Made by a program: the position numbers and the translations under genes
NCBI GenBank assembly: GCA_036925085.1
Contig: JAUPFP010000001.1
Location: 16,338,842 to 16,402,841, forward strand
Length of the DNA: 64,000 nt
Source of the DNA: Brachycybe producta
Taxonomy: Eukaryota; Arthropoda; Diplopoda; Playtdesmida; Andrognathidae
Direction: 5' to 3'
Shown here: piece by piece, positions 1-64,000 of the stretch
Position numbering within the stretch: position 1 is the stretch's first letter
Layout of the letters: the number at the start of each line of letters is the position of its first letter
The notes under the pieces: generated by a model
What the model was told of the DNA's origin: nothing
What the model saw: only the letters and a program-made list of their open reading frames with translations
The model's database searches: none

Positions 1-715
1 GTTTTTAATTTTATTTTTAAATTTCAGTTTTTAATTTCATTTTTTAATTTTATTTTTAAATTTTATTTTTAAATTTTAGTTTTGAATTCTATTTTTAAAT
101 TTCAGTTTTTAATTTTATTTTAAAATTTTATTTTTAAATTTCAGTTTTAATTTTATTTTTAAATTTTATTTTTAATTTTCAGTTTTTAATTTTGTTTTTA
201 AGTTTCAATTTTTAATTTTATTTTTAAATTTTATTTTTAAATTTTATTTTTAAATTTTATTTTTAAATTTTATTTTTAAATTTTATTTTTAAATTTTATT
301 TTTAAATTTTATTTTTAAATTTTATTTTTAAATTTGTTTTTAGTTTTGTTTTTATTTATTCAGTTTTTAATTTTATTTTTAATTTTTATTTTTAAATTTC
401 AGTTTTTAATTTCGTTTTTAAATGTCAGTTGTTAATTTCAGTTTTTAATTTTATTTTTAAATTTCAGTTTTTAATTTTGTTTTTAAATTTTAGTTTTTAA
501 TTTTAGTTTTTAATTTTATTTTTAAATTTCAGTTTTTAATTTTGTTTTTAATTTTATTTTTAAATTTTATTTTTAAATTTTAGTTTTTAATTTTATTTTT
601 AAATTTTATTTTTAAATTTTAGTTTTTAATTATGTTTTTAAATTTCAGTTTTTAATTTTTTTTTTTAAATTTCAATTTTTAATTTTATTTTTAAATTTCA
701 GTTTTATTATTATGT
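1..715. repeat. AT-rich degenerate tandem array
   Basis: The stretch is built almost only of variants of a 12-14 base unit, TTTTTAAATTTTA, sometimes with CAG or TAG in place of TTA. The cleanest part is about 220-330, where the unit repeats with little change. The array stops abruptly near 715. It has no coding potential. It reads as a simple-sequence expansion in host DNA and begins before the window edge. Confidence 0.9.
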
Positions 716-1517
716 AAAATAAATACATTTAAAATATGAAATTTTATAAACACATTTTTAATTTAAAATTTTTCAACTTTTATATTTTTACAATTTGCCA
801 ACTTTTGAATCGTTGCTATTGCCACAGATGAACACATATCATAATGTAAAACATTTCAAAATGGCGGCAGCTGCTTCACGACATAATAGCGACTAAAATT
901 CTGGGGCAGCGCCGCACATGCGCAGAAAGATTCTGTCACAAGTTAATGGCTCAGTTTCCCTTCTGTATATATCCTTATTCTGTGCTTCTACTGTTCTACA
1001 TGTTAAAGCGTTAAATGCATGTTCATAGGCAAAATGAGGCAAAAGTGACGCCAGCTCTATCTGGTGGCATTATTTAAAAAAAAAATCGTTGGCTTGCGTG
1101 TTTTTTTTTTGCAAAGGGGAAGAGGCAAGGGTGAATCATGTACTGTATGGCAAGTTATTTTAGTTTTTTCACGTTTTACTGGATTTTCCAATTTTAATTC
1201 TATTCTAGGAATCCAGTAAAATGCAGATAATAAAGTAAAATGAATTTCCATATGTGATATTCTGCTGTGACTTTGTGTAAATCTTAGTGAATCTCGTACA
1301 TGATTTTTTTTAATGTCGGCCCAGTTGTTGTTTTGTCTCCTAAGCAAAAAATGGTTGGAAACGTTGTGGTTACCATGTTTGTGACTCACGTTTTTCTGAT
1401 TATAAGATTACAACCAAAACAGGTAACACTTTACAGATTACCTAATCCTAAAAAGGAACCCTTAAAATGTGAAAGGTGGGTTGCTGCTTGCAGCAGAAAA
1501 ATTTTTACAATAGCTAA
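716..1517. other. Unassigned host DNA upstream of a solo LTR
   Basis: No gene, repeat or RNA gene could be supported here. The segment 857-935 is locally GC-rich and holds AAAATGGCGGC and CACATGCGCAG. These resemble YY1 and NRF1 sites of animal promoters, but no exon follows them. Confidence 0.4.
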
Positions 1518-2358
1518 TGTAACATCCTGACTTGGTCGCTACAATGACCCACGGTAAATTTGGATTTACTTACCGCCACTAGACCTCCTTGGGACGGGTC
1601 TAAGCGCTGACCAGCCCGCCTCTTGCACCCGTCCGTGCTCACGGGTACTGCCAGTTGGAGGTCGACTCCCACACCGCAAGTCGACAGACGAAAGGCCGCC
1701 AAACAAGACGGAGAATCCACAGTAGATTCCCGATGAATCCTACGGTGGAACTGCACGCAAAGAATTTGCCGACATGACAATAACCATGACAGAATAAGGA
1801 CGGTGATGATCGGCGAAAACTCCCACACCGGAGCCCTCACCCTCCCCACGGTTACTTCCCCTCTTATTATAGAATAATAAGACACGGACATAGTGGTATG
1901 AAGAGTGCAAATAAACGTATGATTTATTCAAAAGAATATATAAAAACACGGAGTAAGTAGGCAATATCTGCTTGTAAATCCTACCAGCAGAGAGCCATAA
2001 CAAAAACGAACGACAATAGATCAAATCAATCTCCTGGTTATACCAACCAGGAGATCCGGTACCACACACCCACTCAGCAACAAAGCATAAGATGAATGGT
2101 GGCCATCTTGGCCACCTGTTGAATAATGAGATGACAGCACTTTAAAAACCATGCACACAGCATCAAGGGTCTACTTCCACTGTCCAGTATAAAATGGCCA
2201 CCGCTATTATATACACCCCCAGGCTGCTCCACCTGGGGGAGGACAGTGACCCTTGCTGGCCATTTTGTCGTCTGCCTGGCAGCCTAATTACAGTCGCCTA
2301 GCAGACGACAACGGGTATTTAGTTTTGCTCACCAGAGGAGCAAAACTGGGTTGTCACA
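1518..2358 (-). mobile_element. Solo LTR of the gypsy family, 4-bp TSD CTAA
   Basis: An 841-bp sequence begins TGTAACATCC and ends GGTTGTCACA. It is flanked by CTAA at 1514-1517 and again at 2359-2362, a perfect 4-bp target duplication. It matches, in the same layout, the LTRs at 28621, 46350 and 56008. On the minus strand it has a TATA box (TATATAAT, about 2205-2213), a polyadenylation signal AATAAA near 1922, and just upstream of the TATA a hairpin CCCCCAGG/CCTGGGGG (2216-2239). No internal region is present, so it is the product of LTR-LTR recombination. Confidence 0.93.
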
Positions 2359-2502
2359 CTAATGTGAAGCCATTTACATACATTTGTGGGCAACATTTTG
2401 TTGGTGAAAACGGACCCACGCGTGAAAATCCTGACCCTTTACCAGCCCCTGACCCAAAATCCACCCTATATAACTACAAAATGAACTCGTCCAACGTTTG
2501 AC

Positions 2503-2528
2503 TTTTGATAATCATATGATTATCAAAA
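2503..2528. repeat. Perfect 26-bp palindrome
   Basis: The halves TTTTGATAATCAT and ATGATTATCAAAA are exact reverse complements with no spacer. No function can be assigned. It lies in otherwise unassigned DNA between the solo LTR and the foldback element at 2768. Confidence 0.8.
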
Positions 2529-2580
2529 TGATTATGAACATGTTCATATACCATAGTCGCGCTAGAGGCGCAAGACGCTT

Positions 2581-2602
2581 GACGTCGTTCAAAAACGACG
2601 TC
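2581..2602. repeat. Short hairpin containing two CRE-like TGACGTC cores
   Basis: A 9-bp stem GACGTCGTT/AACGACGTC closes a small A-rich loop. The flanking bases make TGACGTC on both arms, the core of a CREB/ATF site. The position, about 1.1 kb upstream of the Rab40 ATG, makes a regulatory role possible but unproven. Confidence 0.45.
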
Positions 2603-2767
2603 ACGATGATGCAAAATTGTCCAACACAAAATTTCGGGAGTTACCAGTCCAGTAAAGTAATAGTCTAAGGTTGTTCTATTGAGCCCATAGAACCGAACAA
2701 AATAATGTTAATAGAACAAAAAAAATGTTAATTTTTAAAATACACAGTTTATTTTTCATATTTAAAG

Positions 2768-3074
2768 TTGTCCAATTTTAATTTTTCAAAGTCCAATGTG
2801 CACCTTAAATATATGCTGATCGAGTGATAGAATGACAATAAATTGGCAAATACAGTTATATTTTTAAAAAATTTCAAAATCAAGAATTTTTGACTTTATG
2901 TGAAACCTTAGACTATTACTTTACTAGTCTAAGGTTCAACATAAGAGTTGAAAATTCACGATTTTAAAATATTATTTAAAAATATAACTGTACTTACTAA
3001 TTTTTGTCATTCTATCCCTAGATCAGCATATATTTAAGGTGCACATTACACTTTGAATGATCAAATTTGGACAA
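2768..3074. repeat. Foldback (inverted-repeat) element
   Basis: The two halves, about 2768-2921 and 2930-3074, are diverged reverse complements of each other. Each carries the same landmarks in opposite order: TTGTCCAA..., GTGCACCTTAAATATATGCTGATC, and TATAACTGTA. At the centre, ACCTTAGACTA and TAGTCTAAGGT face each other. A further copy of AGTAATAGTCTAAGGTT lies at 2657-2673. This looks like a snap-back MITE. It has no coding capacity and no certain TSD. Confidence 0.7.
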
Positions 3075-3657
3075 ATCGAAGTGTGCGATATACATGTAGT
3101 GTCTTAACGTATGCACGACCTTTTCGTATCAACCCTAGGCTGTTCTTTTCAATTAAGCGCCATCGCTCCATCAACTTCCGTCCATAACGGAAATGATGAC
3201 AGAAGTAGACCTAATGATAACTTTTAACCGTGCGGCCCCCACTTGCCTGTGCTATGACCCTGTCTATAATGCAAGGAGTATACATACTCCTTGCTATAAT
3301 GGCTGTCATGGAGTTCGTATTGTTGGTTTCATCTACAGTATGTCAATATTTCGTCAGTTTGAATTACAATTTGGGCAAAGTTATACATATTTATGACGTA
3401 GTGTGACTTTGTTATTGATTAGCATTCGTTTGTTATACATTTATTTACGGTTTCGGCAACATCTTTCACTTCATTCGTTTTTAATCGTTAACTAGTTAAA
3501 AATGAACTATATGATGTCTTAAGTTTTAACGATTGTTTGTATTTTTTTTTATCTGGGTGTATGGTACAAATGCTACTGTTTCGTTTCATTTCAACATTAC
3601 CAGACTAAACAGAATCGCGTAAAAAATATTTTCTTGCATGCGTACGCGTGATTGTAA
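3075..3657. other. Region upstream of Rab40 exon 1
   Basis: This should contain the 5' UTR and promoter of the Rab40 gene. No TATA box, initiator or upstream exon can be assigned with confidence. The bases just before the ATG (GCATGCGTACGCG, about 3636-3650) are CpG-rich relative to the AT-rich surroundings. Confidence 0.4.
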
Positions 3658-3934
3658 ATGTGTTCTAGTAGTCCAACTTCAGGGGTTGTTACAGCCGTGA
3701 CTAGTAATGGCATAAATGGCGATAGTGCAACTGTTGTCAATACTGTTTTATCGAGTGGCACAAATTCAACATCTTCTACATTGAGGTCGAAGTCATCTTC
3801 ATTGTCGTCTTCTGTCAAGCCGTATGATTATCTTTTGAAATTTCTACTCGTTGGTGACAGTGACGTTGGAAAACTGGAAATTCTTGGTGGACTTGAAGAT
3901 GGGTCAGCCGAGTCGCCGTTTTGTAGCAGTAGTG
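3658..3934 (+). CDS. Rab40: Rab40-type GTPase, coding exon 1
   Basis: This exon encodes 92 residues plus one base. A Ser/Thr-rich leader of about 58 residues is followed by [19 protein letters not shown], the start of a Rab40 GTPase domain. The P-loop GDSDVGK lacks the usual Ser/Thr after GK, which is typical of the Rab40 subfamily. It continues [15 protein letters not shown] and is cut at phase 1 by the donor G|GTTAGC at 3935. Rab40 proteins are atypical Rabs that carry a SOCS box and recruit Cullin5 ubiquitin ligase; that part is not in this exon. The ATG is the first in frame. The join to exon 2 restores the family reading through [11 protein letters not shown]. The N-terminal extension is longer than in vertebrate Rab40. 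Confidence 0.92.
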
Positions 3935-5824
3935 GTTAGCATAAAATATTAAATTACCACTTCTTTTCGTTTAGGGTTATGTTAATGTTTACAGAGCGAA
4001 ACTTCGTAAGAAATATTATTTTACGAAATGTATGTTGAAATGTTCACGTCTTTATAACGGGTTATTTCGTTTCCATATAGATTGTGCTCTACTTATTTTT
4101 AACCGGTTACTTGGTGGCCGCCGTCTTTCTAGCCATGTAACTTTGCTGCCTCCAATATGAAATATTATAGAAAAACAATGGTAATAGCCAAAGTATTTTT
4201 AAATAAAATATTTTAAAAAATACTAATACTGCAAGATACCTCCTCCTCCGGGTTTCCTGTATACGCTGCTGACTTTCGAATCGTCTGCTATTTAGCAGAC
4301 GAATTGCTCGTTTCTCACACACTCGTTAACGAAGGAGGCAGGCCTTGACCAAAACAGCTGATGCCTCTTGCATCACTTCTTGGGGGAAGGGATCTTTTTC
4401 GGGGACTCAGCCCAAGAATAGAAGAAAACACCCACGTGGTATTTATCACGAAACACGACTTTTATTTCTCTGGCAGTTTTACACAGATAAAGAGGATGTT
4501 TTCTAGTGCATGTAAGAGGTGCCTTGCACGACACACCTCTACTTATGGTTACACAGTTAATTTAAAAGATAATGTTCTGGATGGGCACTAGCATAGTGTC
4601 CCACCACGACAGGTACAACAGGAACGACCAAGAGCTTGCTGGTGCTTGGCTTTAAATATGATTTCACTTTGAAATCATGTGACAGTAAGCCACCAATAAG
4701 CTTTTGGCTTACAATTCAAATTTTAATGAGATGCAAAAGTAAAACAGAAAAATCTCAACATTGGGTCTATGGGGGACCACATGGGGGTCAAAAACCCATT
4801 TCGTTTTGTATAGACCCAATGTTAAATTTGAAACAATCACGCCAATGCAACTTTATGGAGGATCCAAAAAGGTCATTTAAGCCTATCCATAGAGGTGCAT
4901 TGGAAGAATTTTCAAGTGACAGTTTGGAGAACAAAATTATTTGAAGTCGATGAAAAGTTCTCCAAATGATAAAACCATATGTTAATGTTAACCAGTGAAT
5001 GTTTACAAAAATATAATTTTCGTTCGTGACATTATTGGTAATTTATTGGGTGATGGAATTTTAGGATGGACGATGGTCAATAGAGATCTAGTGTGAGAAA
5101 ATCAGCAGGGGTCATGCAGTGAAGTTTCTTTCATTTGAAGTGTTGACAGATTTAATAGCTGCAGGCTAAAAGAAGAGGAGGGGAAGGATCGGTTTACCGC
5201 CACCCCTTCCTCATACGATAGAGAAAAGAGAAGGGATGACATCACGTTGTCATGGTGACGACCATGCTTTAGGGTGAATTGATCTAAGGGGTGAGGAGGA
5301 ACATTCGCGATGCCTACTCACAACCCTTTTTATAACTGTGAAAAGAAGAAGAAAGAACGAGCAGACGATGCGTTGCTATAGTAACGCCATGCTGTCGGTT
5401 CTGAAAATTCGGGTTCGTTACAATACTAACTAAAATTTATTTTTTCTAATATAAATATAAATATAAAAAATATAAAGATTAATGATAAATTTATTATATT
5501 TATTTATTATTGGCGAATGTTCGGCCAAATACGCAACCGAATGAACACATTTTGGCGTCGAAAATGGACACAAAATGGCAGCGGAAATGGACACATGGCC
5601 TTGGTTTTTTCCAAAAATTGCCAAAAATTAAAAAATTAAATCCGCTAAAATACAGTAAAAAGGGCTCAGAAAGGCTTAATGGGACTCAGCAGTCTCAAAA
5701 AGGTTAAAAATAGCCAAAGATTCATAATTTTTAAAATTCCAAGTAAAACTGAAAAAACCCAAAATGGGTTAAACATGTGTAGCCCAGTCCAGTTTAAACC
5801 ATGTTTAAACAGTGGTTTAAACAT
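3935..5824. other. Start of Rab40 intron 1, no gene seen
   Basis: This is intronic and mostly AT-rich. The block from about 4240 to 5425 is richer in GC and ends GGTTCGTTACA, like the U5 end of an LTR in the opposite direction. No matching second terminus or coding region could be found, so it is left as unassigned repeat-like DNA. The short open frames here resemble nothing I recognise. Confidence 0.4.
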
Positions 5825-6027
5825 AGGCAATTAGAAAACGGGATGAACAGAAGTTGGCTCCGCCTTTTTTATGACGAACGGCAAGGTCTAATTGTTTGTT
5901 GTGTGGTTCGACGTTGAAAAGGGCAGAGCATATACGGCAGACTACATAACCAACCAATTAGAAGTTGCGTTCGTCATAAAAAGGGCCGACCGAGCCAACT
6001 TCTGTTCATCCCGTTTTCTAATTGCCT
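5825..6027. mobile_element. Palindromic MITE, family 'GGCAATT', copy 1
   Basis: A 203-bp element with perfect 36-bp terminal inverted repeats (5825-5860 and 5992-6027) beginning AGGCAATTAGAAAACGGGAT. The inverted symmetry continues imperfectly inward (TTTATGACGAACG against CGTTCGTCATAAA). Two relatives sit at 9775-9918 and 18061-18261. No open frame is present, so it must be mobilised by a transposase encoded elsewhere. The superfamily is not assigned because no clear TSD can be read. Confidence 0.85.
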
Positions 6028-6319
6028 TGTTTTTAAACCACTAGTGGAGAAAACCTTGCCAACCCTGAACACAGTTCAATAAATTTTCATCATCGTTTTA
6101 CTGACTTTCAGCAATTCGGCAGATATTTTTAATTTCTTCACACAGAGTTCTGCAATTTCGTACATTTTAAAGTTTTCCTTTCGTTGTTTTAATTGTTTTA
6201 CTCATGTTTCCTACACATGTTGCCTAAACCACTTGCAAGAATATGCTTATAGTCTGCAGAATGACTTTTTTACTTTGCCTAGATCTTTAACTGGTACTTA
6301 TTGATGCAGATGCTGCAGT

Positions 6320-6800
6320 TCTTTGAAAAAAACGAAAAATCGAAATATTAAAAAACAGAAGAAAAAAAAATCGAAAATTACATAAATAAACGATATATCG
6401 AAAAAAATGAAAAAAAAAAAAAAAACAAATAAAACAAATCACCAAACCGGAAAAAATCAAAATAACGAAATTCCAAAATACTAAAAAAATCGAAATAACG
6501 ATATCAAAAAAATGTTTGATTGGCCAATAGTTTTTTATTCGGTAAGAAAATTGGTATTATGTAATGTTACTTTATGCATAAGATTGGTATTTACTGTTTA
6601 GTATTTCAAGTTTTCAAGTGTTGAATTGAGTGTACGAAAGTGTAAATTGCTCTACATCTTTGAAATATACTTGAGTAGGTTGACAATAATCACTAATACT
6701 AGTTTATTTCTGTAATTTTCAATTTTTTTTTCAGTTTTTCAATATTTCGATTTTTTCGGTTTTTTTAATTTTTCGGGTTTTTTTCGATTTTTTAAATAAA
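6320..6800. repeat. Low-complexity inverted AT repeat
   Basis: The left part (6325-6500) is built of AAAAATCGAAAT-like words. The right part (6720-6800) is built of the complementary ATTTCGATTTTTTCGG words. The region between is ordinary AT-rich DNA. It may be a degenerate foldback element with A-rich arms. No coding signal. Confidence 0.45.
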
Positions 6801-7229
6801 TATTGGACCGATTTCTATTTTTCAAACACATCACCATCCCGAATATTTTAACATGTGCCTAAAACTCTTTGAACCTGTGCATAGGTGGCATATATCTATT
6901 TGTGTATGACTAAACAATCTTTCAGTTGGTAATTTTATAATATATAAATATACAGTATATAATAAAGTATGAATTATTATTTGAAAAAATATTAGAAAAA
7001 ATAAGTTTTAGTTAGTGTTGGTATTTTAAAATATTTTATTTGAAAACACTTTCTATTTTCCAATGGTTTTCTATAATAGTTCATACTGGAGGTAGCAATG
7101 TTATATGTCTAGAAAGATGGGGACTCAATGCATGTGCATGAAATATTTTATCTACATTTTCCAGAGTTTCCCTTCTGTGTATTCTCTGTTCGGGGGGCCA
7201 GTTAAACAAGTATTTTCATTTTAGCGGGA

Positions 7230-8100
7230 TAATGAGCTTATGTCCAATAAGCGTCTCTAGTGGCAGTAGTCGAAAAGATGGCCCCGTAAGAAGTTAGCAG
7301 ACGGAACTTTACCATAGAACTCATGGAAAATTCGCTGTGCCGGTACGTTTGTTTTGCTGTTTTATCGCAAAATACTCTCCCAATTTTCGTGAAGGTTTAA
7401 AAAAATAAAGACTAAAGTACGTACTTTCATATCCATGCTTTAGTTTTTTTAATATTCCTCGTTTTTTGTTTTCAATGTTTTGTTCCGAACATTGCTGTAA
7501 AACCGAAACTTTAACATGGAAACCAATGGCGATAAGTTCTTTTATTTTCTTGCAAATTACTTGCACATCATCATCATCATCATCATTTCCCTTACCTTAT
7601 CCCGCAAGCAGCAGGGTCGGCCTTGCTGGTTCTAACTCCACTCTTTCCGATTTTGCACCAAGCCCCCATTGACCCCACATGCCACCATATCCCATTTTAC
7701 TACCACGTCCCAGGTTTGCTTGGGTCTTCCTCTACCCCGTACTATATTTCTTTAAAATCTGATGTTAAGTGTGCAAGTAACTTCCAAGAAACTATTGGCT
7801 TCCATGTTAAATGTTTCGGTTTTACAGCAACGTTCAGAACAAAATATCGAAAACAACAAAACAATCTGGAATAGTAAAAAACTAATGCAAGGACGTTCAA
7901 CTACGCACTTTTGTCTTTATTTTTTCAAAACTTAACGAAAATTGTTCGAGTAATTTGCCAAAAAACTGCAAAAAAAAACTTACCGGTGTGGCGATTTTTT
8001 CTTTAGAGTTCTATATTCAACTTTCGTCTGCTAACTTGTTAGTGGCCATCTTTTCACCTACTGCCATTAAAGGCGCTTATTGGGACACATGGCTCATTGA
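7230..8100. mobile_element. Foldback element with arms of about 330 bp
   Basis: Left arm 7230-7566 and right arm about 7775-8100 are reverse complements with moderate divergence. Matching landmarks are ATGAGCTTATGTCCAATAAGCG against CGCTTATTGGGACACATGG, TTAGCAGACG against CGTCTGCTAA, and GTAAAACCGAAAC against GTTTCGGTTTTAC. The spacer opens with a (TCA)n microsatellite at about 7567-7588 and is GC-richer than the arms. A further diverged copy of part of the right arm lies at about 8455-8640. No transposase is visible. Confidence 0.75.
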
Positions 8101-8159
8101 TAACTGTCATTTCTGGCTGCTGCTGCTGCACGCAGGAAACAAAACAGTGTTGTCATGGA

Positions 8160-8391
8160 ATTCTCAAAGCATATACTTAAAAGTGTATGTAGTTTAATAA
8201 TTAATTATTGTGTTATTAAATATTCTTTGTAGTTTTTTGTTTTTGATACTGTCTTTTAGTGGTAAGTCACTCACAGCCGTAGGTACTTAAAATTTCGGAA
8301 TAAAAATTTAAAAGCATAAAACTGCAAAGAATGTTTAATAAATTAAAGATTAGTTATTAAACTACACTTTTAACTGTATGCTTTGCGAATA
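8160..8391. repeat. Inverted repeat with arms of about 77 bp
   Basis: Left arm 8160-8238 contains CAAAGCATATACTTAAAAGTG and ATTCTTTGTAGTTTT. The right arm, about 8315-8391, carries the reverse complements of both in the opposite order. It adjoins the larger foldback at 7230-8100, so the two may be parts of one compound element. Confidence 0.65.
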
Positions 8392-9534
8392 CTACTTTAA
8401 CCATAATAGTAATTTATGGGAAAACTATATCTATCGAAATCTTCTTTGCTGTCTAATTTAGTTTCAATTTTATGGCAACTTTGAGAATAAAACATCGAAA
8501 TAAAACAGAGGGATGTTAAAAGATACCATTGCTTTGATATGAAACTACATGTTATTATTTTTTTTAAAAAAATTCCACGATAATTGTGCAGGAAAATTAA
8601 GAGAACTGCAAAAGAACTGACTGATGCAGCGAACTTCACATGCTTAACTTCCCATAATAAAATTATTATTGCCTAGGCTAGTTGTGACGACCTGAGCCTC
8701 AGTCCTGTAACACAACCTCTACAAGTCCTACAACTTTGCAACTTGTTAATTTGTTATCTTGCAACACAAACTGTGCAACGAGACTTGTAACAAGGGATGT
8801 AAACTAACCAAAGTTAATAGGGGGAAGATAAAAGAGCTGGCTAAAACTGTGTCACATGAAAATTAGCGCCACATAGTGAGGTAGAGTGTTTACACTGTTA
8901 TGTGTAGGCAAAGTTTCTCTAAAGCTATTTTATTTTTACATCACTTGAAATCTTTTTTTAAGTGTCATTTTTTCACAATAAAAATGTCTGGGGAACCTTA
9001 TGTGCAACTGTATAATGCAGTAATTATTCAGTGAGCAACATTTCTTTCTATTTCTTCAGATATCCCAAAGAAAAAGAATGGTGTAAACAGCTTTGTTTTA
9101 AAAATTTGTTCATTTGTTTCTAACAATGACCACGTGGTTTTTGTCAACTTTTTGAGCACATTAACATTTTGTATAGTCACTTTACACTCATGAACACTGG
9201 TTTTAAATTTTTTAAATTTGATAATTAATTTAAGAGCCTAGATCGATCTCCATCTTGTTGTTTTGAGCAGACTACACTGAGACAACTGAGTATTATATTG
9301 TGTTACTAAAATTGCAAGAAATAGTCTCACAATCCATCAGTGAAGATACATTAAAGTGCAAAATGCACTGTAAAGTATTGTTCATTATGTGGTAAATTTA
9401 TACAAATTGTGAAAAGGTCTTTATATTATTATATATATAATATCCCAGGTCTGTGTGTGTAACATAGGAATTTATATAAATTTGAATACTGCTTTTTTTT
9501 TCTCAAGGTCAACTATATGTTGCACCCTTCCCAT

Positions 9535-9606
9535 CCAACCTTTTCCCCTCTCCAATTTAATATCATGGGATACCATGATATTAAATTGTAGATGGGAAAA
9601 GGTTGG
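9535..9606. repeat. Near-perfect 34-bp hairpin
   Basis: The left arm CCAACCTTTTCCCCTC...ATATCATGG and the right arm CCATGATATTAAATTG...GGTTGG are reverse complements with two mismatches and a 4-base centre (GATA). No coding role. Confidence 0.8.
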
Positions 9607-9774
9607 AAAGTGTAGAAGGGGAGAGTGAAACGTGGAGGGAGGAAAAGTGGGAGGGTGACTGAAATTGAAATGAAAGGAGTAAAAAAAAAGAAAAAAATGA
9701 CGTGCATGCTCACACCAGCATTCAAATATAAAAAGGGGAGGGGATAAAAGTAGCAAAGTTAAACTACAGTTTAT

Positions 9775-9918
9775 CACAGGCAATTGTGCCCAGCATTAGA
9801 ATTTCTTTTGCTCAGCCCTTTTATGAATGTCATCAATTTCTAATTGGTTTGTTACTTGGTGTGACATCATAAAAGGGCGGAGGAAAAGAAATTCTAATGC
9901 TGGGCACAATTGCCTGTG
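9775..9918. mobile_element. Palindromic MITE, family 'GGCAATT', copy 3
   Basis: A 144-bp element with terminal inverted repeats of about 31 bp beginning CACAGGCAATTGTGCCCAGC. The inner ATAAAAGGGC and CTAATTGGTTTGTT segments resemble those in the copies at 5825 and 18061. It is shorter than those copies and its outermost bases differ, so it is a subfamily. Confidence 0.75.
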
Positions 9919-10635
9919 AATTTTGCTCCCGTCATTTATGAAGGGTTACCCCACTAGTTTTTAAATAATGTTTACAGTTTTACATTTTTTAACTTATGTT
10001 AAATCCCATAAATTAAAAAAAAAACATGCAATTATTTTTCTATTAATTTTTGTGACTTCATGTAATTGTAAACTTTTTTGCATTATTAAAACACATTTAT
10101 CACTAAACTTAAAGCAAAAAAAAAAACAAAACAAATTAGGAATATGAAATTGCAATAAATATTTCATTTTTTTAAAAAAATGTTGAACTTTTTTCATTTA
10201 TTTGTATTTAGCATATGAGTATCTAAAGTAATTTAATTTATTACCAAATATTGCTTTTAAAATTTCTAATAAAAAAGATCCTATATTTTCTTCTGTGATT
10301 AATTTCTTTTCAAGTGAAAAGTATTTTAATGCTAGTGAATAAATTCAAATTATAAAATACTTAATGCTAGTTAATAGTTTTTTTTTTATAATAAAAAGTA
10401 ATGCTAGTGATTAATTTTTAGTTATAAAAAAGTTAATGTTGCTGGGTTACTAACAGAAATGGATCCAAGGATTTCACATTTTCTCTTTAAATTTGCATTG
10501 GATTCATCTACTGTATGAGCTGTGCAAACACTTCTCAATAGATGGCACTATTTTGTGACGTGACACAAACATCAAAGGTGCCGACAGCAGCCTTACTATC
10601 TTCTTCTCTACTCTCTTTGCTATAACTGGATTCTA
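9919..10635. other. AT-rich intron DNA, nothing assigned
   Basis: Mostly A/T with several short direct repeats of TAATGCTAGTGA-like sequence between 10330 and 10440. No gene or element boundary is supported. Confidence 0.5.
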
Positions 10636-11381
10636 CTCAGAGTGGCTGATTTTTTTGATTTTTTTTAAAAAAAAATCAAATCGATTTTTTTGATTTAAAT
10701 CAGATTTTTTTGATTTTTTTTCATTTATGTGAAATATTAGATTTTTTTATGATGTTTGCAAAAATGAGTAATAACATTGTTAATTGTTAAGTTGTTAGTA
10801 AAATAATTGCAAAATAAGAAAAAATGTTAATAAACATTCAAGTACGTTTAATTTAACATTCTGAATGTATAAACACCAGCTTTTGCATTATTTTCAGTTC
10901 ACAAAGCAAATCAGCGCCTCAAGAAGTAAACTGGGTTGTCACTTTTTTTTTAAAAAAACACGATTTTTACATCTTCATAAGATGTAAAATTTGTATTTTT
11001 TAAACAGCTTGTCAAGTTCGATCAGCAGTAAACACGGTTTTAGACATCGGCTGCTAGATGGTGGTATATCATGTTGTCCTATTCCATCAATGAAGAGAAA
11101 AACTTTCAAACAACTCCACTGTAAAATTTAGGTTTGTGACTAAAAACAGTTTACCTCTGAGGCTCATAAATAGATTACTACTACTATTTATTTGTATGTT
11201 TAATGATTTTTCCACCAGTCAATTGGGGGTACTTCCTCAAGTATATCTTCCAAAAAAATAATGCATTAATGAAAGGACTCCCCACTGGACTTTATTTTAT
11301 AAACATAGAGAAAATTGCCGGGAACCATTTGATTTAAATTATGATTTAAATCAATGTGATTTAAATCACTGCCACTCTGAG
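10636..11381. mobile_element. hAT-like non-autonomous element
   Basis: The termini are inverted repeats: CTCAGAGTGGC at 10636 and GCCACTCTGAG ending at 11381. Both are followed inward by runs of GATTTAAATCA / GATTTTTTTGATT. The terminal CAGAGTGG form is typical of hAT superfamily ends. The flanks share TTCTA, but a clean 8-bp duplication cannot be read. There is no transposase frame. Confidence 0.6.
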
Positions 11382-11749
11382 AATTTCTACTACACTAGTT
11401 ATTACTATTGTAACAAGTTCTTTTTGACAAAAAGAATATAGGATATAGGATCATGCAAGAAAAGGAGCAAAAAAGGATGTCTGTATGTCCGGAACCCCGA
11501 GTTTGTGGTTCGAACAACTCAAAAACGGAATGAAATAAAGAGATGCAGTATTTTTTGATTCAGTGGTTCAATATGATGCTCCTGACAAACAATTAGAAAA
11601 TTTTACCCAGTGATTATTTTTTTATGAATTTTTTAGAAACAAATTTTGAGTTTTTGGTGTTAATTTGTTGTGGGTCGAACAACTTGAAAACGTTGTGAAA
11701 ATGGGTGAAAACGTAGGTGGCTCCACCTACAACAAAATGTCATCAGTGC

Positions 11750-12050
11750 ACGTGTGTACACGTGCGTATGCATGTGCACATGTGTGTACATCTGCGTGTG
11801 CATGTTTACACGTGTGTACATGTGTGCATGCATGTGTGTACATGTGTGCATGCATGTGTGTACATGTGTGCATGCATGTGTGTACATGTGTGCATGCATG
11901 TGTGTACATGTGTGCATGCATGTGTGTACATGTGTGCATGCATGTTTACACATGTGTACATGTGTGTATGCATGCGTGCACGTGTGCACATGTGCATACA
12001 CATGTGCCAACACATGCATGCATGTACGTACATTTGCATACACATGTAAC
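11750..12050. repeat. TG/CA minisatellite with a 24-bp unit
   Basis: A 24-bp unit, TGTGTGCATGCATGTGTGTACATG, repeats about six times between 11816 and 11945, flanked by looser TG/CA/CG purine-pyrimidine repeats. Because the unit length is a multiple of three and self-complementary, most frames on both strands stay open. The resulting Cys/Val/His/Met-rich translations are artefacts. Alternating purine-pyrimidine tracts of this type can adopt Z-DNA. Confidence 0.92.
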
Positions 12051-12899
12051 AATGAAAGAAAGTTGGTTATTTGATATATGGAAGCATATATTAAAGCTAT
12101 GGAGGTCTATAGGGTTCCTTGAATCCCTTGTTTTCTTTACATTTCAATTATGTTTATTAGTTTTACATGGAAATTAAAAAATGCAATCAGTTAAAATGAG
12201 AAAAATACTTGTTTTTTACAATTTGTTTTTTTCTCTTATACCAGTGTAGCCAATTCTGCAGTTTCTTGTTCTGCTGGCAAACTGTAAATTCTATCAGATT
12301 TTTTTTAAGTTTGACTGATTTTTGCCAAAACATTTTCAAATTATTAAAGTACTTTACATGATTTTCTCTTTAAATTCAAAGGTATTTATTCCTACAAAAA
12401 TATTTCATGGCATTCATAAAAATAAAAGTTGTATGTGTATTTTATATTCAAGCAAGAACAGGGTGGGATGAGTACCATCATATGTTGCCCTTTCAATGCC
12501 AGGTATCTCTACTAGTAACTTAAAAAACAAGTCATTTTCTCATCTTAACTGATTAAATTTCTATTTAATTTTCATATTAAAATAATAAACATACCACCAA
12601 TTAAAATCTAAAGAAGAAAAGAATTTGTTAGAATAGTAATAACAAGTCTAGTAGTCTGCCATTTACAATGGCAGAATTTACATTTATTGTTACAAGTTTT
12701 GTTGTTCAATTTGGTATGGGCTACACATCAACAAGTTGTAGACTTGTAGGATTTTTAGGACTTGTAGAGGTTGTTTTATAGGGTGATGAGGTTTGTAAAT
12801 ATATGTTAACACTTGTTGAGGTTTTTGTAACACAACTTGAAAGTTAATAACTTTGTTTTACAGAATCAATCTACTAGAGTGGATTTACTTTTGTAGCTA
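12051..12899. other. AT-rich intron DNA, nothing assigned
   Basis: The only notable feature is GACTTGTAGAGGTTGTTTTAT (about 12759-12779), which is an inverted match to ACAACCTCTACAAGTCCTA at about 8712-8730. The pair could be remnants of terminal repeats of a larger element, but this is weak. Confidence 0.4.
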
Positions 12900-12928
12900 C
12901 AAGCCCTGTGCGTGTAGCACAGGGCTTG
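12900..12928. repeat. Perfect 12-bp GC hairpin
   Basis: The stem CAAGCCCTGTGC pairs exactly with GCACAGGGCTTG across a 5-base loop (GTGTA). It stands out in AT-rich DNA and marks the left edge of the dispersed repeat that follows. It is not followed by a U tract, and terminator logic does not apply in an animal genome. Confidence 0.8.
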
Positions 12929-12959
12929 ACAGGGGCTCTTGACGGACAACCCACATCCA

Positions 12960-13315
12960 AAAATATATATTTTTTGTTTTTATATGGTTGTCTTTCAGTG
13001 GAGTATGTCAAGTAGGTTTTGCATGCTGCTATCATGCAAAAAATGCCAAATGACATAAATTTACACTACTGATTAGGGAAAATGTCTTTTTAGGGCAAAT
13101 GTTTTTTGGGGCAAATGTCCTATTATGGCAAGTGGTTTATGGGGAAATTTCTCTTTAGTGCAAATGGTTTTATAGCAAACATCCTTTTAGCATAAGTGGT
13201 TTTATGGCAAATGTTCCTTTATGGCAAATAGTTTTAGGGCAAATGTATGTTTTAGGGTGTGTCTTTAGGGCAAATGATTTTAGGGCAAAAGGCTTTAGGG
13301 CAGGTGTCTATCCCA
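12960..13315. repeat. Dispersed repeat with GGGCAAATG minisatellite tail
   Basis: A unique-looking part (about 12960-13080) includes GCCAAATGACATAAATTTACACTACTGATTAG. It is followed by a degenerate tandem array of TTTTAGGGCAAATGT-like units. The same two-part arrangement, in the same order, occurs at 17620-17880 inside a hAT MITE. A third, inverted array lies at about 52215-52355. Confidence 0.75.
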
Positions 13316-13353
13316 GATGCAACATATTTATTTACATTTTAACAATCCACAAT

Positions 13354-14039
13354 TGTCACAATGCTTTCTGAGCTCTTCCTGAAAACTCAACTGACTCCTT
13401 CCACCGGGCAGGCTTATACTACGGGATGTCTTAGTGAAGTCACTGGCAACAGGACAGTGCATGAAGTCAACACGTCACAATGACGTCACAAGGACGGTGG
13501 ATGAATGTGACGTAGTTCTGGTACCCAATATGAATAATTGGCACCGGACCAACTCGTCCTAGGGGTGTTGGAGAACGCAGACAAAGAATCACGTTCACCA
13601 CTCAAAACTCCCCAAGTGAAGACCTAATACGATTAGACTTAATAAAGATAAAGACTCAATAAAACAATGGTTTCCAAAATGGCCACAAAGTGCCTACTTG
13701 GCAAACCAAGAATGAAGCAATAAAGCACAGAGAACAAAGAGATTGAGGCCTGAACAGATCCTCTGGTTGATGTCTCTTCCAGGGTCCAACCAACTGCCCT
13801 GAGGCCACCTGAGTATAGACTTATACTCAGGTGGGGTGACATCATTCCCCCATGATGCTACATGGAGGGAACACCTGTAAATAAAACACCTCTCACCAAT
13901 GCCTCCATAGTTTTGGGAGGCCTGGACTGGACACATAATGGTGTTTCCACCATTTGCTAATCTATCAAATGGGGCAGCACCACTGGGAATTCGACTGCAC
14001 TCACCATTTTGGTTGTGAGTGCGAAACCAGGTTGTCACA
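13354..14039 (-). mobile_element. 3' LTR of a decayed gypsy element
   Basis: The right end GGTTGTCACA joins AATCCTTTCAACTT, the same junction seen at 29631, 41924 and 56726, so this is the 3' LTR of a minus-strand element. A start at TGTCACAATG (13354) gives 686 bp, within the family range, but the left boundary is uncertain. It holds a perfect hairpin CCACCTGAGTATA/TTATACTCAGGTGG (about 13808-13837) and AATAAA-type signals on the minus strand near 13640-13660. Confidence 0.7.
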
Positions 14040-16700
14040 ATCCTTTCAACTTCCTGTGTTCCGACTCGGGGACAGGAAAGTCAAGGCCAGTCTGCGGATT
14101 GTGCCCAGTAACTCACTCTACTTCAGAGTATCTGGTTTCGGATGCCCTCTACCCACCAGGAAAGTGGCACATTGGCATGCCCACGCTAGGCATAGCCGAG
14201 TGTTTCGCCATCTATACGCCAGATTGCACTTGGTTTCACGGAATTCATCCTCCTCAAAGAGTTGCATAATATTGATTCCCACGAGGGGGACCCATATGCC
14301 TCTACCAATAGCATGACTAATGAGTAGGTCTATTAGGCACACTACAGGATCCGTATTACAGCCTACTGATGGTTCAGTCAAATACTGAGCCATCATACCT
14401 CCAATGTTACATCCCAACAGTCGTTTGATGAGTGGGGCAGTGTGTAGGGCCACAACAACAGACCCCGCACCTCGTCCCAAAACATCCAAAACACAGAACT
14501 GCTGATCTTGATTGACCAAAATCAATTGCGGATAATCTCCCCAACTAACTGCCAAAATGTGGACTAAGTTGGGAGGCAGTGACCCAGTCACCCACCGCTC
14601 TGGGATAGGCTCGCCCAGTCGATAATAACCATGGTACTGGTACACCTCCCTACTAGGCTGGTCTTGCCAAAGAACCAGTCGGTTGTTGAGGTTAACTGCG
14701 TTCCTTGACAAACGGGACCGGGGCCCAATACACTCCTCCTCCAAGACCAGAGGGGGAGATCAGACAACTTTTGTGATCCTGGAAACCGAAAGTTCTTGCT
14801 GCTCGGACTCGCAAACATTGGTGTATTCCTCCCAGGAGTCACAAGACCATGTACTGCCTGGCTAGTTACCGTAGGACTACCACTAATTTCCGGTGGTCCC
14901 ACCTTAGGAACATCACCTGATGGTTGACTCTGCAGACACCGGATTCACCTTCGGAGATCCCGACCTCTTCTGTGACTCCAAGCCAACAGAAGCCTGCTCG
15001 TGGATCTGCATCACCCTTTCATGGTGCCTATAACCCGGTTGGTTCTCGGCTATTGCCGTCTTTTAGACACGATATGACCCAACTAATGATGGTCCAGCTC
15101 CAGTCTTTTCATGCCCACCAGCAGTACTAGGACTGGGTTTCGAGGCTGAGACGAAGGCTGAGACGAAGGATCGTCTCAGCCTTGCGTTTCTTTGCCTTCT
15201 TTCTAGGCGGCTGAGAAGATGGTTTACCATGCCTCGTTGCAGAATCCACCACATTCGAGGACTTACTGGGCCCTGGAGATCGAAGGGGTATCTACCTTCT
15301 TTAACTTTGAGGACTTAGAAGGGGTCGCTTGCACAGTCAAAACTGTCTTGGCCGACACCACTCACGTAACTGATTAAGACCCTGGGGCAGTTCGCTTTAT
15401 GAACCTGCCACCAGGTTTCGGATGAAAGTCTTTCTTCTCCGGGACAAGAGTTGCCTCACTCTTCCTATCAGCAACCTTTTCAGCAACTCCACCGTGGGTC
15501 GGTGCTGCGGTGGCCCCCTGAGCTGCTAATGCAACAGTTCCTCCAGAATCTGTCGGTGCTGAGGCAAAAAAGCAATTATCCGGATGATCCCTTTGCTCTT
15601 ATCCGCAGGTGGTCCAACCAATTGAACAGGGTTCTAGGGAGGACGATCCGGTAGGTTTGGAAAGTCTTTCCCCTGGTCTTTCAACTCCTTTAGAGTATTG
15701 GAGACTTTGTTCTTTTGGATCTTGGTATCCAACTTTGCCTGGCATATTTTTAAGATACACAGGTTCTCTTCCTTTTTCTCCAGAGGACTTTTAGGGGATT
15801 CGGCACTACCTTGACCAGAGGATGTTGCCTTTTTCTCCTTTCTTGTGAGTGGGGAGGTTGGAGTGGGAGGATGGGACCTTTTCTGGCCCTTTCCATCTCC
15901 AACCGGCTGAGCTTTACCAGGCTTGCTTGGGACCGGAGTTGAAGGCCGAACAGCATTCTTTTCCGCCGTTTGCTCCTTTTTGGACTGGGCAGACTTTCAA
16001 TCCGAAGAAGTACCAGCAACTGCCTCTGGCGAACCAGTGGCAGCGCTGGACTTTCCAGGCTATGGAACATTTCCAAACCCATCAGGGCTCGTTCTGATAG
16101 TGATTAGCAACCCAACCGCCAGGGTAAACCGCTTCAAGTATGCTGCCTTCTCAGCAAGCTCCCGGTTCCTTCTCTCCCTTTCTCATGTGGTCATCGTGCT
16201 TCGCAGCTTCGGATTTCTGATTTTTTATGGATGTTCTAATCTGGTCAATAGACATACCTCAGACAAAATACCTCTTTCTATTAGCCATCTTGAAGCCACC
16301 TTCCCGAACCTGATGGGCCTCATCTTCGCCTAACCATTCCTCTTGCTGGACTGAAGCACCTAGAGTCCTCGCCAACAACGACCTTTGGAACAGGAGTTGT
16401 TGCACGTGGTACAGACTCACTCTGTACCACAATGCAAACACTGTTCGATGTCTCAGATTCAACCGAACCTTCCGAGACAATCGAAATGGTCTGCCTCCAC
16501 TGCCCAGTAAATTGGCCTCCTACAATTACTTCGGAGCCCATCCATCTCAATCTCCTGCTCTATCGCCACAGACAAATCTGTGTGGCTTAACAGTAGTTGA
16601 CCGGTGATGGTACTCAGTAGCGGAATCCACCGTATTCTCCGGTAGACCTAGGCGGTCTATTGTCCAAACTCTTGCTAATCCCCAAGGATCAGGAGGTAAT
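14040..16700 (-). pseudogene. Decayed ORF3 of a gypsy element (copy i)
   Basis: The frame 14118-14744 matches the C-terminal domain of ORF3 in element A (landmarks LNNRLVLWQDQP, YQYHGYYRL, VLDVLGRGAG, IKRLLGCN). The middle (14.9-16.6 kb) keeps recognisable family words such as GGFKMANRKRYFV near 16270 but is broken into many frames. It lies directly inside the 3' LTR at 13354-14039. Sequence beyond about 16.7 kb is unrelated, so gag and pol are missing. The function of ORF3 is unknown. Confidence 0.8.
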
Positions 16701-16962
16701 GACATTTATAATCTTTCTTAGAGATGCTGCCCACTGAGCTTGTTGTCAACAGGAATGTTAAATATTTGTATTATATATACAGTATTATAGTAATACTCAT
16801 TTAGGCTTTAAAAAAGCCTTAATTTCAGATATTAAGTCTACGTGTGCCTCCATGTCTTCTGTATTACCATTACCAGGTAGTTAAAATAAGATGTACAAAT
16901 GTGTTGATTGTTGCTGAGTTGCTTGTTGGCTAGTACAATTGGTGACCAGAGAGAAATAAAAG

Positions 16963-18039
16963 TAGAGATGGGCCACTCGAATCCTCGAATCTCACGAATC
17001 TTGAAAAAGATTCGAGATTTGAAAACTTGAATCTTTGATGCTTTTTTCGTTTTTCGAATCTTTCGAATACTAACCTAAAAAACTGTTAATACTTTGGTAA
17101 ATTAGTTTTAACTCCATTGACGTCCAATAGAATACGAAACGGCAATTGTTGCAATTTCAGTTGCAATTCCTGATTACCTGAGTGCCACACCATTTTTTTT
17201 ATTAATTTAATGTAATATTTATTTATTAAATATTTTTTATTAAATAATAAATATTATTTATTAAATAATAAATGTTTATTTATTAAATATTTTTTATTAA
17301 ATAAATATTTTTTATTAAATAAATATTTTTTATTAAATAAATATTTTTTATTAAATAAATTTTTTTTTAATAAATAAATTTTATTTATTAAATATTACAT
17401 ATTAATTAAATATTATTTCATTTATTTGTATCGGGATATTGACATTTGCCTTGACCTACACCCTACACCCTTGCCCTACGGACGTTTGCACTATATCCAC
17501 TTACCGTAAACTCATTTGCCCTAAAACCATCTGCTCTAAAACCATTTGCCCTAAAAGAACATAGGCTCTAAAGGGACATTAGCCCTAAAACCACTTTTTT
17601 GTTCTCTTTTCATACGATTTAGTGTTTTTTGGTGGAGTATCTTAAATAGGTTTTAGTGCACCTGCTGCATACAAAAAACGCCAAATGATGTAAATTTACA
17701 CTACTGATTAGAGCAAGTGGTTTTAGGGCAAATGTCTAGGGCAAGTAGTTTTAGGGCAAATGTATCTAGGGCAAGTAGTTTTAGGGCGAATGTATCTAGG
17801 GCAAGTAGTTTTAGGGCAAATGTCCCTTTGTTGCAAATGGTTTTAGTGCAAATGTTCCTTTAGGGAAAGTGTCTATAGAGAGAGTGTTTCTTAGGAGAAA
17901 ATGTCTCCCACCCATTTGTATCTTTTTAATGAATAATATAGGTTTCTTATATAAAGGATTTGAGAGATTCGAGATTCAAGAGATTCGAGAACCTTTTAGG
18001 ATTAGGATTAGAGAAAATTTAGGATTCGTCCCACCTCTA
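16963..18039. mobile_element. hAT-type MITE with exact 8-bp TSD
   Basis: A 1077-bp element bounded by terminal inverted repeats TAGAGATGGG (16963) and CCCACCTCTA (to 18039; one mismatch). It is flanked by AATAAAAG at 16955-16962 and 18040-18047, a perfect 8-bp duplication as expected for hAT. Further GATTCGAGATT-type inverted words sit inside both ends. The interior holds an ATTTATTAAATA simple-repeat block (about 17190-17430) and the dispersed GGGCAAATG repeat. No transposase is encoded. Confidence 0.9.
17510..17880. repeat. GGGCAAATG dispersed repeat inside the hAT MITE
   Basis: A left array of CCCTAAAACCATTTG units (about 17510-17600) is followed by GCCAAATGATGTAAATTTACACTACTGATTAG (about 17670-17701). 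Then comes a right array of TTTTAGGGCAAATGTATCTAGGGC units up to about 17870. The two arrays are inverted relative to each other. The central part matches 13040-13075. Confidence 0.8.
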
Positions 18040-18060
18040 AATAAAAGCTATTCTTGTTTA

Positions 18061-18261
18061 CAGGCAATTAGAAAACGGGTTAAACTGACGTTTTCTCTGC
18101 CCTTCTTATGACGAATGCAACTTGTAATTGGTTGGTTTTGTAGTCGACATCACATGCCCCAACCTTTTCAACATCAAACCACACAACAAACCAATTAAAA
18201 GTTGCCATTCATCATAAAAGAGCAGAGCCAACGTCAGTTTATCCCGATTTCTAATTGCCTG
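18061..18261. mobile_element. Palindromic MITE, family 'GGCAATT', copy 2
   Basis: A 201-bp element starting CAGGCAATTAGAAAACGGG and ending CCCGATTTCTAATTGCCTG. Its imperfect long inverted symmetry matches the copy at 5825-6027, including TTATGACGAATGC against CATTCATCATAA. It lies 22 bp downstream of the hAT MITE. Confidence 0.85.
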
Positions 18262-18486
18262 TTTCTTCTTCTTTGAGCAGCACTTGTTAATGCAGCAATA
18301 CTCAAGATAAGGCCAAACCAATGTTTGATTAGCAATTGTTTTAACTTGTGCTGGGCAGGTGCCTAATGTCTTTTGACTAAAACAAAGTATTTCCAGAGCT
18401 TTTCCAAGAAAGGTCATCTGTCAATGTAACCTTCAAGTACTTATAACATTTGACACTGAAGAATAATAACGGAAAAAGTAAAGACC

Positions 18487-18621
18487 CGACTTGGGTCCGC
18501 CACAAACCCCTGGCAAAACTTCCCCGTCTTACCAGATTCCAGGCTCCTTCGGTGACCGGGATCGCAGTGTGGGCTGCCCTCTTGACTTCATGTCCTGGTG
18601 GTGCCGGTCAACTGGAGCCTG
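18487..18621 (-). mobile_element. LTR fragment (same family as the LTR at 24664)
   Basis: The segment from CGACTTGGGTCC through GGAGCCTGCC matches the first part of the LTR at 24664-25228, including CACAAACCCCTGGCAAAACT and GGGATCGCAGTG. Both the outermost bases and the rest of the LTR are missing. It is the truncated 3' LTR of the element that runs to 25228. Confidence 0.75.
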
Positions 18622-18699
18622 CCTCACCGAATATGCCACGGCGAAAACCTACAGTGACTGCCTGATGGGTCCACCGTAAAACCGGTACGTGAAGCACCG

Positions 18700-20560
18700 G
18701 CTGACAAGCTAAAAACAAGCCAGAACTGGACGGTGGTGGTACGGCAACTCCCAACCGTAACCAACTCCCACCAACCGAACCCACGGGTTTGGTACCGCGA
18801 CCACCTGCATAAAGGATGGAGGCATGCCAAGACCAACGTCTCGCATAGACCTACCATCCAGCCACCCCGTCAACACCTGACGGCTGTGGTCTAGCTGGTT
18901 CCCGGCCGACACGGTCTCACTGTGTCGGGACTCCTCTTCATCCGTTCCAACTCTTCTGGCAGTTGTCCCCTGTTACTCCTGACCAGAAGGTCCTGGACCT
19001 CTCTTCTTCACATACTTGGACTTTCTCTTGTCCACTTTTTTTTTCTTTTTATGGTAAGAAGGTTTACCGTGCTTTGAGCCGGACCGGGCTGGTCAGACTT
19101 AGGAGGGTGGTTAGCCTCCTTCGAGTGTCCGGACTTCCCACCCGATGCCTTTTCAGCCGAAGCTGTAATCGCCTCCGAGTTGGCTCCCGTAGCCGACTTG
19201 ACAATTGAGGACGGTCGTGCTGCCACGAAATGCCATCTTTCATTTCGGGGAAGTTACCTTTCTCGGTGCAAGGGTTGGCTGACCCTTGCCACCAACAGTT
19301 TTAGCACCCGCTAACACCGCTAAACACCCGCTAACACCGGCACTCGCAACACGTGCGACACCACATCCGACAGGAGGTTCCCCTGTAACAAGCGGATTCC
19401 GGACTTCAGGGGCGGAAACTGAGAGGTCCGGAGCTCGAACTCCTGTCGGCGTTCAACGTTCAACAGCCTTCCTTATTTGGGCTTCACACTCATAACTCCG
19501 CTCATAACTCCACTTGCCTGCGGGGAAGCCGGCCGGACCTCCTCGTGAGGTCTTAGCCTTTTTCCCCGCTGGATGACTGGCCACTGGTGGGGTGAAAGGG
19601 CAGGGACTTTTCTGTCCCTGACCACCACCACCACTCACTGGAGTGCTCTTCCTCGGGGCAGATACTGAAGGCTGGTTGGCCTTTTTCTCCACTTTTTGGT
19701 TCTTCTTGGGAGTCCCAGACTGCCAGCTTGAACCACCAGCTGCTGTTTCGTGTGAACCCTTAACAGATGGTTGGCTAACAGGCCAGGCAGCCCCTGGGGC
19801 TCCCTCAGGATGAGCAAGGGCCTCAGCCGGAAGGCCTACTGCCGGCATAAGTTTTGCCATGGCAGTTTCTTTCCTCTTAAGCCTAGCCCCTCAGTAAGAG
19901 CCCTCATCCGTGCAGTGTACCTAGCAGCACCGGACTTTTTCTTGGATTTCAATTCGTCTTTTCGGCACTGCTGGTTAGAGAACTCCCTGACGTAGGATCG
20001 TTTCCCATCCGCCATCAGAAAACCTTCCAATAGCGTCTGGTACTTCTGACTTTCGTCTAACCGATCAAGTTGGTCCTCTTCAGCTTTTCCTGAAGGTTTA
20101 ACATCCAGAGGACTCCCTTGAATGGTGGGAGTACCCTCCCGGGATCCGGTCATCGACCATTTTCCTGGGGAGGCCTTTCCTCTCCCTTCAGACTCCAAAG
20201 AGTCCTCTGAAGATAGGATACACGGCCACTCCACTGCCTGGCGATATGCACCACGGAAACCTCTTTTGTGTCCATCCCAGCCTCCGGCTTTCCTCAGCCA
20301 GGCTAGCCAATTCTAGCCGGCTTCGGCACGCCGGAGCTACCAGTTTTCTACTGGAAACCAGCGATCCTGCATTTTTCCGTTTTCTCCAGTGCAACACACG
20401 TTTCAGGTGCGAACTAACGGCAAACAACCATCCTTGTTTAATTTTCCAAACAAGATGGCGCTTCACCACTAATCTCAAAGGAGGAATGGTCAACAGCGGC
20501 GGCATGACGGCTAAACCCTCTTTGCCGCCTCCACCACTGTTTCCTTAGAGATCCTACTGT
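18700..20560 (-). pseudogene. Decayed ORF3 of a gypsy element (copy ii)
   Basis: The middle and N-terminal parts of ORF3 are recognisable on the minus strand. They include basic Lys-rich stretches near 19000-19070, the words KKKSGAARYTARMRALTEG and GGFLMADGKRSYVREF (frame 19836-20234), and acidic Ser-rich sequence. The C-terminal domain present in copies i, iii and iv is missing. Several frameshifts break the frame. The N-terminal end joins the pol remnant near 20560 with a much shorter spacer than in element A. Confidence 0.8.
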
Positions 20561-20568
20561 CTGTTCTT

Positions 20569-23500
20569 TTAGGGGCAGATACACGGTACGCATCCAGGAA
20601 AGGTCGCAGGAGAGAGATCACAGTCCGAAATTTCATCTGCCTGCTTAATACCAAGTCTGCAGCTGGACATTATGGTTTCCTCCACCCAGTTCTCCCCAGG
20701 CGACTGCCATCTGTCCGTGACAGACAGGCTGTGTCCCGTCCAGGGGTCTCTGGGTGCCCAGTTTTTATTTCTCCTTACCAGGCTGTCATCCCATTCCAGG
20801 GATTGGCCTGCTCTATCCCACCAGGGTAGGGACTCATAAAAGTCCCTGTAGATCCCTGGTTTCCACTGGTGCCTCAGAGGAAACCTGTACCACCTCAAAA
20901 GCCTTCGGTTTCCTCGGACAGAGGTTGCACCGGGGCTGAGGTGCTTCCTCTGCCTCAGTCGGTACTCATTAGCCAAGCCAGGCTGACTGGACAGTCCCGG
21001 AGGAACATTACCATCTTTCACCGTCCTATCGGCCGGAGACTCAGCATCACTGGTCCCACTGGAGTTCGATGAGGTGTCAGAGCCACCTATTCCATCTTCC
21101 TCACGAACTCCACATGTGGGAACGTACGGCTTCAGGTTATCAACATGAAACCGGGCCCGCACCTACCGACCATACCCATCTATGAATTCTATCTCGTAGA
21201 CTAGGTCGAAAACCTGCCGGACCACCATACCCAGTTCAGCCTTGTAAGCGAAGTTCCACTTCTTGGTTTGGCCGAGCTTACCAGCCATATCCCTCATCCA
21301 GACCTTCATACCAGGCTGGTACAGGGGTGGCTTCACCTGGCCAGCATCATACCGGCTCTTCTGCTTTGTCTGAGCGGCCGCCAAATTTTGACATGCACGC
21401 TCCTCCACGGCTTGCTGGTCAGGCAAGTCTTGGAACGGACTGTTAGGAATGGAGATTATCAATCTTCAACTTTGGTTTGTGTCCAAACAACATTTGGTAT
21501 GGTGACACTTCGTGCTCTCCTGCACCGCAGTGTTGTAGGCCCCCCACAGCGGGCCGTAATTTTTCAAACCAATCACGTTGGTCCTTAATTGGATGAAGGT
21601 AATGCTTGATGGTTTCCATTACGGTTTTATTCGTATGCTCCGTAAGCCTATTAAGCTTGCAGATGGTATGCCGTCATGTGGTGCTGCACTATTATAGCGC
21701 TCCCTGAACTTTTGCAAAACCTTGCTACAGAACTGGGAACCATGATCCAAGATGAGAGTTGTCGGTGCGCCATACACTAACAAGATCTCATCTTTCAGGA
21801 ACTTGACAACACAAGTGGCCGTAGCCCTTAATACTGCCTTCGCTGTACCGGGTGAAGTAGTCCACCATGATCAACACATAGGTAACTCCACCCACGGACG
21901 CAGGAAACAGCCCCACAAAGTCCATTCCCCAGGCATGAACTTTGTACTCTGGAACTATCGGTTGCAAGAATCCTTGAACTCTTGCGAACTGTCGTACTCT
22001 CTGACACACCAAGCATGAGTTAACATACTCCATCGTGTCACGTTTCATACCGAACCAGTAGAAACAAGTACATAACCGTTGGTATGTCTTGTACACTCCA
22101 AGGTGACCATCTTCAGAGCTATCATGCTACTTCTGCAAGCAGAAGGCTTGACACGACCTCGGCACAACCAATACAGTTCTCGTGCAGTCCTTTTTTGGAT
22201 TTGATGGCATACAGCAACCTGTTAGCCACCACAAACTTGTACCATAGCTCCGAGTCAGGGTCGGTGAAGAGCTCACGCTTCACCTGGGAGCACCAATTGT
22301 CATTGGCCTGCTCCATTACCCAATCCACCTCAGACCGGACCCGGTAAATTACCTCACCCATGTCTGCCTCTTGACGTGTTCAGGTAAAGAAGGATCATCA
22401 ACTTCACTTATCAGATACCGACTCAAGGTGTCGGCATCCTCATGAAGTTTTCCCTTCTTGAACTGAATCTTATACCGGTACTCCTGCAACTGCATTTGCT
22501 AATGCCCCAACCTGCCTTGCAGGTTTTTGGCAGTCTGAAAACGACAGAGCGCATGGTGATCAGTGACGATCACAAAGTCCCAGTTAAAGATGTAAGGTCG
22601 GAATTTACCCACGGCAACCATGATCGCCAAGCATTCCTGCTCGGTTACACTACCGTGTTTCCGGTCTTTTCATGAGACGGCTAGCATAGGCCAGAACCCG
22701 AGGAGCCTTGTCCTCAGGTAACTTCTGGTATATGACACCTAGACCATACCCACTCGAATCGGTGTGAATTAACACCTCACCACGTGGACCATACATGGTG
22801 AGCACCGGTGCTTTGATTAAAATTGCCTTTAACCGCTTGAATGCTAGACCACTGCTCCGACCAGTCATAGGACGCATCCTTCCTAGTCAGATCATGCAAT
22901 GGCCTTGCGACCTTGGCAGTTTTTAGGAACCTACAGTAGTAGCCGGCCAGTTTAAGAAAACTTTGGACGGCTGTCACCGTTGTAGGGACATCGAACTCTT
23001 CGAGTGCTCTTACGAGTCCCGGGTCCGGAGCAACTCCCTCGGCACTAACAATGTGACCGAGATATTTGACCGCCATCCTGACCTGCCAGTACCCACTAGC
23101 AAGGTCTAGGGTTGCGAAATACTTCGCTCCAGCAAGTGAATCGAGGGCATCATCGATGCGAGGTAAAGGGGACTGATCCGCCTTTGTCTGGGCATTCAGT
23201 CGCCGATAGTCCACACAAAAATGAAAGCCACCATCCTTCTTGCGAACAATGAAGATAGGGTTCGCATAGGGACTATGCGAAGGTTGGATTACCCCTGCAT
23301 CCAACATCTTCGCTACCTCTTTTCTCTGGATTGTACGAGCCGCCGGAGCGGTTCTTCGCAATCCTTCACGCACCGGAGGTAACCCACCGGTATCAATAGT
23401 GTTCGACGAGCGGGGTTCCCCCAGCTGTGTAATAGAACACGAAATGATCTCGGCGTTCCAGCAGGAACTCCCGAAGCTGTGCCGCCTCTTCAGGCTTCAG

Positions 23501-23790
23501 ACTAGGTCCAATTTTAAGGCACTTTTTTGTGTGGGTTTCACTTCCACGTTGAGGACCTGGCGACCTTTACCGGTCGCCCGTCTCAACTTAGGCGGAAGCC
23601 CTCTTGTCCGGCCATTTCCATGAGTGGGGTCTCCCCCTCTCAACTTAGATGGACCATCCAGTCCCACAACAATGGCTGCCTCCACAGCTTGAGCTGTCAC
23701 CACACCCTCCCCTGTTTCCAGGGCAATGGGTATGTCAGCGACGTTCTTAAGCCATAAGTTGGGAACGCAACTCCAACCCCTCCATTGCAC
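20569..23790 (-). pseudogene. pol: Decayed gypsy pol: RT, RNase H, integrase
   Basis: Read from right to left: a protease-to-RT linker (23497-23790, AQAVEAAIVVGLDGPSKLRGGDPT); RT N-terminal half (22777-23373, with FCVDYRRLN and FATLDLASGYWQV); RNase H pieces (HTDSSGYGLG near 22760, LGRWQM region near 22500); integrase zinc motif and first catalytic region (21788-22096, with SCLVCQRVRQF and GMDFVG); and the integrase C-terminal GPY-like module (20569-21462, with YEIEFIDGYGR and FHVDNLKPY). Each matches element A pol. The RT lacks the YLDD box: the frame jumps from the WQVRMA region straight to KYLGHIVSAEG. Gag and the protease active site are missing upstream. Confidence 0.88.
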
Positions 23791-24640
23791 CGCTTCCCTG
23801 ACCTATCATCGGAGAAATGGGGCCTTGGCCGATTCCGTCCATGCAAACACGGGCAGAAATGGCCACCAATTGCAATGTGGGATTGTACTTTAGAAATTTG
23901 GTGAATTCACGGACAAAAGTCCGTAAAACACCGTCAAACGGTAGAACCATAAATAACCACGGTTTCACGGACAAACGTCCGTGTCCGTGTCTGTGGTTAG
24001 ATTTACGGTTGGAGTCTCTTTTTACCGTTTTTGCCCGGTGATATACTGACAAAAGTCCGCAATCCGTCTATTTACGGTAAAATTACCTTTTTACCGTGTT
24101 CTACTGGTCGCGCAATGGAAACCACCGTGCTACCTGTATACTAATGGTAGAAATCACTGTTATTTCGCTTTCGAACGGTCCTGCTCGGTCAACCACCGTG
24201 CCCACCGTCCTACTAGCGAATAACCTAGGCCTTTTCCCGGTAACCACCGCGGTATCATGGACAACCCGTCTGTGTCCCGCGGTCCTTTACTGGACTACTG
24301 CGGCCTAAACCGTTTTCCGCCGTAGTTCCATGGACAAATGTGTACACCCTACAGGCGTACTCACGACTCCGGTCTACTGACCCCTGACCGTAACCGGTTT
24401 CTACCATAGTTCCACGGACAACGGTCCGTACCCTACGGTAAACTACCGGTAAACTTGGCCGTAGACTGGTTTCCACCGTAGTCCCACAGACAATTGTCCG
24501 TGCCCCACAGTTTACTACCGATCTACCGGGCAACCTTACGGTCAAAAGTGTTCTCCACCGCTGTACCATGGACAAAGTCTACGCCCGGCAGTGTCAAACA
24601 GTTTCTACGGTCTTTCGACCGTCAAGAGCAGCAGCGGTTG
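23791..24640 (-). other. Gag start remnant and hairpin leader of the decayed element
   Basis: The first 100 bp (to about 23890) still match the gag-start region of the plus-strand relative (ISPMIGQG, EGLELRS). Beyond it, to the LTR, lies a diverged array of hairpins of the ACGGAC-loop-GTCCGT type at about 23970, 24330, 24412, 24483 and 24568. It corresponds to the leader of element A (39913-40542). PBS-like sequence adjoins the LTR but is decayed. Confidence 0.75.
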
Positions 24641-24663
24641 TGCTACCTGGTCCCTCCATCAAT

Positions 24664-25228
24664 TGTAACGACTCGACTTGGGTCCACCACAAACCCCTGG
24701 CAAAACTGCCCCGTTTTACCAGATCCTATGCTTCTTCGGGGATCGGGATCGCAGTGCAGGCTGCCCTATTGACTTCGTGTCCGGGTGGTGCTGGCCATTT
24801 TGAGCCTGCCGACTTTGTTCCCCAAATAATCGACACGACACAGGGTGGTTATAAGTAAAATAAAAGATAATATATTCAAAGGATGACTTGACAAAATTTA
24901 TCTGCAGGGCATCTTGTCCTGCAGAGAAACACAAGAGCACATCAACAAACAAAGAGAAGAGAAGCATTAACAAATGGCGGCCATCTTGGACGCCATTACG
25001 AAGCACGCAACACATCCATCCTCTGTTCAATGGTCTAACACACTGCCCCCTTCTTAATTGCTGCCTTGCCATTAAGTACCCCCAGGCTGCTCCACCTGGG
25101 GGTTGACAGTCTCCCTACCTGGAGTTTATGTCGTCCGCCAGGCTGCCTACTATAGCAGCCTAGCAGACGACATCAGAATTTAGGATTGCTCCTTCAAATT
25201 AAAGAAGGAGCAAAACTGTGTCGTCACA
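24664..25228 (-). mobile_element. 5' LTR of the decayed 18.5-25.2 kb element
   Basis: A 565-bp sequence begins TGTAACGACTCGACTTGGG and ends GTGTCGTCACA. It contains a perfect hairpin CCCCCAGG/CCTGGGGG at 25079-25102, shared with other LTRs of the family. The right flank begins CAGA; the matching left flank has been lost with the truncated 3' LTR. Internal sequence lies to its left, so the element runs on the minus strand. Confidence 0.85.
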
Positions 25229-25565
25229 CAGACTATAATTGAATACAATTGGATTTCTGCTCCAAGTTAGCCTCATAACACTGAACTTCCCCTCATTTAA
25301 CTGAAGTTGCCATGTATTACACCATCCTTCCATGGCCTTCAAGTCTAAGGCTAATGTTTCACAGTCTTAGATACCATCAACCTCTTTGTAAATTAGTCTC
25401 ATCAGCAAATAGTGTACAGTTGCTGCCAGCTGTATTGCTGAGTTTATTAATAAATACCAGGAACAAGGCCAGTGAATACTCTTAACATTGTCTCATAACA
25501 AACATTATTTTTGTTTTAAATTAATGCAAACATACTCATTCCAAAGCTGCTAAACACTTTGCATA
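25229..25565. other. Host-like AT-rich spacer
   Basis: No gene or repeat boundary seen. It separates the minus-strand element (to 25228) from the inverted LTR pair at 25566. Confidence 0.4.
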
Positions 25566-25802
25566 TGTAACGACCCGACTTGGTCGCTACAACGACCCCA
25601 GTAAATTTCCCCAACTTACCGCCGCTTGATCCTCTTTGGGACGGGTCGAAGCACGGGCCAACCCTCCTCTTGACCGTCCGCGTCACGGGTAGCGTCATAC
25701 GGAGGGTTGGCCCGTGCTTCGACCCGCCCCAAGGAGGATCAAGCGGCGGTAAGTTGGGGAAATTTACCGGGGTCGTTGTAGCAACCAAGTCGGGTCGTTA
25801 CA
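25566..25802. mobile_element. Head-to-head LTR-end palindrome
   Basis: Left arm (from TGTAACGACCCGACTTGG, 25566) and right arm (ending CCAAGTCGGGTCGTTACA, 25802) are reverse complements over about 102 bp with about four differences. The centre is roughly 30 bp. Each arm is the U5 end of a family LTR. The right arm continues into PBS-like and leader sequence of a plus-strand element, so it is that element's 5' LTR end. The left arm is an LTR end facing the other way. The two apparent ORFs over it are mirror images and not genes. Confidence 0.85.
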
Positions 25803-26700
25803 ATTACTAGAGGTGCCGGGTAGCGCTACCGCCAACCTCTCTTGTGCATTCTGTTAGACCGGTGTTGTGTGTGCGCCGGTAGGGCATGGACATTTGTCCA
25901 CAGAACTACGGCCGAACACGGCTTAGGGCATAGTAGTGCGGTAAAGGACTTTGGGACACGGACGGTTGTCCGTGATACCGCAGTGGTTACCGGGGAAAGC
26001 CCTAGGTTATCTGTAAGTAGGATGGTGGGTACGGTGGTTGACTGTGCAGGACCGTCCGAACGTGAGATAACGGATATTTTTACCGCTAGTATACCGGTAG
26101 CACAGTGATTTACCATGCAGAACCAGTAGAACACGGTAAAAAGGTACTTTGACCGTAGGTTGTCTGGGGGACAGGGAGTACACCGTGGGGCACGGACTTT
26201 TGTCCATGGAACTACGGTGGAAACCCATCTATGGTCAAGGTTACTGGTATATACCATGGGACACGGACTGTTTGTCCGTGAAACTGCGGTAAAAACCGGC
26301 TTACGGTCAAGTTTTACTGTAAGTAGACGGGGGTTACAGACTGTTGTCCGTGTATCACCGGTCGAATGCGGTAAAAAGGCACTTACAGTAAGTAGACGGT
26401 AAATCGCGGCCTTTTGTCCGTGTATCACTGTTCGAACATGGTGAAAAGGTGGTTTCACCGTTGGTGGACGGTAGATTACAGACCGTTGTCAGTGTATCTT
26501 CGTTCGAAGACTGAAAAGGCTTTTTACCGGAAATAGACGGTGAATAACGGACTTCGGTCCGTACATCACCGTAAATCTAACTGTGGGACATGGATTTTTG
26601 TCTTGAAACTGTGGTTATTTATGGTTCTACCATGGTTTGACAGTGTTTTACGGACTTTTGTCCGTAAACTCACCGAATTTTACGGTAGGTTCCCCCAGTA
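25803..26700 (+). other. Hairpin leader of a plus-strand gypsy relic
   Basis: Decayed PBS (AGAGGTGCCGGGTAGC, about 25809-25824) is followed by about ten ACGGAC-loop-GTCCGT-type hairpins. Examples lie near 25887, 25963, 26198, 26260, 26335, 26411, 26545 and 26650; the better preserved ones are about 60-80 bp apart. Loop bases differ (CATTTG, GGTT, TTTT, TTCG) while the stems are kept. It is the counterpart, on the other strand, of the leader at 39913-40542. Confidence 0.8.
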
Positions 26701-27250
26701 GAGAGGGTGGCCATTTCTGCCTGTGATTGCACGGTGGAAATTGGCCAGAACCCCGTTTCTCCGATGACTGGTCGGGGACATGGCCTACCGGAGGGGTTGG
26801 AATTGCGTTCCCGCACCGTCGGCCGTGTTATACAGCCGGTGGGGCAGCACCCGGTTGGGGGTGCTTTTGGCGGGAACGGTCATGGTGGTTCCATGGAGGA
26901 AGGTGTCGTAGGAGGTGTCCCTACGGACCAACACCCTACCGGAGACTGTGATTGTGCGATCGCACCGTGGGAGCAATGTCACCGGTTGCACCGTTGCACG
27001 GTGAAGAAGGGGTTGTTGGACCCCGGCTGGGACACGCGGACGGCCAATGGCTGGCCTGCTAACCTCTACCGCCTCCCGTCCAGTTGGACGGGGAGGTGGT
27101 CTCTTACGTGAAGAGGTGGAGGGGTCCCGGTCGGGTGCCAGTTCGGTGGACACGGCATAATGGTTGGTGTCAATGACCAAAGAGCAACTCCGGTCGGTTG
27201 CTCGTGGGATTGACCGCCTGCGGTTGCAGGGTGCAATTCCCATGGAAGGG
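26701..27250 (+). pseudogene. gag: Gag N-terminal fragment (plus-strand relic)
   Basis: Translated pieces match the N-terminal part of element A gag: LPEGLELRSRTVG near 26785-26825, and EQLRSVARGIDRLRLQG near 27178-27228, which corresponds to the SEQQLVEIAYGIDVLRLEG region of element A. Frames are interrupted. The Gag core and zinc knuckle are missing, and the sequence jumps into RT at about 27340. Confidence 0.7.
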
Positions 27251-27339
27251 CAACCGGAGTTTTCACCGTAACCCGTGCACGAGAAGGATGCACGAAGGAC
27301 ACTAGAACACTATTGATACCAGTGGGCAACCATCAGTTT

Positions 27340-28125
27340 GTGAAAAATTGCGTCAAACCACCCCAGCAGCCTGAGCGATTGAGAAGGAAGAGGTGACGAA
27401 GTTGTTGGATGCAGGTGTGATCCAACTTTTGCATAGTCCCTACACAAGCCCTATCTTGCTTGTTTGCAAGAAGGATGGTGGTTTCTGTTTTTGAGTGGAC
27501 TACTAGCGATTGAACTTTCAGACTAAGCTGGATCAGTATTCGTTGCCTCGCATCCATTATGCGCTCGATTCATTGGCCAGTACAAAGTTGTTCGCAACCT
27601 TGAATCTGGCTACTGGCAGATCTGGATGGCTGAGGCAGACATAGAGAAGATGACTTTTGTGTCTGTTCGCAGGGACTGTTTGATTTCCGAAAAATGCCTT
27701 TCAGTCCATATAATGCCACAGCCACAATGAAGAGATCACTAGACTTGTTGCCGGCAGGACATAAGTGCGAGACTTGTCTGGTGTACCTGGACGATTTCGC
27801 TTTTTTGGAACACTTACGAGCAGTTTCTTGGGTGACTGTCCACTGTCCTTGGTATGTTACGAGGGGCGTAGCTGAAACTAGCCGAAGAAGTTTCTTTGGC
27901 TTTGACAAAGTGCATTATCTTGGTCACATAGTCAATGCCAAAGGAGTTGTGCTGGACCTGGATCTTCTAAGAGCAGTTCAGGAGTTTGAAGTACCGATGA
28001 CGGTGACATTTGTTCGAAGTTTTCTGGGATTGGCCAGTTACTATCGGAGGTTCATTAAGGACTTCATCAAGGTAGCAAGGCCACTGCATAAACTGACCAA
28101 GACAGATGTGTTTTTTTAGTGGTCA
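27340..28125 (+). pseudogene. pol: Reverse transcriptase fragment (plus-strand relic)
   Basis: The segment encodes, with breaks, a gypsy RT: LLDAGVI..., LDQYSLPRI-like, GLFDFRKMPF, CETCLVYLDDF (near 27770-27795) and YLGHIVNAKGVV through FIKVARPLHKLTKTD (to about 28115). The catalytic box YLDD is kept. A stop interrupts the upstream DYRKLN region (TTTTTGAGTGG near 27490), and the frame changes around 27600 and 27800. It matches element A pol in order and is inverted relative to it. Confidence 0.85.
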
Positions 28126-28399
28126 GAGCAGTGTAAGGTAACATTTGAAAAATTAAGCACCAGTGGGCAAGAAAGTACTGTGGTTAGACCGAATCTGTCA
28201 CGGATGCCATGAAAGGGCAACACAGATCCTAGATCAGGCTTTGGTAGGCAGTGTGCTGCCTTAGAGATCATAATCTCCAAAGGTGACTGGTGTTGTCTTC
28301 ATAAAGTCAATCATCAGGGGTAGTTTCTAACGCTGGATCACTGTTTAAGGGTGGTAGTAGTTTAACGGCAATTGGCCATACAAGTTATGCTCTTGTAAC

Positions 28400-28560
28400 T
28401 TTTGAGGAGTACTCCAATGTTTGTGATTTTGAGCAGTGGGAACTTTCGGTTCCAAGGATCACAAAGTCTCCATAATCTCCTCCAGTGCCATGAGTTGCAT
28501 ATTTGGGCCCTTTCCAGGGAGGTGGAGGCTGTGGAGCTACCTTGTTCATTTGTCATCTTT
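28400..28560 (+). pseudogene. ORF3 fragment (copy vii, plus-strand relic)
   Basis: The frame reading STPMFVILSSGNFRFQGSQ aligns with NTPMFASPSSKNFRFPGSQ of copy i (about 14780-14840, minus strand). This places a piece of ORF3 downstream of the RT fragment in the same orientation, as expected for one plus-strand element spanning 25.68-28.56 kb. Integrase and most of ORF3 are deleted. Confidence 0.6.
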
Positions 28561-28620
28561 GGTTTTCTTTGTTATTTTGTGTTCTCCAAGTTGGCACAGT
28601 GGCCATCTTGGCATTGCAAT

Positions 28621-28840
28621 TGTAACGACCCGACTGGGCGCTACAAAGACCCCGGCAAGTTTTCCCCAACTTACCATCGCTGACCTCCGTTGGGACGGGC
28701 CTCAGCGCGGGCCAGCCCTCCTGTCCGTCCGTGAATACGGGTGACGCCGGTTGGAGATCTTCCCCGATGATCGACTGTCGAAAGTCCGCCGAACCGTACG
28801 GAGAATCCACGGTAGACTTGTCGAATCCTACCGTGAATAC
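28621..28840 (-). mobile_element. Element B 3' LTR, left part
   Basis: It begins TGTAACGACCCGACTGGGCG and matches the right LTR of B at 46350-46664. It is interrupted at 28840 by element A and resumes at 41341. The last four bases, ATAC (28837-28840), are repeated at 41337-41340 as the target duplication of element A. Confidence 0.9.
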
Positions 28841-29631
28841 TGTAACGTCCCGCCGGACCGTTACAATACCCCGGCAAGCAATACCCCAAAAACGGCGTAA
28901 AACTTACCGCAACCGGCTCCTTACGGGGACGGGACCGTACCCGTAGCCGTCTCCCACACGGTGCTCCTTGAGTTGTGCCGGCTCCTGGAGCCACCCACGA
29001 CGGACACGACGAGAAACCACGCCGCCACGCCGAGAATATCGCGGTAGAACTCCGGTTCTACCGCGAGCCGACACGAAGACCGGCCGAAACAAGTCGGAAA
29101 GACGGTGGTGTTGATCCCCAAACCGGACAACCCACCCTCCGCGGTACTCCCCCAAAGAAACGACACGGACACACGCAAGTGAAGATAAAAAGTGTATTTA
29201 TTGCACACTTACGAGGATTAAGATGAAACGATGGCAGTAAATAATATTTACACAACTTGGCTGGTCTACTTTGACCAGCCAAGCCCCCATAAATATAAAC
29301 AAAGGCCTAATGGCCAAAGGCACAAAAGAAGATGAGGCACTGGCCAGTGGAGGTCTCCTTGACCTCCACCCACAGGTCTAGTCAGCTTCAAGTCCTACAA
29401 CCAACTGCCCCGATCCTGTGGTTGACTAGGCCACAGGAAACCTCCAGGCAACTCCACCTGGAGGGGACAGAGGTCACTTCTGACCTCTCACCCATAGACT
29501 TCATGGTGAGAGGTCTGCTGGCACCAAAATGGCGTCCGTCCCAACAGCCTACTGTAGCTGTCAGGCAGACCACCATAGGGAAATTCGTCTGCTCCACCAA
29601 AATTAAAATTGGAGCAGACCAGGTTGCCACA
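28841..29631 (-). repeat. Element A 3' LTR
   Basis: A 791-bp LTR, TGTAACGTCC...GGTTGCCACA as read on +. On the minus strand AATAAA (29197-29202) is a likely polyadenylation signal and TATATTTA (about 29290-29300) a possible TATA box. Hairpins include CCTCCAGG/CCTGGAGG (29441-29464) and TTGGCTGGTC/GACCAGCCAA (about 29257-29282). Confidence 0.95.
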
Positions 29632-29651
29632 ATCCTCTCAACTTCCCTGTT
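29632..29651 (-). promoter_or_regulatory. Polypurine tract of element A
   Basis: On the minus strand the bases just before the 3' LTR read AGGGAAGTTGAGAGGAT, purine-rich apart from two T's and the final T. This would prime plus-strand DNA synthesis. The same AAGTTGAGAGGAT sits at the equivalent place beside the LTRs ending 41924 and 56726, and AAGTTGAAAGGAT beside 14039. A variant, AAAGTTATGAGGTA, precedes the LTR at 53467. Confidence 0.8.
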
Positions 29652-29672
29652 CCGTCTCGGGAACAGGTCAGT
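29646..29672 (-). other. Conserved hairpin next to the polypurine tract
   Basis: CCTGTTCC pairs with GGAACAGG over a 6-base loop. The equivalent hairpin at about 41941-41963 is CTGATC/GATCAG and at about 56743-56763 is CTGATCC/GGATCAG. The middle pair changes from T-A to A-T with pairing kept. Copy i (about 14052) has a weaker version. A role in priming or RNA 3' processing is only a guess. Confidence 0.6.
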
Positions 29673-29708
29673 CAAGCCAGCCAGGATTGCTCCCCGAACC
29701 TGACCTTC

Positions 29709-32646
29709 TTAGGGACCGGACGGCTTCTCTGGCGGTGTTGCGAAAGTGGAGCCCATCCACTCCGCAGCCCACCGACGTGCCCACCACAAGCACATCTGGG
29801 TGTTACGCCACCCAAAACCAGTATCAAAAGCTGTCCCCATAAGACGGCTTTCCTCCAGGGCTCGGAATTCCTCAAAAGGAATATCCTGGAGTTGCGGACG
29901 CGTGCGAAGCGTCCGACTTGTTAGGAGGTCTACCAGGGCAACCGCGGGCTCGGTCTCGCACCCTGGTAGAGGCTCAGTGATAAACTGTCCAGCCATACCT
30001 CCTAAGTCGCATCCCAGCAAACGTTGGATGAATGGGGCTGCACGCCGGGCTAGACGAACTATCCCGGCATCTAGTCCCACCACATCCAAAATAGCAAACG
30101 TTTGCTGGACCGGATTTACGACCATAATCACCGGAAAACCTCCACAACCAAACGCCACAACATGGCGCATGTTGTACGGCGGTAGCCTTGCTACCCACGG
30201 TTCTGGAAGTGGCTCATCCAGACGGTAGTAGCCGTGGTATTGGCAACCCTCCATTCCCGGTTGGTCCTGCCAGAGACCAAGCCGGTTATTCAGATACACC
30301 TCTGCATCTGAATACGGGGGCAATGCGCCAATACGCCGTCCCTCAGCCTCAGGCCTAGGGGAGGTTGACGTTTCAGGTCCTAGGGTATCGAATACCCCAC
30401 CGCCATGGACCGGAGAGAAGGATGTACCCCTACTGGGGGTCACGGGGTCACGTTTGGCGGGAACACTAACTCCTGCAACCAAGGTTCCTTCGCCCCTAGG
30501 TGAGGGCAAAGTCACCCGGTGCAGGGTTCCCACCGCTCGAACCCGCAGGCTCGAGACCGCATCCACCTTCGGGGAGGATGGAGGCGTGCCGACCAAAACG
30601 TCGCGCATCGACCTACCATCCGTCCGCGCCGCCTCAACGGGACGGGTATGGACCGGTTGACTCCCGGCCGGCGTGCTTGCCTGAGCACGCCGGGACTCCT
30701 CCTTTTCCGCCACGACGCCTCCAGTTTCGGCTCCCTGGCGCCTACTACTGGAGGGTGTCGGACTTCCCTTCCTCTCACGTCTGGACCTCTTTCGGTCCTT
30801 CTTATTTTTCTTTTTCTTCCCGTGAGAGGAAGGTTGACCATGCGTCGGGTCAGACTTAACTGACCCCGACGACTTACTGGGCCGATCGGGCTTAGGAGGG
30901 TGGTTAGCCCCCTTCGCCCTCTCGGACTCCTTCTTCGAAGGTTTTCCGGCCGGAGCCGTACTCTTCTTTGAAGAAGTGCCCTTAGCCGACGTGACAGCCG
31001 AGGATGACTGTCCGGAGACAAATCTTCCTCGACCATCCCGAAGGAGAGACTTCTCCTTCGGTGCAAGAGTCGGCTGACTCTTGCCACCAGTCGCTTTGGC
31101 TTCCGCACCATGGGCTGGTGCACTGGAAGCCTGCATCACCTCCCTCTCGGCGATTCGCTTCTGGCCAGCGATGGTCGTGGCACTCGCAATCGGCGGGACG
31201 CCACGACCGACAGGAGGTTCCCCTGTTTTGAGCGGACTCCGGGCGGGCATTCCCTGCAGGGGAGGGAACTCCGCAGCCCGGCGCTCAAACTCCTGCCGCT
31301 CTCCTGCACCGACCGCACGAGCGATCTGTCGGTGCAGGCTCGCTGCTTGAGCCTGAAGCCGTTTGAGCTTATCCTCTAAGCTCTCGGGCTTCCGAGGTTC
31401 GGAGGCCTTTCCTCGACCGGAGGACCTGGCCTTCTTGCCTCGAGAGCGTTCAGCCACTGGTGGGGTGTGAGGGCGGGACCTCTTTTGTCCCTTACCACCA
31501 CCACCATTCACAGATTTTCCCATTTTACCGGGAGCAGGTACTGGAGGCTGGGTAGCCTTCTTCTCTGCTCGCCGGTCCCTCTTTGGGTTGTCCGACCGCC
31601 AGCCGGAGGGGCCAGCTACTGCTTCGGGCGAACCCGATCCAGCAGCCGGCTTCTCTGGCCAAGCAGCCCCTGGACAGCCTTCAGGGTGGGCGAGAGTTTC
31701 CGCTCGAAGCCCCACAGCAGGCGTGAACTTCTTCAACGCCTCCTCCTTAGCTTTGAGCAGAGCCTCTCTCTCTGCGAGAGCCTTGGCTCTGGCAGTGATC
31801 CGTGCGGCTCCGGACTTTTTCTTGCGCTTCTTCGCGCCGTCCTTCTTCACCTGCACGGTCGGAAACTCCCCGACGAAGCACCGACGGTCCCCGACCAGGA
31901 AGCCACCTTCCTGGACCATGTCCCGTCTAGCTTCGTCCAACCGATCCAAGCGGTCTTCTTCTTCGGCCAAGGACACAGCCACGGCCTCCAAAGACATTGG
32001 ATCGGCGGGAAGTACTCCGGGGGATCCCGTCCCAGACGGTTTACCCTCGGAGGCCGAACTACTCCCGTCAGACTCCGAAGAGCCCTCTGAAGAGGCGTTG
32101 CGGCTCCGCCACTGCCTTGAGGCGTCCACCACCGAATCAACGGTGGTTTCGACCTCCATCTCCGTGTCAATGACTAAGGACGCTCCCAAAGAGACGTCCT
32201 CACTGTCCTCGACCACCCTAGACCAATCTAGGAGGTCTCGAACAGACGGAGACCCGGGTTCCGGGGTACTAGCGGTTACCACACTGGTAGCCGCCTTCCC
32301 ACCATCAACACCCGCTTCTGCAGCCTCACCAACCGGGGAAACTACCGCCGCCACCGACTGAACGGTGGTAGCAGCCGTATCTCTGGTAGGAGACTGCAGG
32401 TATCTGTCCCAGAAGGCTCCGACACTGGTCGGAGTCGACTGGGCAGATGCCGGACCTTCCACGGCCTCTGCCGCCGGGGAATCACCAGATTCCACGGTGG
32501 CGTCAGCCGTTTCCGGTCCGCCAGATGATGGGGAGCCCTCCGATCCCGACTCCAACAGCCTTGCGTCCCCAGGACGCAGCGGGCTGAGGGAGGGGGACCG
32601 TTGGCCACTCCCGTCGACTTCCTCCTTCTCCTTCTCCGTGATGGGC
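29709..32646 (-). CDS. ORF3 of element A (copy iii), novel accessory protein
   Basis: About 978 codons, open to the stop at 29709. N-terminal third: acidic and Ser-rich, then GGFLVGDRRCFVGEF. Middle: coiled-coil-like AARITARAKALAEREALLKA, a second helix LEDKLKRLQAQAASLHRQIA, long disordered Pro/Ser/Lys runs, and a strongly basic KKKKNKKDRKRSRRERKG that looks like a nuclear-localisation or nucleic-acid-binding signal. C-terminal domain of about 200 residues (29.71-30.32 kb): LNNRLGLWQDQPGM, YQ/CQYHGYYRL, ILDVVGLDAGI, IQRLLGCDLGG, LVDLLTSRTLR, WWARRWAAEWM. I recognise no known family. It is not env: no signal peptide or membrane anchor within it. The likely start is the exon after a splice acceptor at 32647; element B has an ATG (44821) where A has GTC. 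The frame is also continuous with integrase upstream. Confidence 0.75.
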
Positions 32647-32656
32647 CTACGAAAAA
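32647..32656 (-). promoter_or_regulatory. Candidate splice acceptor before ORF3
   Basis: On the minus strand TTGTCCCTTTTTCGTAG|G ends at 32647, a good pyrimidine-tract plus AG. The matching place in element B reads TTTTTTGATCTTTTTCAG|G (AG at 44844-44845), even closer to consensus, although the surrounding bases have diverged. A possible donor GA|GTAAGT lies at 33298-33299 in A; one in the leader is equally possible. A spliced mRNA for ORF3 would parallel env expression in some retroelements. Confidence 0.5.
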
Positions 32657-32659
32657 GGG

Positions 32660-33300
32660 ACAACACCGTTAAAAACAAGTTTTCACCATGGAAAAGTGAA
32701 TTCCACGTACTTTTACCGTGAGAATTCTTGTTTTCACCGTCCAAAGTCGGTAATTCACGGTCAAAACCGTGTTTTACCGTCTTCTTCCGGTGAAAACCAC
32801 TTTTCCCCCTTCCGGAACCGGTAGAAAGAGTATTCCACGGGATTTCACCGTGCGAATCGCGGTTTCCACCGTCCAAAGTCGGTGAACCATGATTAACCAC
32901 CTTCGGACGGTGAAAACACCCTTTCACCGAGTTCCGACGGTTGGAAAGGGCATTGCACGGACTTCTACCGTGCAAAATGCCGTTTTCACCATCCAAAGTC
33001 GGCAATTCACGGTCAAAACCGTGTTTCACCGCCTTCGATCGGTGAAAACCACTCCCTGGCGAGCTTCGACCGTCCAAACACCGTCGAACTTGGGCCTTCC
33101 CAAGCGAAACGGCGCTCGGACGGGCTGAACCCGCCGGAAAAGTGCTTTCCATAGTGGTTTGGCCACCATGACAACAGTCATGGCGGCGAAACCACACCCA
33201 CCACGTGTGTATACGGTCAACGACCGTAAAACACACCGTTAAAACAGAAAAAAGAACTGCCAACAGGCAGGAGAAGGAAATTCCCTTAGAGGGACTTACT
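32660..33300 (-). repeat. Tandem repeat between integrase and ORF3
   Basis: Three diverged units of roughly 125 bp, each containing CCGTCCAAAGTCGG (or CCATCCAAAGTCGG), at about 32738, 32868 and 32990. They are followed by CACGGTCAAAACCGTG-type inverted words and ACCGGTGAAAACCAC. The GGTGAAA/TTTCACC words give the region strong self-complementarity. It remains open in the pol-ORF3 frame. A hydrophobic run in that frame near 33240-33290 is probably incidental. Confidence 0.7.
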
Positions 33301-33599
33301 CTTTTAATTTCGCCCTCTTTTTCCAGTCTTGGCACACGCTTTTGATGGTGAATTTGTGGTTTCTTTAATCCACGTGGTGCCGGCGTTTTTTGTTTGTATA
33401 CGTTGCAAACAATATGGCGCCTAGCCGCCAAATTCACCATCTTAGCGGCCAATGGCCGTGCAGTAGCGGCTAATACGTCATCAGCCGCCTCATGCATGGT
33501 CACCATGGAGATTTCACCGTCGTCTGCCTTTTTAGGGGCAGATACACGGTGAATTCTCCTACACCAAGACTGTAACTGGTGGGTAGAGACATTTACCGT

Positions 33600-35832
33600 C
33601 AATTCTCTTATATTGACGGTAATGGGAGGCTTCACGGAGGTTTTCACGGGCGGATTTCTCCGTCCACGGACCGATTTTGTCGGGCCTTTGGCTGGACACC
33701 TGGGGATGGGCCGCCCTGGGTTTCTACCGAAACCGTAGCTGGCCCCAAACACCGCAATGTCCGGCCGCCTCCTCTCCCAGCCGTCCGCCCACAGTAGCGG
33801 ACTGCCGGCTCTACCCCACCACGGTAGGGGCACCCACAGGGTACCCCACAACCGGATACTCCCTATCCGAGGGTCGTACCCACTCACCTCAAACACCCTC
33901 GGTCTCCGCGGACGGAGATTATACCGAGGAGGTGGGGGGTCATCTCCCTCGGAGTCGGTAGACTCCTGCGAAGAAATGGACGGTGGCTTTGGCGCCGGAG
34001 TCACTCTACTCCGCGCCGAAGCCTCCGTGGCATCGCTGTCTGTACCGGAGGAGGTGTCAGAGACACCAAGTCCATCTTCCTCTCTCACGGTGCAGGTGGG
34101 TATATACGGCTTCAGGTTATCTACATGAAACCGGTCGCGCACCTTCCGACCATACCCGTCTACGAATTCTATCTCGTAGACTAGGTCAGAATACCGTGCG
34201 ACCACCGTACCCCTCTCAGCTTTATACGCCAAGTTCCATTTCTTCGCCTGGCCGAGTTTCCCAGCCTGATCTCTTATCCACACCGGATCCCCCGGCTGGT
34301 AAAGAGGAGGCTGCACACGGCCAGCGTCATACCGTTCCTTTTGCCTTTTCTGAGCAGCCGCCAAACGTTGACGAGCCTGCTCCTCCACGGCTTGCTGGTC
34401 GGGCAAGTCGCGGACTGGACCGCTCGGAAGGAGATTATCAATCTCCATCCGGGGCTCACGGCCAAACAACAACTGATACGGAGAGACTTGCGTACTCTCC
34501 TGGACAGCTGTGTTATAAGCCCACACGGCGGGCCGTAATTTGTCCCACCAATCACGCTGTTCCTTGAGGGGATCAAGGTACCGCTTGATGGTTTCCATTA
34601 CGGTTTTGTTCGTACGCTCCGTAAGCCCATTAGCTTGCGGATGGTACGCCGTCGTGAAGTGATGCGCTATACTATAGCGCTCCCGGAACTTCAGCAGGAC
34701 TTTGCTGGAGAACTGGGACCCACGATCCGAGACAAGAGCTTTCGGTGTGCCATACACCGAAAGGATCTCGTCCTTCAGAAATTTCACCACACAGGCGGCC
34801 GTGGCCCTTCGTACCGCCCTTGCCACACCGTACCGGGTGAAATAGTCAACCATGATTAGAACATAGGTGACTCCACCCACGGAGGCAGGAAACGGTCCAA
34901 CGAAGTCCATTCCCCAGGTATCAACTGGGTACTCCGGCACAATCGGTTGGAGAAATCCCTGACTTCGAGCGAACTGTCGCGCTCTCTGACACACCAAACA
35001 TGACTTAACATATTCGGCAGTGTCCCGCTTCATACCGATCCAGTAGAAGCGTGAGCGCAGTCTCTGGTAGGTCTTAAACATCCCGAAGTGACCAGCTTCG
35101 GGAATGTCATGTAGCTTCCTTAGACAGAAAGCCCTGCATGACTTCGGAACTACCAACACAGTTCTCAACCGATCCTGGATGGACCTGATAGCAAACAACA
35201 AGTCATCTGCCACCACGAACTTGAACCGGAGGTTCGAGTTGGGGTCACGGAAGATTTCACTCTTCACTTTGGAGCACCAGCCATCGGCCTCTTGCTCCTT
35301 GACCCAATCCACCTCGGAACGGACGTGGTAAATAACCTCACCTACATCGGCTTCGACGTATTCAGGTAAGGAAAGGTCCGCCACATCACGAACAGGATAC
35401 CGACTCAAAGCGTCGGCATCCACGTGCAGTGTTCCCTTCCTATACTGAACCTTAAACCGGTACTCTTGGAGCTGCATCTGCCAACGCCCCAACCTGCCTT
35501 GCAGGTTCTTGGCTGTCTGCAGATAGCAAAGAGCATGGTGATCTGTGACGATCACAAACTCCCGGTTAAAGAGGTAAGGACGGAATTTACCCACGGCAAA
35601 CATGACCGCCAAGCACTCCTGCTCGGTGACCGAATACCGTGTTTCCGCTCCTTTCATGAGTCGGCTTGCGTAGGCCAGAACACGGGGGACACTGTCCTCC
35701 GGTAACTTCTGGTAGACTACGACTCCCAAGCCGTACCCACTAGCGTCGGTATTTATAATTACCTCACCACGCGGATCGTACATGGTGAGTACCGGCGCTT
35801 CGGTTAAAAATGCCTTTAACCGCGCAAACGCT
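33600..35832 (-). CDS. pol: Element A pol, RNase H and integrase part
   Basis: Continuous minus-strand frame (numbered from the first MYDPRGE at 35783). RNase H: TDAS at residue 13, TEQE at 53-56, TDHH at 80-83, HVDADALSR at 120-128. Integrase: zinc motif H225, H232, C262, C265; catalytic D293 (GMDFVGPF), D353 (SDRGSQF), E389 (GLTER); GPY-like C-terminal module with LVYEIEFVDGYGR and RFHVDNLKPY near 540-575. It then has a basic tail with YNLRPRRPR. This cuts and joins the cDNA into the genome. Its frame is shifted relative to the upstream RT part by a deletion, and no stop separates it from ORF3, so the true C-terminus is uncertain (about 33.6 kb is an estimate). Confidence 0.9.
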
Positions 35833-38131
35833 AGTTTGCACTGATCCGACCACTGTCGGTCACTGTCGTCGGGACATCAAACTCCTGGACTGCCCGCACG
35901 AGATCCGGGTCCGGAGCAACTCCCTCGGCACTTACTACGTGACCGAGATAACGTACTTTGTTAAAGCCAAAGAAACATTTCTTCGGCTGGAGTTTCAGCT
36001 CCGCCCCTCGTAACAGTCCAAGGACAGTGGAGAGTCTCTCGAGAAACTGCTCGAAAGTGTTCCCAAAGACGATAATATCGTCCAGGTACACCAGACAAGT
36101 CTCCCACTTATGTCCTGCCAATAAGAGGTCTAGCGCTCTTTGCATGGTGGCTGGAGCATTACAGAGTCCGAAAGGCATTTTCCGGAACTCAAACAGACCT
36201 TGAGAGCAAATGAATGCCGTTTTCTCAATGTCTGGCTCAGCCATCCGAACCTGCCAGTAACCACTAGCCAGGTCCAAGGTAGCGAAGAACTTCGCACCGG
36301 CCAACGAGTCGAGCGCATCATCGATGCGAGGCAACGGATACTGATCCAGCTTTGTCTGGGCATTCAGTTTCCGGTAGTCCACGCAAAAACGAAAGCCACC
36401 ATCCTTCTTGCGGACAAGCAAGATAGGGCTCGCGTAAGGACTACGCGAAGGTTGGATAACCCCTGCATCCAACATCTTCGCCACCTCTTCTTTCTCGACT
36501 GCTCTGGCCGCTGGCGCGGTTCGACGCAGTCCTTCACGCACCGGAGGTTGCCCACCGGTATCGATCGTATGTTCGACCAGAGAGGTTTCACCCAACTCTG
36601 TGAAGTCGAACGCGAAATGATCCCGGCGTGCCAGCAGGAACTCTCGAAGCCGTCTCGCCTCTTCAGGCTTCAGATTGTCACCAATCTTAAGACATTCTTC
36701 GAGGGTGGGAGCCGTCGCCACATTGAGCACTTGGCGTCCGTTTCCGGACGCCCCTCTCAACTTAGACGAGGACTTCCCTGGTCGAACTGTCCTCTGAGTG
36801 GGGTCTCCCCCTCTCAACTTAGACGGCTCTTCCAGCCCTACCACAATGGCAGCCTCCACAGCTTGAGCCGTGGCTCCTGTTTCCAGGGCAATGGGTGCCT
36901 CTCCCACGTTCTCAAGCCAGATATCATACGTGCCAAGCTGGTTAGCTGCAGCGATACCTGCCACCGCTAACACACCACGTCCACCTAAGGCTTTCCGGTG
37001 CGGCTCCACGAGAAGCAGCTGGCCAGGGCCGGCATGCTCCACCAACGTCACGGATACGACACGTCGTACGTGGGCTGGTAGCCAGACATTCTCCCTCAGT
37101 CGCAGAGAACAAACTTCTCCGCGCCCGATAGAGGTTCTGGTCTCGGGCAGCTCTGGTGAAACAACGTTCACCCACCCGTCAACCCGCTCGAGTGCAGGCG
37201 GATCCACTGGGAGTTGCCGTCCCTGAGGCAAAGCCTCTGGTATCGGCGATGGAATTGCTTCCACCTCCCTAGGTTCTGCAAGCGCACGATCGGTGAATGC
37301 AGCTTGGAGGGCGTCTGGATGTGCAGTCCAGACATCCTCCCGGAAGTAAACCTTCCGGTGCACGATATCAACCATCAAGCCGAAACGTGAGGCGTGATCA
37401 ACGCCCAACAACGCTTCGCCCTCTCCTTTCACCAAAAGGAGAGGCACCTTGATGGTTTTCTTGTGGATGGTCAATTCCACATTTGTGACCCCTACTACCT
37501 CGATGGAGTGCCCACCCATTCCAAGAAGGAATGAAGGAACCGCCAGTTCCTCTATAGGCAACTCCATCACTCGTGCCGCCGTAATGCTTAGGACCGACAC
37601 GTCGGCCCCGGTGTCTACGATCATCTCCATCAGACAATCGCCTATCGACACCCACACCCTCGGTGAACCTACGTCGTAGGCCCGGCTCTGAAGCTCAGGG
37701 ATGGGAACCCGCGGGCTCCCACCATCGATCTTCTGCCTCCCGTCCACCTTACCGTCCACACCGGACGGTAATCCCAGACGTGCAGAAGACTGGGGCTCAG
37801 TCTCACAAACCAGAGACTCCCCAGGCATCACGGGAGGTATGGGCGCACCAACTCCTCCCGCCTGCTCGATGAGCGCACGATCCAGCACCTCACCACTAGG
37901 CATATAGGGTGAGGGGGCAAACCAGCGATCCAGCTGGCTGCACACGGCCTCCAATGTGGAGCATGGCGATGGAAATACCCACTGGGTAATTTCCGGGTCC
38001 GCAGACCTCGCCAGAGGCACCCCTGCCTTCCGCAGGACATCCACATATTTGGAGACCGCCCGGAGGTACGTCCCTCGTCCAGAGCTCAGGCCGTGACAGG
38101 CACCTGAGCTTTGAAGCTTTACCGGTCGCAC
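35831..38131 (-). pseudogene. pol: Element A pol, protease and RT part (frame-disrupted 3' end)
   Basis: 766 codons. Aspartic protease with DTGADVS at residues 173-179 and flap/ILG-like LLGVDHASRFG. A linker with GLEEPSKLRGGDPT. RT with VIQPSRSPYASP, FCVDYRKLN, FATLDLASGYWQV, FRKMPFGLCNAP and the catalytic YLDD at 682-685, then KVRYLGHVVSAEG. After TTVT (near 35860) the family sequence breaks: the end of the RT thumb/connection is absent and a shifted frame ends at a stop at 35831. Downstream WSDQ sequence resumes in another frame. The first codon is GTG, so translation probably enters by -1 frameshift from gag rather than by a start codon. Confidence 0.92.
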
Positions 38132-38167
38132 ACCACTCAGTTCGGTGGCGACCGGCGGCGGTTTAAC
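38122..38167 (-). promoter_or_regulatory. Probable -1 ribosomal frameshift signal, gag to pol
   Basis: On the minus strand the heptamer G TTA AAC (38167-38161, codon phase of gag as shown) lies 22 bases before the gag TGA (38139-38137). The arterivirus EAV uses the same heptamer. After a 5-base spacer (CGCCG) a hairpin begins: CCGGTCGC (38155-38148) pairs exactly with GCGACCGG (38129-38122), extended by CACC/GGTG with one bulged base. The gag stop lies in the loop. Pol is in the -1 frame relative to gag and has no ATG at its start. Spacing and structure match known -1 signals. Confidence 0.75.
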
Positions 38168-39912
38168 GAGGATCTCTCCTCGTCCTCCACGAGTCGATAG
38201 TAGAACTGGCCATCGTGAACGGTGGCCAGGTACTTACGACCCTCCAGCCAAACTGGTGCAACACCAGCGGTTGACTGGAGGCTCTGACTTTCGTCAGGCA
38301 CCACTCTAGCAACTTGCCCTTTGGCCGCAGCCTTCGGGCAATCCTTCCTCAGGTGACCCATTTGGTTACACCCGAAACAAGGACCTAGTCGCCGGAGCGA
38401 ATCTCCCGTACGGTCCGTACCACGAGGCGTTGCCGCCGGCTGACCTCCACCAGAGCCTGCCTGCTTCTTCTTCTTGCCTCCGGTCTTGGCTCCTGCTTTG
38501 TCCGACTTGGACGGTGCAGCAGCCTTCGCACCCGTTTGGCTCGAAGATGAAGCCTTGGCAGAGCTCCCAGAGCTAGCCGTGGTTCCGGAGGACGGAGCGT
38601 TAGCCCGGTCCTGGGGAACCCCTCTGGTACGAGTAGGTAATTTACCTACAAGAAGCAAATCGGCCTCTACCAGCCGTGCCTTTCGGGCATATGCCTCCAC
38701 CGTACCGGCCTTACAACCGATCAACTGATCAGTGATGGCCGTCTGGAGTTTCCGTTTGAAGCGAATGAGCCGACAGCTCTCGTCTTCGCCCGGAGACACT
38801 CGGTCGGACAGTTCCAAGAACCGCCAGTAGAATGCCTGAACAGACTCGGTAGCCCCCTGTTTCATGGACTCAAATTCACCGAAACAGAGGCGAGCCTGAT
38901 TGCTAGTGCTGAAGCGGCTACGCATAGCATCCTTCAGCTCCGTCCAGGTCAGGTCCGGAAGAGTTTCCACCAACGTGGCGTAGTACTCTTCCGCCGGACC
39001 GTCCAGCAGAAACGTGATGAAACTGCATCGGGACTCGTCCGTCCAGCGCTGAGCTCGGGCTTTCGCTTCGAACTTGCGGAGAAAAGGCGTCAAGTCCTCT
39101 CTGCCGTCGTAACGAGCAAAAGAGTGGACCGGGTTAAAGAACCCGAACGCCTGAACCTCCGCTGGAACCGCTGGAGCGGGCGTCCAAGCAGCAGCGCTAA
39201 CCCTGCGAGGTTGCCTGCTCCGGTTCCCCGAAACGTCAGACTCCGACTCAGCTTCCGAGGGAATCTTCATCTGAACCCTCGGCTGCTGTCCGGGTACAGC
39301 AGGAGCTCCCCGGCCAAGTCCCCGAGGAGACGGCCTGGGTGCCACCCGCGGAGGTACCAACCGGGGAAGTACCGGTGGTTCCTCTCCCCGTGCGCCTTCA
39401 CGCACGGGCGACAGTGAGAACCGAGGTGCCACCCTCGGCTCAACCGACGACCGGGACAGTCGTCCTTCCAACCGAAGGACATCTATCCCGTAAGCAATCT
39501 CAACGAGTTGCTGCTCGGATAGCCCGGCCAAAAAGGCCCGGCCCTCACGAGCAGTCTCGTCCGGGATTTCCACCATGTCCCTACGGGGCAAATCGCCACG
39601 TCCAACCGGACGGGCGACGGTGGAAACTTGGACAAGCGGCCGTGGCTGCTCGTCCTCCCCGGTGAGATCACCGTCGGACCCACTGTCTTCAACCAGGTAT
39701 TCTCCCGGACGGACGTCACGGCGGCGTTTCCGCACCGTGACCCAGTCCTCCGGGAGATCCCCGCCTACGCTACCGCTATGCTCCTCTCTCACCAGAGGCG
39801 CACCGCCTTCCGCCCCCCCAAGGGGACGGTCGACTACGCGGCCGCGTAACTCCAAACCCGCATCGACTCCAAGTTCCCGACCTCCCGTCGGTACTTTTGG
39901 GGCTGACTCCAT
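38137..39912 (-). CDS. gag: Element A gag
   Basis: 591 codons from an ATG at 39912. N-terminal region basic and acidic mixed, without a matrix-type signal. The retrotransposon gag core (about residues 250-430) includes FNPVHSFARYDGREDL, FLRKFEAKARAQRW, FLLDGPAEEYYATL and FRxRFSTSNQ-like sequence. A Ser/Ala/Lys-rich linker follows. One zinc knuckle C-X2-C-X4-H-X4-C at C512, C515, H520 and C525. It forms the capsid particle and packages RNA. The stop lies inside the frameshift hairpin. The frame is intact. Confidence 0.93.
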   Translation of the reverse strand: MESAPKVPTGGRELGVDAGLELRGRVVDRPLGGAEGGAPLVREEHSGSVGGDLPEDWVTVRKRRRDVRPGEYLVEDSGSDGDLTGEDEQPRPLVQVSTVARPVGRGDLPRRDMVEIPDETAREGRAFLAGLSEQQLVEIAYGIDVLRLEGRLSRSSVEPRVAPRFSLSPVREGARGEEPPVLPRLVPPRVAPRPSPRGLGRGAPAVPGQQPRVQMKIPSEAESESDVSGNRSRQPRRVSAAAWTPAPAVPAEVQAFGFFNPVHSFARYDGREDLTPFLRKFEAKARAQRWTDESRCSFITFLLDGPAEEYYATLVETLPDLTWTELKDAMRSRFSTSNQARLCFGEFESMKQGATESVQAFYWRFLELSDRVSPGEDESCRLIRFKRKLQTAITDQLIGCKAGTVEAYARKARLVEADLLLVGKLPTRTRGVPQDRANAPSSGTTASSGSSAKASSSSQTGAKAAAPSKSDKAGAKTGGKKKKQAGSGGGQPAATPRGTDRTGDSLRRLGPCFGCNQMGHLRKDCPKAAAKGQVARVVPDESQSLQSTAGVAPVWLEGRKYLATVHDGQFYYRLVEDEERSSLNRRRSPPN

Positions 39913-40522
39913 TTTTCACCGTAAACGAACGGTAAAATCTGGACAAAGCCACCAGATCTCGGGTTTCCACCGTCGAAAACGGTAAAATCACGGACAAAAG
40001 TCCGTAAAATACCGTACCGAACGGATGGAACCGTGCGAAACCGCGGTATCACGGACAAAAGTCCGTGTCCCACGGTAAAGTACGGTCAGAGTTTGCCTTT
40101 ACCGGTTTCTACCGCGGTATAACGGACAAAAGTCCGTCTCTCGCGGTGTACTCCACGGTAAATGCCCTTTTACCACTTTCTACCGTGGACCAACGGACAA
40201 AAGTCCGTACACCACGGTGTACTTGCGGTAAAATACCGTAAACCACCGAAAACCACGGTACCACGGACCGTAGTCCGTGCCCCACGGCAATTCGACGGTA
40301 AAAATACGGTTACCGACGGTAAATTTACCGTAAACCACGGTACAACGGACCAGAGTCCGTTCCCCACGGTAAACAACGGTAAATCAACGGTGAAACGGTG
40401 GTTTCCGCCGCTGTCCCACGGACCAAAGTCCGCGCCCAGTGACGTACTCTCACCGCACGGTGATTCGACCGACTTAACGGTCGAACTCACGGTAAATCAC
40501 CGTGCGAGAGGCGGGGTACAGG
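39913..40522 (-). other. Element A leader with seven regularly spaced hairpins
   Basis: Between PBS and gag ATG the leader holds ACGGAC-N4-GTCCGT inverted repeats at 39990-40005, 40051-40066, 40122-40137, 40193-40208, 40263-40278, 40345-40360 and 40418-40433 (last with GTCCGC). Spacing is 61, 71, 71, 70, 82 and 73 bp. Loops vary (AAAA four times, CGTA, CAGA, CAAA on +) while stems do not. ACGGTAAA and TACCGT words fill the spacers. Relatives have the same arrays. Candidate roles are RNA packaging or dimerisation, or internal ribosome entry; none is shown. Confidence 0.85.
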
Positions 40523-40540
40523 TACCCGGCGCCTCCACCA
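40523..40540 (-). promoter_or_regulatory. Primer binding site of element A
   Basis: Two bases inside the 5' LTR the minus strand reads TGGTGGAGGCGCCGGGTA. TGG matches a tRNA CCA end, so the primer tRNA should end ...GCCTCCACCA. The same TGGTGGAGGC begins the PBS of element B (about 46331-46347). I could not match this end to a particular tRNA with confidence. Confidence 0.7.
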
Positions 40541-40542
40541 AT

Positions 40543-41336
40543 TGTAACGTCCCGCCGGACCGTTACAATACCCCGGCAAGCAATACCCCAAAAACGGCGT
40601 AAAACTTACCGCAACCGGCTCCTTACGGGGACGGGACCGTACCCGTAGCCGTCTCCCACACGGTGCTCCTTGAGTTGTGCCGGCTCCTGGAGCCACCCAC
40701 GACGGACACGACGAGAAACCACGCCGCCACGCCGAGAATATCGCGGTAGAACTCCGGTTCTACCGCGAGCCGACACGAAGACCGGCCGAAACAAGTCGGA
40801 AAGACGGTGGTGTTGATCCCCAAACCGGACAACCCACCCTCCGCGGTACTCCCCCGAAGAAACGACACGGACACACGCAAGTGAAGATAAAAAGTGTATT
40901 TATTGCACACTTACGAGGATTAAGATGAAACGATGGCAGTAAATAATATTTACACAACTTGGCTGGTCTACTTTGACCAGCCAAGCCCCCATAAATATAA
41001 ACAAAGGCCTAATGGCCAAAGGCACAAAAGAAGAAGATGAGGCACTGGCCAGTGGAGTTCTCCTTGACCTCCACCCACAGGTCTAGTCAGCTTCAAGTCC
41101 TACAACCAACTGCCCCGATCCTGTGGTTGACTAGGCCACAGGAAACCTCCAGGCAACTCCACCTGGAGGGGACAGAGGTCACTTCTGACCTCTCACCCAT
41201 AGACTTCATGGTGAGAGGTCTGCTGGCACCAAAATGGCGTCCGTCCCAACAGCCTACTGTAGCTGTCAGGCAGACCACCATAGGGAAATTCGTCTGCTCC
41301 ACCAAAATTAAAATTGGAGCAGACCAGGTTGCCACA
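40543..41336 (-). repeat. Element A 5' LTR
   Basis: A 794-bp LTR. Compared by eye with 28841-29631 it shows A/G and G/T substitutions (near 40856 and 41058) and an extra GAA near 41033. The same minus-strand AATAAA and hairpins are present. It is followed on + by the ATAC duplication and the rest of the element B LTR. Confidence 0.95.
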
Positions 41337-41340
41337 ATAC

Positions 41341-41924
41341 CGACGCGAAACACCGGCCGACAAGTCGAAATACATGCCAGACAGGACGGTGATGGTGACG
41401 GGGTAAACCCACTGGAAACCCCCACCCTCCCCGCGGTAACTTCCCCAGTAATTAGGTATAATAATAAAAGACACGGATACCAGTGGTATAGAGTGAAAAT
41501 AACTAGAAGGTTTATTCAAGATAAACAAGTAAAAACACTCACGGAGATTAGATGCAATATCTGCTGGTTAATTAACCAGCAGAGAGCAGAACAAAAGATG
41601 ACAATCCCCTGGCTAATCCAGCCAGGAGGAGAGGTCAAACACCTCCACACACAAAGTAAACAAAAGATGAATGGTGGCCATCTTGGCCACCTGTTGAAAA
41701 GAAGAGAGCATTAACACATGCACAAGCATAAGGGTTCACTTTCCACTGTCCAGGTTATAATGGCCGCCGCCATTATATACCACCCCCAGGCTGCTCCACC
41801 TGGGGGAGGACAGTGACCCTTGCTGGCCATTTTGTCGCCTGCCTGGCAACCAATTGGAGGTGCCTAGCAGAAGACAGCAGGTATTTAGTTTTGATCTCCA
41901 AGAGAGCAACACTGGGTCGTCACA
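41341..41924 (-). mobile_element. Element B 3' LTR, right part
   Basis: It continues the LTR interrupted at 28840 (CGACGCGAAACACCGGCCG matches 46576 onward). It ends GGTCGTCACA at 41924. It contains TATATAAT on the minus strand (about 41773-41780) beside the hairpin CCCCCAGG/CCTGGGGG (41783-41806), and AATAAA near 41510. Together with 28621-28840 the LTR is about 804 bp. Confidence 0.9.
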
Positions 41925-44843
41925 ATCCTCTCAACTTCGCTGATCTGCCCCGGGATCAGGTCAATCGAGCCAGTAAGGATTGCGCCTGCGACCCCCACTC
42001 AGTTTCAGTCCGAGTACTCCGGTAGTGGATTTAACGGAGCTACCATCCACTCCGCCATCCACCGACGTGTCCACCACGAACACATCCAGGTGTTTCGCCA
42101 CCCGAGTCCGGGATCAAACTCGGTCCCCCTGAGTCTTGCCATCTCTTGCTGCCGAAATTCATCGATAGCGAGGGTGTCAAGTTGCGGACTCTGATGTAGA
42201 GTCCGACTTGTCAGAAGGTCTACGAGGGTGGCCGCGGGATCGGACACGCTTCCTCGTATTGGGTGGTTTACCAATTCTCCCACCATTCCTTCCAAGTTGC
42301 AGCCAAGGAGACGCCGGATGTATGGGCCCACGATCTGGGCTATACTGACTAATCCAGCTCCTGTTCCCACAACATCCAAAACGGCATAGCACCTCCTTAC
42401 TGGGTTGATGACCAGCAACACCGGATAGTCTGTACTGCCATATGCCAGCACATAGCACATGGCAAATGACGGCAACGACGGTGCCCAACGGGCTAGGAGT
42501 GGCTCTTCCAGACGATAATACCCCTGGTATTGGTAATCCTCCATTCCCGGCTGGTCCTGCCACAGACCAAGCCGGTTATTCAGAAAGACCGCTCCTTCTG
42601 AATACGGAGGCTCCGCACCAAAGCGTCGACCCTCGCCCTCGGGCACGGGAGACCTGGCTCTTTCTTCTGGTCTTAGGGCCGCAAAAACCCCATCATCGGG
42701 ACCCAGAGAGAAGGGTGTCCTTTCACTGGAAGGCACGGGACCACGTTTGGCGGGAACACTACTTTTCCCCGCCGGGCTGCCCCCACCGCTAGGTAACGGT
42801 GAGCTGACCTGGTGGAGAGTTCCCACCGACTGAACTGACAAGGTTGGTACCACCACCACCTTTGAGGAGGATAAAGGTATACCGTGAACAACATCTCGCA
42901 TTGACCTATCATCAGTCCGTGCTGTCTTGCTATGACAGGTATGGTGTGGTTGGCTCCCGGCCGACACGGTCGCGCTGTGTCGGGACTCCTCCTCTTCCGT
43001 CCTGATACTTCCACCACCACCAGTCTCCTGGGACCCACGGGTGGAAGTCTTTGGACCTCCCTTCTTCTCATGACGGGCCTTCTTGCCCTTTGTCTTCTTT
43101 TTCTTCTGAGAAGAAGGTTGACCGGGCTGTGAGCTGGACGCACCTAAGCTCACAGACTTACCGGGCCGGTCAGTCTTAGAAGAGTGGTTAGCCCTCTTCG
43201 ATTGACCGGACTTGCTAGCCGCAGACTTTCCAGTCGAAGCTGTACTAGTCTTTGAACTAGCTCCCGTAGCCGAACCGACGGTCAAGAACGCACGTGTCGC
43301 CACGAAGCATCCCTTTCCATCCCGGGGACGATTTCTCTTTTCCGGGGCAAGGGTCGGCTGACCCTTGCCACCAACAGGTTTAACTGCCGCACCTTCGTGA
43401 GGTGCCTTGGCAGCTTGTACCGCCCCTTTGAGCGATACACTGTTGGCCAGCGGCCGTAGTGGCACTCGGAATTGGAGTGGCACCAACTCCGACGGGAGGT
43501 TCCCCTGTTCTGAGCGGATCCCGGGCATCAGCTTCCCGCAGGGGCGGAAACTGAGAGGCCTGGAGCTCAAACTCCAGCTGGCGTGCGGCCTTCTTGTCCC
43601 GCAGAACAAGGGCAGCACATCTGGCCGCTTGTGCCTGGTGGTACCGCAAGCGGTCCTCCTGGCTCCACTTTCCCTTGGGGAAGCCAGCCGGACCTCCACG
43701 AGAGGTTTTGGCTTTCTTCCCCACCGGATTACTGGCCACTGGTGGGGTGAAGGGGCGGGGATGTTTCTGTCCGCTCTTCGGTCTCTCTTGGGAGTAGCAG
43801 ACTGCCAACCGAAGGACCAGCCACTGTCGCGGGCGAACCCATGACAAGTGGTTGACCGACAGGCCAGGCAGCACCTGCGACTCCCTCAGGATGAGCTGGG
43901 GACACAGGGAGAAGACCCACCACCGGCGTAAACTTCGCCAAGGCAGCTTTCGTCCTGTCCAACTGTGCCTCTCTCCGCCAGAGCCTTTATCCTGGCGGTG
44001 TACCGAGCAGCTCCGGACTTCTTGGTTTTTGAACCGTCCTTTCTGAACTGCTGGGTAGAGTGTTCTCCAACGAAGTAATGTTTTCCATCCGACATCAGGA
44101 AACCACCTGACGCCGTTTGGTACTGCGCGGCTTCGTCATGCCTTTCTAGACAGGCTGCTTTCGTCTCCCCAACAGGGTCGACTGGAATTAGACTGCCCTT
44201 CCGGGCTGGAGTACCCTCCTGGGATCCGGTCACTGACCGTTTACCCAGGGAGCCCGATCCTCTTCCTTCAGACTCCGAAGAGTCCTCTGAAGAGAGGATC
44301 TGTTGGCCTCGCCACCGCCTGGAGAAGGGCACCACATTGTCTTCGGTGGTGTCCATCTCTGCCTCCGTGTCGATGACAAGGGTTCCTCCCAAGGAGGCAT
44401 CCCTGCTTCCCTCAGCCAGGCTAGCCAATTCTAGCCGGCCTTGGTCCAACGGAGTCCCACACTTCGTCAGGGAGGTAGCCGCCAAACCGGTGGCCACCTC
44501 TCGGATGGGCGTGCTCGCCCGCACCGGCTCACCAACCGCCGGGATCTCCATGGCTCCCAACTTAATAGTCGCCTACGGAGATCCCACGGTGGAAGGCGGT
44601 GTCAACCATCTCCAAACGGACCCATAATACAGAGGGGTCCGAGGGGACGGCTGGGTCACCACAGCATCCTCAACCAATAGCAGACCTAAAGGTCCGCCGT
44701 CGGCCAAGTCTGCTATGGCTCAATCCAAAGAGTCCGGGGAGCAAGCGGCATCCGACTCCAACAGCTCCGCATCACCCGGATGCAAAGAGCTGAGGGAGGA
44801 GTAACCGCTGTCCCCCGCCATTGTCCTTCTCCGCCGTGGCTAC
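41925..44843 (-). pseudogene. ORF3 of element B (copy iv), largely preserved
   Basis: The frame 42005-43699 (564 codons) and the frame 43886-44560 are in the same phase, separated by a stretch (43.70-43.89 kb) where indels shift the frame. ATG at 44821-44819 begins MAGDSGYSSLSSLHPGDAEL, which aligns with the start region of ORF3 in A. Landmarks in order: VIDTEAEMDTTED, GGFLMSDGKHYFVGEH, KKSGAARYTARIKALAE, Lys-rich KKKKTKGKKARHEKKG, then the C-terminal domain with LNNRLGLWQDQPGM, YQYQGYYRL, VLDVVGTGAGL, IRRLLGCNLEG, LVDLLTSRTLH, WWTRRWMAEWM. A splice-acceptor-like site precedes it at 44844. Gag and pol are absent from element B, so ORF3 is its only gene. Confidence 0.85.
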
Positions 44844-44849
44844 CTGAAA

Positions 44850-45370
44850 AAGATCAAAAAACACCGTAAGAATTTGACATATTACGGTAGGAAACAATTT
44901 CCACGGACCAAAACCATGAAAAATTGTTTTCCGGCCGGGCAGGCACCGTGGTACACGGCCAAAGCCATCCCAGCGGTATCCGCACGGTCGGAATCAGCCA
45001 AAAACGGTCCAAAACCCGTAATTTCCCATTCGGTACCTTGGGCGGTGATTTCCACATTACACCACCGTAGGAAATCCCGTTTCCACCGTGCATATCCCGT
45101 GACCTAAGGAAAAAACCGTCTCTCATGGGATCCGCACGATCGGAATCGGCCAAACACGTGTTTGGACCGTACAAATCCGGTACCGTACATTCAGGCTGCT
45201 TGGGGAGTGGTTTACACGGACTTCTACCATGAAAAACCACTTTCCGTCCGTTAGAACACCATGGACTACGGTCGAAACCGTTCTCCACGGTGGTTTCACG
45301 GACAGAACCGTGCAAAAACACCCTTTCAGCGTCCAAACTCTGTAGAACTTGGTCTCCACCAAGTTGCACC
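44850..45370 (-). repeat. Element B counterpart of the pre-ORF3 repeat
   Basis: GC-rich sequence with recurrent CACGG/CCGTG inverted words and CGGTCGGAATCGGCC-like repeats (about 44984 and 45150), equivalent to 32660-33300 of element A. The minus-strand frame across it is open by chance and carries no ORF3 similarity. Confidence 0.6.
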
Positions 45371-45663
45371 GGCACTTCACTGTCCTGTGTCCGGCATGTG
45401 TCTCGTCGTGTCGGCCGGAGCTTCGCGTGCGGTTCCACGGTAAGATCTATCGGGGATTTACCGTGGATTCCTCGTCCTGTTCGGCGGTCTTTCGTCCGTC
45501 GACTTGCGGCGAGGGAAGGGACCTCCAACCGGCGCTACCCGTGGCACGGACGGGTACAAGAGGAGGGCTGGCCAGCGCTTCGACCCGTCCCAAGGAGGTT
45601 AGGCGACGGTAAGTTGATTAAAATTTACCGTTGGCATTGTAACGGCCCAGCCGGATTGTTACA
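45371..45663 (+). mobile_element. Inverted LTR fragment inside element B
   Basis: Read on the minus strand from 45663, the piece begins TGTAACAATCCGGCTGGGCC and follows the U5-side sequence of family LTRs (CTCCTTGGGACGGGTCGAAG, GCAAGTCGACGGACG, as in 1518-2358), relative to which the copy is in inverted orientation once placed in B. It ends near 45371 without the U3 half. It shows that B is a rearranged composite. Confidence 0.6.
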
Positions 45664-46349
45664 CGGACAAAAGTTCGTGTCCCAAGGTCAGATTTACGTT
45701 GGAGTTCCTTTTCACCGTTTTCGACCGGTGATATACGGAAAGACCGTCTGTTATTCACCGTCTATTCGCGGTAAAAGACTCACCGTCCCAGAACGGAGAT
45801 ACACGGACAACGGTTCGTAATCTAACCTCCACCCACGGTGAAACTGCCTTCTTACCGTGTTCGAACGATGATTCACGGTCAAAGGTCCGTAATCCACCGT
45901 CTACTTATGGTAATACTTGACCGTAACCCGGTTTTACTGCGGTATCACGGACAACAGTCCATGTCCCACGGTACAACACCGGTAAACCTGGCCGTAGACG
46001 GGTTTCTGCCATAGTACCACGGACAAAAGTCCGTGCCCCACAGTGTACTACCTATCTACCGGACAAGCTACAGTTAAGTTCCGCTATCCCACGTTCAGAC
46101 GGTCCTGCACGGTCAACCACCGTGCCCACCGTCCCACTTATGGATAGCCTAGGGCTTTCCCTGGCAACCACCGCGGTATCACGGACAACCGTCCGTGTCC
46201 GACGGTAATTCACCGGACTACTACGCCCTAAGCCACGTTCGGCCGTAGTTTCGTGGACAAATGTCTACGCCCTACCGGCACACACGACTCCGGTTGAACC
46301 GACCGCACAAGAGAGGCTGGCGGTAGCGCTACCCGGTGCCTCCACCAAT
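45664..46349 (-). other. Element B hairpin leader and PBS
   Basis: ACGGAC-loop-GTCCGT hairpins lie near 45664, 45803, 45945, 46018, 46178 and 46253, with variable loops. TGGTGGAGGCACCGGGTAGC on the minus strand adjoins the LTR at 46350 and is the primer binding site. Layout as in element A. Confidence 0.8.
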
Positions 46350-46664
46350 TGTAACGACCCGACTGGGCGCTACAAAGACCCCAGCAAGTTTTCCCCAACT
46401 TACTGTCGCTGACCTCTGTTGGGACGGGCCTCAGTGCGGGCCAGCCCTCCTCCTGTCCGTTCGTGAAAACGGGTGATGCCAGTTGGAGATCTTCCCCGAC
46501 GATCGATGGTCGAAAGTCCGCCGAACCGTACGGAGAATCCACGGTAGACTCCCGGCGAATCCTACCGTGGATACTGACGCGAAACACTGGCCGACAAGTC
46601 GAAATACATGCCGGACAGGACGGTGACGGTGTAAACCCACCGGAAACCCCCACCCTCCCCGCGG
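46350..46664 (-). mobile_element. Element B 5' LTR, truncated
   Basis: It begins TGTAACGACCCGACTGGGCGC and matches 28621-28840 plus 41341 onward up to CCCTCCCCGCGG (about 46664). Host AT-rich sequence follows directly. The U3 half, with promoter, is missing, so B can no longer be transcribed from its own 5' end. Confidence 0.88.
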
Positions 46665-46926
46665 GAGGGTAATAAATAGTTATTATTCATCCAGTAAGTT
46701 TGTTGAATAAATTATCTTGTTTAATTTTGACATTTGAACACTTGAGCACCCTCGAACTTTGCCCCTAAGAACACAACAGTGAAGATACAATTAGGGCTTC
46801 TAAATTTAAGCAGTGCTAAATTGCTTCATCACGAAAATTTTCTATCAAGTAGTTTAGTTTCACTAACTGTTTAGAATTGCTTACTTTTGTATTATGTGAA
46901 TAGATTTTTTATTGTATAATTTTTAG

Positions 46927-46987
46927 GTATTGCATATAAAACAACAACAATTTTGCTGGATGGTAAAAGGGTCAAATTGCAGCTTTG
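46927..46987 (+). CDS. Rab40: Rab40-type GTPase, exon 2
   Basis: A 61-base exon after TTTTTAG, ending at the donor TG|GTATGT. With the base from exon 1 it encodes [20 protein letters not shown] plus part of W, the switch I to beta-strand region of Rab40. Splice phases 1 and 2 match the neighbouring exons. Confidence 0.95.
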
Positions 46988-47044
46988 GTATGTTAATCAT
47001 TGTTTTAAACAACAATTTAGTAGATTTGACATGCATTTTTTCAG

Positions 47045-47105
47045 GGATACCTCTGGACAAGGGCGGTTTTGTACAATTATTCGTTCATACTCCCGTGGTG
47101 CTCAG
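47045..47105 (+). CDS. Rab40: Rab40-type GTPase, exon 3
   Basis: A 61-base exon after TTTTTTCAG, ending CAG|GTAAAA. It completes W and encodes [20 protein letters not shown], with the G3/switch II motif DTSGQ that contacts the nucleotide gamma-phosphate. Phase 0 at its end. Confidence 0.96.
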
Positions 47106-47172
47106 GTAAAAGTTATTTAAATTACTTAAACATTATTAATGTATAATATATGTTTGTAATCTGGTTATATAG

Positions 47173-47250
47173 GGGATTCTTTTGGTGTACGACATAACAA
47201 ACAAATGGTCATTTGATGGAATTGACCGTTGGTTACGGGAGGTAGAAGAG
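47173..47250 (+). CDS. Rab40: Rab40-type GTPase, exon 4
   Basis: A 78-base exon after TTATATAG, ending GAG|GTAATG. It encodes [20 protein letters not shown] followed by LREVEE, the beta-4/alpha-3 part of the Rab40 fold. Exons 1-4 give 159 residues. The remaining G4/G5 motifs and the SOCS box were not found before 64000, so intron 4 exceeds 16.7 kb or those exons were missed. Confidence 0.95.
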
Positions 47251-47599
47251 GTAATGTTATATTTACAGATTTAGTGTGATCTTTGTCAAAGCAACGTGGC
47301 CAGGATACAAAGAAAGTTAGATACTTTTTTAAAAAACTTTCATAGGAATACAAGTACATGGAAAAATGAAATATTTTGTCTTGAATCACATTCTTAAATT
47401 TATTTTCTAAAAGACCCTGGAAATGTATCTTGAATTTGTTACCATAATAATTTATGCTGAAACAAGGTGTAATGTTCTGGAGCACACTGTATTACTTTGA
47501 ACCTCACAAATACAAAGCAACATAACTCAAGAATTTTAAATAAAGTGTTTTTTAAAAGTGCAATTTTGTAAATTGCCAAAGAACAACTTGCCAATCAAT

Positions 47600-48230
47600 A
47601 GCCTCATGATGACTAGATCTTTTAGAAATTATCATTTTCTTTCTTGGCAATGCCCATTGCAATCATTTTCTTGCTACTGGTAGACTTCACAGGGCATGGT
47701 GGATGGCTAAAGCCATGTATGCCACAAAGATTTGGATGTTGTGAAGTCAGTTTTCACTCATGATGAAAAAAGAAAAGGTACTACAAGATGTAGTCTTCTT
47801 TGTGGTTCATTTCTATCTTAAAGCATGGTTTCAAACTCATATTCCTACATCTGCACCTGCAAGGAACTGCAAAACTACAAGAAATCGAACACAAGTCTTG
47901 CCAGTGTATAATCAAAAAAATGCTCAGATCATATCGTACCAAGGAGAACTGGTTGTGCTTGCCTTCTTTGACAGGACCATAGACATGGACACGAAGCGAA
48001 ATATGGTTGTATTGCTATAAGAAGAAGGGACCAAGTACTAACCAAAGTGAGCCACTTTCATCTAGAATGCAATCCAGGAAAAAACTGGATCATTTGGTCT
48101 GACAATGATTTTTTCAGGTCTTGGGTATTAAATCAGAATTCATGAACAAGGATTGGGAGAAATGGCTTCTTGACAAAGACTGCATTGCTAGAGAAAATGA
48201 TGTCAAAGTTATTTAAATAGTAAATGATGT
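47600..48230 (+). pseudogene. Degenerate transposon-type protein fragment
   Basis: Pieces in different frames read HRAWWMAKAMYATKIWML, then FVVHFYLKAWFQTHIPTSAP, then GELVVLAFFDRTIDMDTK. These words recall an uncharacterised repeated protein found in many arthropod and other invertebrate genomes, probably transposon-borne. I cannot name its superfamily. Stops at several places show it is dead. It lies within Rab40 intron 4. Confidence 0.4.
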
Positions 48231-48769
48231 AACAGAAAGTTCAGTTGCACTGATGGGAAAATACAATCACTTTCATACGTGTGATGAATAGAACTAATTT
48301 CACATAGCAGCAATCAGATTTGAAATTGGTCAAGTTTTTTTGAGTTATCACGTTTTTCCTAAAAGCACCATTTATGCTTGAAAACTTTGTTTGCTGCCAT
48401 CTTGAAAACCATTAAATCTTCACTGTTCCTGATAGTATTTGGCCTGCTGAACACATTTCTAGAATCGAATTTCAATTTGGATAAGTAGTTTTTATGTAAC
48501 TTTTTTAATTGGAACACAATTCTACCTTAATTTTTTCTTATATTTCTTTCTATATACATTTTCTGCTGTAATTAGTAAAAAATACTTCCACCAAATTTAA
48601 ATTTAACTATTCATCTTCGTAGATCTGTGTTCTGAACATGCTGGTTCAATTAGTTTTAAAATCATTTTTAAAATAGATGCCATTTTAAGCATTTGAGCAA
48701 ACTACATTAACACTTATTATTTTAAGATAATTATTAATTCTTAGATAAAAACTTGAGTATGCTTAATGT
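48231..48769. other. AT-rich intron DNA, nothing assigned
   Basis: No coding or repeat structure supported. Confidence 0.5.
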
Positions 48770-48892
48770 CTGTGACCCCCAAACCCACCACTCGTAGTGC
48801 TCGGGCTTCCTCTGATGTCGCCTTAATGCCGAAAGAGATTGCTGAGTTGAAGTCTAGTTCTTCAGCTCTGTGAAGCTTGCCTCAAGGTAACA
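48770..48892 (+). pseudogene. LINE ORF1 start fragment
   Basis: The frame near 48770-48890 reads TPKPTTRSARASSDVALMPK, an ORF1-like N-terminus, and is interrupted at 48892 by a solo LTR. It continues after 49600 with C-X2-C-type residues (ACQICG) in the same orientation. It is the 5' part of the CR1-like element below. Confidence 0.5.
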
Positions 48893-49595
48893 TGTGACGA
48901 CCCAGTCTGTATCTTTTCTCAATTGAGAGGAGCAGACTCAATCCTGATGGTCGTCTGTTAGGCTACATAGAGAAGGCAGCCAAGGAGATGCCGTATTAGA
49001 GCCATATTAGAGCCTCCTGTTGGAGTTGTGAGATCAGTTGATGTAACTGTCTAACAATGGCCAAGCTTGCCATTGTTCTGGACAGAGTGCACAGTGGTCA
49101 GGCAAACTATCAACACCTTGCTGGAGGCCAAAGTGGCCTCCAGGTAATTGCGGTGGTCATTTTATTTGTTTTAGTTGTATAATGGTCTGCTAGATGAAGT
49201 GTCCAGCAGTTCTGTATATAATTGTTTTTAACTGTAAGTGTTGATTAAACATTCTTTTTTACTGTACGTCTTCTTGATTTCTTGGGGAAGTCAATGCTGG
49301 GAAGGGTTGGGTTTCTAGGTGAAACTGCTGTTCTTTTTCAACTTGCGTCAGCCGGTACTTCACACCGGTTTCACAGCGGAGCCTTCAGTTTGTTCCACCA
49401 TGGGTTTCTTGTCATGTTTGTCAGTCTTTCGTTACAGTGATTCTTGGCGAGGGAGACTCCATGTTAGCCGGAGTCACCTGTCAGGATGCGAGAGGGCCGC
49501 TAAGGCAGCGATCCCATCTCCTAAAAAGGAGTCCGGAGCAGATAAGTTGGGGAAAAATTGCCCGGTTTTTGTAATGGGTGAGTTTGGTCGTTACA
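48893..49595 (+). mobile_element. Solo LTR inserted in the LINE, 4-bp TSD AACA
   Basis: A 703-bp LTR, TGTGACGACCCAGTCTG...TTGGTCGTTACA, is flanked by AACA at 48889-48892 and 49596-49599. The orientation is opposite to most copies in this window, so on + it reads U3 to U5. GTATATAAT (about 49214) is a TATA box, ATTAAA near 49243 a polyadenylation signal, and GCTGGAGGCC/GGCCTCCAG a hairpin (about 49123-49146). Confidence 0.93.
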
Positions 49596-49599
49596 AACA

Positions 49600-50570
49600 C
49601 ATGAGGTTGCTTGTCAGATTTGTGGTTCTAGTTTGGAGAGGAAACCTAGTGTATCTGTTGGGATTGATCTTGTAGTAAGTAATCAGGCAGCATAAACACA
49701 TAATGGATAGACTGTTGTTAACGCAAAACACCTCATCCACAAAGAAAAAGTTTTGCCAGTGTTGTGACTAGTTGTAATTCAGTTACTACTTTTGGTAACC
49801 GATTTAGTGTGTTGGATGATTGGGATAGCTCGGCATCTACAGCCACTAATGATAGACACCAGTCTGGCAAGCTAATTGATTTGCACCTCATTGGTGATAG
49901 TATTATTCGAATTGTTAGAGTTGGCATTACTGGAAGTCAACCATGTGGTGCTATCTTGGTAAATGTGTTGAGCACTTAACCACATAAGTTAAGGCTGTCT
50001 TAAATAAGGCTAGCCCTGACTGTTGTGGGTGTGCATGCTGGCACTAACAATCTTGAAATGGACACACCGGAAGGAATTGCTGAGCAACTTAGACACTTTG
50101 CTAGTGAAGTCAAGCATGTCAGACCTTGTACAAAGATTGTAAATTCATCTGTCTTGCCTAGGTTTGAGTGTGAGGCTAGGGCTCATTTCATTCTAATCCT
50201 GCAATCTGGCAAACCTCACAAGAATTTTCTGTGCTGCAGTACTGGTTATTCGTTCATTGATGCTTCTCGGGAGCTTTTCATGGCATCTGAAATGTATTAT
50301 TTGCAAGATGGCCTTCACTTGATTGCAGCTGGTAAGGATGTCTTGAGCTCTGTTTACCAAAGTCTCTCAGCGGGCATGTTTAGGGAAACTTTTAAATGTT
50401 CTGTTATAATGAAGAAAGGATCCCAACATTACCAAACTAATTTAAATTTTGCAGAAAAACTACCAGTTTATAATGTAATACAACTTCTTAAAATACAAAC
50501 TGCTGCTAGTAAAATTAATTCAAAAAATTTTATGAACTCATTTAAAACTAATTTTAAACTCCCGTATTGA
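49600..50570 (+). pseudogene. CR1-like LINE ORF1 with esterase domain
   Basis: After TFGNRFSVLDDWDSSAS (about 49785-49835) comes IDLHLIGDSIIR, the GDS block of SGNH hydrolases. The frame 50025-50570 continues with VHAGTNNLEMDTPEGIAEQL (block with GTNN) and YYLQDGLHLIAAGKDVL (block with D-x-x-H). An esterase domain of this kind is established in ORF1 of CR1-clade non-LTR retrotransposons. The first part and the second part are in different frames, so it is dead. Confidence 0.82.
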
Positions 50571-50839
50571 AAAGAAAATAGTATAGAATTAAGAGAAGCA
50601 GTTGAAATCTGTGAAGCAGATTATTTTTGGCTCTGAATTCATGGCTTTCAGAAGATATATTGAAAAGACAGAAATTTAAGAAAATGTAGAGGTGTATTTC
50701 TTGCTGTCAGCAAAAATCTTGCCATGTAGAGAACCACAGTTTGAAGGTGAATGTGAGATTGTTTGCTGTAGCATTATTTTAAAAAAATGACAAAAAGCTT
50801 TTATTTGTTTTGTTTTTTATTCTTCACTTTTAAATGACG

Positions 50840-51242
50840 ACGAGTGCTTGGTCCTATTTAGAAAATGCTTAGATTCATTGTTTTTTACTCACAAAAATGC
50901 AGCAGTACTTGGTGGTGATATCAATCTACGAGGAAAAAATTGGAGTACCTATACTTATGATGCACTATATCCTAATGTTAAATTGGTGGATATATTACTT
51001 AGTTGTGCATCCACTTTGTCAGTAGAGAAATTAGTACAAACTCTTACACATTTCTCAAGCACATAGCAAACATTCTTGATTTAGCATTAACTAATATTCC
51101 AGAGCAAGTAAAGTCAGTTGAAATAGTTGATTTCTTAAGTGATCACAAAATGATGTATCTCGAGGTCATCACTAAAACTGAAAAACGTTTCATCAGCCCG
51201 ATGAGTTCCCCAATAAAAAAACGCAGATTGGAACAGCTTTAA
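50840..51242 (+). pseudogene. CR1-like LINE ORF2 endonuclease fragment
   Basis: AAVLGGDINLRGKNWSTYTY (about 50900-50960) corresponds to the GDFNLP-IDW motif of AP-type endonucleases. ANILDLALTNIPEQVKSVEI and FLSDHKMMYLEV, with the terminal SDH motif, follow in a shifted frame to about 51165. The RT domain that should come next is missing. Confidence 0.8.
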
Positions 51243-51860
51243 GGTATATGTCACGTGTTTAAAAAAAAACGGCAGGCAAAGAAAAAACGAAGAATGAAAG
51301 TTGATCAGTTTTAAGTACCTGTCCCAGAGATTACTGAATGATTTAGTTAGAAATGGTTTTATGAAATCATGTTTTATTTTTTTAAAAAAAAAGGGGGAGG
51401 AATTGCAAACACATGCACATGCCTTTCTTTAGTTGGTGGTGAATTGATTAATACTGATTCCTAATTGTTTCATTTTTAAGATAGGGAAAAATACAGTTTA
51501 CATTAGCAGTGAAATGCACATTAATGAATTAAGGATGTAAATTATGTCAGATTCGTGAATTAAGTCATTTTAATTACCTGCACTATATGATAGTAAATTT
51601 GAAAACATTTTTAGAATAAAAACTTAAAAAAATGTAATAGTAAAAAACAAGTTCATTTTCAACACAAGTTGGGTTGGGAAATAGAAAATAAGAAAGAAAA
51701 AAAAAAAACGGTTTAAAAAAACAATTAAAAAACACGTTTTTTTTTTTGCAACACTAGTTATTTTACTCTTGTCAGACCTGCTCACCAATTTGGAATCCTT
51801 ATTGTGGTAACCTAACATATGAAATAGAAAAGCCACAGCATTAGGCTGCAAGAAAGCCTT
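51243..51860. other. AT-rich sequence replacing the LINE RT region
   Basis: No RT motifs are recognisable. A-rich runs at 51381-51390 and 51699-51730. It may be decayed LINE DNA or an insertion. Confidence 0.4.
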
Positions 51861-51871
51861 GCCCTTCTTGA

Positions 51872-52060
51872 ATGCTTGCTGGTTCCAGACAAAAGATTAT
51901 TGTTAAATGGAATTTTACTAGAAACTTCCATATATGTAGAAATGGCCATCCAAAGGCTATTAGAGATATCGGAGCTAGAACTGATGCATATTTGTTGTCT
52001 TTCTTTCCAAGTGTATTTACACTATGGAATACTCTTCCAGCACAATTTTGTTTAGGGTGA
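51872..52060 (+). pseudogene. LINE ORF2 C-terminal remnant
   Basis: The short frame ends ARTDAYLLSFFPSVFTLWNT-LPAQ. The pattern R-T-D-x-Y-x-x-SFFP-x-x-x-x-x-WN-x-LP is the usual C-terminal tail of CR1/L2-type LINE ORF2. The same orientation as the esterase and endonuclease pieces supports one element with an internal deletion. Confidence 0.7.
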
Positions 52061-52214
52061 GTTCCATTTGATGATGTCTATGCCTCGTCTCATTGACAAC
52101 CATTTGTGATGTGGAAATGTTCCCCCTGCCATATAGCTCTTAAGATGAATTGAATGAAGAGCAGAAGCAGTACCTTATACAAGTGTTTTCACCAATGCTA
52201 TATTTGTTATAATA

Positions 52215-52355
52215 CCACTTACCCTAGAGACATTTGCCCTAAATTGGCATTTGCTTGAAAGACTATTTTACTAATTTGTATTAGTATTTGTACTAAAACC
52301 ATTTTCTCTAAAGGGCATTTGCCCAAAAGGGACATTTGCCTTAATACCATTTGGA
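52215..52355. repeat. GGGCAAATG array, inverted copy
   Basis: Degenerate units such as GACATTTGCCCTAAA and AAAGGGACATTTGCC, the reverse complement of the arrays at 13080 and 17700. It ends beside the solo LTR whose target duplication begins at 52355. Confidence 0.65.
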
Positions 52356-52358
52356 TAG

Positions 52359-52576
52359 TATAATGTCCCGACCGGACTGTGACAATACCCCAGGTAAATT
52401 TAACGCAAAACGTACCCACCAGGCTTTGACACGGGGACGGGATTGCACCCGTAGCCGCCTCCAACGATTAACACCCTGGGTGGTGTCGGCGTGGAGCTAC
52501 CCTCGACGGACACGACAGTGAAGACCGCCGCCACGACGAGAATATCACAGTAGAACACCGGTTCTACCCGGCTCTC
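52359..52576 (-). mobile_element. Solo LTR (A family), left part, TSD ATAG
   Basis: Diverged from the element A LTR but collinear (CACGGGGACGGGATTGCACC, CGACGGACACGACAG, GTAGAACACCGGTTCTACC). Preceded by ATAG at 52355-52358, repeated at 54341-54344 after the right part. It is broken near 52577 by a 1.5-kb insert, and the equivalent of about 180 bp of LTR is missing. Confidence 0.85.
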
Positions 52577-53160
52577 TGGCAGCAACTCATAAGGCCAGTG
52601 AACATCTACTACCTGGGCCACTACGACCTGATGGAGGGGTTTCCACGCCTCTACATACCGGAAGAAGGATGCTACATCGTGGGGATGTCATACCACCTAC
52701 AACTCTCCATGGCCATCCTAGTGCCCTCCGGCAGGTACGTCAAGATCTACCAGTTTGCAGAGCAGCACATCACCCCGGCCTTTGGAGCCCTACAGTAGGC
52801 CTTCATCAATAGTCTTCTGGGGGTCCCGCTTGACGGAGCATACAACATCGCTCAAATGATCGTATGGAGCAACCGCACCACCTACCAGGCTGCCATCCTC
52901 TGGGTCGCTGTCTATAGTGTCCTTACCAGACAGCCCCAGCCCGGATGATCGCTGCAGATGCCACCATTTACCGACGTATTCTGGAATGTCTCTGGGGTTT
53001 TGAGAATAGATGGGGCACCACTCACCCACCCACACCACCCCGGGCTGCGGAGCCAGCTCCTTCAATCACCGTCAGACCCTCTGCAAGCTCTTCACGAATA
53101 CGTCTCGGCATGCACGTGTGCATGCAACCACCCAACGTGGGTGTAAGAAAAAAATAGTCA
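52577..53160 (+). pseudogene. Divergent ORF3 C-terminal domain (copy vi)
   Basis: Plus-strand frames LWQQLIRPVNIYYLGHYDLM and onward align in order with the C-terminal domain of ORF3 in A. LWQ...YHGYYRL matches LWQ...YLGHYDL. AILDVVGLDAG matches the MAILVPSGRYVKIYQFAEQ region. IQRLLGCDLGG matches INSLLGVPLDG. LVDLLTSRTLRTRPQ matches LWVAVYSVLTRQPQ. One stop (TAG after FGALQ, near 52796) interrupts it. Low identity with kept spacing suggests an old, separate lineage carrying the same gene. It sits inside the solo LTR at 52359-54340. Confidence 0.6.
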
Positions 53161-53466
53161 AAATATAAAAATTCATTGTAAATGCATGAGATTACTCGCT
53201 CCATTTCTCCATCGCATGTACCCCACTCTCCTTCAATAGGTGTTCACCACCCGGCGAACTTTTAATTTTAATTGTGATAACAATTGTGTTCTTTTTCAGC
53301 CTTTTCATACGTTAGAGGATGCTAGCACTTTTGTACCAGTGCCCTCTTTTAAATATACCTCTGTACATGGTGTGTCCACATCCACCCATGCTTCCCTGCT
53401 TGTGTAACTTCACCTTCCCCTTTTGGCTGAAGTACAAAGACATACTCCAAGCAAAGTTATGAGGTA

Positions 53467-53759
53467 TGTAACACCCAGCAACTCCCCTTCACACCGAAAC
53501 CATAGCCTGGGGTAAACAACTCGTGCTTGTCCCTCCCTCCTCTCTGACTCACATCGGACGCACATCGAAGTAGCGGAGTCATACACTTAGGACCATGGTC
53601 ACTTGGACCTGGTTACACCTCGTAGGTGTACACAGGTCCAAGGTATAAAAGGACCATGTTCCTCTTTGTCCGAGTCTTTATTCTTGCCTTTATCTTTGCC
53701 CTAAGTTTGTATTACGTCGAATCAATTCCGTACCACATCATCGGCATGAGGACGCAACA
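53467..53759 (+). mobile_element. Putative 3' LTR of the divergent element
   Basis: It begins TGTAACACCC directly after AAAGTTATGAGGTA, which resembles the polypurine tract of the main family. A TATA box GTATAAAAGG is at about 53642-53651. A possible end at GACGCAACA (53759) gives 293 bp. Boundaries are uncertain because there is no partner LTR. Confidence 0.5.
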
Positions 53760-54064
53760 TTAATTTAAACCGTTCATCTTTATAATCTTGCTGTTTTTTG
53801 ACAAAGATGAATAAAAGTGTTACAATGAGAAACATCCTTCTATTGGTAATTACATTCAGGAGAAGATGTACATCAGCGTCGACAGAAAGCAGGATGGCCA
53901 CCATCCTTCTGCATCGATTTCACCCCCATGCAGGAGGATGATTGTAATGCAACTCCATCCAGCTAATTTTGTGACTCGGATCTTCCTCGTGCGGGCACCG
54001 TGCGATTACAAGAAGAAATGAGCCGCAGAAAACACCATCTACAAGTTGGTAAAAATAGTGTCCA

Positions 54065-54340
54065 TGTCAAAAGCTCACAATTTACTCCACTTGGATGGTA
54101 AACTTCTCCAGCCAAGCCCCCATAAATACAAAACAAAGCCATTGAAACCTCCAGGCAACTCTACCTGGAGGGGACAGAGGACACTTCTGACCTCTCACCC
54201 ATCGAACTTAATGGTGAGAGGTCTGCTGGCACCAAATTGGCGTCCGCCCCAATAGCCTACTGTAGCTGTCAGGCAGACTACCATAGGCAGTTCGTCTGTT
54301 CTATCAATATTTTTCAAATAAAGCAGACCAGGTTGCCACA
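54065..54340 (-). mobile_element. Solo LTR (A family), right part
   Basis: It resumes the LTR interrupted at 52577, with CCAGCCAAGCCCCCATAAAT, hairpin CCTCCAGG/CCTGGAGG, TAGCTGTCAGGCAGAC, and the end GGTTGCCACA at 54340. It is followed by the ATAG duplication. Confidence 0.88.
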
Positions 54341-54344
54341 ATAG

Positions 54345-56007
54345 GCTTTTTTAAAAAAGCCCATCCTATTATGGTTTACGTTTATTTTAAAATTTAAAAA
54401 ATGTTTTTACGTGGGCTATCCAGACACTTGAATTTTAGTATTTGTATATAATAGTAAAATGTTACTAAGCTTTGAGCTTTACATTATAGAAAGTTACAAA
54501 CAAACAAGGAAAACTATATTAACTAGTAAGGTAGCCCGTTCTAGGATGGTAAAATTGTCAAAACATTGTCAACATTTACCCAATCATTGCCAAAATAATT
54601 TTTATTAATTCATTAAATAATTCATTTTTGGCGAATGTTCACCGACATTTTTACGAATGTTCGCCAAATTTTTGGTGAATGTTTGCCAAAGACACAAACC
54701 CACGAAAGGTGACAAAATACAGATGATTCTGCACACGATACAGAACTGATGACAAAACTTAACAAAACACCACTCGTAAACCAATGGAAATCACTCGAGA
54801 GTTGTTTCTTCATTTTGTTCTGTGAAAACAGCGACAATATGGAGAAGACACACAAACAAACAGAACAACAAACAAACACCGCCGTTTTATTCAGACATAA
54901 ACAAAACGAATAAAGAATGTAGGTGATATGATCATTAATTAATATATAGTTTTTCTTGTTTTTTTCACTAAGCTGGATATGTGGATAAGAGTAATGAGTT
55001 TTGCAAAAGCTATGACTCACCATGGATGGGCAGTGGTCCCCATGAGGTAAGAAGTGGAAACTGGTTAATTGCTTTTTGATAAACCCCATCTGAAGACCTT
55101 AATATTTTTGGATTGTTCGCTGGACCTGGTATTGTTGATTCAAAATGAAATGGCATATATCAGATATGACTTGAGAATATTGGTCCAGCTTTGATGTAGA
55201 GGAAGGAGTTGCTACTAAAACAGTGGAGGTACATTGTTTGTAGAATCTTGTATTAGTATGAGAGGGGAGACAATTGTTTGAAGAGAAGCTGCAAAGAAAA
55301 TATGTTGGAATTCACATCACCGGGCACTGTGGCAAAGGTATAAAGGAGAGATTTGTAATGTGAGCCACTCTCCAGAGGCAAGTGCACAAAGAAATAAATT
55401 ATAAAACCTGGATAGACTGGATGACCTGGTCATGCTGACCTGTCATGGCTATGTGCTTATAGTTGGCTAATTTACCCTGTATTGCAAATGTGGTACAAAG
55501 AGCTTTGGCTTGATCTGTTAAGTTTTTAAACAATGATATGACAACCTGGTCTGCACTTACCAGCCACATGGCTGGTGCAAACAAATTCCTGGTGGCCATC
55601 TGCTCATTACTATGGTAAGACAATAGTTGACTGCCATCTTGTGTCCAGTATGAATCTCTCCCTGGGGAACCAGTGTGATAACAAGGTGAAAGGTTGTTTC
55701 ATTCACAGGTGCTGCACCAGATGGTGTCATGGAGGAATGTTACACCTCAACTTTGTATAAAGTCAATACCCAGGCTGCACACGAAAAAAGTGCTGGATCT
55801 CTAACAGTCCCAGCCAAAGCTTGACCAGCAGTAGTATTGTACATAATTTGTCATTTTCAGTACGTGTAAATGAACATATTTTAATCGTTTTGTTTATTGG
55901 TCAATGCTTTCGAGAACAATCTTTCATTTGGTCTCCGACTTCTTGGGTTACTGGTATTTTATGTCTTACTGTCATCATCTTCTGCCGGCAAAACTTGTCA
56001 TGGGACA
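54345..56007. other. Intron 4 DNA without recognised genes
   Basis: Mostly AT-rich. GCGAATGTTC words recur at about 54630, 54653 and 54677, and also near 5512, hinting at another small repeat family. Frames around 55400-55760 look like no known protein. Confidence 0.4.
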
Positions 56008-56726
56008 TGTAACAACCCGGCTGGTCACCACAACACCCTGGTAAAACCGAACCATCATACAAGTCGCTGACTCCCTCGGGGCGGGTCGAAGTGCTGGCTA
56101 GCCCTCCTTTTGTACCATCCGCGTCCTGGGTGACGCCGGTCGGAAGTCGAACTCCCCGTAGATCGACGGACAAATGGCCGACGAACAGACAGAATTCATG
56201 GTTAATTCCCATTGGACCTTACCGTGGATAAGACGCGAAGTACCGGCCGATAACGACAGAAATATGACAGTCCGTTGCCGGTTTAACCCCACCAGAAACC
56301 CCCACTTTCCCTGCGGTAACTTCCCCAGTAAAGAATTGTACACGGACACCAGTGTGTAATGTTTAAGTAAAAGATAATTTATTGAATAGAACAAATGACT
56401 TACTATTAATGCAATAACTCTACTTTTTAATTCAACCAGCAGGAAAACAAGCAAATGCATAAAGAGCACAAAGAAGAGATGAATGGTGGCCATCTTGTCC
56501 ACCCACAAACACATGGTACATCCTCCTTGCTTAAGGGTCTAAAACACACTGCCCAGTATATAATGGAGCTACCCATTATATACTCCCCCAGGCTGCTCCA
56601 CCTGGGAGTGGACAGTGACCCTTGCAGGCCTTTTTGTCGTCTGCTGGGCGGCCTACTACAGGCGCCTTGCAGATGACACCAGGAGTTTAGTCTGCTCCCA
56701 AAAAGGACCAAAATTGGTTCGTCACA
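56008..56726 (-). mobile_element. 3' LTR of another decayed gypsy element
   Basis: 719 bp, TGTAACAACCCGGCTGGTC...GGTTCGTCACA. Minus-strand TATATAAT near 56575-56582 lies beside the CCCCCAGG/CCTGGGAG hairpin. AATAAA-type signal near 56378. Joined on the right to AATCCTCTCAACTT and the PPT-side hairpin, so it is the 3' LTR of a minus-strand element. Confidence 0.9.
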
Positions 56727-58835
56727 ATCCTCTCAACTTTTCTGATCCACCCCGGGATCAGGTCAGTCGAGCCAGCAAGGATTGCTCCTGTGACCCCACT
56801 CAGTTTCAGACTGACTTCATCTGTGGTGGAATCGTCAGAGCTACCCACCACAGGCACATCTGGGTGTTCCTAAACCCGACTCCGATATCGAAGACAGTCC
56901 CTCTGAGCCTTGCTTCGCAAGAGTGGCAAGCTGCAGACGCTGTTGTAGGTCCCGACTTGTTAGAAGATCCACAACGGCAGCTGCAGGATCAGACATGCTC
57001 CCTCGTATCGGTTGGGGGGGAACGCATTCCCCACCCATATCTTCCAAGAGGCATCCAAGGAGATGCTGGACGTATGGTGCCGCGAGCTGGACTACATGCA
57101 CTAGTCCAGCACCTGTCCCCACTACGTCCAAAATTGAGTAGCATCTCCTTACCGGGTTGATGACTAGCTACACCGGATAATCTCTACCGCCAAATAACAC
57201 ATCACATGGCAAATGACAGCAATGATGGTGCCCACAGGACTGGGAGTGACTCCCAGACGATAGTACCCGTGGTATTGGTACCCCTCCATTTCCGGCTGGT
57301 CTTGCCACAGACCAAGCTGGTTATTCATAAAGACCTCTCCTCTGAATACGGAGGCTGAGCACCAAAGTTTCTACCCTAGCCCACGGGCTGGGAAGACCTG
57401 GCTCGTTCTTCCGGTCCGAGGGTCGCAAAGACCCCCTCGTGAGGACCCGGAGAGGACCCTTCCATCGGAAGGCACGGGACCACGTTTGGTGCGAATACTA
57501 ACTGGCCCTGCCGGGCTAAAGGTGAGCTGACCCGGTGGAGAGTTCCCACCGACCGAACTGACAAGTTTGGTACCGCAACCATCTATGGGAGGACGGAGGC
57601 ATGCCAAGAACATCTCGCATGGGCCTAACATCCGCCCGTGCCTTCAAAACCTGATGGGTATGGTCTTGTTGGTTCCCGGCTGACACGGTCGCACTGTGTC
57701 GGGACTCCTCATTCGTCCTGACATTTCCGCCACCAAGGGCCTCTGATCTTGCCGCTTGAACCTGGTTCTACTGCAAGCGGTCCTCCTTGCTCCATCTTCC
57801 TTTGGGAAAGCCGGCCGGGCCTCCAGAAGAGGTCTTGGCTTTCTTTCCCACTGGTGGGGTGAATGGGCGGGGACGTTTCTGTTCCTGACCACAACTAGCG
57901 GGAGTGCTCTTTCTGGGAGCGGAAGGAGAAGGCTGATTGGCCTTCTTTTCCGGCCTTCGGTTCCTCTTGGGGGTTCCTGACCGCCAACTTGAACAGCCCG
58001 CCACCACCTCGGGCAGACCCGAGACTGGTGGAGGGTTGATGGGCCAGACAGCACCTGGAACCACCTCAGGATGAGCTAGAGTCTCAGGGAGAAGACCCAC
58101 TGCCGGCGTAAACTTTGCCATGGCAGCTTCCTTCTCCTTTAGCTGAGACTCCGCCAGAGCTTTCATCCTAGCAGTGTACCTAGCAGCACAGGACTTTTTC
58201 TTGGTTTTTGTAACTGTCCTTACGGTACTGCTGCGTAGTGAACTCCCCAACGTAGTAGCGTTTCCTATCCGCCATCAGGAAACCTGACTGCGTCTGGTAC
58301 TTCGTTCTTTTGTCCAGCTGATCAACTCGGTCCTCTTCAGCTTTCCCCGTAGGGTCAAGGTCTAGAGGACTCTCTTGAGCGGTGGGAGTACCCTCCCAGG
58401 ATCCAGTCATGGACCGTTTACCCAGGGATGCCTTTCCTCGCTTCAGACTCCGAAGAGTCCTCTGAAGAGAGGATTCACTGGCCTCTCCACTGCCGAGAGA
58501 TGTGCACCACGGAATCCTCCGTGGTGTCCATCCCTGCCTTCGTGTCTATGACAAGGGTATCTCCCAAGGAGGTATTCCTGCTTTCCTCAGACAGGCTAGC
58601 TGGCTTTGGTCCGCCGGAGTCCCGAGCTTTGTCGGTGAGGTGGCTACCAAACTGGTATTCGCCTCTCCGACAAATGTGCTCGCCCCCACTGGCTCACCAA
58701 CCGCCAGAATCTCCATGGCTCCCAACTTAATTGTCGCCCTCGGTGATTCCACGGTGGGAGTTGGTGTCAACCGTCCTCACACGGACCCAAAATGCAGAGG
58801 GGTCCGGTGGACGGCTGAGCCACCGTGGCCACTGT
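56727..58835 (-). pseudogene. Decayed ORF3 (copy v)
   Basis: C-terminal part 56841-57131 reads DVVGTGAGL, VQHLLGCLLED, VVDLLTSRDLQ. The centre (57644-58250) has SCAARYTARMKALAESQLKEKE. Frame 58180-58410 has GFLMADRKRYYVGEFTTQQY. Frame 58546-58770 matches GAMEIPAVGEPV of element B as GAMEILAVGEPV. Frame changes are frequent. Similarity to ORF3 ends near 58835, where a different element begins. Confidence 0.85.
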
Positions 58836-58839
58836 GGGC

Positions 58840-59330
58840 GGTGCGGCCGGTTGTGGTGGTTCGGAGGCTGCAGACTTCGTGCTATCAGATGTGCCAGCGA
58901 TTGACCTGGCGTTGCGCAAGGCGGAGCGGGCCATGTCGCGGGCTTGCTGACGCTATCGGTTTGAGGCTGATCTTTTACTCAGAGCCTCCGTTGCTTTGCC
59001 GCTACCTGGGGGAAGACTCAGTGCTTCCCGTGAATCGCCTCCCTCCCGCATTATGTCTTGCAGGAGGTCTGTAATGGCCTTCTGCTTCCTCAAAAAGGCG
59101 GCACGATCAGCGGAAGGTGGAGGCATTGGGGGCACGTCAGTAGACTTTCCAGGAGTACGACCCGGAGGTGGCAGAGGAGAGCGGTACAGGGCCAGATTTG
59201 TCGGGCCCCCATACACGTGGCGACGGTCGGGGTCCAGTTGGATGTGCAGGTCCTGTTGAATTGGCATGGCCCTTCGGTCGAAGTCATTGCACGGCGGAGG
59301 GCCGTGTCGGAGGAGCTGTGCTGCCCCTGT
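58840..59330 (-). pseudogene. Possible gag-side fragment of a second gypsy lineage
   Basis: A minus-strand frame (58953-59267, 105 codons) is Pro-rich with a helical segment FLRKQKAITDLLQDIMREGG. I do not recognise a domain. Its place beside, and same orientation as, the protease and zinc-knuckle pieces at 60.2-61.3 kb suggests it belongs to that lineage. Confidence 0.35.
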
Positions 59331-59339
59331 TGACTTCTA

Positions 59340-60178
59340 TCGGGTTGATGTCAGGATTGAGGTTGGGAACATGTGGTGGAGAGCAGTGTGGCGAGAGGTG
59401 CCGATCCAGTTCTTATCAGGTGGGTCCCCGTTTATTTTTTAAATCCCTCCTGAGGGAGAAGGGTCGTTATTTTCTTTCTCACCGAGTTGTGAAGTTGCCC
59501 ATTAACTCTCCCCTCTCCCTCTTTTTAATGTCTTTTTTTTGGTAAAACAAATAAACACTGGACAATAAGGTCAATAGGCGTTTTCCTTTGAAGTCTATGA
59601 GGTGTGCATTGATTCGGCCCCCAGACATTATTCTCCGTGACGTTATTTTTCTATATTAACTGTCGGGGTCACTGACATCCATCCATAGGAAGAGAACATG
59701 GTATGTAGTTATTCTCATGCCCCTTTTATGGTACTTTATTTATTTTTATGGACATCCTTGACTCATTATCGTGTTTTATTGGGTGCACCACGTGGTTGAC
59801 AGTTATTTTGAAGGCCACGTGGTTCCAGTGTAGTTATTGCAGTGGTTGCCAATATGTAAATATAGGCGGCCATGTTGAAAAATTAGAAGTGTGAGAATTT
59901 TTAAAGTTTTGGTGATATTTGAGTGTTTATGGAAGTTGTTTATGTGTGAGGTTATTTATTCATTGGGGTGTTCCTTTTACCCCCTCCCCCACCTTTTGAC
60001 AACTGTCCTCAGTTCTCTCAAATTCCTTCTGCTTTTCTATTGTTATTTGATGAGTTATAGTGCTTATATCTATGGTTATAGAATAAATACTACTTGATTA
60101 TCGTTTCTTTGTCGTATTAGGTGTCTTGCTAGCGTTGGTGGCCAACCGCAGATCGACCTCACTTCCGGAGTAGAGGTT
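59340..60178. other. Non-coding, possibly LTR-like
   Basis: AT-rich with TGTCGGGGTCACTGACATCC (59661) and AATAAA near 60082 on +. This could be an LTR of the second lineage in the opposite sense, but neither end nor partner can be confirmed. Confidence 0.3.
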
Positions 60179-60841
60179 TTATACTGCCCCAGAGGCATTG
60201 TTAGATTTATCGAAAGCCTCTGAGGTCTGTCTCAGAGCCCATCCGATGTGTGCTTCTATGCATTTTTGTCTGAGTGTGGACTCGAAGAGGTCGTCCTCTA
60301 AGTATACTTTGTTAGTGGCCATGGATACAGTGAGGTGTAAAGCTCGGCCTAAGATAGCCTCGGGCTGGCCGGCAATCACCAGCAGGTGCCCTCGCAGTGT
60401 GGGCACCCAGCTGAACCACTGCGGCGAGTCATCCTTCCAGTGATTTTTAGGCCCCCCACAAACTGAATATTGGGCGGAATTAACTGGCTCGATTTTGAAT
60501 TTGTGTTTCTGTGCGAGTGCGACTGAGATGACACCGCCCATAGCTCCGGTGTCCGCAAGCATACGTATAACTTCTCCATTGATAGTGACGGCGATGCGCG
60601 GAATTCTGTCGCTAGCATCGTAGTCTTCGATTTCCTGAGACGTGCAGCTGTCTACCAGCTGGTTGTATACCTTCTCCATGAGTTTCCGGCAGCAGGAGTG
60701 GCCTTTCCTCGGTGGTTGGGTGCCTGGAGCCATGACGGCTACCGTTTTGTTTTCACGGCACCCTTCGATTTCCATGTATGTTGAAAGGACGTCAAGCGTG
60801 CCCTGCCATGTTATCAGCTCGGCCGAGGTCCATGCTTGCAT
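60179..60841 (-). pseudogene. Gypsy-type aspartic protease region (piece D1)
   Basis: 220 codons. IPRIAVTINGEVIRMLADTG contains the active-site triad DTG, then VISVALAQKHKFKIEP and ILGRALHLTVSM as second core, then NKVYLEDDLFESTLRQKCIE. It is similar in order to the protease region of piece D2 (62641-63840). It ends at 60179 with no RT following on this side. Confidence 0.75.
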
Positions 60842-60874
60842 GGGAGTTCGGTCGATTACATGATCTCGGGATTG

Positions 60875-61340
60875 TCAGAACTGTCTGTCGGGTGTTTCGT
60901 GAGGTGGTGCCTTTCCGGTTGAAACTGGAGCTGGTAGAGGGATCTTGTGGATTTGTTCCCCTAATCGGATCAATGCGAACTCAGCTCCGTTTTCGGTTAT
61001 CACGTCCGCTTCGGGCACCTCCTCGGTGTCGTAATCGGTGATTGGTTCTCCAAACTGCTTGATGGTGATCTTTTTTGGCTGGCGGCACTCCCAGAGGAAA
61101 TGGCCAAACTTCCCACAATTATAACACATTGACTTGCTCTTGTCAAACGTGCGAGTGGTGTCTTGTTTGGTGTCCGTTGTAGAGTGCCGCCCGAGTTAGT
61201 AGTAGCAGTTTGGTTCGGCTTTTTATCGTGCCTAGAACAATGTGTATGGTCTTTAGAGCTGGCGGTTGTGCCTGCTCTTTATCGGTCTTCGATGCTTCTT
61301 TACCAGCTTGTGCGCCAGATGCAGCTTTGGATTCCATCGG
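60875..61340 (-). pseudogene. Gag nucleocapsid end (piece D1)
   Basis: CYNCGKFGHFLWEC is a classic CCHC zinc knuckle (C-X2-C-X4-H-X4-C; about 61086-61128). Lys/Gln-rich sequence lies upstream (61143-61358) and an acidic linker downstream, leading into the protease at 60841. The frames are broken between the parts. Confidence 0.75.
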
Positions 61341-61344
61341 CCAT

Positions 61345-61430
61345 TCACTTACACACACATTTACAGGTGCCTAGCAGACGACCATGGGAATTTAGTTTTA
61401 CTCACAAAGGAGCAAAACTGGGTCATCACA
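61345..61430 (-). mobile_element. LTR end fragment of the main family
   Basis: TACAGGTGCCTAGCAGACGACCATGGG through GGAGCAAAACTGGGTCATCACA matches the last 85 bp of the solo LTR at 2275-2358. It lies exactly between piece D1 and piece D2, cutting D2 inside RNase H. Confidence 0.8.
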
Positions 61431-62640
61431 GGATGTCCCCAATGCCGTATGCAGATGCATCGGTATGCATTCTGATTTCAGCATCCGTGTTATAGATAGC
61501 CAGAACCGGTGCAGTGACGAGCTTAGTCTTCAACAAGGTGAATGCTGCCTCTCTGTCGATCGTTCATAAAAAGGGCAACCCTTTCGTAGTCATATCCGTG
61601 AGTGGTTTGGCGATGTGGGCAAAGTTGGTGATAAAGCACCGATAGAAACCGGCCGTACCCAAAAATCGCTTCACCTTTTTGACATTAGTAGGAGCTGCAA
61701 AGTCGGAGATGGCAACCACTTTTCGCGGGTCTGGGCGTACTCCTGCTTCTGAGATGGCAACCACTTTTCGCGGGTCTGGACATACTCCTGCTTCTGAGAT
61801 GGCAACCACTTTTCGCGGGTCTGGACGTACTCCGGCTTCTGAGATGATATGTCTCAGATAGATGACTTCTTCGAATCCGAAGAAACTCTTGTCGGGGTGA
61901 AGCTTCAACCCCGCCTCTCTCAGAAGTCTCAGGACACAGTCCAACCTCTATAAATTGTTCAAACGTCACGCCGAACACGATGTCGTCTAGATAGACCAGA
62001 CAGGTCTCGCATTTCTGGCCAGCCAACAGGATGTCTAGGGCGCGCTGCATCGTAGCAGGGGCATTACACAAACCGAAGGGCATTCGATTGAATTTGAATA
62101 GTCCACCCGGCGTGATGAATGCCGTCTTTTCCCTGTCCTTTATCGACCTCAAACTGCCAGTAACCAGAGATCATGTCGAGGATCTCGAAAATTCTCGACC
62201 CACGAAGCGAGTCTAGAGTATCATCAATTCGGGGTAGTGGATAATTGTCTGGTTTAGTGATGTCATTCAGGCGCCTATAGTCAACACAGAAACGCCATTG
62301 TCCATCCTTCTTCGCCAAGACTACTGGTGAAGCATAAGGAGACTTGGATGGGCTAGCCACTCCTGTCTCGAGCATTTCCTCAATCATTTTCCTGATGATC
62401 TCCCGCTGCTCGGGGCCGCTCCTTCGGAGGGGATCCCGTACGGGGACATGATCGCCAGTGTCGATCCGGTGCTCGGTTAGTTTGGTACATCCAAGTTCTG
62501 ATGTTTCCAGAGCGAAGACATCTCGATAGGATCTCAAAAGATCCATTAGAATGCGCCTCTGGCCATTATGTAGTTTAGGCCCGAGTTGCATTGCTTCATC
62601 GAATCTAGCGCCTGACTTTTGTCATTATTGGTTCAGCGTT
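61431..62640 (-). pseudogene. pol: Gypsy-type RT and RNase H start (piece D2)
   Basis: From right to left: linker and RT N-terminus (62064-62591: VRDPLRRSGPEQREIIRKMI, SPYASPVVLAKKDGQWRFCVD, FEILDMISGYWQFEV); RT palm (FNRMPFGLCNAPATMQRALD, CLVYLDDIVFG near 61970-62000, one residue shorter than the usual YLDDIIVFG); thumb with a triplicated 15-residue unit (61706-61840); FLGTAGFYRCFI; and RNase H beginning MHTDASAYGIG near 61445, where it is cut by the LTR fragment. Frameshifts occur near 61950 and 62120. Confidence 0.88.
61706..61840 (-). repeat. In-frame 45-bp triplication within RT
   Basis: Units start at 61706, 61751 and 61796 on + (each GAGATGGCAACCACTTTTCG...), spacing exactly 45 bp, with one or two differences between units. 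In the coding sense each unit encodes ISEAGVRPDPRKVVA (15 residues, C for R in one). Related RTs have one copy. Confidence 0.95.
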
Positions 62641-63840
62641 CTAAGTCGCTTTTACTTCAACCGTTTCAAGGCAGTAGTCTTTCTGTATATGGGCTATTAC
62701 TTCAACCGAGGCGAGGGTCAATGGTTTCGTGGTGGTGTTCAGGACTTCGACCAAGAAGCTGTTGCTGTTACGGCCCTGCATCACGCCGGAAGCCACACAG
62801 ACTCCCCTCAGGGCTCGCAGCTTCTCATCGGAAGCGACCACGAAAAGGTCTTGGTCCATGAGGATTCTAGAGGCCTCCACCTCCACTAGTGCTGTCCCTC
62901 GACCAATGAGTTGTGTTAGCCCTTTGACTACCAGATGCTCGTTTGGCTGTTGTATAATCTTGACTTCGATGGGAGCGATGACCGTCTCCCCAAGAGTGGC
63001 TGGAGTTATTTCTTCTAAGGCACTCTTGACGTACGCTTCAATACACTGCCTTCGGAGTGCGGACTCAAAGAGGTCGTCTTCTAAGTAGACTTTATTGGTA
63101 TGCATGGACACAAGGAGCTTCAAGGCCCGACCCAAGTCTCGGCCTAAGATGGTGTCGGGTGGGCCGGCGATAACCAGCAAACGACCAGTGACAGATTGGT
63201 TGGCCATTTCCACGGTAGCGGATATCTGCCCTGTCACGGTGATAGTGGCTCCCCCCACTCCCTCAATCCTAGGAGGACGGGCCAATGGCTCGATGTGGAG
63301 TTGGAGCCGCTTTGCCAGGCTATCGGTGATGACGCTGCCATGAGCTCTGGTGTCCACAATCATGCGGACCTCCTTTCCATTAACGGTGAGAGTGATTCTT
63401 GGACTGTCATCACTGACACTGTGGTTTCCGATCTCCTTGAGCATACAAGTATTTTTCAATTGTCGGTAAAGATCTTTCAGCATTCGGCGGCAACAAGGGC
63501 GTCCTTGTAGTGAATACCCGCCACCAGTGGTTAGTATGGCAACCATTTCGTTGTTGGCATACCCCAACGTAGTGGCGGCGATGTTGAGGACCTCCAGGAT
63601 GCCATGCCAGTTAGCAAGATCGTCCATCTCCCAAGTTGACTCTGGAATCTGATCGATCATCATTATTGGTATGTTGGCCGAAGCGCTGATGTCATGATTG
63701 GTATTTGCAGGAGGCGGGTCTGATACAGTGGGCGTAATACCAGAATCAGCATCGGATGCCTCCCTTGTAAGATCGTAGGTTGGGTACACGTATTGATGTT
63801 CTGTACGCTCGTAGTTTCTATAGCATGGTACCAGGTACAC
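62641..63840 (-). pseudogene. Gypsy-type protease region (piece D2)
   Basis: 399 codons open. SPRITLTVNGKEVRMIVDTR aligns with the D1 protease, but the catalytic DTG reads DTR (Gly to Arg; about 63339-63360), which should abolish activity. It continues ITDSLAKRLQLHIEPL, TGRLLVIAGPPDTILGRDLG and NKVYLEDDLFESALRRQCIE, then a beta-rich pre-RT linker. It stops at 62641, just before the RT frame begins at 62591, which needs a frame change. Confidence 0.78.
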
Positions 63841-64000
63841 GCGCTGTTCAGACCGAGTATATTGGCCTGGTGCGTGTCGTCTGTAGGGTAGGTCGTAGTG
63901 TTGCTCGGACTGCTCTCGGTAACCGACAGAGTGTGGCGAAGAGCTGTCCGATTCACTACGGGGTCTGTGATGTTGTGATCGTTGGAGTGTTGCAGTGCGT
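63841..64000 (-). other. Upstream end of piece D2 at the window edge
   Basis: Minus-strand frames rich in Arg, Tyr, Ser and Gln (YRE/YRR words) resemble the gag-to-protease linker of gypsy elements. The gag core and 5' LTR would lie beyond 64000. Confidence 0.4.

What the first reader, a model, noticed from the sequence alone, without database searches (positions are those of the whole stretch)
29709..32646. A long, unrecognised ORF3 in the env position of a Ty3/gypsy family, present in at least seven copies or fragments
Seen: ORF3 lies between integrase and the 3' LTR in element A and recurs at 14.0-16.7, 18.7-20.6, 41.9-44.8 and 56.7-58.8 kb (minus) and 28.4-28.6 and 52.6-53.2 kb (plus). 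Conserved blocks include GGFLMADGKRYFVGEF-like, KKSGAARYTARxKALAE and a C-terminal domain with LNNRLGLWQDQPGM, HGYYRL, RLLGC and LVDLLTSR. Known: extra genes here in gypsy elements are usually env-like. Inference: with no signal peptide, no membrane anchor, coiled coils and very basic Lys/Arg runs, this is more likely a nuclear or RNA-binding accessory protein.
Basis: partly seen in the sequence, partly recalled or inferred. Interest (0 to 1): 0.88.

Follow-up and report, generated by a model that had tools for sequence, protein, structure and literature searches.

The report
Pol-fused orphan in structured retrotransposon RNA
The supposed separate third gene of this mobile element is really a long, unrecognised tail of its Pol protein, and it is written in RNA that computation predicts to be folded far beyond chance, with matched mutations keeping the folds; both are unusual for this kind of element.

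Summary
The sequence is real, but the frame is misread. 'ORF3' is not a separate ORF: in element A it is the last 979 codons of one open frame that starts in RNase H/integrase, and other copies have single frames of about 2,430-2,920 codons reaching the ORF3 end. Three sub-families keep it. Its C-terminal ~200 residues are under purifying selection (omega 0.21-0.33 between sub-families). No relative was found in Pfam, NCBIfam, PDB sequences, a capped search of about 5.8 billion proteins, IMG/VR or GTDB contigs. Unexpected result: the element's RNA is predicted to be exceptionally structured, most of all in linker, ORF3 and leader. Coding parts fold 19-33% more stably than synonymous-codon shuffles; an unrelated Ty3 family of the same genome and T7/T3 genes do not. 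Pairs are kept by compensatory change between sub-families (A to B: 132 of 207 doubly changed pairs still pair, 85.7 expected; T7/T3 at chance). The likeliest role, inferred and not shown: a Pol-delivered protein that handles this RNA. Whether selection or a copying process made the structure is open, because strand preference is weak. Two claimed plus-strand copies were not found.

The parts
28841..29631 (-). 3' LTR of element A (791 bp, TG...CA); target duplication ATAC at 28837-28840
40543..41336 (-). 5' LTR of element A (794 bp); second ATAC at 41337-41340
39913..40542 (-). leader with 7 hairpins of the form ACGGAC-N4-GTCCGT at 39990-40433 (6 of 7 exact, 61-82 nt apart); mean MFE z -5.2 and -5.7 in two runs of 3 windows
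38137..39915 (-). gag (Retrotrans_gag, CCHC knuckle)
35831..38233 (-). pol part 1: aspartic protease and reverse transcriptase; in this copy the frame is broken against part 2 near 35.85 kb, uninterrupted copies exist
33888..35876 (-). pol part 2: RNase H, H2C2 zinc finger, integrase core and the pol end (..RYNLRPRRPRVFE)
32649..33887 (-). linker, 413 codons open in the pol frame: conserved block 33405-33548 (RVSAP..ISMVT..LAARRHIVC) and hydrophobic segment 33219-33275; most structured coding part (33.1% below synonymous shuffles)
32647..32648 (-). 3' splice-site-like sequence (TTGTCCCTTTTTCGTAG) at the ORF3 border; a similar one lies there in sub-family B; use not shown
29712..32648 (-). 'ORF3': C-terminal 979 codons of the pol frame: acidic N part (pI 4.1), basic middle (pI 10.9), C part with fewer basic residues (pI 5.1)
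31707..31907 (-). conserved module GGFL..FVGEF..KKSGAAR.TAR.KALAERE..FTPAVGL (omega 0.12-0.35 over residues 1301-1400, between sub-families)
29712..30332 (-). orphan C-terminal domain (207 codons; LNNRLGLWQDQPGM, HGYYRL, RLLGC, LVDLLTSR); omega 0.21-0.33 between sub-families
42017..45004 (-). copy B of ORF3 (broken frames; 67.5% aa identity to sub-family B copy L075); its leader-like hairpins at 45484-46196
18742..20355 (-). copy E of ORF3 (nearest to type T, degenerate; C-terminal domain not found)
14133..16327 (-). copy C of ORF3 (about 44% aa identity to A in the C domain)
56842..58839 (-). copy D of ORF3 (degenerate, in pieces)

Best explanation
Shown by computation: ORF3 is a long C-terminal extension of the Pol polyprotein of a highly amplified, recently active Ty3/gypsy lineage, kept in one frame with integrase in at least three sub-families, with an orphan C-terminal domain under purifying selection. 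Shown by computation: the RNA of the same element, linker and ORF3 above all, is predicted to fold far beyond chance, and pairs are kept by compensatory change between sub-families. Inferred: the extension enters particles as part of (Gag-)Pol, is perhaps cut off by the protease, and its basic middle with the C-terminal domain binds and handles the structured genomic RNA (packaging, compaction or nuclear transit), doing for this element what CERV does for Cer1 or Rev-type proteins for retroviruses. The structured RNA would be its substrate and might also shield the transcript from host silencing.
For: One frame: 2,055 codons in the window copy; frames of at least 2,800 codons around the C-domain match in 9 of 150 rows and 16 of 150 rows, and of 2,433-2,584 codons in 6 further rows, which I call type T (two of the six, L076 and L077, were compared over their fetched ORF3). 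Integrase-core matches report frames of the same lengths on the same contigs a few kb away. Linker has 0 stops in 413 codons in frame, 10-26 in the other five. Omega of the C domain 0.33, 0.25, 0.23, 0.26, 0.21 in the five comparisons between sub-families; 29 of 29 young copies give a pooled ratio of 0.10, 0.17 over distinct variants (biased, these copies were ranked by protein similarity). RNA: MFE below synonymous shuffles by 20.0% (gag), 19.4% (PR-RT), 23.5% (RH-IN), 33.1% (linker), 25.8% (ORF3), 25.1% (B ORF3), 20.5% (T linker and ORF3); controls: unrelated Ty3 family L098 -7.1% (5 windows, less stable than its shuffles), T7 0.3%, T3 0.8%. Doubly changed pairs that still pair exceed expectation in 10 of 10 directions in ORF3 (z 3.7-6.6) and 2 of 2 in RH-IN (z 5.15, 2.18); T7/T3 z 0.04 and -0.34. 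Degenerate copies are less structured (E pol z -2.1, C ORF3 z -1.35, against -3.2 to -5.7 for parts of A). Basic middle, pI 10.9.
Against: No RNA-binding domain was recognised and no structure could be predicted. Binding, location, protease cutting and expression are untested. Between sub-families the N part of ORF3 has omega 0.55-1.02, so part of the extension is weakly constrained. Strand preference is weak: sense and antisense mean z are about equal, antisense folds also show compensation, weaker than sense in 7 of 10 directions and as strong or stronger in 3, and GU-making changes exceed expectation only weakly (440 against 403.9; five of six directions positive, not independent). In the linker the compensation test is weak (z 2.18 and -0.25; antisense 2.19 and 1.82). 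The unrelated control family L098 is AT-rich (GC 0.36 against 0.54), so it is not a composition-matched control.
Confidence: 0.42

Rival explanations
1. ORF3 is (also) made from a spliced subgenomic RNA as a free nuclear accessory protein, like CERV of Cer1, and the fusion to Pol is secondary.
For: The second-best 3' splice-site score between 41336 and 32401 lies exactly at the ORF3 border in A (32647), and a strong-looking one lies at the same place in B. CERV precedent (PMC10309623; abstract and sections 6, 9, 15 read).
Against: Exon phase differs between A and B and no such site is seen by eye in T L077 (my readings); the first in-frame ATG after the site in A is about 490 nt on and no shared start was seen (alignment). 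Donor 33887 and acceptor 33966, the best scores, are not conserved. The frame through the linker is kept open in three sub-families, which a spliced product alone would not need. Splice scores used matrices recalled by me.
Confidence: 0.2
2. The pervasive hairpins arise from a copying process (reverse-transcriptase strand switching or palindrome correction during replication), not from selection on RNA.
For: Pairing excess is nearly strand-symmetric; short perfect palindromes are also in excess in host stretches (z 1.6-6.1 in five stretches); compensation also appears on the antisense strand.
Against: An unrelated Ty3 family of the same genome lacks it (one 1.2-kb stretch, AT-rich); pairs are conserved across sub-families rather than made anew; weak excess of GU-making changes in the sense strand.
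Confidence: 0.25
3. The extension is an env substitute: the hydrophobic linker segment anchors a membrane or fusogenic protein for cell-to-cell spread.
For: Segment with Kyte-Doolittle 1.9-2.6 and aromatic/basic flank in 4 of 4 loci measured (window, L005, L006, L007), also read in L002; L001, L003, L004 and L008 were not looked at. sORF2/FAST-like proteins in insect LTR elements (PMC11952523, passages read).
Against: T L077 has no such segment (best 1.34) although T frames are uninterrupted in several copies; the segment sits in the middle of the Pol frame. Pyrimidine-rich tracts can read as hydrophobic residues. Signal peptide not tested; the linker of B was not fetched.
Confidence: 0.08
4. 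The C domain is a degenerate Ulp1/C48-like peptidase fold (catalytic His and Cys lost).
For: By eye, the hairpin ..YPVLLVVNPVRRCYAVLDVVG.. matches the spacing of the Ulp1 HW..D hairpin (for the Ulp1 letters); hhalign picked that hairpin, without significance.
Against: hhalign probability 0.1%, score 11.7; ten of 60 column-shuffled decoys score 14.3-17.8. A PF02902 search of the genome listed 12 matches, none at a place in the (capped) ORF3 lists. Foldseek on the poor model: no match at E <= 0.001, an Ulp1-like chain at rank 37 with E 4.8.
Confidence: 0.03
5. The protein is unimportant; only the RNA structure of this region matters and the open frame is a by-product.
For: RNA constraint looks strong; omega of the N part is near 1 in two of five comparisons.
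Against: C domain and the 1301-1400 module have omega 0.12-0.35 with dS 0.5-3.1; RNA pairing constrains synonymous sites too, which would raise omega rather than lower it.
Confidence: 0.04

Closest known systems
CERV of Cer1 (C. elegans Ty3/gypsy), PMC10309623 (abstract, sections 6, 9, 15 read)
   Same: Extra protein of a Ty3/gypsy element, no obvious homology outside its own group, candidate NLS, domains joined by flexible linkers; needed for genomic RNA export (shown there)
   Different: CERV is 517 aa, from a spliced mRNA whose exons 1-3 share the gag frame; here about 980-1,390 aa fused in frame behind integrase, splicing unproven; no sequence comparison with CERV was made
Retand and other plant elements with extra ORFs between pol and 3' LTR, PMC11963269 and PMC7264820 (abstracts read)
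   Same: Long pol-to-3'LTR region, recently active copies, unknown function
   Different: Retand ORFs are antisense (TRP28); here sense and fused to Pol; plants
Genome-scale ordered RNA structure (GORS) of RNA viruses, PMC7642675 (passages read)
   Same: Structure throughout the coding genome measured as folding-energy difference; ours 19-33%, there 15% for SARS-CoV-2, 7.5-10.7% for HCV, 23.4% the highest
   Different: Different shuffles and fragment steps, so the numbers are not strictly comparable; coronavirus pairings were rarely homologous between relatives, here pairs are conserved by compensation; here a retrotransposon
Yeast Ty3 genomic RNA (SHAPE-MaP), PMC11381356 (abstract and passages read)
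   Same: Ty3/gypsy RNA with a well-folded core and short 5' palindromes tied to dimerisation
   Different: The words covariation, z-score, shuffl and synonymous do not occur in its main text; a Pol extension was not looked for
sORF2/FAST-like proteins of insect LTR elements, PMC11952523 (passages read)
   Same: Single hydrophobic segment with basic flank in a Ty3/gypsy element
   Different: 63-107 aa separate small ORFs with a myristoylation motif, mostly upstream of gag

Membership tests
Ty3/gypsy (Metaviridae) LTR element | order PR-RT-RH-IN, gag with zinc knuckle, LTRs TG..CA, 4-6 bp TSD | tested here: met
   no RT tree was built
env-carrying errantivirus-type element | env-like domain or homology | tested here: not met
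env-carrying errantivirus-type element | separate third ORF between pol and 3' LTR | tested here: not met
   one open frame with integrase
env-carrying errantivirus-type element | membrane-spanning segment | tested here: inconclusive
   none in ORF3, one in the type A linker, none in T L077
env-carrying errantivirus-type element | signal peptide | not tested
   no predictor run
CERV-like RNA export factor | spliced mRNA | tested here: inconclusive
   acceptor-like site in A and B, no conserved donor
CERV-like RNA export factor | required for genomic RNA export, nuclear location | not testable with these tools
   needs experiments
Peptidase C48/Ulp1 | profile similarity and His/Asp/Cys triad | tested here: not met
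   His and Cys absent at the positions aligned by eye
GORS | folding energy well below composition- and codon-matched shuffles throughout the coding genome | tested here: met
   controls
GORS | physical evidence of pairing in the cell | not testable with these tools
   needs chemical probing

The most novel reading that the evidence does not exclude
An LTR retrotransposon lineage whose whole RNA genome is under selection for pervasive, specific secondary structure kept by compensatory evolution in protein-coding sequence, with a Pol-fused orphan protein that co-evolved as the chaperone or carrier of that RNA. It would be the first retrotransposon with genome-scale ordered RNA structure that I know of; the searches (listings and starts of abstracts seen) showed no such report.
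Probability: 0.25. Interest if true: 0.88.

Novelty: new variant of a known kind. Interest (0 to 1): 0.68.

Why it matters
Pol is usually held to end soon after integrase (recall); here one lineage carries about 1,390 further residues, kept in several sub-families of one genome, with no relative found. The RNA result turns an annotation puzzle into a testable one: with many copies of different ages, this element could be a model in which to ask why some RNA genomes are folded end to end (packaging a long genome, protection from silencing or decay).

Tried and rejected
Protein searches: ORF3 C part, residues 1300-2055 of P0001, and a five-row alignment of ORF3 against about 5.8 billion proteins: 1,482, 7,985 and 7,991 candidates (the last two lists cut to those sharing most words), none at E <= 0.001. 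IMG/VR with the C domain (71 stretches) and with the RH-IN part (3), GTDB contigs with ORF3 (44): no relative. PDB: best chance matches E 0.25 and 0.33. PHROGs was not searched (one search failed and was not redone) and PADLOC was not tried. Two AlphaFold2 jobs failed in quality, so the Foldseek list is not used. Ulp1/C48 idea: not supported. Splicing at the pol end: the best donor (33887) and best acceptor (33966) are lost or weak in relatives, so coding sequence explains them. Slippery heptamer in the gag/pol overlap: none of the plain type found. 18S search not answered. The host's mitochondrial COX1 is open only with TGA read as an amino acid; that it reads arthropod-like is recall, no call.

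Limits: copies were chosen by protein score, which biases the within-family ratio. Sub-families are represented by few sequences (A, B L075 and the window's copy B, T L076/L077, L005). L093 was fetched but left out of alignment A2 for an inner stop; A2 holds 6 of the fetched type A copies (L012, L015, L018, L020, L023, L092) besides the window's. The ten directions are not independent; the pairing test uses MFE folds of 300-nt windows. Host stretches may hold old repeats. The stretch 59-64 kb (z -0.6) is not an unrelated control: pieces of its RT are 52-80% identical to that of A. L098 is 1.2 kb of AT-rich DNA whose integrase is 25% identical to A's. The mitochondrial/nuclear COX1 control had too few changes.
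Full report
The window is 64 kb of a 295.3-Mb, 442-contig genome. The mitochondrial contig encodes COX1 with TGA codons inside the frame; to my eye it is arthropod-like, but that is recall.

Anatomy. Element A lies on the minus strand between LTRs at 28841-29631 and 40543-41336, which differ by 2 mismatches and 3 gap columns and are flanked by ATAC on both sides: a young insertion. It carries gag (Retrotrans_gag, CCHC), an aspartic protease, RT, RNase H, H2C2 and integrase. The finding's ORF3 is the end of the same open frame as RNase H and integrase: 2,055 codons without a stop. The frame of this copy is broken against the RT part near 35.85 kb; uninterrupted copies exist. In 9 of 150 rows (type A query) and 16 of 150 rows (type B query) the frame around the C-domain match has at least 2,800 codons; 6 further rows have 2,433-2,584 codons and belong to a shorter type that I call T. 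The counts are mine from those tables; the tool scores only the 150 best of 1,500 and 1,421 candidates. That these frames hold integrase rests on their length and, whose integrase-core matches report frames of the same lengths on the same contigs. The 413-codon linker between the pol end and ORF3 has no stop in frame and 10-26 in each other frame, so it is translated or was until recently.

Copies. ORF3 matches were found at five places in the window, all on the minus strand. The plus-strand pieces claimed at 28.4-28.6 and 52.6-53.2 kb gave nothing at E <= 0.01.

Selection. Between sub-families A, B and T (five comparisons) the C-terminal domain has omega 0.21-0.33, residues 1301-1400 0.12-0.35, residues 1401-1600 0.41-0.61, residues 1601-1840 0.47-0.78, and the acidic N part 0.55-1.02 (Nei-Gojobori counts). 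The two T copies against each other give 0.51 for the C domain. Against three broken loci (L002, L005, L006) RH-IN gives 0.13-0.16 and the linker 0.52-0.68, with a conserved block and a hydrophobic segment inside the linker. Among 29 of 29 fetched type A copies (L010-L038) the pooled ratio in the C domain is 0.10, and 0.17 over distinct variants, a biased but consistent figure. The finding's refutation test, dN/dS near 1, is therefore not met for the C domain; the N part comes close to it.

Identity. No family or homolog was found: Pfam (sub-threshold only, EAD9 E 0.094, SWC7 in 2 of 27 rows at best E 0.27), NCBIfam (one match at E 0.16 to a permease model), PDB sequences, protein collection, IMG/VR, GTDB contigs. 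Structure models have mean pLDDT 40-41 and are not used. A resemblance to the Ulp1 fold seen by eye did not survive comparison with decoys.

Structured RNA. Looking for cis-signals I found a hairpin array in the leader: ACGGAC-N4-GTCCGT occurs 31 times in the window with up to 2 mismatches, 1.46 expected; 28 of the 31 lie in four leader-like regions, seven in each, and 14 of the 31 are exact. The excess of short hairpins is not confined to the leader. In 200-nt windows the element's RNA is more stable than dinucleotide shuffles by a mean z of -2.9 to -3.1 (gag, PR-RT, RH-IN), -3.9 (ORF3), -4.6 (LTR), -5.2 (leader) and -5.9 (linker), with -0.3 to -1.9 in five host stretches; a second run gave similar values, 0.03 for another host stretch and 0.17 for an unrelated Ty3 family, L098. 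Against shuffles that keep protein and codon usage, in 348-nt windows, the difference is 20.0% for gag, 19.4% for PR-RT, 23.5% for RH-IN, 33.1% for the linker, 25.8% for ORF3, 25.1% for ORF3 of B and 20.5% for linker plus ORF3 of T; L098 gives -7.1%, T7 and T3 gene 1 0.3 and 0.8%. L098 is AT-rich and its integrase is 25% identical to that of A. Degenerate copies of the same lineage are less structured: E pol -2.1, C ORF3 -1.35; the stretch 59-64 kb, with RT pieces 52-80% identical to A, is at -0.6.

Compensation. For pairs in the MFE folds of one sub-family whose both sides differ in another, 58-69% still pair over ten directions, against 41-43% expected from the substitution spectrum at changed sites: A to B 132 of 207 (85.7 expected, z 6.6), and z 3.7-6.6 in all 10 directions. 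This test is conditioned on change and so does not depend on uneven rates along the sequence. The window's copy B against A: 129 of 215 (88.9) and 121 of 203 (85.5); against L075: 18 of 25 (12.4) and 12 of 20 (9.5). RH-IN against L005: 31 of 36 (15.9) and 27 of 48 (19.7); pol against window copy E: 56 of 104 (42.5) and 57 of 104 (45.5); linker against L005: 30 of 50 (22.3) and 21 of 53 (21.9), the latter no signal (all). T7 against T3: 27 of 70 (26.8) and 21 of 54 (22.2). RNAalifold on six C-domain sequences shows 33 of 204 pairs with a kept double change and a small covariation term, -2.27 of -220 kcal/mol. Strand preference is weak: antisense folds show compensation too, weaker than sense in 7 of 10 directions, mean z differs little, and GU-making one-sided changes in Watson-Crick pairs number 440 against 403.9 expected over six non-independent comparisons, five of six positive. 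Selection on RNA and a palindrome-making copying process therefore both remain possible; conservation of the pairs and their absence in the one unrelated family tested favour selection in my judgement.

Mechanism. The committed reading is a Pol-delivered RNA-handling protein acting on a densely folded genomic RNA. The fused frame, selection on the C domain and the predicted, compensated RNA folds are computational results; delivery in particles, proteolytic release, RNA binding and the step served are inferred. CERV of Cer1 is the nearest worked example of an extra Ty3/gypsy protein that handles genomic RNA (PMC10309623; abstract and sections 6, 9, 15 read), but CERV is spliced and partly in the gag frame. 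A 3' splice-site-like sequence at the ORF3 border in A and B leaves a spliced product possible, though phase, start codon and type T speak against it. An env-like or fusogen role is disfavoured: the only strongly hydrophobic segment seen lies in the linker of type A and not in T L077.

Verdict. Observation partly confirmed; interpretation partly supported; a new variant of a known kind, with an RNA property that I have not seen described for an LTR retrotransposon in the searches (search listings). Of seven papers opened, one was read in sections (PMC10309623), three in passages (PMC11381356, also its abstract; PMC7642675; PMC11952523) and three as abstract and outline (PMC11963269, PMC12440569, PMC7264820).

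Noticed in passing
39990-40433, 23909-24622, 25958-26665, 45484-46196: Seven 16-nt hairpins ACGGAC-N4-GTCCGT (up to 2 mismatches) in each of four leader-like regions; loops vary more than stems. Candidate packaging or dimerisation signals.
   Followed up: partly
33219-33275 (linker of element A): Hydrophobic segment FSCLLAVLFSVLTVCFTVV followed by aromatic and basic residues, also in L002, L005, L006, L007, absent in T L077.
   Followed up: partly
33405-33548 (linker of element A): Block RVSAP..ADDG.ISMVT..EAA.DVLAA..LAA.RH.VC conserved between A and L005 in an otherwise diverged linker.
   Followed up: no
61706-61846: 45-bp tandem repeat, 3.1 copies, in another pol-bearing stretch at 60-63 kb related to A; that stretch shows no marked excess of RNA structure.
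   Followed up: partly
2-706: 13-bp AT-rich tandem array, 54 copies.
   Followed up: no
G000:C1:12697416-12698753, G000:C17:4028172-4029047: Copies of mitochondrial COX1 on large contigs; the C17 piece differs from the mitochondrial contig by about 2%.
   Followed up: partly
11752-11994: TG/CA-rich 22- and 30-bp tandem repeats.
   Followed up: no
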